Shown: one piece after another, positions 1 to 44,415 of the stretch
Layout of the letters: every line of letters begins with the position of its first letter
How positions within the stretch are numbered: position 1 is the first letter of the stretch
Virus record (IMG/VR): IMGVR_UViG_3300025138_000079
Coordinates: 1 to 44,415 of that record
Origin: a virus
Length of the DNA stretch: 44,415 nucleotides
Direction: 5' to 3' (one strand)
Notes under the pieces: generated by a model
Told to the model about the DNA's origin: nothing
What the model saw: only the letters and a program-made list of their open reading frames with translations
The model's database searches: none
Made by a program: the position numbers and the translations under genes

Positions 1-1
1 A

Positions 2-181
2 CGTGAGGTAATACAAGTGCCTTATAAAGTAAAGGAATTTGTTAAAGCACATAGTGAAGGTAATTATATTATTACAGTAAAAGGACATGCATTCGCCTTA
101 ATTGATGGTGTAATAAAAGGTAATTGGAGAGATGATAAGCGTCTAACACGTAAAGTAAATAGTGCTTATAAAGTAAGTTAA
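2..181 (+). CDS. C-terminal 59 residues of an unidentified small phage protein (cut by window start)
   Basis: The frame beginning at base 2 is open to the TAA at 179-181, so the gene starts upstream of the window. The visible part is basic and holds the segment GHAFALIDGVIKGNW, which resembles the His-containing strand of small papain-like or C39-like phage proteins; the catalytic Cys would lie upstream and cannot be seen. That fold is a guess. The stop codon overlaps the first bases of the early promoter cassette, so the gene is followed immediately by the promoter of the next one. Confidence 0.6.
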   Translation, partial: REVIQVPYKVKEFVKAHSEGNYIITVKGHAFALIDGVIKGNWRDDKRLTRKVNSAYKVS

Positions 182-235
182 AGTAATGCACGGGAGGCTT
201 GGCTTCCCGGGATAGGGTTCGTATATTTACGTGTT
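180..235 (+). promoter_or_regulatory. Early promoter cassette, copy 1
   Basis: A -33-like TTGG lies at 199-202 and a -7-like TATATTT at 222-228, exactly 19 bases apart, which fits the Bacteroidota housekeeping promoter pattern. A CCCGGG palindrome at 206-211 lies between them. The arms CGGGAGGC and GCTTCCCG at 191-209 can pair around a three-base loop (one G-T pair). The whole block recurs at 571-626 with two mismatches. It would drive the gene at 277 with a leader of about 40 bases. Confidence 0.8.
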
Positions 236-276
236 CGAATGGTTCGAGCGATTAAAATTAATTAAAAATAAAGGTT

Positions 277-567
277 ATGTTAAAATTACAAGAAGTATTA
301 GATTTCATTCAAAATTCAGAATTAGCAGAGTTCAATAAAATTAGATTTGCTGTTGATAGAAAAAGATCAGAACTTAGAAATGATGCAAAAGAATCATTTA
401 GAGTAGGTGATACAGTAGGTATTGACCATAGAAGAGTTAATAAAAATGATCAATTTAAAGTTATCAAAGTTAATAGTAAAACTATTACAGTTGAAAAATT
501 AAATGTTGGTAATGGAAGAATAGGAGCACAAATGAGAGTTTCACCAAGTTTATTGTTTAAAAAGTAA
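277..567 (+). CDS. Small early protein with an SH3-like C-terminal half, function unknown
   Basis: This 96-residue basic protein has a helical, charged N-terminal half (residues 1-38) and a beta-rich C-terminal half (about 40-96). The latter contains FRVGDTVGIDHR and a VIKVNSKTITVEKL strand pair and ends in SPSLLFKK, the layout of a small SH3/KOW-like barrel seen in several small phage proteins. No catalytic motif is visible. It stands alone between two copies of the early promoter cassette, so it is probably a separately transcribed early gene. The ATG follows AAATAAAGGTT, a leader shared with the genes at 670 and 44299, which supports this start. Nucleic-acid binding is possible but unproven. 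Confidence 0.7.
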   Translation: MLKLQEVLDFIQNSELAEFNKIRFAVDRKRSELRNDAKESFRVGDTVGIDHRRVNKNDQFKVIKVNSKTITVEKLNVGNGRIGAQMRVSPSLLFKK

Positions 568-570
568 TCG

Positions 571-626
571 AAAGTAATGCACGGGAGGCTTGGCTTCCCG
601 GGCTAGGGTTCGTATATTCACGTGTT
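571..626 (+). promoter_or_regulatory. Early promoter cassette, copy 2
   Basis: This is a near-perfect direct repeat of 180-235 at an offset of 391 bases, differing only at 603 (C for A) and 619 (C for T). TTGG is at 590-593, CCCGGG at 597-602 and TATATTC at 613-619, again with 19 bases between the two boxes. It precedes the DUF932 gene at 670, with about 50 bases between the -7 box and the ATG. Confidence 0.8.
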
Positions 627-669
627 GTTAATAATTAGCAACAATTAATTAATTTAAAAATAAAGGTTT

Positions 670-1479
670 ATGTTAGATTACGAAAGTACAGAGTTTAAGA
701 GTTTAGAAGAGTTAAGAGCAATCGCTCCAAGTATTTTTACCAAAGTTGGTTCAAAAGATACGAGTGATAAGTACACACACATTCCAACTGATCAAGTGAT
801 CAAAGATATGGAATTATTAGGATGGGGTGTTGTTGATGCCCAAGAAGTTCAATCAAGAAAAGAATCAACAAATGGTTTTCAAAAGCATTTAGTTGTTTTT
901 AGAAATAATGATGTTGTAATTCATGGGGAAGATGGTGATACTGTTTACCCACAAGTATTACTTACTAATTCTCACGATGGAAAAAATTCATTTCAATTTA
1001 CAGCTGGGTTGTTTCGTATGATTTGTGCAAATGGTTTAGTTATAACTACAGATACATTTGAGGATATTAAGATTCGTCATATGGGTTATGATTTTTCAAC
1101 TTTACAAGATACTATTAAGGAGATGGTTGGAAAATTACCTTTAACTGTTGAAGCTATGAATAAAATGAAAAATGTTGAATTAGAAGAAGAGCAAATATTT
1201 AATCTTGCTAAATCATTTTTAGATATTAGAGTAGAAGGTACGGATAATACCTTTGATAAACACGCAATTGAGGAAGTTTTAGAATCTCAACGTAAGAAAG
1301 ATGAAGGAAATATGCTTTGGGAAGTATTTAATCGTGTTCAAGAGAATATTATTGAAGGTAATTTCGAATATATTACCAAATCAGGTAAAAAACGTCAAGC
1401 GAGAGTTATTAAAAATTTCAAGCAAGATCAGGATGTTAACAAGAAAATGTTTAGTAAGGCATTAGAATTCGTAGCATAA
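670..1479 (+). CDS. DUF932 family phage protein
   Basis: The 269-residue product carries the hallmark core of the DUF932 (PF06067) phage/plasmid family: a beta-rich N-terminal half followed by the stretch VLLTNSHDGKNSFQFTAGLF and then RMICANGLVI, at roughly residues 97-126. The C-terminal third is helical and charged. The biochemical role of the family is not established; its members occur in phages, plasmids and other mobile elements. The gene has its own early promoter cassette. Its stop codon overlaps the next ATG by one base (TAATG), so the T5orf172 protein downstream is probably translationally coupled to it. The start is supported by the AAATAAAGGTTT leader shared with the neighbouring early genes. 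Confidence 0.85.
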   Translation: MLDYESTEFKSLEELRAIAPSIFTKVGSKDTSDKYTHIPTDQVIKDMELLGWGVVDAQEVQSRKESTNGFQKHLVVFRNNDVVIHGEDGDTVYPQVLLTNSHDGKNSFQFTAGLFRMICANGLVITTDTFEDIKIRHMGYDFSTLQDTIKEMVGKLPLTVEAMNKMKNVELEEEQIFNLAKSFLDIRVEGTDNTFDKHAIEEVLESQRKKDEGNMLWEVFNRVQENIIEGNFEYITKSGKKRQARVIKNFKQDQDVNKKMFSKALEFVA

Positions 1480-1952
1480 TGGAAAGGATAACAAATAAAG
1501 TAGCGGAGGGGTTTATTCCCCTTCGTGAAAATTACGGAAATACCGGTATTGAAAACGCAGCTTTTTTTACCATTACCCCAAGTGAACGAGGTGAGGGATG
1601 GGAAGATGTAACGTATTATACCGAAAAAAAGTATGGGCTTTATGCCGATCAAGGTGAAGGAGATCAATGGGTATATATATTATCAAACCCCTCTTTACCT
1701 AAAGAATATTTAAAAATTGGTTATACTAAACTAAAACCTGAGGAAAGAGCAATCCAAATATCTTCTGCTACTGGTGTTCCAACACCTTATAAAGTAGAAT
1801 GGGCTTATAAATGTTTTAATGGTGAAATAGTAGAAAGAATGACCCATCAGAAATTAAAAGCCTTTAGAGTTAATAATAAAAAAGAATTTTTTCACATTAG
1901 CTTGGAAGAGGCAAAAGATAATATTATATTAATCGGCAATAAATTTAAATAA
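1479..1952 (+). CDS. T5orf172 / GIY-YIG-type nuclease domain protein
   Basis: The C-terminal two thirds (about residues 62-150) match the T5orf172/MUG113 branch of the GIY-YIG fold. The segment VYILSNPSLP is followed by EYLKIGYT, then an ERA-type helix with the conserved Arg, then TGVPTPYKVEWAYKC and a late Glu (EIVERMTHQKL). These correspond to the two GIY/YIG half-motifs, the catalytic Arg and the metal-binding Glu of the family. The N-terminal 60 residues are not recognised. The ATG overlaps the upstream stop in TAATG. Phage T5orf172 proteins are presumed DNA nucleases, possibly homing or host-takeover enzymes; activity here is inferred. Confidence 0.8.
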   Translation: MERITNKVAEGFIPLRENYGNTGIENAAFFTITPSERGEGWEDVTYYTEKKYGLYADQGEGDQWVYILSNPSLPKEYLKIGYTKLKPEERAIQISSATGVPTPYKVEWAYKCFNGEIVERMTHQKLKAFRVNNKKEFFHISLEEAKDNIILIGNKFK

Positions 1953-1953
1953 C

Positions 1954-2148
1954 ATGTTAAAACAAGAAGAATTAGACCAACAAAAAGTAGAATTAATTAA
2001 TGATTTAGTAGCTACATCAACTGTAATGGAAGAATTATGGAGATATCACCCTGAAAACCCAGATAAGAAAGATGTTGTGTCTGAATATGAAATTTTAGTA
2101 AAAATTAAGGTTGATATTGAAAATGAAATTAAGGAGTTAGGGAGCTAG
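1954..2148 (+). CDS. Small helical hypothetical protein
   Basis: This 64-residue protein is rich in Glu, Lys and Leu and is probably two antiparallel helices or a short coiled coil (residues 3-30 and 42-62). It starts only one base after the T5orf172 stop codon, so it belongs to the same transcript. There is no signal peptide, membrane segment or catalytic motif. The late-promoter motif of the next gene begins five bases after its stop. Confidence 0.6.
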   Translation: MLKQEELDQQKVELINDLVATSTVMEELWRYHPENPDKKDVVSEYEILVKIKVDIENEIKELGS

Positions 2149-2152
2149 CATA

Positions 2153-2161
2153 TATTTATAA
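2153..2161 (+). promoter_or_regulatory. Late-type promoter motif TATTTATAA
   Basis: An exact match to the recurrent late motif, in the context CATATATTTATAATAAA, ending only four bases before the ATG at 2166. No -33 TTGG/TAGG box is present upstream. If it acts as a -10 element, the transcript of the next gene would be leaderless or start inside it, favouring the second ATG at 2172. Confidence 0.6.
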
Positions 2162-2165
2162 TAAA

Positions 2166-2603
2166 ATGAATATGATAGACAAAGATAAAATATTTAAATT
2201 ATTTGTAGACGGGAAAGAAATCAATGGTGATAAAACCAAGGATGAAATCCAAGATTTTATGAACGGACCTTATGCCAAAATCGGAATGTTTGTCAAACTT
2301 ATTCAAAACCACGAAGTATTCCATAAAAAATTAGAAAAATTTCTAAAACAAGAACAGCCTGATTATAATGTAGAGTCAACTAAAGAAGCATCTGAATATA
2401 CTGTATACCATAGAGCATGGAGTTATATTAAACAGATTGATTTAGATAAGAAGGAAGATGTTGATGCTATTATTAATTTTGATCCTAAAATATTTTATAA
2501 AACATTAGATGGTGCAGTTAAATTCTTTGAAAACTATGAAGAATACAGAAAATGCGCACACTTACATAAAATAAAAGAAATAGTAAAAGTAATTACAAAA
2601 TAA
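2166..2603 (+). CDS. Hypothetical 145-residue soluble protein
   Basis: I do not recognise this protein. It is acidic to neutral, rich in Lys, Asp, Phe and Tyr and predicted mostly helical, without membrane segments, Cys pairs or an enzymatic motif. ATG codons at 2166 and 2172 are both possible starts. The late-type motif directly in front makes the internal ATG attractive for a leaderless message. It is the only gene between that motif and the next promoter at 2605. Confidence 0.6.
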   Translation: MNMIDKDKIFKLFVDGKEINGDKTKDEIQDFMNGPYAKIGMFVKLIQNHEVFHKKLEKFLKQEQPDYNVESTKEASEYTVYHRAWSYIKQIDLDKKEDVDAIINFDPKIFYKTLDGAVKFFENYEEYRKCAHLHKIKEIVKVITK

Positions 2604-2604
2604 C

Positions 2605-2635
2605 TAGGATATTCAAAATTCTTCTCGTACATTTG
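2605..2635 (+). promoter_or_regulatory. Bacteroidota-type promoter (TAGG-N19-TACATTTG)
   Basis: TAGG at 2605-2608 is followed after 19 bases by TACATTTG at 2628-2635, a perfect match to the Bacteroidota -7 consensus TAnnTTTG. It has the same TAGG and spacing as the promoters before 34934 and 37711. It lies directly after the stop codon of the upstream gene and would drive the genes from 2731 onward. Confidence 0.7.
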
Positions 2636-2693
2636 TATTACAGGTTTTAAGGAAATTAGGGATAAGAAGGAGATGGAAATAAAGGCAAAAAAG

Positions 2694-2707
2694 GGGTAAC
2701 GTTACCC
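2694..2707 (+). promoter_or_regulatory. Perfect 14-bp palindrome, operator candidate
   Basis: GGGTAACGTTACCC is a gapless, perfectly self-complementary site between the promoter at 2605-2635 and the ATG at 2731. With no loop it is a poor RNA hairpin, so it looks more like a binding site for a dimeric DNA-binding protein. It is GC-richer than the surrounding leader. I noticed no second copy in the window. Confidence 0.45.
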
Positions 2708-2730
2708 ATATAATAAATAACAAATATATT

Positions 2731-2895
2731 ATGAAAAATCAAGATTATGTAATCGGGTTATTAGAAAAATTGGAAGGCAAATTTTCCCACCTAGAATTTA
2801 TTGTTTCAAGACAAGAACCATTAGAGGTTTATAAAAAAACAATTAATGAAGCTAGAGAACTTATTGAAAGTGCAAAAACAGCTATTTATAGATAA
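2731..2895 (+). CDS. Small 54-residue phage protein
   Basis: A short ORF runs from the ATG at 2731 to the TAA at 2893-2895. Its product begins MKNQDYVIGLLEKLEGKF and continues with SRQEPLEVYKKTINEARELI, which predicts two helices. Small proteins with this SRQEP...Y...I...+.LI layout occur, as far as I recall, in other T4-like phages, but no function is known to me. The upstream promoter and palindrome, the AT-rich leader and the 23-base gap to the HD gene all fit a real first gene of an operon. Confidence 0.6.
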   Translation: MKNQDYVIGLLEKLEGKFSHLEFIVSRQEPLEVYKKTINEARELIESAKTAIYR

Positions 2896-2918
2896 ATTAA
2901 ATTTAAAAAATAAGAGTT

Positions 2919-3695
2919 ATGAAATTATCCGCGGAACAAATCCAATCAAATTGGATCGAATTTAACACTAACATTGAGACATTTATTACTGGAGATCGTA
3001 AACAGCGTTTACTTGATTTTTATAGTAAATATGAGGACCGTATTATATTAATGCCAGCAGCCCATAAGAAAGAATATCATTCAGCATTCCCAGGTGGGTA
3101 TGTAGATCACGTTAATAGAGTTGTAAAAGCAGCATTGTCCATGTCCGCTGTATGGGAAGGATTTGGTTGTGATATGACGACATTTACCCAGGAAGAATTG
3201 GTATTTTCGGCGATCAACCATGATTTAGGTAAAATGGGATCTGATACTGAAGAAGCATATGTACCTCAGACAGATAATTGGAGACGTGATAAATTAGGTG
3301 AAGATTATATGTTTAATAAAGCATTACCATTCGCAGCCGTTCCAGATCGTGGATTATTTCTACTTCAGCAACATGATATTAAATATACTTTTAATGAAAT
3401 GATTGCTATCCAGACACATGATGGTTTATATGACTCAGCAAATGAGAAATATTTAAAATCATTCATGCCAGAACAGAAACCTCGCACCTCACTTCCATTT
3501 ATTTTGCACCAAGCTGACATGATGGCGGCACGTATTGAATTTGAAATAGAGTGGTTACCAAAGTTCTCAAAGGGTAGCGTGGCGACGCCAAAGAAAAATT
3601 ATACATTGGCGTCAAATAAAAAACCAAATACTCAAACTAGGGCACTTAGCTCAATATCAAGCCCGGGATTAAAGAGTATGTTAGACAACTTATAA
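2919..3695 (+). CDS. HD-domain phosphohydrolase
   Basis: The 258-residue protein carries the metal-binding signature of the HD superfamily: His64 in GGYVDHV, His101-Asp102 in INHDLGK, His167-Asp168 in QTHDGLYD and a distal Asp200 in LHQADMMAARIE. HD proteins hydrolyse phosphomonoesters or phosphodiesters, typically of nucleotides; the substrate cannot be read from the sequence, and nucleotide-pool management or defeat of a nucleotide signal are both plausible in a phage. The last 45 residues (from about 214) are a basic, Ser/Asn-rich extension outside the domain. The stop codon overlaps the next ATG in TAATG, so the small membrane protein downstream is coupled to it. Confidence 0.85.
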   Translation: MKLSAEQIQSNWIEFNTNIETFITGDRKQRLLDFYSKYEDRIILMPAAHKKEYHSAFPGGYVDHVNRVVKAALSMSAVWEGFGCDMTTFTQEELVFSAINHDLGKMGSDTEEAYVPQTDNWRRDKLGEDYMFNKALPFAAVPDRGLFLLQQHDIKYTFNEMIAIQTHDGLYDSANEKYLKSFMPEQKPRTSLPFILHQADMMAARIEFEIEWLPKFSKGSVATPKKNYTLASNKKPNTQTRALSSISSPGLKSMLDNL

Positions 3696-3967
3696 TGATA
3701 GAAGCCATATTAGTAATATTAAGTTTATTAGTCGTTATCTTAGGATATACGACTTTTAACCTTTTACGCAAAAATGAAAGAGCCGAAGACATTATAGTCC
3801 AATACAATGAATACATTGGGGAATTTAATAAACAACTTGAATTTACTAGTGATCGATTAAAAAAGATTGATGCTAAAGGATCTTTTGAAAGTGATGATGA
3901 AATTGGTTGGTTTTTTAAACAAATTAAGAACTTACAAGAAGGAATGGATAAATTCCGAATCAACTAA
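3695..3967 (+). CDS. Small single-pass membrane protein
   Basis: Residues 3-22 form one strongly hydrophobic segment (EAILVILSLLVVILGYTTF). A charged, probably coiled-coil helix follows (about 25-60), then a tail containing DDEIGWFFKQIKNLQ. Positive residues just after the segment suggest the N-terminus faces out and the helix lies in the cytoplasm. The gene is coupled to the HD gene by TAATG, and the sigma factor gene begins directly at the next base. The function is unknown; an inner-membrane anchor or partner for the HD protein is only a suggestion. Confidence 0.7.
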   Translation: MIEAILVILSLLVVILGYTTFNLLRKNERAEDIIVQYNEYIGEFNKQLEFTSDRLKKIDAKGSFESDDEIGWFFKQIKNLQEGMDKFRIN

Positions 3968-4678
3968 ATGGCTATAATTAAGAAAAGAAGAAAAAAGAGT
4001 AAGAATTATTTTACTCAAGAAACAGAGGACTATATTGTTAAATATAATAATCAACCTGACTCTGAGATAAGAAGTAAAATATATGAAACCCATATACATT
4101 ACCCATTCTTTAAACTCACACAAAATATAATTCATACCTTTAAATTTTACCATACAGAGGTAGAAAATTTAGAGCACCTCCAACATGAAATCATTACTTT
4201 TCTTTTAACTAAAATGCATTTATTTGATCCTAGTAGAGGGGCAAAGGCCTACTCTTATTTTGGTACGATAGTAAAAAGGTGGTTAATATTATATAATACT
4301 AAAAACTATACTAAAAAAATTAAAAAAGTTGATGTTGATGTATTAACTGGAGAAAACTCAACTCACACTTATAGAATGGGTGAGGATAAAGTTAAGAGTG
4401 ATTTAGATAATTATATAGATTTATTTGTAGAATATACTACACAAAATATATTAGAACTTTTTCCAAAGAAAAATGATGCCCAAATAGCAGATGCTATACT
4501 TGAACTATTTAGAAAGCGAGAAACTATAGAAGTATTTAATAAAAAGGCATTATATATATACATTCGTGAAATTGTAGATGTAAAAACACCTAAAATTACT
4601 AAAATAGCTGATAAATTACATGATATATTTAAATTACAATATATCTTTTATTTAGAAAATGGTTACGCTAGATTCTAA
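3968..4678 (+). CDS. gp55: Late-transcription sigma factor, T4 gp55-like
   Basis: The 236-residue protein contains a compact sigma-70 region 2: a helix at about residues 66-82 is followed by HLFDPSRGAKAYSYFGTIVK and RW. The FDPSRG...AYSYF...+RW pattern is the core-binding and -10 recognition helix pair of gp55-type sigma factors. Regions 3 and 4 are not apparent, as in T4 gp55. It is longer than T4 gp55 (185 residues), with an extra helical C-terminal part. gp55 directs host RNA polymerase to late promoters that have only a -10 element, which fits the TATTTATAA motifs lacking a -33 box, the first of which after this gene stands at 4695. The basic N-terminus (KKRRKKSK) may contact DNA. Confidence 0.75.
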   Translation: MAIIKKRRKKSKNYFTQETEDYIVKYNNQPDSEIRSKIYETHIHYPFFKLTQNIIHTFKFYHTEVENLEHLQHEIITFLLTKMHLFDPSRGAKAYSYFGTIVKRWLILYNTKNYTKKIKKVDVDVLTGENSTHTYRMGEDKVKSDLDNYIDLFVEYTTQNILELFPKKNDAQIADAILELFRKRETIEVFNKKALYIYIREIVDVKTPKITKIADKLHDIFKLQYIFYLENGYARF

Positions 4679-4694
4679 ATCCTTCTTATATTCA

Positions 4695-4703
4695 TATTTA
4701 TAA
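4695..4703 (+). promoter_or_regulatory. Late-type promoter motif TATTTATAA
   Basis: An exact match in the context TTCATATTTATAACAAAACT, ending 12 bases before the ATG at 4716. It opens the structural gene block immediately after the gp55-like gene. No -33 box is visible. Confidence 0.7.
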
Positions 4704-4715
4704 CAAAACTACATT

Positions 4716-5075
4716 ATGGGATCATTAGATAGTGTTGTATTTGGGAAGAAAAAATTCTCTAACATCTTGGAAGAGATATACAACAATCAAAAAAAGAAAG
4801 AAAAACAAATATCGGGTTTAATATCCGAACTTAAACCTCTTATCAATGATATTGGTGATGCTACTTTAATTGTACCACTTATCAAAGAATATATGGATAT
4901 TGGCGTTCGTAACGATGAACAATTAATTAAAATGGCTACTATAGTACAGCGTGCGTTAAATAATAGTAATAGCGAAGATACACTAGGTATAACGGAAGAT
5001 GAAAAACAACAGTTAATGGAAGAATTAGATAAATTAAATACTAATTTCGAAGATAAAAAGGGAGGAAATGAATAA
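4716..5075 (+). CDS. Hypothetical helical protein at the head of the baseplate block
   Basis: This 119-residue protein has a basic N-terminal helix (about 20-40, rich in Lys), a middle segment containing TLIVPLIKEYMDIGVRNDEQ and an acidic C-terminus. It overlaps the spike gene by eight bases, so the two are co-expressed from the late motif at 4695. It could be a structural, chaperone or assembly protein. Its position after gp55 brings the T4 co-activator gp33 to mind, but no sequence feature supports that. Confidence 0.65.
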   Translation: MGSLDSVVFGKKKFSNILEEIYNNQKKKEKQISGLISELKPLINDIGDATLIVPLIKEYMDIGVRNDEQLIKMATIVQRALNNSNSEDTLGITEDEKQQLMEELDKLNTNFEDKKGGNE

Positions 5076-6408
5076 AGCAGGTTTTTCTGGTTTAAATGCA
5101 ACACTAAATTCAAATATTGAAAATAGAGAAGATATTTTTTCTCAATTGGAGACATTGAATGCTCAATTTATTACTGCAAGAGTAACAGATATAATTATTA
5201 GTAATACCCACCCCCTATTTAATAAATATGGTGGATGGAATGGTCTAGGAACTATATTTTTTGAACCTACAACAAATTTAGGCTCAATTTCAGAAACTAC
5301 TTCAAATCCTATTGCAACCCCCTTATTACCCTTTGCTAAAAATTATCCTTTAATTAATGAAATAGTAGTATTATTTAATCTTCCGGGGAAAAATATTAGC
5401 CAAATTACTAACAATACTAACATCTTACAATATTATTACCTAAATCCTGTAGGTATTTGGAACCACCCCCACCATAATGCCTACCCTAATGCTTTAACTA
5501 ATGATAATGATAGTAATAATGAAGAAATATCTTATCAACAAATTGAAAGTGGAGTAGTTAGAAAAGTAAGTGATTTTTCTTCAAACATAGAATTTAATAG
5601 TCCTCTAGTAGAAAAGGGATCATTTGTAGAAAAAACTAACATTCATCCCTTATTACCTTTTTCTGGTGATAATATATATGAAGGAAGATGGGGTAATTCT
5701 ATTAGATTTGGAAGTACAGTACCACCAACTTCAATATCTGGTTCATCAAACACATCAAACTATCAAAATAATTGGTCATTTGTTGGGCAAAATGGGGATC
5801 CTATTACTATTTTAAGAAATGGTCAACCTAAAGATTCATCTAGTGCTGGTTGGTTACCTATTATAGAAAATATAAGAGAGGATTTATCTTCCATTTATAT
5901 GACTTCATATCAACAAATCCCATTAAGAGCATCAAATGAAGATTATTCAGCATTATCTCCATCTCCATTATTACCTAGGGAATTTTTTAACCCTCAAATA
6001 ATACTAAACTCAGAACGTTTAATATTTAATGCTACAACAGATAGTATACTTGCAAGTGCTCAAGACTCTATTTCCTTATCTTCTGATAATCAGATAGGTC
6101 TTACATCTAAAAATGTAAATATATCAGGAGAAAGCATTAAATTAGGAGGTCCTACTGCAGATGAACCAGTTATATTAGGGGGATCATTTATGCAACAATT
6201 TAAAATATTAATTGATCAAATTCAAGTAATGTCTATTGCCTTAGGTGGTTTAGAGGGATTTGACCCTACAGCTACTAATATAGAATCAACGGGAATTGAT
6301 TTAGCTGCACAAGATTTAGAACTTGTTTGTAAAGCTTTAAAAAGATTACTACCTAGTGATGGTAAAATTACATCCCCTTTATTATCTAACACCGTAAGAA
6401 TAAGATAA
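5068..6408 (+). CDS. gp5: Baseplate central hub/spike protein, gp5/VgrG-like
   Basis: The 446-residue protein shows the layout of gp5/VgrG-type spikes without the lysozyme domain of T4 gp5. An OB-fold-like region contains YYYLNPVGIWNHPHHNAYP (about residues 125-145) and YEGRWGNSIRFGSTVPP (about 204-220); the GRWGNSIRFGS motif recurs, as I recall, in gp5-like proteins of marine T4-like phages. From about 308 to 355 a series of short beta repeats (NSERLIFNATTDSI, SDNQIGLTSKNVNISGESI) looks like the triple-stranded needle. The C-terminus is helical. A trimer at the tip of the tail tube is expected. The ATG overlaps the preceding gene, and the stop overlaps the next ATG in TAATG. Confidence 0.7.
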   Translation: MNKAGFSGLNATLNSNIENREDIFSQLETLNAQFITARVTDIIISNTHPLFNKYGGWNGLGTIFFEPTTNLGSISETTSNPIATPLLPFAKNYPLINEIVVLFNLPGKNISQITNNTNILQYYYLNPVGIWNHPHHNAYPNALTNDNDSNNEEISYQQIESGVVRKVSDFSSNIEFNSPLVEKGSFVEKTNIHPLLPFSGDNIYEGRWGNSIRFGSTVPPTSISGSSNTSNYQNNWSFVGQNGDPITILRNGQPKDSSSAGWLPIIENIREDLSSIYMTSYQQIPLRASNEDYSALSPSPLLPREFFNPQIILNSERLIFNATTDSILASAQDSISLSSDNQIGLTSKNVNISGESIKLGGPTADEPVILGGSFMQQFKILIDQIQVMSIALGGLEGFDPTATNIESTGIDLAAQDLELVCKALKRLLPSDGKITSPLLSNTVRIR

Positions 6409-7904
6409 TGGCAGAAACTGATCTAAATCCAAATAATATAGGTGGTGTTGCCTCACAATCGTACTTAGCTTCAACTTCTTTAATAAAACAAGGAGTTAAT
6501 GATATAGGATATATAAATATTTTATCTTTAAATGATGGTTCTTTAAAAACAGAAACTGTAGTAACATCTATAGATACATTAGATAATAAAATATCAGAAC
6601 CCTCTGATACTTTACCTAATGACCAATTAATTATAAATGCTTTAGACCAACTTCAAATTGATATGGGGGTTGAACCCGGTACTTATGTTATTAATTCTAC
6701 TCAATATTTTGAGGTACCTAATACTATTAAAAAGGAATATATAATTGTTGGTACTGTAATAGATTACTACAAAAATAAACCTATATCTAATGCTAATGTA
6801 ATATTACCCCTCCCAGGTACTAAATTTAATACTAAAACCGATAAAAATGGAAAATTTAGAATTAAAGCATTATATCCAGTTAATAAAGATACTGAGAAAA
6901 CATCAATAAAACCTCCTATTTTAATAACTGCAAAGGGTTATATTCCTAAAAAGTTAACTCCTTATGCTTTAGATTCAACAGTAAGAGAAGATTTAAAAAC
7001 AACCCAATTAAAATCTACTAAAGGTTTAACTGAAAAAGCAAAAGCTGATATAGGAAGAACTAAGGCTAAAATAATATTTTTGATTCAAGCTTTAGGTAAA
7101 AAAAGTACACTTAAGGTATTATTAAAAATGTTTATTGCCCAATGTAAAGAAAGATTAATACCCTTACTTATAACATTATTATCTTCATTTTTAATTGGAG
7201 AAATTATTGATTATCTAACTGGTCAAATGTCGGCTGAAGATATTGAAGGACCATGCCCAACCGAAGCAGAAATTAAAAAAATAAAAGATAGAAGGAATAA
7301 ACTCGTAAGACAGTTAAATCAAATATATAAGATGTTAAATACTGCTTTAGTAATAGCAGGTGTTATAGGTGGTATAGCCACTATACTTTTAGTAGCATCC
7401 CAAATAATAAAAGCCCTTCCAATTCCAACCTCCGTACCACCTGGTGTAGGTATACCTACTAGCTTAATATTTAAGTTTCAAGAAAGTATTACAAAGCTAG
7501 AAAAATTATCTAAAACCCTGTTAGCCCTAGTTTTAGGAATATCTGCTGCCTTATTAGTATTATTAGCCCTATTAAAAAGTATTTTACAATTATTAGCCAT
7601 ATTAGATACTCAAATAGAAAGATGTAGTGATACTGAAGGATTAGAAGCAGTTGGGTTTACATTAGAACCTGAAGAAGAAGATGATAATGGTGCCGGTAAT
7701 AATAACTTAGTTAATGGTTTTTTATTAGGTACAGTTCCAGATAATAAAGGCATAGTAGGTTCATTACAAAGAAGATATGCAACTGCAACAGATTCATTAG
7801 GTGTAGTAGTTTTAAAAGGAGAACCTTCATTTAGTTCAAATGATCAAATTTTAATCGATGAACTTGCATTTTATATTACATCAAACGATTTAAAAGCAAA
7901 TTAA
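6408..7904 (+). CDS. Tail/baseplate-associated protein with carboxypeptidase-regulatory-like domain and hydrophobic helices
   Basis: Residues 110-190 form a carboxypeptidase-regulatory-like beta sandwich: VGTVIDYYKNKPISNANVIL is followed by TKTDKNGKFRIKALYP and ILITAKGYIPKKL. Three long hydrophobic stretches follow, at about 249-270, 310-335 and 371-400, separated by basic helices; they resemble the hydrophobic parts of tape-measure or membrane-inserting tail proteins. The C-terminus is acidic and then mixed. The combination is unusual, and I do not know a T4 counterpart. It lies between the spike and the gp25-like genes and is coupled to the spike by TAATG, so a tail-tip role such as membrane penetration during DNA entry is plausible but inferred. 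Confidence 0.6.
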   Translation: MAETDLNPNNIGGVASQSYLASTSLIKQGVNDIGYINILSLNDGSLKTETVVTSIDTLDNKISEPSDTLPNDQLIINALDQLQIDMGVEPGTYVINSTQYFEVPNTIKKEYIIVGTVIDYYKNKPISNANVILPLPGTKFNTKTDKNGKFRIKALYPVNKDTEKTSIKPPILITAKGYIPKKLTPYALDSTVREDLKTTQLKSTKGLTEKAKADIGRTKAKIIFLIQALGKKSTLKVLLKMFIAQCKERLIPLLITLLSSFLIGEIIDYLTGQMSAEDIEGPCPTEAEIKKIKDRRNKLVRQLNQIYKMLNTALVIAGVIGGIATILLVASQIIKALPIPTSVPPGVGIPTSLIFKFQESITKLEKLSKTLLALVLGISAALLVLLALLKSILQLLAILDTQIERCSDTEGLEAVGFTLEPEEEDDNGAGNNNLVNGFLLGTVPDNKGIVGSLQRRYATATDSLGVVVLKGEPSFSSNDQILIDELAFYITSNDLKAN

Positions 7905-7909
7905 TTTAA

Positions 7910-7918
7910 TATTTATAA
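7910..7918 (+). promoter_or_regulatory. Late-type promoter motif TATTTATAA
   Basis: An exact match in the context TTTAATATTTATAATAAAT, ending 14 bases before the ATG at 7933. It would start a second transcript covering gp25, gp6 and the genes that follow. Confidence 0.7.
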
Positions 7919-7932
7919 TAAATCAATACAAC

Positions 7933-8331
7933 ATGAAACTAAGTCAATTAAAAACTATTGTAAAAGAGGCCGTAAAAGAGGCTATACAAGAGGAGATGAA
8001 AGACATCCTTATGGAAGCTGTACGTTCTCCTAAACAAACTGTTTACGAAAACAGAATGGGTACTCCTACAACGGATGTTGCGGCACCTAGCCCAATGAAT
8101 CCTGTAGCACAACAACCTATGCCTGAAGATAAAAGAATGGCAATGAAAGAAAATATTCAAAATTTATTAGGAGGAATGATGCCGGGTGCTGATGGTACTA
8201 TAAATGCTAATTCTAGTATGGTAAGTCAACCCCTACAAGTTACTAGTACAGATACTATGTCAGCAAATGGTTCTTTACCAGCAGGTGAAGTAAACATGGA
8301 TCAAATAATGGGTTTAATGAAAAGAGGATAA
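7933..8331 (+). CDS. Small virion-associated or assembly protein
   Basis: The first 30 residues are a strongly charged amphipathic helix (KTIVKEAVKEAIQEEMKDIL). The remaining 100 are low in complexity and rich in Pro, Met, Asn and Ser, probably disordered, ending in MDQIMGLMKRG. This resembles small phage proteins with an amphipathic N-terminal helix found among structural genes, for which no role is known to me. It lies under its own late motif and three bases before the gp25-like gene, so production with the baseplate is likely. Confidence 0.6.
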   Translation: MKLSQLKTIVKEAVKEAIQEEMKDILMEAVRSPKQTVYENRMGTPTTDVAAPSPMNPVAQQPMPEDKRMAMKENIQNLLGGMMPGADGTINANSSMVSQPLQVTSTDTMSANGSLPAGEVNMDQIMGLMKRG

Positions 8332-8334
8332 AAC

Positions 8335-8742
8335 ATGGCATTTGGAGCACAAAGAATATTTCCCAATGATCAACGACCTAGTGTCGCTATTGGTTTTAAC
8401 CTTCCTATGAATGAAGGTGGGGTATTTACTCCTAATTATCAAACTAAAGAAGCTATAAAAAATAATTTAATTAATTATTTCTTAACAAACCCAGGTGAAA
8501 GGCCCGGAAATCCTACATTTGGAGCCGGTTTAAGAGCTTTTATATTTACCCAAATAGACAGTCAAGATTTTGATTATATAAAAGATGATATACAAGGAAA
8601 ATTAAAAGATTATTTTCCAAATGTGATTGTAAATGAGGTATCAGTAACCCCAGCAAGGGGAGAAAATACAATACAAATTAATATAACATATAATGTAGCA
8701 GATACAAACATAAATGATGCATTAACTTTAAGCTTTAACTAA
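8335..8742 (+). CDS. gp25: Baseplate wedge protein, gp25-like
   Basis: The 135-residue protein matches the GPW/gp25 family in length (T4 gp25 is 132) and in its central motif. The segment TKEAIKNNLINYFLTNPGER is followed by GNPTFGAGLRAFIF, the LLT.PGER..P.FG..L family signature, then an acidic helix and beta strands ending in NDALTLSF. In T4, gp25 binds gp6 at the baseplate core and is conserved across contractile injection systems as the part that joins the wedge to the sheath. The gene directly precedes the gp6-like gene and is coupled to it by TAATG. Confidence 0.9.
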   Translation: MAFGAQRIFPNDQRPSVAIGFNLPMNEGGVFTPNYQTKEAIKNNLINYFLTNPGERPGNPTFGAGLRAFIFTQIDSQDFDYIKDDIQGKLKDYFPNVIVNEVSVTPARGENTIQINITYNVADTNINDALTLSFN

Positions 8743-10652
8743 TGGCAGTAAGAAGAAACATAAATTATACAAATAAGAACTTTAGTGATTATCGTTCTCA
8801 ACTAATTAATTACTCCCAAACCTATTTTCCTAATACTTATACGGATTTTACAGAAACTTCCCCCGGTATGATGTTTATAGAACAAGCAGCTTATGTAGGT
8901 GATGTATTATCCTTTTATTTAGATAATCAAGTTCAAGAAAATTTTTTACAATATGCTAGGCAAAGTGATAATCTATATGATTTATCCTATATGTATGGTT
9001 ACAAACCTAAAGTAACGGGTTTATCCTCTGTTGAATTATCCTTTTACCAATTAGTACCTTCTAAAATATCATCAAGTATAGACCCAGGAGGAAATACAAA
9101 TGATATATATTCTCCAGATTTTAATTTTGCTCTTTATGTTAGTGAAAACACAATTTCAAAAACAGATTCAGGATTATCTTTTACAATAGAAGATCCTATT
9201 GATTTTACAGTTTCTAATTCAATGGACCCAACAGAAATAAGTATTGCTCAGGTATCAAATAATGAACCTAGCTATTATTTATTAAAGAAAAATAGAAAAG
9301 CATTATCTGGAGCTATAAAATCAATAAACTTTACTTTTGATGAACCTACTGAATTTCCAACAGTAACAATACAGGATAATAACATAGCAGGTATATTAGA
9401 TTGTAGAGATAGTGAGGGTGAAATATGGTCTGAAGTAGATTATTTAGGGCAAGAACAAATATTTACAAATATTAAAAATACCAATGTAAATGATCCTAAC
9501 AATTATCAAGACAGTGATAATGCTCCTTATTTACTACAAACTCAACAAGTTCAAAATAGGTTTGCAACAAGATTTCTTCAATCAAATAAATTACAAATCC
9601 AATTTGGGTCAGGAAACCCATTAAATACAACTGAAGATATAATACCTAACCCTATGAATGTTGGTTTAGGATTACCTTTTGAACGTGATAAACTTACTAC
9701 GGCATATTCACCAACAAATTTTATTTTTACTAATACTTATGGAATAGCACCTAGTTTTAAAACCTTAACCTTTAGATATTTAAAAGGGGGAGGAGTTAGT
9801 TCTAATGTTTCTGCTAATTCTATTACAAAATTAAATACTAGTACTGTTAGATTTCAAAAACAAACACTTAATTCTACAGTAGCACAAACTATTTTTGATT
9901 CAATACAAGTAACCAATGATTCAGCCGCAAGTGGAGGTAATAATGGAGATTCAACAGAGGAATTAAGACAGAATTCAATTTCACAAATGTCAAGTCAATT
10001 AAGAAATGTAACGGCAGATGATTATCTAGTAAGAGCCTTAAGTATGCCACCTAAATATGGCATTATATCTAAAGCTATTACACAAAAACCTAAGGCTAAT
10101 GATCCTAATACTACATTAGATTTATATGTTTTATCAACTAATATAAACGATAATTTAACATATGCCTCTAAGGCTTTAAAGTCTAACTTAAGAACATATA
10201 TTAACCAATATCGAATGATAGGAGATACTGTTAATATAAAAGACGCATTTATAGTTAATATAGGTATAAATTATGAAATAATAACACTTCCTGATTATAA
10301 CAATAGTAATGTATTAACTGCTTGTAATATTGCTTTACAAAACTTTTTTAACATAAATAATTGGCAAATTAACCAACCAATATTATTAAGAGATTTAAGT
10401 ATTATATTAGATAATATAAATGGAGTACAAACTGTAAATAACATATCTATATCAAATAAAGCAGGAACACAATCCGGATATTCCGAATCCGCTTATGATG
10501 TAGCTGGTGCTTTACAAAATGGTACTATATTTCCCTCAATTGATCCTATGATATTTGAAGTAAAATATCCTAATACCGACATAGTAGGTAGGGTAGTTTC
10601 TTTAGGTCAAGGTGGTGGAAGCACGGCAAATGGTGGAGGTAGAAATTATTAA
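8742..10652 (+). CDS. gp6: Baseplate wedge protein, gp6-like (baseplate J type)
   Basis: The 636-residue protein is close in size to T4 gp6 (660). The N-terminal region holds the family signature: FTETSPGMMFIEQAAYVGDV is followed by LSFYLDNQ and QENFLQYARQ, then the YGYKP segment (residues 38-93). The baseplate-J-like core covers about 400-560, with ELRQNSISQMSSQLRNVTAD and LVRALSMPPKYGIISKA. The C-terminus ends in a Gly-rich tail. gp6 dimers link the baseplate wedges into the inner ring. Adjacency and coupling to gp25 match T4-like baseplates. Confidence 0.85.
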   Translation: MAVRRNINYTNKNFSDYRSQLINYSQTYFPNTYTDFTETSPGMMFIEQAAYVGDVLSFYLDNQVQENFLQYARQSDNLYDLSYMYGYKPKVTGLSSVELSFYQLVPSKISSSIDPGGNTNDIYSPDFNFALYVSENTISKTDSGLSFTIEDPIDFTVSNSMDPTEISIAQVSNNEPSYYLLKKNRKALSGAIKSINFTFDEPTEFPTVTIQDNNIAGILDCRDSEGEIWSEVDYLGQEQIFTNIKNTNVNDPNNYQDSDNAPYLLQTQQVQNRFATRFLQSNKLQIQFGSGNPLNTTEDIIPNPMNVGLGLPFERDKLTTAYSPTNFIFTNTYGIAPSFKTLTFRYLKGGGVSSNVSANSITKLNTSTVRFQKQTLNSTVAQTIFDSIQVTNDSAASGGNNGDSTEELRQNSISQMSSQLRNVTADDYLVRALSMPPKYGIISKAITQKPKANDPNTTLDLYVLSTNINDNLTYASKALKSNLRTYINQYRMIGDTVNIKDAFIVNIGINYEIITLPDYNNSNVLTACNIALQNFFNINNWQINQPILLRDLSIILDNINGVQTVNNISISNKAGTQSGYSESAYDVAGALQNGTIFPSIDPMIFEVKYPNTDIVGRVVSLGQGGGSTANGGGRNY

Positions 10653-10662
10653 AACATAAACA

Positions 10663-11814
10663 ATGGCAGTATATAAAATTTTCCCACTTCAAGACGCAAC
10701 CATGTATTCAAGGTATCCCCTTATGAATACTGGTATAGATTCTATACTTGAAATCTCTAATCTAAACCCATCAACAATTGGAACTCCTGTTGTAGCTAGA
10801 CCTATTATTCAATTTGACCAATCACAAATTAGTAGTGTTATAGATACTTTTAATACTGGATCTACAGCTATATCAGCTAGTTTAAAATCATTTATTTCTA
10901 ATGCTAGTGGTGTTGTAATGAAATCTGATATATATGCTTACCCACTTTCTGGATCTTGGAATAATGGTAGTGGAGAATATTTAGATAACCCATCAACAAC
11001 CAATGGTGTAGGTTGGGAATTTAGATCAAATTCAGGATCAAACCCCTGGAATATTGATAATTTTTCAACTAATGTTACAGCTTCATTTTTAACAGCATCT
11101 AAAGGAGGAGGTACTTGGTACACAGCATCCACAGATACAAGATTAAATTTAGAATATTCTCAATCTTTTAATTTGAGAACTGCTAAAGACATTAATATGG
11201 ATGTAACAGATATAGTTAAAACTTGGTATTCAAGTTCTAAATCTATACCTGGTACTTATACTGAAATAGAAAATAATGGTTTTTTACTAAAATGGAGTGA
11301 TGAAATTGAATTTGACTCTAATTTAGCTATTCAACCAAATATGCAATTTTACTCTACGGATACAAATACTATATATCCCCCTCAATTAGAAGTAAAATGG
11401 AGAGATTTTATATACCAAACAGGAAGTTTAGAAACAATTAATACCCCTGATTTATACCTTGCTATAGATAATAATCAAGGAGTATTTTATAGTGAAAGTA
11501 TTAACCAATTTAGAGTAAATTGTAGACCTGAATTTCCAATTAGGACATTTCAAACTGCTTCTATTTATACAACAAATTTTGCTTTACCTACAGCTTCGTA
11601 TTATGCTATAAAAGATTTAGATACTAATGAGTTTATAATAGACTTTGATGATGAATTTACACAAATAAGTTGTGATGCAACTGGTAGTTATTTTACTATG
11701 TATATGAATGGTTTAGAACCAGAAAGATATTATGAAATATTAATTCAAACTAGAGTAGATGGAAATACAATAGTAAAAGATGATCAGTATTACTTTAAAG
11801 TTGTAAATGGTTAA
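10663..11814 (+). CDS. Tail/baseplate protein with a DNRLRE-like beta domain
   Basis: The 383-residue protein begins AVYKIFPLQDATMYSRYP and continues with NTGID, an opening typical of DNRLRE-type beta-sandwich domains (compare the pattern ...A.I.....D..+...N.G....L.+). Ser, Trp and Tyr-rich strands follow, including SWNNGSGEYLDNP and DVTDIVKTWYSSS (about residues 100-190); TDIV.TW is a recurrent element of that fold. The C-terminal 100 residues look like an Ig/FN3-type domain ending YYEILIQTRVDGN...YYFKVVNG. It follows gp6 after 10 bases and precedes the giant tail protein. A wedge or adhesin function is likely; carbohydrate binding is possible but not shown. Confidence 0.6.
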   Translation: MAVYKIFPLQDATMYSRYPLMNTGIDSILEISNLNPSTIGTPVVARPIIQFDQSQISSVIDTFNTGSTAISASLKSFISNASGVVMKSDIYAYPLSGSWNNGSGEYLDNPSTTNGVGWEFRSNSGSNPWNIDNFSTNVTASFLTASKGGGTWYTASTDTRLNLEYSQSFNLRTAKDINMDVTDIVKTWYSSSKSIPGTYTEIENNGFLLKWSDEIEFDSNLAIQPNMQFYSTDTNTIYPPQLEVKWRDFIYQTGSLETINTPDLYLAIDNNQGVFYSESINQFRVNCRPEFPIRTFQTASIYTTNFALPTASYYAIKDLDTNEFIIDFDDEFTQISCDATGSYFTMYMNGLEPERYYEILIQTRVDGNTIVKDDQYYFKVVNG

Positions 11815-11816
11815 AT

Positions 11817-12281
11817 ATGATACAAACTAAAAACGTTGATTTAAAAATAGAGGTTTTTAATAAAGACCAATATAAACAAGTTATTGATACCAATTTTTCT
11901 CAATTAGGTGTTGCCTCTGTTAGTGCGAGTGCAGAAGATACAATAAGTGTTGAAGAATTCTTTGGAAATTACAACTCTATTTTTTATGATATACCACCCA
12001 ATGGTGAGACTAACTCTCATGAGTTTTTAGTTCGAGAAAGTGGGCAGTATATTAATTTTGATCAAATAGCAGATGAAATACTAGCTTTACAAGAAGAAAT
12101 TGCTGGTTTAAGAAAGGAATTATTAGCAGAACAAATAAAAGTAATAGAATTAGAATCAGGAGTTTCAGTAGATACTGGATCCTTAGATTTAGGAAATGAA
12201 ACATCTAATATTTCTAATAGTATATTATCAGGAGGTTCTTCTACAAATAGTGGAACAACTTCAAATAACAGTGTTTATTAA
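11817..12281 (+). CDS. Tail/baseplate protein with coiled coil
   Basis: This 154-residue protein has a beta-rich N-terminal domain (about residues 1-80, including NSIFYDIPPNGETNSHEFLV), then a clear coiled coil (about 82-112, QIADEILALQEEIAGLRKEL), then a disordered Ser/Asn/Gly/Thr tail. The small head, coil and flexible tail suit an oligomeric connector or fibre-attachment protein. It sits two bases after the preceding gene and 12 before the 3070-residue protein. Identity unknown. Confidence 0.6.
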   Translation: MIQTKNVDLKIEVFNKDQYKQVIDTNFSQLGVASVSASAEDTISVEEFFGNYNSIFYDIPPNGETNSHEFLVRESGQYINFDQIADEILALQEEIAGLRKELLAEQIKVIELESGVSVDTGSLDLGNETSNISNSILSGGSSTNSGTTSNNSVY

Positions 12282-12293
12282 CAACCACATTAA

Positions 12294-15200
12294 ATGGAAA
12301 ACAACATAGTCATAAATACAGTAGATCCTCAAACTTTTGAGTTTCAAGATTATTCTACATCAGATGAAACTTTAATAGCTAATAATGAACTAGATACTGC
12401 TTTTACAGGATCAACTGATTACATAGAGGCTTATATATATGATGGAAACCAAAACCAAATATCAAGTCAGGTACCTTTTACTAATTATAAAGTTACTGAA
12501 GGAGATGTAGTTTTAACACCTTCAAATGATTTAGATAGGTTAGGTTTTGATATAGGTTCATATTATATATCTTATGATTTTTATAGACCAAGACTTGCTT
12601 CTACCCTAAACACTCAATATTATATTAGTGAAATAAGTTCAGATAGAACTGAAATTAGATTAGATAGTACTCAAATTGATAATGAACTATTAATAAGCTC
12701 CAGTCTAGAATTTATATCTTATAGAGATACAGCAGAGTATTTTGTAGATTTTTTACTTAATTTTGGTAATAACCAACAAATTATTGCTAATAATATAGAA
12801 TTAGACTTAGAGGATGAAGGTAATCCTACTATCCTTATTAAATTATATGAAGCCTTACCTGCAATATTTGGTCAAAAATCACAATGTTCAGTTGTAGAAC
12901 AAATTTCTACACCACAATCATATAATGTAAACTTTCCAACATTAGAATTTACCCCTGACGATTTTACTTATATATCAGGACCAAATTATAGTCTAAATAT
13001 AAAGGGACAATCAGGAACTCCTGGGATGGATTTTTCCTATAATACACTAGTAGCATCAGATTTAACTTCATCTTTTAACCAAATAAATAGTTTACTTACT
13101 CGTAAAGAAATTGATATAAATGTTAATTATGAAGATTATAATGATTTTGTATATTTTTCTTCTGCATATACTAGATTACAAAACTTTTACCATAAAGTAG
13201 GAGTTATACAATCTGCAAGTTTACAATTAGGAAAAATAACATCTGCAACAACAGGGTCAACTATATATAGTTCAAGCCAAGCTGTTTTTAGTAATACTAT
13301 AGAAACAACAATTAAAAATTTTGATGGGTATGAGTATTTTCTATACTTTGATAGTGGATCAAAAGATTCATATCCTAAATCTAACCTAAAACCCCCATTT
13401 GCTTTATACCCAACAGGTAGTACTGAGGTATTAAATTGGTTAGGTTCAACAGATGATTCTAGTGCCTATTTTGGTGGTCAATCCATTTCATCTTCTAATT
13501 TTGATGAAATAAATCAAAATTCATTATATTACGCAATACCCGAATATTTAAGAAGCGATATACAAAACGCTAAATATGAATTATTTGTTGATATGGTTGG
13601 TCAACATTATGATAATTTGTGGATGTATACTAAAAATATCACTACTAGATTTGACGCGGATAACCGTTTAGATTATGGTATTTCTAAGGATATGGTAGCT
13701 GATGCTATTAGAGATTTTGGAGTAAAACTATACTCTAATAACTTTAATACTAACGATTTATATACAACATTTTTAGGGTTAACTCCTTCTGGTAGTTCAT
13801 TCCCTTTCCCATATATGACGGGGTCAATTGGTGGTGTAGTTGCTACACCTCCTGGGTATGAGTACGTTGATTCAACAATATCTGCATCAAACGATATAGT
13901 CCCATTAGACGATGTTAATAAGCGATTATATAAACGAATTTACCATAATATACCTTATTTACTTAAAACTAAAGGTACGGTAGCTGGTTTAAGAGCATTA
14001 ATTACTTCATATGGTATTCCAGATACTATTTTAAGGATAAACGAATTTGGAGGTAAAGATAGAAATAACTCACAGGATTGGGATTTAAAACAAGATTTTT
14101 ATAATGTTGGATTAAATACAACCAGTTCGGCATTTACATCATCTTTCAATTTAGCAACTGAATTCGAGGCTGATGAAAATTCACCTGGAGCGATTCAATT
14201 TAGGTTTAAAACTAATGGTATTCCATCTGCATCAAATACTCCAATAACACAATCCTTCTTTTATAGTAGTGTGGGTGCTGGAAGTAAGATTGCAATGGCC
14301 ATAGAGTATAATGAGAGTTTACTATTAACTGGTTCATACTCTGGATCAACCGAAAGTAAATTTAAGAATTATGGTACATTAAAATTTTGGCCTAACGAAG
14401 TAATTAACCCTACAAACTATGCTTCATTATATTTACCATTTTGGGATGGAGATTGGTGGTCTGTTCAAATTAATAGAAAAGCAAGTGATGGAAAATTCGA
14501 ATTATTAGCAGCTAATGCCCTGGGAGAAAACCTAGGATTTACTGGTAGTGATGAAATTTCAGCCGATACACAAAAATGGGAACTTGCAGATCAAATTTTC
14601 TGGTTACCACAAACTTATACTGAATTTGATTCAAAATATTATTTTCCATTTTCTGGATCTTTACAAGAGGTAAGATATTTTTCTGAACCTATAAGTGAAA
14701 GTGTGTTTTTTGATTATACTATGAATCCTTATTCATTTGAAGGAAATAGCATAAATAGTGCACCTAATCAACTGGCGTTCAGATTACCATTAGGTACAAT
14801 GTTAAAAACAGGATCATTTAATACCTCAATCCATCCTAAAGTTACAGGATCTTGGGTTACAACTGGTTCATTTAGAAATGACATAGCAAGTACAGCTTCA
14901 TTTTCAGCAACACCAACTTGGTTAAATAATGTAGAAGACATATACCCAGATCAATCCCCATCAGGGATGAGAAATAGGGTAACAGATAAAATACAAACAG
15001 AAGCAATGATTCTTCCTGAGGGAGATACATTATCTGGTTACAGATCAATTCAACAAACTTCATATGTAAGTGAGAGTTTTACTCCTAGTGTAAATTATTT
15101 AGAGGTAGCATTTTCTCCACAAGACCAAATTAATGACGATATTACAAGTCAATTAGGGTATTTTAATATTGGAGAATATATTGGAGATCCAAGATTAATT

Positions 15201-18200
15201 TCTTCATCTGATAGAAGTTATCCTGATTTAGATGTATTAAGAAATGCTTATTTTGAAAAATATATAACAAATTATAATGTAACTGATTTTGTTAGATTAA
15301 TTAAATTCTTTGATAATTCATTATTTAAAATGATAGAGGATTTTACACCTGCTAGAACTAGTTTATCTTCTGGTGTTGTAGTTAAACAACATTTATTAGA
15401 AAGAAATAGACAAAGACCAGCACAAATAACATCTTCATTTGAACAATATTCAGGTTCAGTTAGAAACTTACCTAAAAATTATAGTTTAGGATCAACAGAT
15501 TACCCACAATATTCAGATTCAGGATCTGCAATTTATAAATTTAGTGGTGGTACAGGTGGTGGTTTTGAGCCATTTAATGGTTTAAAAACATATCCTTCAG
15601 GTAGTGAAAATTTAGGACCTAATAATAGATATTTTTTAACACAAAGTTGGGATGAATCTTGGTCAACACTTACAGGTTCAGCCCCAATTGATAGAACAGA
15701 CCAAAGAGAATTCTATAACGGAGAATTTAGTGGTTCAAATATACAAATTGGAATAAAAGATATATGTAGTGCTTATTTTAAAGTATCAAATACATCTTAT
15801 AGATATATTCCTGTATTTTGGAGCTCTGATGGAAACAATAATACGGGTGTGATGGGAGAACAAACCTTCCTAGAACCTAACAATCAACCCCCAGCAGGCT
15901 ATGTTTGGTTTTGGCAAAATGGTAATACATCTACTGCCAGGAATAATACTACGGGTAATATATTATATATAAAAATGTCTTTAGAGACATATAATGGTAT
16001 TAACATAGCACCTTTTATCCAAGGAGTTGAGTTTGTTACTTTTCAATTTAACACTCCTATTGATGTAAATGGTAATATTTTACTAGGTAGAGGTGAGACA
16101 TTTTACATAGAATCAGTTGCAATCCAACCAGCAGATTTATCACAAAATGCACAAAGTGTAGGTGCAGCCTTAGCTTTTACAGTTCCCGCTCTTTCATCTA
16201 CAATGGTTTCATCCAATGATTCCGCTTTTTATGATTTTAATTTTTCCGCAAGTGGAGATTTTATATGGACCGCTACAGATGATACAACTAGTGACCCAGA
16301 TGTAGTATTAAACACAGGCATATCAGCTTCAGTTCCACAGGGTTATTTCCCATTACCAGGAAGTGCTTTAGTAAATAAAAACTTCCCTACAGAATCATTT
16401 TTTAGAGGTTGGGCAAGTTCTAATTATTATGAAAATGGTACTTTTATTTCAACAACAGGCTTATTAAGCGACCCATTAGATAATTTTAATACAGGTTCAC
16501 ATGAAATAGATAATACTGATACTACATTACAATCTGGAATTGATCCAGCAAGTAATTTCCCATGGTTCATGAATGCTAATCAGGATGCTCAACAGAGTAG
16601 TTGGATTAAAATACAATCATCATCATTTTTAGATTATTCAAATATACCTGATTCAACAGTTGGACCTGTTGCTACAAATAATTATTTTACAATAGGATTT
16701 ACAAGTGCTAGTTCAGCACAATCCCCAGCTATACAAGGAACTAACTATTACTACAATGCTAGTAATAATGCTATATATATGTCTGGTTCATCATTTCAAA
16801 ATGAATTAAAAGAAGCAACCCCATTATATTCAAGTAGTTTAGTTGCACAGATAATCTCACAAGGATCTTCTACTACATCATATACTCCCCCAGGACAAAC
16901 TAGTTTATCAATACCAATTGCACCCGATAATGAATTATGGGTTTATCAAGGAGAAAATAATAGTTTAACTAATTCGGGTGGTGTTTGGACAAATGCAGGT
17001 GTAGATAAAAATGCTTGGAGATATAATAGATACATTCATAGACCATTTAAAATATATTATTTAACAGAAACAGGATCAGGTGCACCAGGAACACCATATG
17101 AATTATATGATCCTATGTCTTCTTCCCCAAGTAGTGGTGGAGGAGCAAATGTATTTGGCAATCCTACATATTATGATAATGTAAGAAGACAGTTTGCAAC
17201 GATGTTAGGTACACAAACGGATATTATTACTACTCCTTTTACCCCTTCTTATTGGAGAGTGTTAAATGAAACTTCTACAGCACCCTCACTAACCCAAACA
17301 TCTGGAAGTTTTGATGTTTATAATGATGATAGACAAGTAAGACCTTTTATATATACTACATATAATCAAAGAAAACCAGGTGGTATTGGACCAGCTATTG
17401 GTTCAGGATCCGCAATATCTATATCACAATCTGATGGAACTCCTTTTGCTACTTTAAGAATGTATCAAAATGAATCTGCAGGTGGTGGTAGTAACCTTGT
17501 CCCTATAGGGATGGCTTATAGAATAGTTTGTTCTTCTGCTTCTGGTTGTATATTATTTTACTTAGATGAGGATGGTTCTACTTTTGGTCCTATATATATG
17601 GTAGGTGGTCAAATCCTTGATGTTTGTGGGGATGCGACTGTAACTACTACTTCAGTAATTCTACCAACATCTAGTGGTAATTTATCCATAACTGCTGTTC
17701 CTACCCAATTAAATTTAGTTTGTTTAGGAAACTCTTCAAAAGGGGGTGGTAGTGGTCAATTTGGATCTAATTATATTAACTTAAATCCCTATTTTTACGA
17801 CTTACAAAATAATGGTGGGGATACAAAACAAAGTTCTGCAGCAATAGCTGCAGGTACTTATGAAATATTATTTGGGGAATTATATGATGGTGAAAATACA
17901 TCATCCCAATCTTTACTAACAGGGACTCAACCCGCAGGAGATACAGTAACACCCGATATAATATTCCCTAAAGGAAATTATATATTTACGATGAGTGATT
18001 TTGATACTGGTAGATTTGGAAATGGTAGAACAGAATTTGGGTTATGGACATCTTATGGTGATTATTCAACATATAATTTAGAAAACCAATTAGGTTCTGG
18101 TCAAAACCCTGTTACTATAGACTATATAAACACCTCTTACAATCAAGACACAGTAGATGTATACAATTTAGCTGCTACAAAAATTGGTAATGGTATGACA

Positions 18201-21200
18201 GCAGATCCAGGGAATGGTGGGGCACAAAATGTTGGTACCGCTATGAGTTTTTCAGGACAAATATTCTACACAGACCAAAACAAATTTCAAAGAATAAATA
18301 TAGAAGTAGGTGGGGTTTATAATATTGATTTATTAAGATCTAATTTTAACTCTTTTAACTCTTTAAAATTATATGTTAATAATGACCAAACAAATACAGG
18401 ACCAGTAAATTCTATAGATGGATTACCTGTATATGAAATAGCTAGTGGGGTTTCTGCAGATAATACAACCCTTACTCTGACAGCCGGACAACAATTAGTA
18501 TTATATGCTGAAAATGGGATAAATACAATTTTTGGTTTTAATAATATATATAACACATCTTTAGATTCAAATGTAATTCAAGCTGCTTTAGGTTCACCAA
18601 CAGCACAAACACCATTTAATGAACCCTTTGTAATAACAGGATCAATTAGTAACCGTTATATAGGTGGTGTACCAGTACCTGCAGATTTTGCAACAAAAAT
18701 TACTGATGCTTATATAGTGTATTCAAGTTCAGCTACTTCAAGTTTAGCGGGTTCTTATATATTTGATGTAACACCAACATATGGGTTAATTGCTTTAACT
18801 GCTTCAGTTGTAGTAAAATCATTTTCGGGAACATCAACAAGTGCACTTTATGGGTCTGCTAATTATGGAATAGAAGATTATGGGGGTGGATTTGCAACAG
18901 GTGGAACTACTTGGACAACAGCTTCATTAATTATATACTCTGGTTCTGCAAATAATTTCCCAAATGAAATGCCTGAATTAGGTGGGGATATATTCTTTAG
19001 AAAAGATTCATATAGTACAAATCATGCATCAGGAACAAGAATTACTATAGAAGAAAATATACTACCTTCCCAATTAGAATATAATAAGGTATTAAAAATG
19101 GCTTTACTAGTTAGTAGTGGGTCAAATGCACCATCCGTAGTTCAAAGTTCTCTTATTGTTACAGAGTATAGTATGAGTTTTTCATCTTCAATAGATACAG
19201 ATACAGATCCTTCTATACCAACCGTATTTAGTGATGATTCAAATTTTGACCTTGCTTTAGACTGTCAACCTTTATTAAATAATTACAGTGATGGAAGATT
19301 AAATAATAGACTACAAGATATAGATTATAACTTTGGTACTGTTACTCCAAGTAACTGGCAACAAATTATAGAGTTTTCGGCATCAAGAGCTTCTGTACCT
19401 GAATCTAATTATACTATACAAGCTTCAGCAAACCCAAGATATTTTGGTACTAGAACAAATAGTTCTCGAATAAATACTTGGACACCTGGTGATGAAGGAG
19501 GTTATGGTAAATTACCAAATATTGAAATATCAAGAGGGTTTCTAGCTTACTTTAAAAGTACATCAGATTTATACCCATTATTAAACAACTCTACCCAATA
19601 CAATGTACAATATTTAATAGGTCAAGATGGGGTTGCAACACAACCAAAATTATCTGATATTACTCTATACAACATGCAAGGTACTTTTGATTCATACCCA
19701 GAAGTTTCTAAAGGAGTTGTAGCAATGAACCAGTCTCAAGAAAATGAATCATTAACACCCTTAAATGGTACTACAACTTTTAAAAAAGTAACACAAAGAC
19801 CAGTACCAATAATTTATTCACAAAAATCCAATTTATTCCCCGTAACATCATCTGTAGACTCCGCTGACCCAACTATTTATACTGGTGAAGGGTTAAATAT
19901 GGTTGGTAAAGAACCTGTAGATCCAAATATAGTACCAACTTTTGCAAATTATGGTTTTATAGCACAAAGTGTAGATGTAGGTAGTGAAGGTACATCATTT
20001 ACAGAAGTAGCCTTTAATGCTACAGAAAAAAACCCAGATACTAATGGAATCCCAGATGTAAATACAACAGCCTCATTTTCAGATAATTCATCTCCTTATC
20101 AAGTATATGATACTGGAACAGGAATAATACATATACCAAATAATGATAATTACCCTGCTAATAGTAATGGTGGTAATGGATTACCAACTTCTCAACCTTA
20201 TACTCTAAACCTGTCTGTAGGAATTGATACTACACCTTTAACATATCAAGTTCAAACTTCAAATGCAAATAAAAATGGTAATTATAACCAATCTGCTGCA
20301 CTTGGTAGTATGAATATTAAATTTCAAAGAACAAATACCCAAGGACCAGGTAGTAGTGCTTTTACAACCTTTATCCCAAGTAATGTAACGGTAATACTAA
20401 CCAGTTATTACCGACAAGCAGATGGATCAGAATTAACAGTAGATATAAATTATAGACAAATTGCTAGTTCTTTTGTAACCGTTGGGTCTAGTGGTGTTAA
20501 TATATCTTGGAATTCTAATATAATTAAAAATGCTATTTCAAATACAGGACAATCAACTACCCCCGTTAATAACGCAGGAAATTTATTAAAACAAAGATGG
20601 ACTGTAAGTTGTAGTGTTGGTCAAGCTACTATAAAACAAGGTAGAAATTTTAGAATATCAGGAACGGGGAATATGATAGTTTTAAATGCTGCAGGTAGGA
20701 ACATAGCCCTAGACCCAAAGTTCTTCCCTTCACTCCAAGGTGGTTCAGTTGAAAATAATCATACTTTAGTAGGAGCTAATAGTAACCCAACTACACTTGC
20801 TATACCACCTTATTGGGTGTTTAGAAAAGATGGTAGTGGAAATGATATTCCTAATACTTTAATAATGAGTTCATCACAAATGAATAAAGCATATGGTAGA
20901 GGATTCATTCAGGAAGATCTTATTTATACCGCAAGTTTAAATAAAGATTTCCCAGATGGTTTAGAACCTTCTTTTGCTTCATTTCCTAGTGTAACAACAC
21001 CCTGGGATATTCGACCTTACGATGAAATTAGATTCCAAGGTGATGAAGATTACTCTTATGTAGTAACCTCAGTTTTAACTCCTGCACAACAAACTGCGTC
21101 ACAATATATACAAGATAATGTAGGGATGTTAGAAATAACTTTAGATAATGCTGTACCCCTTAGTTTTGACAATCCATTCCAATCTTCTGTGGGGGGTATA

Positions 21201-21506
21201 GGAACAGCTTTAGATACAAAGGCTACATCTTCTTTATATAGTGGATCAGATGAAGGAACAGTAATACCAGTATTTAAAAAAGTAAATTATGGTCCTCAAG
21301 TATTTAGACCTTTAGATTTCTTTTTAGTTAGAAGATACGTGGAAGACGCAAGTTCCCTTATTACATTCCAACAATACCCTTATGGCAACCCACCTGTAAC
21401 ACAATCAATATCAGGTTTCATGTCACCAGAGTACCCAACATCACAATTAAAAACAAACCCAGATGACATATTATCTGACTTAATTGATAAGAAACTAATA
21501 GAGTAA
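12294..21506 (+). CDS. Giant 3070-residue tail/baseplate protein
   Basis: The reading frame is unbroken over 9.2 kb. The first 430 residues are beta-rich, with repeated acidic strands. A segment at about 540-590 contains KRLYKRIYHNIPYLLKTKGT, GLRALITSYGIP and ILRINEFGG, which resembles tail protein I-type baseplate proteins. From about 605 to 825 a LamG/concanavalin-like domain can be read (FWDGDWWSVQINRK, FSGSLQEVRYFSEPISESVF). A helical element containing YNVTDFVRLIKFFDNSLFKM and EDFTPARTSL lies near 990-1040. The remaining two thousand residues are Ser, Thr, Asn and Gly-rich beta structure without short repeats. The C-terminus has DFFLVRRYVEDASSLITFQQ. Position after gp25, gp6 and two connectors suggests a wedge backbone role like T4 gp7, or a combined wedge and adhesin; this is inferred from order only. 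Confidence 0.7.
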   Translation: MENNIVINTVDPQTFEFQDYSTSDETLIANNELDTAFTGSTDYIEAYIYDGNQNQISSQVPFTNYKVTEGDVVLTPSNDLDRLGFDIGSYYISYDFYRPRLASTLNTQYYISEISSDRTEIRLDSTQIDNELLISSSLEFISYRDTAEYFVDFLLNFGNNQQIIANNIELDLEDEGNPTILIKLYEALPAIFGQKSQCSVVEQISTPQSYNVNFPTLEFTPDDFTYISGPNYSLNIKGQSGTPGMDFSYNTLVASDLTSSFNQINSLLTRKEIDINVNYEDYNDFVYFSSAYTRLQNFYHKVGVIQSASLQLGKITSATTGSTIYSSSQAVFSNTIETTIKNFDGYEYFLYFDSGSKDSYPKSNLKPPFALYPTGSTEVLNWLGSTDDSSAYFGGQSISSSNFDEINQNSLYYAIPEYLRSDIQNAKYELFVDMVGQHYDNLWMYTKNITTRFDADNRLDYGISKDMVADAIRDFGVKLYSNNFNTNDLYTTFLGLTPSGSSFPFPYMTGSIGGVVATPPGYEYVDSTISASNDIVPLDDVNKRLYKRIYHNIPYLLKTKGTVAGLRALITSYGIPDTILRINEFGGKDRNNSQDWDLKQDFYNVGLNTTSSAFTSSFNLATEFEADENSPGAIQFRFKTNGIPSASNTPITQSFFYSSVGAGSKIAMAIEYNESLLLTGSYSGSTESKFKNYGTLKFWPNEVINPTNYASLYLPFWDGDWWSVQINRKASDGKFELLAANALGENLGFTGSDEISADTQKWELADQIFWLPQTYTEFDSKYYFPFSGSLQEVRYFSEPISESVFFDYTMNPYSFEGNSINSAPNQLAFRLPLGTMLKTGSFNTSIHPKVTGSWVTTGSFRNDIASTASFSATPTWLNNVEDIYPDQSPSGMRNRVTDKIQTEAMILPEGDTLSGYRSIQQTSYVSESFTPSVNYLEVAFSPQDQINDDITSQLGYFNIGEYIGDPRLISSSDRSYPDLDVLRNAYFEKYITNYNVTDFVRLIKFFDNSLFKMIEDFTPARTSLSSGVVVKQHLLERNRQRPAQITSSFEQYSGSVRNLPKNYSLGSTDYPQYSDSGSAIYKFSGGTGGGFEPFNGLKTYPSGSENLGPNNRYFLTQSWDESWSTLTGSAPIDRTDQREFYNGEFSGSNIQIGIKDICSAYFKVSNTSYRYIPVFWSSDGNNNTGVMGEQTFLEPNNQPPAGYVWFWQNGNTSTARNNTTGNILYIKMSLETYNGINIAPFIQGVEFVTFQFNTPIDVNGNILLGRGETFYIESVAIQPADLSQNAQSVGAALAFTVPALSSTMVSSNDSAFYDFNFSASGDFIWTATDDTTSDPDVVLNTGISASVPQGYFPLPGSALVNKNFPTESFFRGWASSNYYENGTFISTTGLLSDPLDNFNTGSHEIDNTDTTLQSGIDPASNFPWFMNANQDAQQSSWIKIQSSSFLDYSNIPDSTVGPVATNNYFTIGFTSASSAQSPAIQGTNYYYNASNNAIYMSGSSFQNELKEATPLYSSSLVAQIISQGSSTTSYTPPGQTSLSIPIAPDNELWVYQGENNSLTNSGGVWTNAGVDKNAWRYNRYIHRPFKIYYLTETGSGAPGTPYELYDPMSSSPSSGGGANVFGNPTYYDNVRRQFATMLGTQTDIITTPFTPSYWRVLNETSTAPSLTQTSGSFDVYNDDRQVRPFIYTTYNQRKPGGIGPAIGSGSAISISQSDGTPFATLRMYQNESAGGGSNLVPIGMAYRIVCSSASGCILFYLDEDGSTFGPIYMVGGQILDVCGDATVTTTSVILPTSSGNLSITAVPTQLNLVCLGNSSKGGGSGQFGSNYINLNPYFYDLQNNGGDTKQSSAAIAAGTYEILFGELYDGENTSSQSLLTGTQPAGDTVTPDIIFPKGNYIFTMSDFDTGRFGNGRTEFGLWTSYGDYSTYNLENQLGSGQNPVTIDYINTSYNQDTVDVYNLAATKIGNGMTADPGNGGAQNVGTAMSFSGQIFYTDQNKFQRINIEVGGVYNIDLLRSNFNSFNSLKLYVNNDQTNTGPVNSIDGLPVYEIASGVSADNTTLTLTAGQQLVLYAENGINTIFGFNNIYNTSLDSNVIQAALGSPTAQTPFNEPFVITGSISNRYIGGVPVPADFATKITDAYIVYSSSATSSLAGSYIFDVTPTYGLIALTASVVVKSFSGTSTSALYGSANYGIEDYGGGFATGGTTWTTASLIIYSGSANNFPNEMPELGGDIFFRKDSYSTNHASGTRITIEENILPSQLEYNKVLKMALLVSSGSNAPSVVQSSLIVTEYSMSFSSSIDTDTDPSIPTVFSDDSNFDLALDCQPLLNNYSDGRLNNRLQDIDYNFGTVTPSNWQQIIEFSASRASVPESNYTIQASANPRYFGTRTNSSRINTWTPGDEGGYGKLPNIEISRGFLAYFKSTSDLYPLLNNSTQYNVQYLIGQDGVATQPKLSDITLYNMQGTFDSYPEVSKGVVAMNQSQENESLTPLNGTTTFKKVTQRPVPIIYSQKSNLFPVTSSVDSADPTIYTGEGLNMVGKEPVDPNIVPTFANYGFIAQSVDVGSEGTSFTEVAFNATEKNPDTNGIPDVNTTASFSDNSSPYQVYDTGTGIIHIPNNDNYPANSNGGNGLPTSQPYTLNLSVGIDTTPLTYQVQTSNANKNGNYNQSAALGSMNIKFQRTNTQGPGSSAFTTFIPSNVTVILTSYYRQADGSELTVDINYRQIASSFVTVGSSGVNISWNSNIIKNAISNTGQSTTPVNNAGNLLKQRWTVSCSVGQATIKQGRNFRISGTGNMIVLNAAGRNIALDPKFFPSLQGGSVENNHTLVGANSNPTTLAIPPYWVFRKDGSGNDIPNTLIMSSSQMNKAYGRGFIQEDLIYTASLNKDFPDGLEPSFASFPSVTTPWDIRPYDEIRFQGDEDYSYVVTSVLTPAQQTASQYIQDNVGMLEITLDNAVPLSFDNPFQSSVGGIGTALDTKATSSLYSGSDEGTVIPVFKKVNYGPQVFRPLDFFLVRRYVEDASSLITFQQYPYGNPPVTQSISGFMSPEYPTSQLKTNPDDILSDLIDKKLIE

Positions 21507-21508
21507 CA

Positions 21509-21517
21509 TATTTATAA
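21509..21517 (+). promoter_or_regulatory. Late-type promoter motif TATTTATAA
   Basis: An exact match in the context AACATATTTATAACATA, two bases after the stop of the giant protein gene and 32 bases before the ATG at 21550. A weaker AT-rich partial copy follows near 21531. Confidence 0.65.
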
Positions 21518-21549
21518 CATATAACAAACATTTATATTAAAAACACAAA

Positions 21550-22224
21550 ATGGGATATTTAAATAACGCAGTAATTACAGTTGATGCCATCTTAACTACT
21601 AAAGGTAGAGAAGCAATGGCGTCCAATGATGGTTCTTTCCAAATCACACAATTTGCATTAGCTGATGACGAAATTGATTATACACTTTATAATCCATCTC
21701 ACCCATCTGGTTCTGCATATTATGGTGAAGCAATTGTAAACCAACCATTATTAGAAGCATTTCCTTTGGAAAGCCAAATAATGAAATATAAACTAACAAC
21801 TTTACCTAGGGGTACAGCTAAAATGCCAATTTTAAATCTTGGATATGCTGCTATTACTTTACAACAAGGTGCACAGTTAGCAATAACACCACAAACCTTA
21901 AATTACTTAGGTAATGATCAAACATTTGAAACAAGTGGCTACTCAGCTACTATAGCCGATGTTAGAGTATTATCTTCATTTGAAGGTTTAGGTATTCAAA
22001 CTGCAGCTACAACAAACGCAAATGCAAACGCTACAACAACAATTGGAACTAATGTATCTACAACTGTAACTGGAACACAAATAAATTTAAGAGCAACTAC
22101 TATTAACACTTTGTTTGGTACTAACTCAACATTAATAACAACATTAACAGTAATTGGGTTAGATAGTGGAGCAAGATTAACAATTCCAGTAACAATTACA
22201 AAACAATCATCACTAACATCATAA
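21550..22224 (+). CDS. Structural tail protein of unknown role
   Basis: The 224-residue protein opens with GYLNNAVITVDAILTTKGRE and continues with an ADDEIDYTLYNPSHPSGSAYYG segment, an arrangement I associate with structural proteins of uncultured T4-like phages. The first 150 residues look like an ordered alpha/beta domain. From about 155 on, the sequence is Thr, Asn and Ala-rich (NANANATTTIGTNVSTTVTG) and beta-forming. It has its own late motif and leads a run of four closely spaced genes up to 25322. A fibre-base or neck role is possible; I cannot decide. Confidence 0.65.
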   Translation: MGYLNNAVITVDAILTTKGREAMASNDGSFQITQFALADDEIDYTLYNPSHPSGSAYYGEAIVNQPLLEAFPLESQIMKYKLTTLPRGTAKMPILNLGYAAITLQQGAQLAITPQTLNYLGNDQTFETSGYSATIADVRVLSSFEGLGIQTAATTNANANATTTIGTNVSTTVTGTQINLRATTINTLFGTNSTLITTLTVIGLDSGARLTIPVTITKQSSLTS

Positions 22225-22228
22225 AAAT

Positions 22229-23278
22229 ATGAGCTTTAATAGATTAGACCCACAAGATTTTGTAGTAAGTGCTGATTCTGTTTCATCTACAGTATGGACC
22301 GGAAATCAACCAATACTTACAACCTTTTTTACATCATCAGCCCAAGAAACAGGACAATCAGGTGAATATTATTTAAATATATTAAATACTGAAAGTGGAC
22401 AACCTGATTCTGCAATCCAATATGCTATTGTTTATGCAGATCAAACAGGAGGTGGAGCATCAGCATATAATTCTACAGTAAATAATTATTCTCCTTCAAC
22501 TACAATGTATGGTTCATACAGAACCTTAGTATTAGAAGATGAAAACTCAGAATTTGTATTTGGAAATGTATCTTCAAGTTATTTTTATGCCCTTAGTATT
22601 GATAGAGCTAGATATAAAGAAACACTATTTCCAGGTTCTTTAAATTTAAAATTATCTAGTAGTGTATCAGGATATGATACTTTAGAATTAACTGATAACT
22701 CACAAGACGTTACAATTCCACAGTATTTTGGAACAATGAGAGCTTATCAAGTAATTAGTGGTTCAAATGGAACAGCATATAATAAATCTAGTGGTGTAAA
22801 TGGTAATAATACCGGATATACTACGAATAGTGGATCCTATGGTTTATTTCTACCAGATATTTCAACTATTATATTAAATGGTAGTGCTTTAGATATTGCT
22901 AATACACCTGAAGGAATTAATTTATTCACAGATAGAGACCCAAATACAGATGCTAACAACGCACAAAAATTATTTGTAGCTATGTCAGGTAGTGGAGGTT
23001 CATCTTTTGGATTGGGTTGTCAAGAAACAATAACATCAGATTATGTATTTGTAAGAGCAAGAAGTTCAGAAATAAATTATTCAGAAAACCCCTCATTTAT
23101 ATCAGGTTCAACTGGAGAAGTAATTTACTCATATTTTATTAATAACCCAACTGTATATCCAACAACTGTAGGTTTATATAACGATAATAATGATTTATTA
23201 GCAGTAGCTAAATTATCTAAACCAATACAAAAGGATTTTACAAAAGAAGCTCTTATTAGAGTTAAATTAGATTTTTAA
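22229..23278 (+). CDS. Structural protein, paralogue of the next gene (copy 1)
   Basis: The 349-residue, Ser/Asn/Thr-rich beta protein starts MSFNRLDPQDFVVSADSV. Its C-terminus carries SENPSFISGSTGEVIYS, then YPTTVGLYNDNNDLLAVAKL and SKPI. The downstream gene has the same opening (FNSQDIIVSPLEV) and the same ending (SQNPSIISS..., VTTVGMYNEQYELLAVGKLA, QP), so the two are tandem paralogues that have diverged through the middle. Such pairs in tail clusters usually form hetero-oligomeric connectors or short fibres. It sits four bases after the preceding gene and five before its paralogue. Confidence 0.7.
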   Translation: MSFNRLDPQDFVVSADSVSSTVWTGNQPILTTFFTSSAQETGQSGEYYLNILNTESGQPDSAIQYAIVYADQTGGGASAYNSTVNNYSPSTTMYGSYRTLVLEDENSEFVFGNVSSSYFYALSIDRARYKETLFPGSLNLKLSSSVSGYDTLELTDNSQDVTIPQYFGTMRAYQVISGSNGTAYNKSSGVNGNNTGYTTNSGSYGLFLPDISTIILNGSALDIANTPEGINLFTDRDPNTDANNAQKLFVAMSGSGGSSFGLGCQETITSDYVFVRARSSEINYSENPSFISGSTGEVIYSYFINNPTVYPTTVGLYNDNNDLLAVAKLSKPIQKDFTKEALIRVKLDF

Positions 23279-23283
23279 GATGA

Positions 23284-24246
23284 ATGGCGGCTTTCAAACA
23301 ATTCAATTCACAGGATATAATTGTATCGCCACTAGAAGTAAATAAATCATTTACTTTTGCTGGTGACGCAGAATTATCAGCATCAAACGTTGATGTTAAT
23401 AGATTTTTAGGTAAAAATACTAATTTTACTGCATCTAATAACAATGCAACAGGGTTTAATTCTGGTAGTCTAATTCTATCTCAATCTTCAATATATGATT
23501 CTGTAAAAGAATTATATTATTCCAACTATATAACTTCCAGTTTTGGCGATAGTGCCATAACTGCTAGTGTATTATTAGGTTCTGATGTATCTGGTGATGT
23601 GTTAGTAGGTGGTGTAGGTTCTAACGGTAGATACGCAAATTATTTGCAATCTACATTAACTCAATCACGTTATTTTCCTACAGGTTCAAATGACAATGTT
23701 TTAATATTTTCTATACCTTCTAAATTATATGGAGATTATATCCAACCCGAATCATTTGTATTAAATTTAAATAATGATAACAATACTTTTAGCCAAACAT
23801 CAGAAATTATAGATGATGGGAACGGAAATCTACTCTCAGCTAGTATAAATGTAGGACAAGTATTTTATCCTCATGGTATAGCTGTCTTAACTCAACAAAA
23901 TTGGAGTGGAGATAACTTAGAAAATGCATATTCCGGATCTCAAATTACAGCTTCATTTTCAAGCTCATATTCAATCTATGAAACACAATATAAATGTACA
24001 ATAGATGAATCTGAATTTGGTTTTTCACAAAACCCAAGTATTATATCATCTAGTTTAACTGGTAACGAAAATACTTCAAGCGGGGTACCTTATAATTTTG
24101 CAACTGGTTCATACTTTAGTCCTTATGTAACTACTGTTGGTATGTATAACGAACAATACGAGTTGTTAGCTGTAGGAAAATTAGCACAACCTTTACCTAC
24201 TTCACAAACAACTGATACAACAATTTTAGTAAATATAGATAGATAA
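23284..24246 (+). CDS. Structural protein, paralogue of the previous gene (copy 2)
   Basis: The 320-residue protein shares the N-terminal QD.VVS/IVSP motif and the C-terminal TTVG(L/M)YN....LLAV.KL..P signature with the preceding gene; the middle is not obviously alignable by eye. It is Ser/Asn/Gly-rich and beta-structured, without membrane segments. Its stop codon overlaps the ATG of the Cys-rich fibre-tip-like gene in TAATG, placing all three in one translational unit. A connector between baseplate and fibre would fit the context; no enzymatic motif is visible. Confidence 0.7.
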   Translation: MAAFKQFNSQDIIVSPLEVNKSFTFAGDAELSASNVDVNRFLGKNTNFTASNNNATGFNSGSLILSQSSIYDSVKELYYSNYITSSFGDSAITASVLLGSDVSGDVLVGGVGSNGRYANYLQSTLTQSRYFPTGSNDNVLIFSIPSKLYGDYIQPESFVLNLNNDNNTFSQTSEIIDDGNGNLLSASINVGQVFYPHGIAVLTQQNWSGDNLENAYSGSQITASFSSSYSIYETQYKCTIDESEFGFSQNPSIISSSLTGNENTSSGVPYNFATGSYFSPYVTTVGMYNEQYELLAVGKLAQPLPTSQTTDTTILVNIDR

Positions 24247-25322
24247 TGGCATGTACACTCTCAAATACAGGAATAGTAACCGGACAAACAATAACAGCGG
24301 TACAAATATCTCAATCTATAAATGCTTTTACAAAGGCGGAGGCATATAATATATCTCTTTCTGGTTCTTTTGTTGTAACTGGAAGTACTGCCTTTTCTAG
24401 TTCTAATGGTGCCATGGTTATCCAAGGTATACCACAAAATACTCAAAATAATGTCTTAACTTACAATTGTAGTACAGGTAACGTAACCTTTGCTTGTTGT
24501 AGTTGTTTTACATCCCCACCTTCAACTGGTGCTTATGTAACAGGAAGTGGAGAAGATATTAGACCAATAGCAGGACAAAATTCTACTAACAATTGCAATA
24601 ATTCAGGAATAGGAAGTGGTGCTAATAATAATGTAACTTCTAGTTTTGCCTATATTGGAGGAGGAAGATCAAATAATATTTCAACATCTGCTGAGTGTTC
24701 CATAATAGGAGGTGGTGTACAAAATAAGATTATATCAGCTGATAATTCTGCTATATTAGGTGGATTACAAAATACAATCAATCAAAATTCATCTGATAGT
24801 GTAGCATTAGGGGGAGTATGTAATGAAATAAACAGATGCGGAAATTCTCATTTAATAAATGGATATAATAACCAAATATTAGGTAGTGGAACAACTAATA
24901 ACCATAGCACAATATTAAATGGTAATTGTAATACAATATGTGGTGATGTTACTGGTTGTTCTTATAATACAATATTAAATGGAGAAAATAATTGTATTAG
25001 TGATGGAAAAAATTCTTCTATATTAAATGGAGATTGTAATACAATATGTAGTGATGGTAGCGCCATTATAGGAGGAAGTACAAATGTAATAACAAGTACT
25101 CACACTTGTGCCATAATAGTAGGTTCAAATATCACAAGCTGTGCTGCATGTACAACTCATGTAAATAATTTAAATGTAGGTTGTACCGTAACTTTAGAAT
25201 TACGCTCACCTTTAGGGAGTGGTACTATTGGACAACTTATTGCTTGTGATGCAGGGGGAGGTGCAGCAACTCTGTATTTTCATAATGGGTCTTCATTCAA
25301 GCAGGTATGTTTAGTACCATAA
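24246..25322 (+). CDS. Short tail fibre protein, Cys-rich with YadA-head-like repeats
   Basis: Residues 10-48 (ITAVQISQSINAFTKAEAYN then ISLSGSFVVTGS) match the N-terminus of the giant fibre downstream, so both probably attach to the same site. From about residue 130 to 300 there are repeats of the form S.I.GG..N.I (AYIGGGRSNNI, SIIGGGVQNKI, AILGGLQNTI, STILNGNCNTI), like the left-handed beta-roll of YadA-type heads, which are trimeric. About 21 Cys occur in 358 residues, which is striking for a phage fibre; the TCAIIVGSNITSCAACTTHV segment is closely matched in the giant fibre. The C-terminus ends LYFHNGSSFKQVCLVP. The protein reads as a rod-less short version of its neighbour. Confidence 0.75.
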   Translation: MACTLSNTGIVTGQTITAVQISQSINAFTKAEAYNISLSGSFVVTGSTAFSSSNGAMVIQGIPQNTQNNVLTYNCSTGNVTFACCSCFTSPPSTGAYVTGSGEDIRPIAGQNSTNNCNNSGIGSGANNNVTSSFAYIGGGRSNNISTSAECSIIGGGVQNKIISADNSAILGGLQNTINQNSSDSVALGGVCNEINRCGNSHLINGYNNQILGSGTTNNHSTILNGNCNTICGDVTGCSYNTILNGENNCISDGKNSSILNGDCNTICSDGSAIIGGSTNVITSTHTCAIIVGSNITSCAACTTHVNNLNVGCTVTLELRSPLGSGTIGQLIACDAGGGAATLYFHNGSSFKQVCLVP

Positions 25323-25337
25323 GAAATAATCTTTTAA

Positions 25338-25346
25338 TATTTATAA
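25338..25346 (+). promoter_or_regulatory. Late-type promoter motif TATTTATAA
   Basis: An exact match in the context TTTAATATTTATAATAAAA, ending nine bases before the ATG of the collagen-like fibre. It would give the fibre its own late transcript with a very short leader. Confidence 0.7.
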
Positions 25347-25355
25347 TAAAACCTA

Positions 25356-28300
25356 ATGGCTAAGAAGTTAGAAAATATTTTCCAAGCAAATGTTGATGAA
25401 ATTTCACAAGGTTTTACTATCAACTCTTGGCACGTTTCTCAATCTGTAGATGCATTCACAGCTGAAGATGCCTATGATATTTCAATATCAGGGTCTTTAA
25501 ACATAACTGGGTCTTCTACTTTATCTGGAAGCGTAATAACACCAACATTACCTGATGCCTCATCGGGTTATGAAGTAGTAGTAGTAGATTCTTCAACTAA
25601 AGAATTAAAAAAAGTATCTTCCATAAGTGCAGGTTCATCTGGTACTTCAGGAACAAGTGGTTCATCAGGAACAAGTGGAAATAGTGGTACATCAGGTTCA
25701 TCAGGAACAAGTGGTACAAGTGGTTCTTCAGGTGTAAGTGGTACTTCAGGTACTTCAGGTGCTGATGGAGACAAATATCAAACAACATCAACTACTTCGG
25801 CAGTATTAGGAACAGGTAATGTCTGTATTACTGTAGGAGTTGACTTAGCATATTCTGCTGGCCAAGAAATGATTATGGCTAATAGTGACACTGCTTTTCA
25901 AACAGCTTTAGTTACATCATATGATGCCGTAACAGGAGTACTTTGCTTTGGGAGTATTATAACTCAAGAAGGTACAGGAACATATACATCATGGGAAGTA
26001 AATTTATCAGGTAATGTAGCAGGTTCAAGTGGAACATCCGGTTCAAGTGGTACAAGTGGTATAAATGGTACTTCAGGTACTTCAGGTGCAGATGGTTCAT
26101 CTGGTTCATCAGGATCAAATGGTACAGACGGAACAAGTGGTACAAATGGTTCTTCAGGAACAAGTGGTGTATCTGACAATTATGCAACAACTTCAACAAC
26201 AAGTTTTACATTAGGAGGAAATGGAACAATAACTGTAGGTACAGGCTTAGCTTATACAGCAGCTCAATCCATAATTATAGTATACGACGTAAATAACTTC
26301 CAAGAATGTGAAGTTACAACATATAATAGTGCTACAGGAGAATTAGTATTTCAATCACCAACAAGAACAGTAGGTTCAGGAACATATACATCTTGGTCAG
26401 TTAACTTAGATGGTGCTAGTGGTGGAGATGGTTCATCAGGTTCATCAGGTTCTAGTGGAACAAGTGGAACAAGTGGTACAGCAGGAACAAGTGGTTCTTC
26501 TGGTACAGCAGGAACAAGTGGTTCCTCTGGTGTAAGTGGAACAAGCGGAACTTCAGGAACAAGCGGAACTTCTGGTACAAGTGGTTCATCAGGAACTTCG
26601 GGTACAAGCGGAACCGCAGGAACAAGTGGAACATCAGGATCAAGTGGTACTGCTGGTACAAGTGGTACAGACGGTACTTCTGGTACTTCAGGAACAAGCG
26701 GTTCTTCAGGAACATCAGGTTCATCTGGTACATCAGGATCATCAGGAACAAGTGGTACATCAGGTACAAGTGGTACAGACGGTTCATCTGGAACATCAGG
26801 AACAAGTGGTTCAGACGGTTCATCAGGAACTAGTGGAACAAGCGGTTCTTCAGGAACATCAGGAACTTCAGGTTCAAGTGGAACTGCAGGAACTTCTGGT
26901 ACAGATGGTACAAGTGGAACATCTGGTTCTTCAGGTACATCTGGTACAAGTGGTTCAGATGGTACTTCAGGTACATCAGGAACAAGTGGAGTATCAGGAA
27001 CAAGTGGTTCTTCAGGAACATCAGGTACAAGTGGTACAAGTGATTCATCAGGAACTTCGGGTACAAGCGGTTCTTCAGGAACTTCTGGTACAGATGGTAC
27101 TAGTGGTACAGATGGTTCTTCAGGAACATCAGGAACAAGTGGTACAGATGGTTCTTCGGGAACAAGTGGTACAAGTGGTACAGATGGTACTTCAGGAACA
27201 AGTGGTTCTTCAGGAACAAGCGGAACAAGTGGTTCATCAGGAACTTCAGGAACAAGTGGTACATCAGGTTCAGACGGAACTTCAGGTTCTTCAGGAACAT
27301 CGGGAACAGCAGGTACAGATGGGACATCAGGTTCTTCAGGTACAAGCGGAACTTCAGGTACAACAGGTACAGCAGGTTCAGATGGTTCTTCAGGAACATC
27401 AGGTTCTTCAGGAACATCTGGTTCTTCAGGTTCTAATGGTACAGATGGAACTTCAGGTTCTTCAGGAACATCAGATAATTATGCAACAACTTCAACAACA
27501 AGTTTTACATTAGGAAATAGTGGAACTATAACTGTAGATACAGGTTTAGCATATACAACAGCACAATCTATTATTATTGTTCATGATGTAAATAATTTTC
27601 AAGAATGTGAAATTGACACTTATACCTCAGGCACTGGACAATTAATATTTTTATCCCCAACTAGAACAGTTGGATCAGGAACATATACAACATGGGAAGT
27701 TAACCTAGATGGTGCTTCAGGTGGAGATGGTTCATCAGGAACAAGTGGTTCTTCAGGAACATCAGGAACTTCAGGTTCAGATGGAACAAGTGGATCAAAT
27801 GGTACAGATGGTACTTCAGGTAATACAGGTTCATCCGGAACATCTGGAACTTCAGGTTCAGACGGAACTTCAGGAACATCGGGTTCATCAGGTACATCAG
27901 GAACAAGTGGTACAGATGGTTCTTCAGGAACCTCAGGTACTACAGGTACAGCAGGTACAGATGGAACTTCAGGTACTTCAGGTACTTCAGGAACAAGTGG
28001 TTCTTCAGGAACATCAGGAACAAGTGGAACTTCAGGAACTGCAGGTTCAGATGGTTCATCAGGAACAAGTGGAACAAACGGTTCTTCAGGAACCTCAGGA
28101 ACATCAGGTTCAGATGGTACATCAGGATCTTCAGGAACATCAGGTACTTCAGGTACAAGTGGCTCTTCAGGAACAGCAGGTACAAGCGGAACTTCAGGTT
28201 CAAGTGGTACATCAGGTATAAATGGTGATCCAGGATCACCAGGTACTTCAGGTTCATCAGGTACTTCAGGTTCATCAGGAACTTCAGGAACAAGTGGTTC

Positions 28301-31300
28301 AAATGGTACAGATGGTACTTCTGGTACTGCAGGTACAGATGGTACAAGCGGAACAAGCGGTTCTTCAGGTACTTCAGGCACATCAGGTTCTTCGGGAACA
28401 AGTGGTACTACAGGAACAGCAGGTTCAGACGGAACTTCTGGTTCATCAGGTACAAGTGGTACATCAGGTACTTCAGGAACAAGTGGTTCATCAGGAACAT
28501 CAGGAACAAGTGGCTCATCTGGAACAAGCGGTACTTCAGGAACAGCAGGAACTTCAGGTTCATCAGGAACAAGTGGAATATCAGGAACAAACGGAACTTC
28601 AGGTTCGGATGGTACTAGTGGGACTTCAGGTTCAAGTGGTACATCAGGAACAAGTGGTTCAGATGGAACATCAGGAACAAGTGGTTCAGATGGAACATCA
28701 GGAACAAGCGGTTCATCAGGAACAAGTGGTACTAGTGGTTCAAGCGGAACTTCAGGTTCAAGCGGAACTTCAGGTACAAGTGGTGAATCCGATAAATACG
28801 CAACAACATCAACAACCTCTTTTACATTAGGTAATACAATAAATGATACAATAACTGTAGATGCAGGTTTAGCTTATACAACAGCACAATCTATTATTAT
28901 AGTATTTGATGCTAATAATTTCCAAGAATGTGAGGTTATATCTTATAATAGTGGAACAGGTGTTTTAGAATTTGGTCCTTCATTTAGAACAGTAGGTTCA
29001 GGAACATATACATCTTGGTCCATTAATTTAGATGGTGCTTCAGGTGGAGATGGTTCATCAGGAACATCAGGAACAAGTGGATCATCAGGAACAAGCGGAA
29101 CAGCAGGTACAGATGGAACTTCAGGTACTTCAGGTTCAAGTGGAACAAGTGGTGTATCTGGTACATCAGGTTCATCAGGAACTAGTGGTACGTCAGGTAC
29201 TTCAGGAACAAGTGGTTCATCAGGAACTTCAGGTGTAAGTGGTACAGATGGTTCTTCAGGAACTAGTGGTACTAGTGGTTCAAATGGAACAGATGGTACA
29301 TCAGGTTCATCAGGAACAAGTGGTGAATCCGGAACATCAGGAACATCAGGAACATCAGGTTCAAGTGGAACTAGTGGTACAAGTGGTTCAGATGGAACTA
29401 GTGGTTCATCAGGAACAAGTGGAACAAGTGGTTCATCAGGAACTAGCGGAACTTCAGGTTCTAATGGTACAGACGGAACATCAGGAACATCTGGTTCTTC
29501 AGGTACATCAGGTATATCAGGCACATCCGGTTCTTCAGGAACAAGCGGAACAGCAGGTACAGATGGAACTTCAGGAACTAGTGGTACAAGTGGTTCAAGC
29601 GGAACCTCAGGAACTTCAGGTTCATCAGGAACAAGCGGAACTTCAGGTTCAGATGGTACATCAGGAACTAGTGGTTCATCAGGAACTAGTGGTACATCAG
29701 GTTCAGATGGTACAAGTGGTTCAAGTGGAACTTCAGGTGTTTCAGGAACATCAGGTACAGATGGAACATCAGGAACAAACGGTTCTTCGGGAACAAGCGG
29801 AACAAGTGGTTCAAGTGGAACTTCAGGAACATCCGGCTCTTCAGGAACATCAGGAACAAGTGGTACAGATGGTACAGATGGTACTTCAGGTACAAGTGGT
29901 TCAAATGGAACAGATGGAACAAGTGGTACATCAGGTTCATCAGGAACTAGTGGTACATCAGGTTCATCAGGAACTTCAGGTTCAAGCGGAACTTCAGGTT
30001 CATCAGGTACAAGTGGAACTTCTGGTTCAAATGGTACATCAGGTACAAATGGAACTTCTGGTTCTTCAGGAACATCCGGTAACACGGGTTCAAGTGGAAC
30101 AAGTGGATCTTCAGGAACATCAGGTTCATCAGGATCTAGTGGTGTATCTGATGTATATGCTACAGAATCAACCTCAACATTTACATTAAATAATGTACTT
30201 AATGCTTCTATAGTTGTTGCTACTGGATTAGCTTATACAACAGCACAATCTATTATTGTAGTGCATAATTTAACTAATTTCCAAGAATGTGAAGTAGTTA
30301 CTTATAATGCAGCAAATGGTAATTTAACATTTACTCCTCCTTTTAGAGTAGTTGGTAGTGGACAATATTCATCTTGGGAAGTTAACCTAGATGGTGCTTC
30401 AGGTGGAGATGGTTCATCAGGTACAAGTGGTTCAAATGGTACAGATGGTACTTCAGGTACAAGTGGTTCAAATGGTACAGATGGTTCAAGCGGTACCTCA
30501 GGAACAAATGGAACTTCAGGAACAAACGGGACAAGTGGTACAGACGGTACTTCAGGTAATACCGGTTCTTCAGGAACTAGTGGTACGTCAGGTACAGACG
30601 GAACAAGTGGTACTAATGGTACATCCGGTACTGCAGGTTCTTCAGGAACATCAGGAACATCAGGTACTTCGGGTTCATCAGGAACTTCAGGTTCATCAGG
30701 AACTTCAGGAACAAGTGGTACAGATGGTTCTTCAGGAACTAGTGGTACATCAGGTTCAGATGGTACTAGTGGTTCAAGTGGTACTAGTGGTTCAAGTGGT
30801 TCAAATGGTACAGACGGAACTTCAGGAACTAATGGAACAAGTGGTTCATCAGGGACATCAGGAACAAGTGGTTCTTCAGGAACCTCGGGTTTAAGTGGTT
30901 CTTCAGGTACTTCAGGTACTTCGGGCTCATCAGGAACTTCAGGAACAACAGGAACAGCAGGTACAGATGGTACATCAGGTACATCAGGAACATCTGGTTC
31001 TTCAGGTACAAGTGGTACATCAGGTACATCAGGTTCTTCAGGATCTTCAGGTTCAAATGGTACATCAGGTTCAAGCGGAACTTCTGGTTCATCAGGAACT
31101 AGTGGTACTAGTGGTACTTCAGGAACTTCAGGATCAAATGGTACAGATGGTACAAGTGGAACAAGTGGTTCTTCTGGTACATCAGGTAATACTGGTTCAT
31201 CAGGAACAAGCGGTTCTTCAGGAACATCAGGAACATCCGGAACAAGCGGAACTTCTGGTTCATCAGGAACATCTGGTACAAGTGGCTCTTCAGGTACAAG

Positions 31301-34300
31301 TGGTACATCAGGAAGTAATGGAACCGATGGTTCATCAGGAACTTCTGGTTCATCAGGAACTTCTGGTAATACTGGTTCATCAGGAACATCAGGTAATACG
31401 GGTTCAAGTGGTACAAGTGGTTCAAGTGGAACTAGTGGTTCATCAGGATCTTCAGGATCTTCAGGATCTTCAGGATCAAGTGGTTCATCAGGTTCATCAG
31501 GACAAGATGGTAATTTTGGTGGTGCTACTTTTAATTATACATTTGACACATCAACAAATCCTAACACAAATCCAGGTAGTGGAGATATAAAATTAAATAA
31601 CGCCACACAAAATATTTCTACAATATCCACTATTAGCCAGACCACAGAAGACGGTGATGATATACAAGAATTTTTAGAGAGTATTGATGCCTCTACATCA
31701 GCAGTAAAGGGTCATATGAGAATAGCGGATAAATTCTCAGCAGAAAATTTTATATTATTTTCAATATCAAACCTATCAGACTTAGGTACATACTGGACAA
31801 TAAGCATAAACGAACAAGCATCATCAGCTGCATCTCCATTTACTAATAATGAAGAGGTAATTGTTTCTTTCGCTTTAGTAGGTGATAGAGGAGATGATGG
31901 TTCATCAGGATCTAGTGGTTCTTCAGGTTCATCAGGATCTAGTGGTTCTTCAGGAACATCAGGTTCATCAGGATCTTCAGGTAACACAGGTTCAAGTGGA
32001 ACAAGTGGTTCATCAGGAACAAGCGGAACTTCAGGTTCATCAGGATCTTCAGGTAACACGGGTTCAAGTGGAACAAGCGGTTCTTCAGGAACAAGTGGTG
32101 TTTCAGGTTCATCTGGATCTTCAGGTAATACAGGTTCATCAGGAACAAGTGGTTCAAGTGGTACATCTGGTACTTCAGGAACATCAGGTTCATCAGGATC
32201 TTCAGGTAACACAGGTTCAAGTGGAACAAGTGGATCTTCAGGTACTTCAGGTAATACAGGTTCATCTGGAACATCAGGTTCTTCAGGTACAAGTGGTACA
32301 TCAGGTTCTTCAGGATCTTCAGGTAACACAGGTTCAAGTGGAACAAGTGGATCTTCAGGTACTTCAGGTACTTCAGGTTCATCAGGAACAAGTGGTTCAT
32401 CAGGAACAAGTGGTAATTCAGGCTCTTCAGGTTCATCAGGATCTAGTGGTTCATCAGGAACTTCAGGTTCATCAGGTTCTTCAGGATCAAGTGGTACAGC
32501 AACAATAACAAATTTAGGTAATGATAGAGTAACTACATCAACGGGGACTCAAGGCCAATTAAATGCCGAAGCTAATTTAACATTTAATGGTACTTGTTTA
32601 TCAATAGGTGCATATGCTGCATTTGACAACAACAGATTACAAGTAGATGGTGGAAATATAGGATTATCATTAGGTGGAGAAACTTATGGAATGATATCCC
32701 CAACATCAAGTGGTGCAGGTTTTGGTCTTAACTTTTCAGTAGGGGATGGTGTTACATCTACAGATACTCCTCTTATGAAGCTTACAAATGATATTGGAAG
32801 TGATGGAATTGGAGTAGTAGAAATTTATTCTTCTGGTTCAACAGTACTAGATGTACAAGGATCTCAGGGTCAACTATTTTCAGTAACAGACGATTTATTA
32901 GGGACAGTATTTGCAGCATCTGATATATCAGGTGTTCCAATCTTATCCGTAAGTGGTTCAGGTTTAACAACGATTGATGGAACCTTAAGTATCCCTAACT
33001 TACCTAATATAACAACCAGTAATGATGTATTAGTAATAGATTCAAGTGGTAATATAGGATACGAAGCAAATGCTGCTTCAAGTGGAACAAGTGGTTCATC
33101 AGGTACAAGTGGGTCTTCAGGAACTAGTGGTACAAGTGGTACTTCAGGTACGTCAGGAAGTAGTGGAACATCAGGAAGTTCAGGAACGAGTGGTAATACT
33201 GGAACGTCAGGTTCAAGTGGTACTTCAGGTAGTTCAGGAACATCAGGAATTAGTGGTACAGCAGGATCTTCAGGATCAAGTGGTTCATCAGGTGCTGCAA
33301 CTATATGTAGTAATGTAGATAGTTATGTATTAACAGCAACCGGAGGAGCAAATATATGTGGTAATGAATATTTTAAATTTAGTTCAGGTCAAAGAGGAAT
33401 AGTAGTAGGTCAATTACACACTAATTCTGGAACAACATATTCAAGTATTTTAGGATCAGGCAACACCTTAGCTGCTTGTAGTAACTACTCTTCAATTTTA
33501 GGTGGACAATCAAATCAAATACTTTCTTCAAACTGTAAAACTACTATAGCAGGTGGTGATAGTAACCAGGCAGGTTTAGGAGATCACCAATTTATAGGTA
33601 GTGGACTTTCCAACCATGTTTCATCAAGTTATTCATCTATTATAGGAGGTAGTGGTAATAGAATTTGTGAAAAACAACTATCAGCGTTTATAGGAGGGGG
33701 AACAGAAAATAAAATATGTTGTGCTACTGGAACTCATTATTATAATGCTATAGTAAGTGGTTGTAAAAACACAATTTTAGGTGCAAGTAGTAATGGTTGT
33801 AGTATGAATTTTATTGGAAGTGGTCAATCCAATCTAGTACAAAGTTCTACATGGTCTGTAGTGGGGGGTGGTTGTACCAATACCATTAGAAACTCTCCAT
33901 TTAACTCTATTGTTGGGGGATGCCTTAACCTCATAGGTGGATCATGTAGTAAACTTAGTTTTATTGGAGGGGGAGTTAGCAATAGTGTTTGTAATTCTTG
34001 TTGTTCTGTTATTGGTGGTGGAGACGGTAATAAAAGTTGTCAAGCTTGTTATTCTTTTATAGGAGGAGGATTTAATAATTGTGTTTGTACTAATGCTGGA
34101 AGGAGTATGATTGTAGGTGGACAATCAAATTCCATAGCTACAGCAATTAATAGTGGAATAATGGGGTATAATAATACAATTGCTTCAAGTCATAATTGTA
34201 GCTTTATTATAGGTGCTAACCTTACTTCTACGTGTATTTGTACTACATATATGAATAATGCTGACATAAAAGGACGAGTAACAACAGAGTGTTTAATTCT

Positions 34301-34865
34301 CCCTTGCTATAATGCTACATCAGTTGCAACAAATGGTAGTTTAAACCCAATTCAAGTCCCATATGCAGTAAAAGATACATTAGCTTTATTAGCTGTTGAT
34401 CCAAGTGGTAATGTTGTAAAAGGATCACAAGAAGGAACTTGGACATTTACTAAAGCTCAATTAGATGCTTTAACAGGTACAACAAGTGGTGTTACTCTTT
34501 TATCTGCTCCTGGAACTAACAAAGCTGTTATTGTAGAAGAATCTAACTGGATGATAAAATATAGTGGCACAGGTACTATGTCTACTAATGCTTTTGAAGT
34601 AAGACAAGCTACTAATACTCTTGCTACTGCAGGTATAACAAGAATACCTTCTGGTAAGATAAACGAAATAATGTCTGTTGCACCTACAAATCCAAGTTAT
34701 GGATTTTATTCAAGAGATTTACCTCAGTACAATAATGATGGAAGGTCATATGTCACTAATAAATCAACATTTTTAGTTAGAACATTCAACAATGCAACCC
34801 CAAGTAATTTAATTAGCATGTCTATAAAATTAAAATACAGAGTATTTGACGCAAGTACTTTTTAA
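25356..34865 (+). CDS. Giant collagen-like tail fibre, 3169 residues
   Basis: Residues 17-58 are the attachment segment shared with the preceding short fibre. Eight arms of uninterrupted Gly-X-Y triplets then alternate with globular modules. Modules 1-5 (about residues 139-222, 273-352, 707-785, 1146-1226, 1599-1679) are copies of one domain of about 80 residues with the pattern YATTSTTSFTLG...GLAYT.AQSIIIV...NFQECEV...GSGTYTSW. Module 6 (2053-2175) is a different beta domain. Module 7 (2381-2576) has a tail-fibre segment containing LDVQGSQGQLFSVTDDLLG. From 2647 a Cys-rich YadA-head-like beta-roll with GG..N.I repeats leads to a C-terminal domain. The triplets use Thr, Ser, Asp and Asn with almost no Pro and no Lys. 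The 609 or so triplets would span about half a micrometre if fully triple-helical. Host receptor binding at the tip is inferred. Confidence 0.9.
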   Translation: MAKKLENIFQANVDEISQGFTINSWHVSQSVDAFTAEDAYDISISGSLNITGSSTLSGSVITPTLPDASSGYEVVVVDSSTKELKKVSSISAGSSGTSGTSGSSGTSGNSGTSGSSGTSGTSGSSGVSGTSGTSGADGDKYQTTSTTSAVLGTGNVCITVGVDLAYSAGQEMIMANSDTAFQTALVTSYDAVTGVLCFGSIITQEGTGTYTSWEVNLSGNVAGSSGTSGSSGTSGINGTSGTSGADGSSGSSGSNGTDGTSGTNGSSGTSGVSDNYATTSTTSFTLGGNGTITVGTGLAYTAAQSIIIVYDVNNFQECEVTTYNSATGELVFQSPTRTVGSGTYTSWSVNLDGASGGDGSSGSSGSSGTSGTSGTAGTSGSSGTAGTSGSSGVSGTSGTSGTSGTSGTSGSSGTSGTSGTAGTSGTSGSSGTAGTSGTDGTSGTSGTSGSSGTSGSSGTSGSSGTSGTSGTSGTDGSSGTSGTSGSDGSSGTSGTSGSSGTSGTSGSSGTAGTSGTDGTSGTSGSSGTSGTSGSDGTSGTSGTSGVSGTSGSSGTSGTSGTSDSSGTSGTSGSSGTSGTDGTSGTDGSSGTSGTSGTDGSSGTSGTSGTDGTSGTSGSSGTSGTSGSSGTSGTSGTSGSDGTSGSSGTSGTAGTDGTSGSSGTSGTSGTTGTAGSDGSSGTSGSSGTSGSSGSNGTDGTSGSSGTSDNYATTSTTSFTLGNSGTITVDTGLAYTTAQSIIIVHDVNNFQECEIDTYTSGTGQLIFLSPTRTVGSGTYTTWEVNLDGASGGDGSSGTSGSSGTSGTSGSDGTSGSNGTDGTSGNTGSSGTSGTSGSDGTSGTSGSSGTSGTSGTDGSSGTSGTTGTAGTDGTSGTSGTSGTSGSSGTSGTSGTSGTAGSDGSSGTSGTNGSSGTSGTSGSDGTSGSSGTSGTSGTSGSSGTAGTSGTSGSSGTSGINGDPGSPGTSGSSGTSGSSGTSGTSGSNGTDGTSGTAGTDGTSGTSGSSGTSGTSGSSGTSGTTGTAGSDGTSGSSGTSGTSGTSGTSGSSGTSGTSGSSGTSGTSGTAGTSGSSGTSGISGTNGTSGSDGTSGTSGSSGTSGTSGSDGTSGTSGSDGTSGTSGSSGTSGTSGSSGTSGSSGTSGTSGESDKYATTSTTSFTLGNTINDTITVDAGLAYTTAQSIIIVFDANNFQECEVISYNSGTGVLEFGPSFRTVGSGTYTSWSINLDGASGGDGSSGTSGTSGSSGTSGTAGTDGTSGTSGSSGTSGVSGTSGSSGTSGTSGTSGTSGSSGTSGVSGTDGSSGTSGTSGSNGTDGTSGSSGTSGESGTSGTSGTSGSSGTSGTSGSDGTSGSSGTSGTSGSSGTSGTSGSNGTDGTSGTSGSSGTSGISGTSGSSGTSGTAGTDGTSGTSGTSGSSGTSGTSGSSGTSGTSGSDGTSGTSGSSGTSGTSGSDGTSGSSGTSGVSGTSGTDGTSGTNGSSGTSGTSGSSGTSGTSGSSGTSGTSGTDGTDGTSGTSGSNGTDGTSGTSGSSGTSGTSGSSGTSGSSGTSGSSGTSGTSGSNGTSGTNGTSGSSGTSGNTGSSGTSGSSGTSGSSGSSGVSDVYATESTSTFTLNNVLNASIVVATGLAYTTAQSIIVVHNLTNFQECEVVTYNAANGNLTFTPPFRVVGSGQYSSWEVNLDGASGGDGSSGTSGSNGTDGTSGTSGSNGTDGSSGTSGTNGTSGTNGTSGTDGTSGNTGSSGTSGTSGTDGTSGTNGTSGTAGSSGTSGTSGTSGSSGTSGSSGTSGTSGTDGSSGTSGTSGSDGTSGSSGTSGSSGSNGTDGTSGTNGTSGSSGTSGTSGSSGTSGLSGSSGTSGTSGSSGTSGTTGTAGTDGTSGTSGTSGSSGTSGTSGTSGSSGSSGSNGTSGSSGTSGSSGTSGTSGTSGTSGSNGTDGTSGTSGSSGTSGNTGSSGTSGSSGTSGTSGTSGTSGSSGTSGTSGSSGTSGTSGSNGTDGSSGTSGSSGTSGNTGSSGTSGNTGSSGTSGSSGTSGSSGSSGSSGSSGSSGSSGSSGQDGNFGGATFNYTFDTSTNPNTNPGSGDIKLNNATQNISTISTISQTTEDGDDIQEFLESIDASTSAVKGHMRIADKFSAENFILFSISNLSDLGTYWTISINEQASSAASPFTNNEEVIVSFALVGDRGDDGSSGSSGSSGSSGSSGSSGTSGSSGSSGNTGSSGTSGSSGTSGTSGSSGSSGNTGSSGTSGSSGTSGVSGSSGSSGNTGSSGTSGSSGTSGTSGTSGSSGSSGNTGSSGTSGSSGTSGNTGSSGTSGSSGTSGTSGSSGSSGNTGSSGTSGSSGTSGTSGSSGTSGSSGTSGNSGSSGSSGSSGSSGTSGSSGSSGSSGTATITNLGNDRVTTSTGTQGQLNAEANLTFNGTCLSIGAYAAFDNNRLQVDGGNIGLSLGGETYGMISPTSSGAGFGLNFSVGDGVTSTDTPLMKLTNDIGSDGIGVVEIYSSGSTVLDVQGSQGQLFSVTDDLLGTVFAASDISGVPILSVSGSGLTTIDGTLSIPNLPNITTSNDVLVIDSSGNIGYEANAASSGTSGSSGTSGSSGTSGTSGTSGTSGSSGTSGSSGTSGNTGTSGSSGTSGSSGTSGISGTAGSSGSSGSSGAATICSNVDSYVLTATGGANICGNEYFKFSSGQRGIVVGQLHTNSGTTYSSILGSGNTLAACSNYSSILGGQSNQILSSNCKTTIAGGDSNQAGLGDHQFIGSGLSNHVSSSYSSIIGGSGNRICEKQLSAFIGGGTENKICCATGTHYYNAIVSGCKNTILGASSNGCSMNFIGSGQSNLVQSSTWSVVGGGCTNTIRNSPFNSIVGGCLNLIGGSCSKLSFIGGGVSNSVCNSCCSVIGGGDGNKSCQACYSFIGGGFNNCVCTNAGRSMIVGGQSNSIATAINSGIMGYNNTIASSHNCSFIIGANLTSTCICTTYMNNADIKGRVTTECLILPCYNATSVATNGSLNPIQVPYAVKDTLALLAVDPSGNVVKGSQEGTWTFTKAQLDALTGTTSGVTLLSAPGTNKAVIVEESNWMIKYSGTGTMSTNAFEVRQATNTLATAGITRIPSGKINEIMSVAPTNPSYGFYSRDLPQYNNDGRSYVTNKSTFLVRTFNNATPSNLISMSIKLKYRVFDASTF
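25632..25769 (+). repeat. Gly-X-Y arm 0 (46 codons)
   Basis: The first collagen-type tract follows the attachment segment and consists of GSS, GTS, GNS, GVS and GAD triplets. It is short compared with the inner arms. Confidence 0.85.
26022..26171 (+). repeat. Gly-X-Y arm 1 (50 codons)
   Basis: A tract between modules 1 and 2 that includes GIN, GAD, GSN, GTD and GTN triplets among the GTS and GSS units. Confidence 0.85.
26412..27473 (+). repeat. Gly-X-Y arm 2 (354 codons)
   Basis: The first long arm opens with GAS-GGD-GSS, as do all three arms that follow modules 3-5. One Gly is replaced by Asp at codon 563 (GAT at 27042-27044), the only break in the every-third-Gly rule that I saw here. Ser is encoded by AGT, TCA, TCT and TCC and Gly by GGA and GGT, so the DNA repeat is much less uniform than the protein repeat. 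Confidence 0.9.
27711..28790 (+). repeat. Gly-X-Y arm 3 (360 codons)
   Basis: A long arm containing the only Pro residues I found in the triplet tracts: GIN-GDP-GSP at 28218-28241, with Pro codons at 28230 and 28239. GDP and GSP are classical collagen triplets. Confidence 0.9.
29034..30149 (+). repeat. Gly-X-Y arm 4 (372 codons)
   Basis: A long arm of GTS, GSS, GTD, GSD and GSN triplets with occasional GVS, GES and GIS. Its length is close to those of arms 2, 3 and 5. Confidence 0.9.
30393..31511 (+). repeat. Gly-X-Y arm 5 (373 codons)
   Basis: A long arm rich in GTN, GNT and GTD triplets near its start and in plain GSS triplets near its end. The last 80 bases are almost pure GSS, just before the single GQD triplet and module 6. 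Confidence 0.9.
31881..32495 (+). repeat. Gly-X-Y arm 6 (205 codons)
   Basis: This arm opens GDR-GDD, the only Arg-containing triplet noticed, and is then dominated by a nested repeat of GSS, GSS, GNT, GSS, GTS units repeated about every 100-110 bases. It has no GTD triplets, unlike the upstream arms. Confidence 0.9.
33084..33293 (+). repeat. Gly-X-Y arm 7 (70 codons)
   Basis: The short last arm, between module 7 and the Cys-rich beta-roll. It uses AGT in both the X and Y positions more often than the other arms (GGAAGTAGT, for example). Confidence 0.85.
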
Positions 34866-34898
34866 AGTAGGTTAAAAACTATACCCTCAATAAATTAC

Positions 34899-34929
34899 TA
34901 GGAAATGTAAAATATTTTTATTATATTGG
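34899..34929 (+). promoter_or_regulatory. Bacteroidota-type promoter (TAGG-N19-TATATTGG)
   Basis: TAGG at 34899-34902 and TATATTGG at 34922-34929 are separated by exactly 19 bases. The -7 box ends four bases before the ATG at 34934, so the glycosyltransferase message would be essentially leaderless. Confidence 0.65.
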
Positions 34930-34933
34930 TTAT

Positions 34934-35956
34934 ATGAAATTAAGTATAATCACAAATTACAATAGTAGGGGATATGTAAATGAACAATTTATTTTTAATA
35001 AATTATGTTCTACTTTAGATATCCCTTCAAATGACATTTTTAATTTTAATACAACTAACACTGCCTATAACATAAATGAAAACTATACTCATGTTTTAGT
35101 ATTAATTGATTATAAAATTACTAATATTAATATATATAAAGAATGCTTAGATAGTATAACCATTCCTAAAATATTTATTATAGATATGGTTCCCCAAAAA
35201 CATAAGGAAATATATTTAAAAGAAAAAATTAACTCTCATTTTCCCTTTACTAGTCTTTCTAAAAATTTACAAAATTTACTTTACGATCAATGTGCTGATG
35301 GTTTTATATTTTATAATAAATTAGATCAAGATCTCTTTAAGGATTATTATATTGTTGATAACAAAAAACCATTAACTATTATTCCACCTTCCTTAGGGAA
35401 AAAGGAGGATATCAAAATTAAATTTAAAAATGTTAAACCTAATAAACTAATAGGTACTAACTGTAGTCCCTCTATAAGTAATGGGTTTTTAAACTTCTCA
35501 AATATAATGGGCAATCTAAAAGATTATTCTTTAAATATATATGGAGCACATGGTAGAGAGGATATATTTGGAGAAAGTATAATAAATGATTTAACAAGTA
35601 CTTTACCTAATATTAATTTTAAAGGTAAGTTAAAAAATACAAAACTATTTTTTAGCTCACACCATATATATTATAGTGCTGTTATTTATGATTCATTTGA
35701 TTACTTTACATTTTTAAGTATTTTAAATGGTATGGTCCCTATTCTTACAGAAAACACAGGTACCTCTTCATTTTTTAAATCATACCCCTTTCAATCCAAT
35801 GGTACCCCAGAATCAATAAAATATAATATTAATTTAATTACAAATACCCCCCCTGATTATTTAAAAGAAATATTAACTAATACTTTAAAAGGTTTACTTG
35901 AGTTAAATGATAGCCTTTCTAAAGAAAAATATTATACCTTTTTAAATGGATTTTAA
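34934..35956 (+). CDS. Glycosyltransferase, GT-B fold (GT4-like)
   Basis: The 340-residue protein looks like a two-domain GT-B glycosyltransferase. The N-terminal half has alternating strands and helices (VLVLIDYKITNINIY, IPKIFIIDMVP) and reaches PLTIIPPSLG at the domain junction. The C-terminal half has LNIYGAHG, then NFKGKLKNTKLFFSSHHIYY and DSFDYFTFLSILNGMVPILT, corresponding to the nucleotide-sugar binding region of GT4-type enzymes (the E...LEA...G.PV pattern, here degenerate). It would transfer a sugar from a nucleotide donor; donor and acceptor are unknown. It follows the fibre gene, has its own non-late promoter and overlaps the GT25 gene by 11 bases. The fibre is a candidate acceptor; a host surface glycan or DNA is an alternative. 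Confidence 0.7.
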   Translation: MKLSIITNYNSRGYVNEQFIFNKLCSTLDIPSNDIFNFNTTNTAYNINENYTHVLVLIDYKITNINIYKECLDSITIPKIFIIDMVPQKHKEIYLKEKINSHFPFTSLSKNLQNLLYDQCADGFIFYNKLDQDLFKDYYIVDNKKPLTIIPPSLGKKEDIKIKFKNVKPNKLIGTNCSPSISNGFLNFSNIMGNLKDYSLNIYGAHGREDIFGESIINDLTSTLPNINFKGKLKNTKLFFSSHHIYYSAVIYDSFDYFTFLSILNGMVPILTENTGTSSFFKSYPFQSNGTPESIKYNINLITNTPPDYLKEILTNTLKGLLELNDSLSKEKYYTFLNGF

Positions 35957-37271
35957 ACACAGAACACTAGGGTTTGATAAAATATACGTCATAAATTTAA
36001 AACGTAGACAAGATAGGAAAGAACAAATTATTAAAGACTTTCCAAATACAGATTTTACTTTTATAGAGGCTATAGATGGAAAAAACCTATCCCACCACCA
36101 ATTAATAGAACAGGGAAAACTAAATACATCTTTTTTTGATCCTAATGGGATGATAACTAATGGGGTATTTGCTTGTGCTTTATCACATAAAAAAGCCTGG
36201 GATCAAGCATTAATGGATGGTGTAGAAAATGCCTTGTTTTTAGAGGATGATGTATATCCTATATGTGAGTTCGTTAAAGATCAAAATTATATCCCTGAGT
36301 ATCAACAAATTTTAGATGAAATAAAACAATATGATTGGGATTTAATTCATTTGGGTAAAAAAACTGAATTTCAATTTGGTATAAATATTGGTAATTTTTT
36401 AACAATGCCCCGATTTAATGCCAACTACCATGGTGCACACGCTTATATAGTTAAAAAAGAAACAATAAAATATCTATCAGATAATTACCTCCCTATTAAA
36501 TATGCTGCTGATGTATATTTAGAACAATTATATAATACCCATAACTCTTTTACTCTTAAACAAAGTATTATTAGACAAAAATCAGACACACTTGATACAC
36601 AAAATGCTGATTCTGATACTTATTATAATGATTTTAGAGAAAGTGGTGGTAATATAGGTATATCATTTAATGATCAGGGTAATGTTATAAATAAAAAAAT
36701 TGCTCAATATTTAAAACATCCAGAAGATTTACTAAATCAATACATGGAGATAGTTTTTACAAAGCCTAAATTTGGTATTCAGAAATTTAATAAAAACAAC
36801 TTCTTTGGGTTATCTGAAATGTTAAAATATTTATCTAATAACTTACCCCTTAATACTAAAATGGTAGAATTATATAGTCACTTAGGTGAATCTACCTTCT
36901 ATTTTGGATGTAGTGAATTATTTAGTAATATATATGCTATAGATCCTTTAAAGGGAAAAGATACATTTAATATAAAAAATAATATATCATGGAAGGATGT
37001 TGAAATAGGCTTTCATTCCAATACCTTTCATTTTGATAATATAAGTAAAATAAAAGAAGATCCTATAAAGGTTAGTAAAGATTTTTCTAACATTTCATTT
37101 TTATATATTAATAATAGAAAACAAGAAGATATACATTCTTTAATTTTATCATATTTACCTATAATAAATAAAAATGGGTTTATAGGGGGTGATAATATAG
37201 AACAGGCACCACCTAATTCTATTATTTTTAATAATAATTGGATAATTAAAAAGAAAGATTATTTAAGGTAA
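35946..37271 (+). CDS. GT25-family glycosyltransferase fused to a methyltransferase-like domain
   Basis: The first 240 residues are GT25-like: KIYVINLKRRQDRKEQII, then TFIEAIDGKNL, the VFACALSHKKAWDQAL helix, the metal-binding FLEDDV (Glu100-Asp101-Asp102), WDLIHLG and a GAHAYIVKKE segment. GT25 includes bacterial LPS galactosyltransferases and animal procollagen galactosyltransferases. Residues from about 275 to 441 resemble a class I methyltransferase of the Methyltransf_24 type: MVELYSHLGESTFYFG (about 305), YAIDP and SFLYINNRKQEDIHSLI (about 385) with NGFIGGDN. The usual IDG.H motif is changed to INNRK, so catalysis by this domain is doubtful. It overlaps the preceding glycosyltransferase. 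The fusion suggests sugar addition followed by capping, or a structural second domain; both are inferences. Confidence 0.8.
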   Translation: MDFKHRTLGFDKIYVINLKRRQDRKEQIIKDFPNTDFTFIEAIDGKNLSHHQLIEQGKLNTSFFDPNGMITNGVFACALSHKKAWDQALMDGVENALFLEDDVYPICEFVKDQNYIPEYQQILDEIKQYDWDLIHLGKKTEFQFGINIGNFLTMPRFNANYHGAHAYIVKKETIKYLSDNYLPIKYAADVYLEQLYNTHNSFTLKQSIIRQKSDTLDTQNADSDTYYNDFRESGGNIGISFNDQGNVINKKIAQYLKHPEDLLNQYMEIVFTKPKFGIQKFNKNNFFGLSEMLKYLSNNLPLNTKMVELYSHLGESTFYFGCSELFSNIYAIDPLKGKDTFNIKNNISWKDVEIGFHSNTFHFDNISKIKEDPIKVSKDFSNISFLYINNRKQEDIHSLILSYLPIINKNGFIGGDNIEQAPPNSIIFNNNWIIKKKDYLR

Positions 37272-37281
37272 ATTAAATTAA

Positions 37282-37290
37282 TATTTATAA
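37282..37290 (+). promoter_or_regulatory. Late-type promoter motif TATTTATAA
   Basis: An exact match in the context TTAATATTTATAATAAAAT, ending 16 bases before the ATG at 37307. It places the small gene at 37307 in the late class between glycosyltransferase genes of the other class. Confidence 0.7.
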
Positions 37291-37306
37291 TAAAATAAAA
37301 AACACA

Positions 37307-37663
37307 ATGGAACATACTTGGAAAATTATTGATATGAAAAGAGACCCATCTAGTGGGTTAGTAACACAAATTACGTGTAATACTGAAACTAGATTTCATT
37401 CTCCAACCATTCCTTCCTCTAATGAACATGAAACAGGATCAAACTTCTTTCATAGATCAACAGCAGAGGTAGAGATAACCGGGTCCCCTTCAAATCCATC
37501 ATTTATATCTTTTGGAGATTTAACTGAAGAAATAGTTATAGAGTGGGTTAAAGGAAGATTAGATAGTAATGCTATAGAAACATCTAATTCCTCATCTATA
37601 GCTGAGCACGTTATTATAGCTACTTCCCAACTACCAATATCAGGAACTCCTTGGGATAATTAG
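37307..37663 (+). CDS. Small conserved T4-like phage protein, function unknown
   Basis: The 118-residue protein has the pattern W+I.DM+R....G.V near its start (TWKIIDMKRDPSSGLV), a FISFGDLTEEIVIEWVKGRL segment at about residues 64-83 and a C-terminal SGTPW. I recognise this layout from small uncharacterised proteins of marine T4-like phages encoded near structural genes, recalled and not searched. It is beta-rich with one helix, soluble and without catalytic residues. Its own late motif suggests a virion or assembly protein. Confidence 0.65.
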   Translation: MEHTWKIIDMKRDPSSGLVTQITCNTETRFHSPTIPSSNEHETGSNFFHRSTAEVEITGSPSNPSFISFGDLTEEIVIEWVKGRLDSNAIETSNSSSIAEHVIIATSQLPISGTPWDN

Positions 37664-37690
37664 GAAACCATAAAATAGTTCTGTATATTA
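37661..37690 (+). promoter_or_regulatory. Bacteroidota-type promoter (TAGG-N19-TATATT)
   Basis: TAGG at 37661-37664 overlaps the upstream stop codon and is followed after exactly 19 bases by TATATTA at 37684-37690. The -7 box ends 20 bases before the ATG at 37711. Confidence 0.65.
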
Positions 37691-37710
37691 ATTAAATTAA
37701 AAAGTTATAA

Positions 37711-38586
37711 ATGAATATTATATTTCAAATAGAAGGTGGTCTTGGTAAGTCTATTATGGCCACAGCAATGATAAAAGTTATAAAAAAACGTTATAAAAAC
37801 TCCCATTTAGTAGTTGTAACTGGGTTTCATGATGTTTTTTTAAATAATCCGGATGTTAATGAAATTTATAATATTAACAATACAAATGGTTTTTACCTTA
37901 AATACATTAAGGACCAAAAATGTAAGATATATGTAAATGAACCATATAGAACTTCTGATTATATTTTAGAAAAACCTATACATTTATTTAAAACTTGGTG
38001 TGAATTGTACGGTTTACGCTATAATAATGAACAACCACAGATATACATAACACAACCTGAGTTAGATTATTTTAAACCGTATTATACCACAGATAAACCC
38101 ATATTAGCTATACAACCACTTGGTGGGCCTGCTGGTTTAGGTTACCAATATTCTTGGACTAGAGATTTACCCGATCCTACTATAATGGCTATAATTGATA
38201 GGTATAAAGAATCACATACTATTATCCATATAAAAAGAAAGGATCAAAAGATATATCCCGATACTATGCAAGCATTAGATGGATTTAGAAGTATAGCAGT
38301 ACTACTACAACTATCAGATAAAAGATTATTAATAGACAGTTTTGCACAACATATGGCTGCTTCATTAAATTTAAAATCTACAGTTTGTTGGTCAAACACA
38401 AAACCTGAAATTTTTGGTTACAACCTTCATAACAACATTAAAGCAAAACCTTTTACTAAAGAAATGAATTATGAACAAGCAGCTTATGCCCCCTTTTCAT
38501 TATCTGAAGAGATACATAATCTCCCATATAATGACTTAAGTGAAATATTTGATAATAATAAAATATTTAATTCTCTAGATAGTTAA
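37711..38586 (+). CDS. Glycosyltransferase, GT9/heptosyltransferase-like
   Basis: The 291-residue protein begins NIIFQIEGGLGKSIMATAMI, which matches the opening strand and glycine loop of GT9-type enzymes (GG.GD...ATP...). It continues LVVVTGFHDVFLNNPDVNEI, typical of their first Rossmann half. The second half starts at about residue 128 (KPILAIQPLGGPAGLG) and includes LLQLSDKRLLIDSFAQHMAA, equivalent to the D...HLA region of the family, and TVCWSNTKPEIFGYN. It is shorter than usual heptosyltransferases, and the donor cannot be inferred. GGLGKS looks like a P-loop at first sight but the spacing is wrong. It is preceded by its own non-late promoter and completes a set of three glycosyltransferases after the fibre gene. 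Confidence 0.7.
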   Translation: MNIIFQIEGGLGKSIMATAMIKVIKKRYKNSHLVVVTGFHDVFLNNPDVNEIYNINNTNGFYLKYIKDQKCKIYVNEPYRTSDYILEKPIHLFKTWCELYGLRYNNEQPQIYITQPELDYFKPYYTTDKPILAIQPLGGPAGLGYQYSWTRDLPDPTIMAIIDRYKESHTIIHIKRKDQKIYPDTMQALDGFRSIAVLLQLSDKRLLIDSFAQHMAASLNLKSTVCWSNTKPEIFGYNLHNNIKAKPFTKEMNYEQAAYAPFSLSEEIHNLPYNDLSEIFDNNKIFNSLDS

Positions 38587-38626
38587 ATTGTTATATATAT
38601 GTAGGTTGTTAGTAATAATAACTTAA

Positions 38627-38635
38627 TATTTATAA
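38627..38635 (+). promoter_or_regulatory. Late-type promoter motif TATTTATAA
   Basis: An exact match in the context CTTAATATTTATAATCAC, 34 bases before the ATG at 38670. A weak AT-rich hairpin (GTTGTTA with TAATAAC, about 38605-38622) lies just upstream and might end the glycosyltransferase transcript. A TATATT box at 38648 has no TTGG or TAGG partner. Confidence 0.55.
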
Positions 38636-38669
38636 TCACAAATTAGTTATATTAATTAAAATCAAAAAC

Positions 38670-39152
38670 ATGAGTTGGACCTACAAATCAAATGATATGG
38701 TCGATATCTCTCAATTTCCAGACAATACTTACGGTTTCGTTTACATAGTTACACACAAGCCCACTGGGAAAGCATATATTGGAAAAAAAATATTACAGTT
38801 TACGAAAAAAGTTAAGTTAGGAAAGAAAGAGCTTGCTAAACTACAAGGAGTAGTTGGCCGTCGCCCATCTTACAAATTATCAGTTAAAGAATCAGATTGG
38901 AAATCATACTATGGCTCCCAAAAAGATATTAAACAACTGCTATTAGAAGGAAAAAAAGATGAATTCGAACGTATTATATTACAATGCGCACCTACTAAAA
39001 AATCACTAACATATTTTGAATTAAAATACCAGATGATATATCAGGTATTAGAAAAACCGGATGAGTTCTTTAACGACAATGTTCTAGGTAAATTTTTTAC
39101 AAAAGATTTAATAGATATTGAAGTTGAAAGCTTCGTGGATACGCATAAATAA
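38670..39152 (+). CDS. GIY-YIG family putative endonuclease
   Basis: The 160-residue protein carries a variant GIY-YIG signature near its start: YGFVYIVTHKPTGKAYIGKK (about residues 21-40). It continues with SDWKSYYGSQKDIKQLL and ends the fold with LTYFELKYQMIYQVL, where Glu is the expected metal ligand. This is the layout of Seg-like or Hef-like phage nucleases. It is unlike the T5orf172 protein at 1479, so the window holds two separate branches of the fold. It may be a freestanding homing endonuclease inserted between the glycosyltransferase and the oxygenase, or a resident nuclease. Confidence 0.75.
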   Translation: MSWTYKSNDMVDISQFPDNTYGFVYIVTHKPTGKAYIGKKILQFTKKVKLGKKELAKLQGVVGRRPSYKLSVKESDWKSYYGSQKDIKQLLLEGKKDEFERIILQCAPTKKSLTYFELKYQMIYQVLEKPDEFFNDNVLGKFFTKDLIDIEVESFVDTHK

Positions 39153-39164
39153 TTTTGTATATTG
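39135..39164 (+). promoter_or_regulatory. Weak Bacteroidota-type promoter (GTGG-N19-TATATTG)
   Basis: GTGG at 39135-39138 and TATATTG at 39158-39164 have the same 19-base spacing as the stronger sites. The -33 box lies inside the end of the GIY-YIG gene and departs from consensus by one base. The -7 box ends 21 bases before the hydroxylase ATG at 39186. Confidence 0.5.
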
Positions 39165-39185
39165 GGCTATATAAAATAGTTTTAA

Positions 39186-40343
39186 ATGGACAAAAAAGAT
39201 TTAGTATTTAAACAGAGGGAAGCGGCACTTAAATATGCTGCAAAAAATACCTATCCTCCTTTTGAATGGGAAGTAGAATCAAACCATATTGAAATAAAAA
39301 ATGGTATCCCACAGGGTAACATTAGATATTCTTTTTATGATGATGACAACGACCTCAAATACGAGGGTGACATTAGAATTATTGAATGTGAGGACGGATT
39401 AGTTAGGCAGGATATTGACTTTAAACTAGTTGAAGGTCAGTATGAAGATGTAGTTAATTCTTTTAACATATATAGACTATATTCTACCCAAGTTACAATA
39501 GGTTACTGGGTATGTGATAATTACCAACATATTAATATTATATGTTTAAGGGGTTATGGAGAAAAGGCTCAAATTAGAGCTAAACTTGCCGCTCGTTATT
39601 GGAAACAAATATTAGGAGTAGATGCAACACCCAGTAAATTCTTAGGAGAAGATGTGTTAGAAGTACCATTTAACTATCCAGAACCCTTATTTTACCCAAC
39701 AGATAAAATCCAAATATTACAGGAAATAAAAGCAAATTTTTCCCAAATTCAAAAGGAAATTTTAGATTATATTAAAACCCATGAATTTTATGATTATCCT
39801 AAATATAAGGTATCAAATGAATTATATGATGGTGAATTATACAAAAATGATTGGAAGGCTATTCCCTTAAGTAAATTTGCTCATGAGCATATAGAATTAA
39901 CGGAAGAGGATGAAGTAAAATCTGAAATAAACAATAAATTACCTAAAATAAAGGGTTTTATTCCAACATATAGTAAAATTATTAAACATGGAGAGGAAGA
40001 AGGATGGGTTAGAAATTCATTTATATCTAAATTAGACCCGGGTAGTATTATTGAACCTCATAAAGGATGGTCAAATAATTTTTTAAGATGTCATATAGGA
40101 GTTGATGTTGATGGGGAATGTTTTATAACAAAACAACACCCTGATGCTGATTTAAATATACAAGAAACTAAAACCTGGGAAGAAGGGGAATGGCTTGCTT
40201 TCCAAGATGGAGGTAATTATTACCACTCAGTAGAACATAAAGGAACAAAACCAAGAATTATTTTATCAGTAGATCTTGATTTAGATCATATATTTAATGG
40301 TAGCTATTTAAAATTTGCACAATCACCCTTAAGAAAAATTTAA
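39186..40343 (+). CDS. Aspartyl/asparaginyl beta-hydroxylase-like 2-oxoglutarate oxygenase
   Basis: The C-terminal 120 residues match the Asp/Asn hydroxylase family (PF05118): LDPGSIIEPHKGWSNNFLRC with the first iron ligand His292, then HIGVDVDGECFIT, WEEGEWLAFQDGG, the second ligand His347 in YYHSVEH, and KPRIILSVDLD with the Arg expected to bind 2-oxoglutarate. This family uses two His and no acidic third ligand. The N-terminal 270 residues are not recognised and may select the substrate. The reaction would be beta-hydroxylation of Asp or Asn, or another Fe(II)-dependent oxidation. The fibre arms are rich in Asp and Asn, so the fibre is a candidate substrate; host proteins are an alternative. 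The stop overlaps the primase ATG in TAATG. Confidence 0.75.
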   Translation: MDKKDLVFKQREAALKYAAKNTYPPFEWEVESNHIEIKNGIPQGNIRYSFYDDDNDLKYEGDIRIIECEDGLVRQDIDFKLVEGQYEDVVNSFNIYRLYSTQVTIGYWVCDNYQHINIICLRGYGEKAQIRAKLAARYWKQILGVDATPSKFLGEDVLEVPFNYPEPLFYPTDKIQILQEIKANFSQIQKEILDYIKTHEFYDYPKYKVSNELYDGELYKNDWKAIPLSKFAHEHIELTEEDEVKSEINNKLPKIKGFIPTYSKIIKHGEEEGWVRNSFISKLDPGSIIEPHKGWSNNFLRCHIGVDVDGECFITKQHPDADLNIQETKTWEEGEWLAFQDGGNYYHSVEHKGTKPRIILSVDLDLDHIFNGSYLKFAQSPLRKI

Positions 40344-41272
40344 TGGTTAATCAGTTATTAGTTACCTTAGTGAATTCAGTATTGGGTTCGGGCAAAGCTA
40401 CTGCCCGGAATAACTATGCTTACCATTGCCCTTTATGTAACCATCATAAACCTAAATTAGAGGTTAATTTAACTGAAAACCGTGAAGGTAAAAATCAATG
40501 GCATTGTTGGGCGTGTGATGCTAGAGGTACTACTATATATAATCTATTTAGACAAGTTAAAGCCGCTGCAGATAAATTTGTAGAACTTGGTAGTTTAGTT
40601 AAATCCTCTAAGTCAATTAAGGAAACACAAGTCGTATCTACCGTTGTATTACCAGATGAATATATTGGCCTAGATAGCGTTGATAACAGCGATATAATGG
40701 CTAGACATGCTACTGCGTACCTAAAAAATAGACACGTGAGTAAATACGATATTCTCAAGTACAACATAGGTTATTGTAAATCAGGTTTATATAAAAATAT
40801 GATTATAATTCCAACATATGATGCAAAGGGTAGTTTAAATTATTTTACTGCTCGTTCATTTGAAAAAGAACCATATGTTAAATATAGAAACCCATCAGCA
40901 AGTAGAGACGTAATACCTAACGAACATTTAATAAACTGGAATGTACCAGTAATTTTATGTGAAGGGTTGTTCGATGCCATGGCTATAAAAAGAAACGCAA
41001 TCCCACTATTAGGGAAAAATATACAGAGTAGCTTAATGAAAAAGATAGTTACATCTGTAGTAGATAAAATTTACATTGCATTAGATAGGGATGCAATCAA
41101 ACAAGCTTTAAAATTCTGCGAGAGGTTAATGGCGGAAGGTAAAGAAGTCTATCTTGTGGATATGCAAGATAAGGACCCGAGTGAAATGGGTTTCGAAAAT
41201 TTCACTAAACTTATACAAACAACGTTACCATTAACCTACTATGACTTAATGGAACAAAAACTATCAATATGA
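40343..41272 (+). CDS. gp61: DNA primase, T4 gp61-like
   Basis: The 309-residue protein has an N-terminal zinc ribbon (Cys29, Cys32, Cys55 and Cys58 in HCPLCNHHKP and WHCWACDARG) and a TOPRIM domain with Glu207 in ILCEGLFDAMAI and Asp248/Asp250 in IALDRDA. This is the two-part layout of gp61/DnaG primases, and the size is close to T4 gp61 (342). It would make RNA primers for lagging-strand synthesis with a hexameric helicase that is not in this window. It is coupled by TAATG to the oxygenase gene and by an ATGA overlap to the RecB-like nuclease. Confidence 0.85.
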   Translation: MVNQLLVTLVNSVLGSGKATARNNYAYHCPLCNHHKPKLEVNLTENREGKNQWHCWACDARGTTIYNLFRQVKAAADKFVELGSLVKSSKSIKETQVVSTVVLPDEYIGLDSVDNSDIMARHATAYLKNRHVSKYDILKYNIGYCKSGLYKNMIIIPTYDAKGSLNYFTARSFEKEPYVKYRNPSASRDVIPNEHLINWNVPVILCEGLFDAMAIKRNAIPLLGKNIQSSLMKKIVTSVVDKIYIALDRDAIKQALKFCERLMAEGKEVYLVDMQDKDPSEMGFENFTKLIQTTLPLTYYDLMEQKLSI

Positions 41273-42048
41273 TCAAAAAATCATACAAAAGACTATTAGA
41301 AATTTCAGATGATTACCAACAAGTTACAATGCCTGATTCTAGGTATTACAGACGTAATGGAAAATATTATCCTTCTATTACTCATGTTTTAAGTTCTTAT
41401 CCAAAAGGTAAGTACTTTGAAGACTGGCTTAAAAAAGTAGGGTATAGTGCTGAATGGATTGTTAAGAAAGCAGCAGAAGAGGGTACATTAGTCCATGAAA
41501 TGATTGAAGATTGGTTAAATGGGAAAGAAATTACATTTTTATATGATAATGGAAATCCTAAAATGCCTACTCATGTGTGGCAAATGTTCCTTAGATTTGT
41601 AGATTTTTGGGAAACCTATAACCCAACATTAATAGAAGCGGAAGTACATTTATTTTCAGATGAAATGCAAGTAGCAGGTACCTGCGATTTAGTATGTGAA
41701 ATTGAAATAGATGGTAAAACGGAACGATGGATTATAGATTTTAAAACATCTAATCATTTACAAACGACATATGATTTGCAAAGTGCAGTATATTCCCAGT
41801 GTTATGAAGAATGTTATGGTAAAGATATTGATCGTATTGGAGTTTTATGGTTAAAATCTAAATCTAGAGGTGAAGATAAATCTGGCAAACGTTTAAAAGG
41901 TAAAAATTGGGAAGTACACGAGTCACCTCGTACACAAGAACAAAACCTGGAAATCTTTAGTCATGTAAGAGCACTATTTAATATTGAAAACCCAAAACTA
42001 ACTCCCTATACTTCTACATTCCAGACGTCTTCAAAGAGAAAAGTCTAA
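41269..42048 (+). CDS. RecB/Cas4-like PD-(D/E)XK exonuclease
   Basis: The 259-residue protein has the ordered motifs of RecB-family nucleases: His76 in GTLVHEMIEDWL, Asp140 in AGTCDLVCEI, Asp157-Phe158-Lys159 in WIIDFKTS and the QSAVYSQCY helix that completes the site. No Cys cluster like that of Cas4 is visible, so an iron-sulphur form is unlikely. Such phage enzymes process DNA ends in recombination or degrade host DNA. Its ATG overlaps the primase stop by four bases, placing it in a replication/recombination pair within an otherwise structural region. Confidence 0.8.
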   Translation: MIKKSYKRLLEISDDYQQVTMPDSRYYRRNGKYYPSITHVLSSYPKGKYFEDWLKKVGYSAEWIVKKAAEEGTLVHEMIEDWLNGKEITFLYDNGNPKMPTHVWQMFLRFVDFWETYNPTLIEAEVHLFSDEMQVAGTCDLVCEIEIDGKTERWIIDFKTSNHLQTTYDLQSAVYSQCYEECYGKDIDRIGVLWLKSKSRGEDKSGKRLKGKNWEVHESPRTQEQNLEIFSHVRALFNIENPKLTPYTSTFQTSSKRKV

Positions 42049-42057
42049 TATGTATAA
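42049..42057 (+). promoter_or_regulatory. Variant late-type promoter motif TATGTATAA
   Basis: It differs from the late motif by one base (G for T at position 4) but keeps the context TAATATGTATAATAAAA. It begins directly after the nuclease stop codon and ends 15 bases before the ATG of the Cys-rich micro-ORF, so it may also serve the LamG-like genes. Confidence 0.55.
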
Positions 42058-42072
42058 TAAAACATATTAAAT

Positions 42073-42159
42073 ATGGACAATGAAATTATATTTGCAGGTT
42101 GTAGCTGCACTAAATGTAACTGCAAAACATTATGTAATTGTGAATGTTGTTGTAATTAA
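42073..42159 (+). CDS. Metallothionein-like 28-residue Cys-rich microprotein
   Basis: The ORF runs from the ATG at 42073 to the TAA at 42157-42159. After an eight-residue leader (MDNEIIFA) the product is GCSCTKCNCKTLCNCECCCN: nine Cys in 28 residues, arranged as C-X-C, K-C-X-C-K and C-X-C-X-C-C-C. C-X-C and K-C-X-C-K patterns are typical of metallothioneins, which bind Zn, Cu or Cd in thiolate clusters. A late-type motif lies 15 bases upstream and the LamG genes begin 12 bases downstream. It is too short for a confident family assignment, and no expression can be shown, but the Cys density in an AT-rich genome is unlikely to arise by chance. Confidence 0.6.
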   Translation: MDNEIIFAGCSCTKCNCKTLCNCECCCN

Positions 42160-42171
42160 ATAATTTATTAA

Positions 42172-42945
42172 ATGGGATTTGCAAGAGGGCCTTTTATTAC
42201 AAGTGGTTTAGTTTGGGCCGTAGATTACGCTTCACCTAGATCTTACCCAGGTAGTGGTACTTCTGTTAGTGATATAACTAGAAATTTAAACACTGGTACT
42301 ATCGAAAGTTTTGGTTCAGTAAGTGGAGATAGCTATACTACTGATTTTAATGGGGGTATTACTAGAACTTCAAGATCAGCAAATACTAGAACTAATATTG
42401 ATAAAAATATTGGAGATAGTTCACCTATAACTTTTGATGCTACAGCGGGTGATGTTGCATTTTCTCTTGAATGTGTTTGGAGACCTTCGGGTTTTGCATC
42501 ATCAACTTATTTTGGTTTAGAAAATGTTTTAATTGCTAAAGGTGGTTATGCAACATTAAATTACTTAATGCAGTTTAGTTCTACACAATTAACTTTTTGT
42601 AAAAGATCTCCTAATGAAGGCCTTAAATATACTGACTTTTCAACTACATTTTCAACTGGTAATGTTTATCATACTGTTTTAACTGTTATTGATGATTCAA
42701 ACGGAGATGGTAATGTGATAGGTTATAATAATGGTGTTAATTTAGGTCAAACTGATTTAGCAGGAGATCCAATACAACCAGATGATGATGGAGATGATCC
42801 ATTTTACTACCCAGCTGGTGGTGGAACAGATAATGTTATGAATTTTGATGGAACTTATTTTACAGCAAGAATATATAATAAAAGATTAACAGATGCAGAA
42901 GTTTTACAAAACTATAATGCATTAAAACCAAGATTCGGATTATAA
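42172..42945 (+). CDS. LamG/concanavalin-like structural protein (tandem copy 1)
   Basis: The 257-residue protein opens FARGPFITSGLVWAVDYASP and continues with RSYPGSGTSV, and ends with ARIYNKRLTDAEVLQNYNAL and KPRFGL. These are the first and last strands of the LamG-like jelly roll displayed by many marine phages. An acidic loop (DDDGDDP) near residues 206-212 could bind calcium. It is the longest of three tandem paralogues joined by TAATG overlaps. Glycan binding on the virion surface is the usual inference for such domains; the ligand is unknown. Confidence 0.75.
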   Translation: MGFARGPFITSGLVWAVDYASPRSYPGSGTSVSDITRNLNTGTIESFGSVSGDSYTTDFNGGITRTSRSANTRTNIDKNIGDSSPITFDATAGDVAFSLECVWRPSGFASSTYFGLENVLIAKGGYATLNYLMQFSSTQLTFCKRSPNEGLKYTDFSTTFSTGNVYHTVLTVIDDSNGDGNVIGYNNGVNLGQTDLAGDPIQPDDDGDDPFYYPAGGGTDNVMNFDGTYFTARIYNKRLTDAEVLQNYNALKPRFGL

Positions 42946-43601
42946 TGTATACAGGACCACACATAGTAACAGAAGACTTATTTATACAATTGGATTTTAC
43001 ATCTCCTAGATGTTTAAATAATGGATTGACCTCAGTAAAAAATTTAGCAGACGGAGGAGAAACTTGTACTATTACAAATAGTGGTACAGATATTTCTATA
43101 GATACTACTACTATAGGAGGAGGTTTAAAATGTTTAAATTGGGTAGGAAGTAATACTGCTAATATAGATACCCCGGATACAGGTGGTATGCCTTTATTTT
43201 CTTTAGAAAATTGGGTTTATAATATTTCTGGTGGAGATAGTAGACATAGTATGTTTAGAAACTTTTGGGAAATTGTAGGTACTTCAATTCAATTTTGGAG
43301 TTATGCTTTTGATAATGATTACTGGAGAGCATCCTCAAGTGGGTTAGTACCTTATGATGAATGGACTCATATTATAACTACATGGGATGGAACCTATGTT
43401 AGACATTATATTAATGGTGTTTTAAAATATACCCAACCTACAGCCTCCGGGGGGTCAAGTGAAAGTATGTACCAAATAGCAGGGTATTCTGGGAGAAAAT
43501 TTAGAGGAAAAATGGCATCGTTTAGTTGTTATAAAAAAACATTAAGCGCAAGTGAAGTTTTACAAAATTTTAACGCAAAAAAATCAAGATTCGGACTATA
43601 A
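42945..43601 (+). CDS. LamG/concanavalin-like structural protein (tandem copy 2)
   Basis: The 218-residue protein begins MYTGPHIVTEDLFIQLDFTS and ends ASFSCYKKTLSASEVLQNFN followed by AKKSRFGL, the same frame as its neighbours. The centre has WTHIITTWDGTYVRHYINGV, the canonical LamG strand pair (W.H+..T.DG....+YINGV). It is coupled on both sides by TAATG. Compared with copy 1 it lacks the acidic loop and is more typical of the family. Confidence 0.8.
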   Translation: MYTGPHIVTEDLFIQLDFTSPRCLNNGLTSVKNLADGGETCTITNSGTDISIDTTTIGGGLKCLNWVGSNTANIDTPDTGGMPLFSLENWVYNISGGDSRHSMFRNFWEIVGTSIQFWSYAFDNDYWRASSSGLVPYDEWTHIITTWDGTYVRHYINGVLKYTQPTASGGSSESMYQIAGYSGRKFRGKMASFSCYKKTLSASEVLQNFNAKKSRFGL

Positions 43602-44200
43602 TGGGAACATACGGAGGACCACACATAATAACAGATGGATTAGTTTTATCTTTAGATGCTGCTTCAGAAAGATCATACCCGGGTACAGGAACAACTTGGT
43701 CTGATTTATCAGGTAATAATAATGACTTTACCCTAGATGGAAGTGGTATTACTTGGAATTCATCAGGTTACTTTTCATTAGCCAATGGTGGGATGACAAA
43801 TAACAATAATTTAACAGATAGTATTACATGCACCTTCGTTTTTTGGATGAGAACAACCGATGTACAAGCTTTATTTTGGCAAGGTGCAACAACATCTACG
43901 TACCTAGGGGCATTCAGAACAGGAAATAAATTTTACAACAACGCTTTCGGTACTCCTACCTTCTACACTAACACTATACAACGTGCTAACATTTATGATT
44001 TTATTAGAACCGATGAATGGATGATGATGGAGTTTAAAAGTGTTAATATGGATCAAATTGACGTTAATAAATTTAATAAGTATAGTAGTTATACATTTGG
44101 AAGTGGTGCAATATCCATGATCCATGTATATGATAAAAATCTTACACAAGCAGAAAGTGAGCAAAATTATAACGCTTTTAAATCAAGATTTTCTTTATAG
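43601..44200 (+). CDS. LamG/concanavalin-like structural protein (tandem copy 3)
   Basis: The 199-residue protein starts MGTYGGPHIITDGLVLSLDA with SERSYPGTGTTWSDLSGNNN, the clearest family opening of the three, and ends HVYDKNLTQAESEQNYNAFK followed by SRFSL. The middle is shorter, and the usual DG...+YINGV strand is replaced by DEWMMMEFKSVNMDQIDVNK, so the binding face may have changed. It is the last gene of the late block. The next 16 bases lead straight into an early promoter. Confidence 0.75.
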   Translation: MGTYGGPHIITDGLVLSLDAASERSYPGTGTTWSDLSGNNNDFTLDGSGITWNSSGYFSLANGGMTNNNNLTDSITCTFVFWMRTTDVQALFWQGATTSTYLGAFRTGNKFYNNAFGTPTFYTNTIQRANIYDFIRTDEWMMMEFKSVNMDQIDVNKFNKYSSYTFGSGAISMIHVYDKNLTQAESEQNYNAFKSRFSL

Positions 44201-44216
44201 ATCTCCGCGTAAAAAT

Positions 44217-44248
44217 TTGGCTACCCGGGATATCTTTCGTATATTTAC
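44217..44248 (+). promoter_or_regulatory. Early promoter, copy 3
   Basis: TTGG at 44217-44220, CCCGGG at 44224-44229 and TATATTTAC at 44240-44248 have exactly the offsets of the cassettes at 180 and 571. The left hairpin arm is missing, which shows that the CCCGGG core and the two boxes, not the hairpin, are the constant parts. It precedes the gene at 44299 with about 50 bases of leader. Confidence 0.75.
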
Positions 44249-44298
44249 ATATAAGTGGGACACGAAGTTTCATTTGTTAATTTAAAACAATTAAGGTT

Positions 44299-44415
44299 AT
44301 GATGAGTCCAGAAAGTCTTTACATTGCAGAACAGGAATATTTTAGGTTTGAAGAGATTATGAATACAAAAGAATACCTCACAAAAGAGGAGTATGATTTT
44401 TGTTTTTCATATGAC
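44299..44415 (+). CDS. Start of an early gene (cut by window end)
   Basis: An open frame begins at the ATG at 44299 (a second ATG follows at once) after the leader AACAATTAAGGTT, which resembles the leaders of the genes at 277 and 670. The visible 39 residues are acidic and helical (MSPESLYIAEQEYFRFEEIM then TKEEYDFC). No family is recognised. Confidence 0.55.
   Translation, partial: MMSPESLYIAEQEYFRFEEIMNTKEYLTKEEYDFCFSYD

Follow-up and report, generated by a model that had tools for sequence, protein, structure and literature searches.

Textbook collagen requires proline and hydroxyproline. The EPcl tail fibres of Escherichia coli prophages associate Gly-X-Y domains with globular ends (Ghosh et al., 2012; PMC3368898), their arms holding proline in 48% of X positions and charged residues in about one-third of X and of Y positions (PMC3368898, Table 4), and the same 2012 study stated that bacteria and viruses lack a prolyl hydroxylase for collagen. 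Bacterial collagen-like proteins such as BclA, which is glycosylated, and Scl2 are also built on the Gly-X-Y repeat and are rich in threonine, a residue that these collagens place in Y (31.6-48.3%), with proline in X (PMC8968730). Decoration of collagen involves enzymes known from animals and Mimivirus, exemplified by COLGALT1 and LH3, and glycans have been described on phage virions as well, at capsid and tail-tube C-termini of mycobacteriophages, according to Freeman et al. (2023) as cited in PMC12619734.

The locus presented here shares features with each of these systems and departs from all of them. It lies in a stretch of 44 415 nucleotides, the viral record IMGVR_UViG_3300025138_000079, which we name the window. 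Its rod shares Gly-X-Y domains and globular parts with the EPcl fibres, but holds 2 prolines in 614 triplets, carries charges that are nearly all aspartate and, in contrast to BclA and Scl2, has its threonine in X (59%, against 2.8% of Y). A GT25 domain in the window, and a GT4-GT25-hydroxylase fusion in related phages, match the Mimivirus and animal enzymes, but are encoded by bacteriophages, beside Gly-X-Y rods. Finally, the substrate that we propose for glycosylation is, unlike that of mycobacteriophages, a long collagen-type rod. We submit, with belief slightly outweighing doubt, that the window encodes a very long collagen-type tail fibre, the Thr/Ser rods of which would be glycosylated by phage enzymes, sugars taking over the role of Pro/Hyp.

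Anatomy of the rod gene

The rod gene (25356-34865; all features given with coordinates here lie on the + strand) encodes 3169 residues in a single open frame running across all arms, and matches the Collagen family of Pfam with an E-value of 2e-233. It follows the baseplate operon genes gp25 and gpJ, in a position that synteny identifies as the fibre slot conserved across the phage family, and it matches PHROG tail fibre families, the matches being partly driven by repeats. With its place behind baseplate genes and its matches to tail fibre families, the rod gene is, as judged from sequence and gene order, that of a phage tail fibre. It is preceded by a short sister fibre gene (24246-25322), devoid of collagen arms, similar to it in start and head, and the product of which matches the rod ORFs of relatives.

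An N-terminal attachment region (25356-25631), which in our reading resembles the start of the sister fibre, leads to arm 1 (25632-25775, 16 triplets). A first knob domain, a beta-barrel (25770-26006), separates it from arm 2 (26022-26174, 17 triplets), and the pattern continues with knob 2 (26175-26411), arm 3 (26412-27473, 118 triplets), knob 3 (27474-27710), arm 4 (27711-28790, 120 triplets), knob 4 (28791-29033), arm 5 (29034-30149, 124 triplets), knob 5 (30150-30392) and arm 6 (30393-31526, 126 triplets). The five knobs were recognized by profile match, with AlphaFold2 (AF2) modelling of the family for knobs 1 and 3. A non-collagen domain of a type that differs from the knobs (31527-31880) precedes arm 7 (31881-32501, 69 triplets), and another (32502-33083) separates the latter from arm 8 (33084-33299, 24 triplets), both domains being read from the sequence. 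The protein ends with a head carrying IGGGxxN repeats (33300-34862), which resembles that of the sister fibre and was identified from the sequence and by profile match. The AF2 model of the knob family reaches a pLDDT of 95.5; comparison with solved structures gave no convincing relative (Z at most 7.9, scattered over many small beta-barrels), and we therefore claim no function for it.

A strict register almost without proline

The eight arms total 614 triplets, or 1842 residues. A previous sequence-only reading had rightly recognized eight arms made of Thr, Ser, Asp and Asn triplets, almost free of proline, and counted 1826 residues ending at 33293, which our recount corrects to 1842 residues and to 33299. 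The near-strict register that it noticed is indeed there: glycine occupies 613 of the 614 register positions, and the only exception, an aspartate at residue 563 in arm 3 (GTS-DSS-GTS), leaves the register unchanged. Position X is dominated by threonine and then serine (32%), position Y by serine (80%), followed by aspartate (9%) and asparagine (4%), so that the commonest triplets are GTS (299), GSS (168), GTD (33), GTA (19), GSD (16) and GSN (14). The only two proline codons, both in arm 4, are those already located at 28230 (GDP) and 28239 (GSP). The arms carry a charge of -62 (62 Asp, 2 Glu, 1 Lys, 1 Arg), and Lys-Gly-Asp/Glu pairs, looked for in all eight of them, are absent. The rod thus displays the long strict Gly-X-Y repeat of collagen-like proteins (PF01391), but not the composition of known collagens, rich in Pro/Hyp or with proline in X and threonine or charged residues in Y. 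If the arms were triple-helical, the half micrometre at which their span had been estimated would be sound arithmetic (1842 × 0.29 nm, about 0.53 micrometre).

The DNA of the arms is densely packed with overlapping tandem repeats, and it might be argued that their composition is a by-product of tandem duplication under little selection, or an assembly artefact. We deem this extremely improbable. Register glycine is encoded by varying codons (GGT 357, GGA 243, GGC 8, GGG 5) and serine at Y by both of its unlinked codon families (TCN 317, AGY 172); because glycine is kept despite this variation, and serine at Y is drawn from both families, the register is not due to chance. The frame moreover stays open over 3169 codons, and the same triplet grammar dominates in 18 of 19 independent groups of loci selected by domain, the loci on which this GTS:GST count rests.

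It may also be asked whether the arms form a collagen triple helix at all, rather than a polyglycine-II-type bundle, as the sequence-only reading had envisaged along with some other unfamiliar fold, or Gly/Ser/Thr linkers, flexible and in part disordered, that join one knob to the next. The near absence of proline, the lack of Lys-Gly-Asp/Glu pairs and the presence of threonine in X, where bacterial collagens have it in Y (PMC8968730), speak for such alternatives, as does host-guest work, in which replacing proline in X costs 2-15 °C and hydroxyproline in Y 0-21 °C (PMC7824840). Flexible linkers, however, need no register, and here glycine is maintained without slip; arms 1 and 2 each keep a single length, 16 and 17 triplets respectively, across the window, L002 and L011; and in another locus, L115, one unbroken arm passes from GTS/GSS to canonical collagen triplets (GPT, GPQ, GxK-GEx) in a single register, which, at the level of sequence, fits one collagen-type helix. 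We found no support for polyglycine-II or an unfamiliar fold, and regard a non-collagen structure of the arms as improbable.

Genes behind the rod

Behind the rod gene lies a variable set of genes. The first encodes a protein of GT-B appearance (34934-35956), which matches no protein family and the AF2 model of which has a pLDDT of 39, its putative GT-B fold being our own reading. It is paired, as in L140 and L204, with a GT25 glycosyltransferase gene with a methyltransferase-like C-terminus (35946-37271), which matches PF01755 with an E-value of 6e-23 and 82.1 bits, for a curated cut-off of 24, and is thus assigned to GT25. Scanning with the whole protein retrieved no relative of this enzyme; L140 and L204 were found through a DNA pattern. 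Its best solved match is human procollagen galactosyltransferase 1 (COLGALT1, E 3e-14), the nearest solved structures being COLGALT1 and Mimivirus R655, and few other GT25 enzymes seem to be structurally solved. Because the arms hold a single lysine, the acceptor in the window could hardly be hydroxylysine, judging from composition. Bacteroidota hosts O-glycosylate proteins at the sequon D-[ST]-[AILVMT], which was searched for in the arms and is absent from them.

A DUF7936 protein (37307-37663), whose gene is the first one after the rod gene in L002 and in L011, is followed by a GT9/heptosyltransferase-like protein (37711-38586), with a weak heptosyltransferase match and homologues annotated as glycosyl transferase. 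Clustering of downstream genes places this GT9-like gene behind rods in 27 loci; a PDB profile search with the family gave no match. By synteny a GIY-YIG nuclease (38670-39152, PF19835) marks the end of the variable slot, and beyond it lies an aspartyl/asparaginyl beta-hydroxylase (39186-40343, PF05118, E 4.5e-20). We considered that the latter might modify Asp/Asn at Y, and dropped the idea, as a link to the rod is not supported: among loci with enough downstream DNA the gene is confined to the window and its near-identical relatives, rods elsewhere with an equal share of aspartate at Y lack it, and in pelagimyophages it belongs to the core genes (PMC7029224).

Rods and enzymes across viral contigs

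GTS/GSS rods without proline are common among uncultivated phages: we collected 186 distinct rods with less than 1% proline in viral contigs. With enzyme classes assigned by profile only, a GT4 above cut-off is present in 36 of 48 rod-bearing records, against 1 of 50 random viral records drawn with a 14-base pattern (Fisher p 3e-15), and 32 of 39 GT4 matches lie within 5 kb downstream of the rod, where 5.3 would be expected at random. Sulfotransferases, present in 11 of the 48 records, are all within 5 kb downstream (1.6 expected), and an APS-kinase cluster lies downstream of rods in 11 loci. At least one glycosyltransferase or sulfotransferase is found downstream in 45 of 50 loci selected by domain and offering 4 kb of sequence behind the rod, or 13 of 16 when counted by unrelated groups. 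GT25 itself, present in a minority of rod records, had to be rejected as a general partner.

The type of enzyme follows rod chemistry. A gene resembling those of prolyl hydroxylases (P4H-like) is present in 4 of 8 groups with proline-bearing rods against 2 of 30 others (p 0.012), the GT4-GT25-lysyl-hydroxylase fusion, which matches LH3 (E 1e-30), is found behind rods with GxK triplets (L040, L115, L070/L424), and mucin-like TPSIT fibres are accompanied by a PF11397 polypeptide GlcNAc transferase. Within the window's own phage family, glyco-enzymes occupy the slot in 4 of 7 members with Thr/Ser rods against 1 of 23 without (p 0.006), and in the roughly 20 relatives whose fibres are short, the slot never contains a gene of this kind.

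These genes could nevertheless serve another purpose: the fibre would be an unmodified collagen-type protein, and glycosyltransferases and sulfotransferases would act on the host envelope, for instance to keep other phages out, the slot being shared as a region of host interaction. This is the published interpretation for pelagimyophages, in which glycosyltransferase genes close to tail fibres are taken to change host O-chains (PMC7029224). The slot of three relatives with Thr/Ser rods (L363, L367, L364) reaches its GIY-YIG/primase end without a recognized glycosyltransferase, and one relative (L368/L422) has GT9, sulfotransferase and APS kinase but no rod. GT9-like relatives also occur after a fibre of non-collagen type (HTVC112P) and beside fibre-like genes (AG-345-L05). 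The nearest kin of the window, L002, lacks the GT25 pair and keeps only the GT9-like gene. Against this role in the envelope, neither a flippase nor an O-antigen polymerase is among the commonest families downstream of rods, and the cassettes hold protein-directed families (lysyl hydroxylase, P4H-like, polypeptide GlcNAc transferase) that track proline and lysine in the rod. On balance we hold it to be rather unlikely.

The glycosyltransferase genes downstream, the association of rods with enzymes and the way in which enzyme type tracks rod proline and lysine lead us to conclude that phage enzymes probably attach sugars to the rod. Glycosylation in place of proline, one of the two routes to stability initially envisaged, is thus independently supported by what is encoded downstream of the rod, both in the window and in relatives. 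In a fibre that we assume to be trimeric, collagen-type rods spaced by beta-barrel knobs would present the head, a C-terminal region of beta-repeats, to the host surface. The Thr/Ser hydroxyls, dense on rods deprived of proline and charge pairs, would be glycosylated inside the infected cell, candidate enzymes in the slot being GT25, the GT-B-looking protein and the GT9-like protein, and the rod would owe its hydration, stiffness and protection to the sugars, in place of Pro/Hyp.

Perspectives

We may tentatively extend this view, in a proposal about which we remain more doubtful than convinced: tailed phages of Bacteroidota (probably) and of other aquatic bacteria would possess their own maturation systems for collagen- and mucin-type tail fibres, in which exchangeable slot enzymes (glycosyltransferases, sulfotransferases with sulfate-donor enzymes, prolyl- and lysyl-hydroxylase-like proteins, polypeptide GlcNAc transferases) are matched to the residues of the rod, sugars on threonine and serine enabling a proline-free collagen helix. 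If these rods fold, they illustrate how threonine and serine, probably assisted by sugars, can make up a collagen helix. If they are indeed substrates of the adjacent enzymes, phages possess their own kits for finishing collagen- and mucin-like proteins, related to the enzymes that decorate animal collagen, and these enzymes could serve the production of designed collagens in bacteria.

The rod gene and its surroundings

Translation of the rod ORF (25356-34865, plus strand, 3169 codons) and measurement of its Gly-X-Y runs bear out what the sequence-only reading had described, a fibre of eight arms in Gly-X-Y register with two prolines. The arms comprise 16, 17, 118, 120, 124, 126, 69 and 24 triplets, 614 in total, and glycine occupies 613 of the 614 register positions, the single exception being an in-register aspartate. 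Thr (59%) and Ser (32%) dominate position X and Ser (80%) position Y, where Asp (9%), Asn (4%), Ala (3%) and Thr (3%) also occur; the two prolines lie at 28230 and 28239, and the arms, with a charge of -62, contain a single Lys and a single Arg and lack Lys-Gly-Asp/Glu pairs. As the glycine codons vary synonymously and both serine codon families are present at Y, it is the residues, and not the DNA repeat alone, that are conserved. Between the arms stand five copies of an 80-residue knob, confidently modelled as a small beta-barrel (pLDDT 95.5), with predicted relatives among 'Collagen triple helix repeat' proteins of uncultured phages and one Virus NIOZ-UU157 protein. Arms 1 and 2 measure exactly 16 and 17 triplets in the window and its relatives L002 and L011 (3 of 3), while later arms differ in length.

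Upstream are found baseplate gp25 and a J-like wedge protein, the closest named relatives of which belong to Flavobacterium phage immuto and Microcystis phage Mel-JY01, and, just before the rod, a gene (24246-25322) with a similar start and IGGGxxN head and no arms. A structural protein of 3070 aa (12294-21506) lies between the baseplate and fibre genes, where immuto and Mel-JY01 have proteins of 1265 and 1336 aa. At 42172-44200 come three related-looking proteins in a row (257, 218 and 199 aa), two of them with a LamG/concanavalin-A-like match and possibly sugar-binding. The 44,415-base IMG/VR record is probably a fragment, and its phage relatives suggest a Bacteroidota host.

A widespread triplet grammar

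Searches by knob domain and by a degenerate GTS pattern, counting rods of at least 20 triplets, yielded 192 loci with 213 distinct rod ORFs; Pro is below 1% in 186 of these ORFs. Across mutually unrelated knob-selected groups, X is Thr in 54%, Ser in 25% and Pro in 3% of cases, Y is Ser in 66% and Thr in 11%, with GTS outnumbering GST in 18 of the 19 groups. Viral, Gram-positive and EPcl collagens (the last from tail fibres of E. coli prophages), by contrast, have 22-48% Pro and 0.1-3% Thr at X (PMC3368898), and bacterial collagens 32-48% Thr at Y (PMC8968730). Measured against these published tables the phage rods, with Thr in X and Ser in Y, invert the known grammar, and they are widespread. 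One relative, L418 (6210-15999), has Pro-free rods of another grammar (GLQ, GIT, GQK, GSQ), behind which no recognised glycosyltransferase (GT) was found.

Peptide work indicates that a bare helix lacking Pro and charge pairs looks weak (PMC7824840), hence the interest of sugars as possible stabilisers. Glycosylation or another packing, such as polyglycine II, had been proposed at the outset; the neighbouring GT genes support the former, and the latter is disfavoured by locus L115, where GTS/GSS triplets give way to GQK-GEV, resume, and then yield to GPT within a single 213-triplet arm whose register never breaks. This sequence continuity favours one collagen-type helix.

Glycosyltransferases behind the rod

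The window rod is followed by a GT-B-looking protein without family match (34934-35956), a GT25 enzyme with a methyltransferase-like tail (35946-37271), DUF7936 (37307-37663), a GT9-like protein (37711-38586), GIY-YIG (38670-39152) and an aspartyl/asparaginyl beta-hydroxylase (39186-40343), the latter a core gene of pelagimyophages (PMC7029224). Among solved structures the GT25 domain best matches procollagen galactosyltransferase 1 (E 3e-14), and also Mimivirus R655, a kinship that is suggestive only, few other GT25 enzymes seeming to be structurally solved. The GT-B/GT25/GT9 set recurs directly behind the GTS rods of L140 and L204, followed by a nucleotidyltransferase, APS kinase, sulfotransferase and 1447-aa multi-domain GT protein and, farther downstream, a PF11397 GlcNAc transferase; L002, the window's nearest kin, has the GT9-like gene alone of the set. 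Long loci behind GTS rods in L425 (3263-16161) and L426 (5194-18905), with GT25, GT9, nucleotidyltransferase, APS kinase, sulfotransferase, methyltransferase-like, 1447-aa multi-domain GT and polypeptide GlcNAc transferase genes, apparently encode a sulfated-glycan pathway.

In 48 knob-selected records GT4 (PF00534) passed the cut-off 36 times, against 1 of 50 random viral records (p 3e-15), and 32 of its 39 matches fell in the first 5 kb behind the rod (5.3 expected), as did the sulfotransferases of all 11 records having one (1.6 expected); genes upstream showed little such enrichment. Many of these records are related to one another; counted by unrelated groups, 13 of 16 knob-selected groups, and 17 of 38 when pattern-selected ones are included, have at least one GT or sulfotransferase downstream.

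Within the window's own family, marked by structural gene 21550 and read from there to the primase, the roughly 20 relatives whose fibres are short and ordinary carry no GT-type gene in that interval. Thr/Ser-rod relatives with a readable slot either have GTs (window, L002, L011, L344/L417) or lack them (L363, L367, L364), and L368/L422, a relative with no rod, carries genes for GT9, sulfotransferase and APS kinase. The association, 4 of 7 with a Thr/Ser rod against 1 of 23 without (p 0.006; small counts, read by eye from gene tables), is real, not strict. Mucin-like TPSIT/TRTPSIT fibres replace the collagen rod in L354 (12396-16181), L366 (11703-20657) and L421, with PF11397 polypeptide GlcNAc transferases behind; the family comparison includes two relatives of this type, and L421 adds a GT2-like gene and a GDP-mannose dehydratase.

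Enzyme type and rod chemistry

The main rival explanation is that these GTs and sulfotransferases act on the host surface and not on the rod. The type of enzyme behind a rod, however, matches its chemistry. Where rods have 5 or more Pro per 100 triplets, a prolyl-hydroxylase-like 2OG oxygenase lies behind 6 of 11, and among the remaining rods behind 3 of 86 (by groups, 4 of 8 Pro-bearing against 2 of 30, p 0.012). Rods that include GPT, GPQ and GxK-GEx triplets (L040, L115 and the L070 phage, L424) are followed by this oxygenase and by a protein of 810 residues that joins GT4 and GT25 to a C-terminal domain, which in L040 matches human LH3 lysyl hydroxylase (E 1e-30). In L424 (3314-6329), as in L040 and L115, the fusion adjoins the prolyl-hydroxylase-like gene directly behind the Pro/Lys rod. 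Lysine in the L040 and L115 rods is without exception at Y, the position used by lysyl hydroxylases. These being protein-directed collagen enzymes, their presence argues that slot genes would serve the rod. In the literature searched, which did not extend to most subscription journals, a pairing of phage fibre genes with collagen-modifying enzymes was nowhere described. The window rod can be understood as a very large representative of the Pro-free Thr/Ser collagen-type phage fibres, a widespread class, and to judge from gene neighbourhood the phage's own enzymes most likely glycosylate it.
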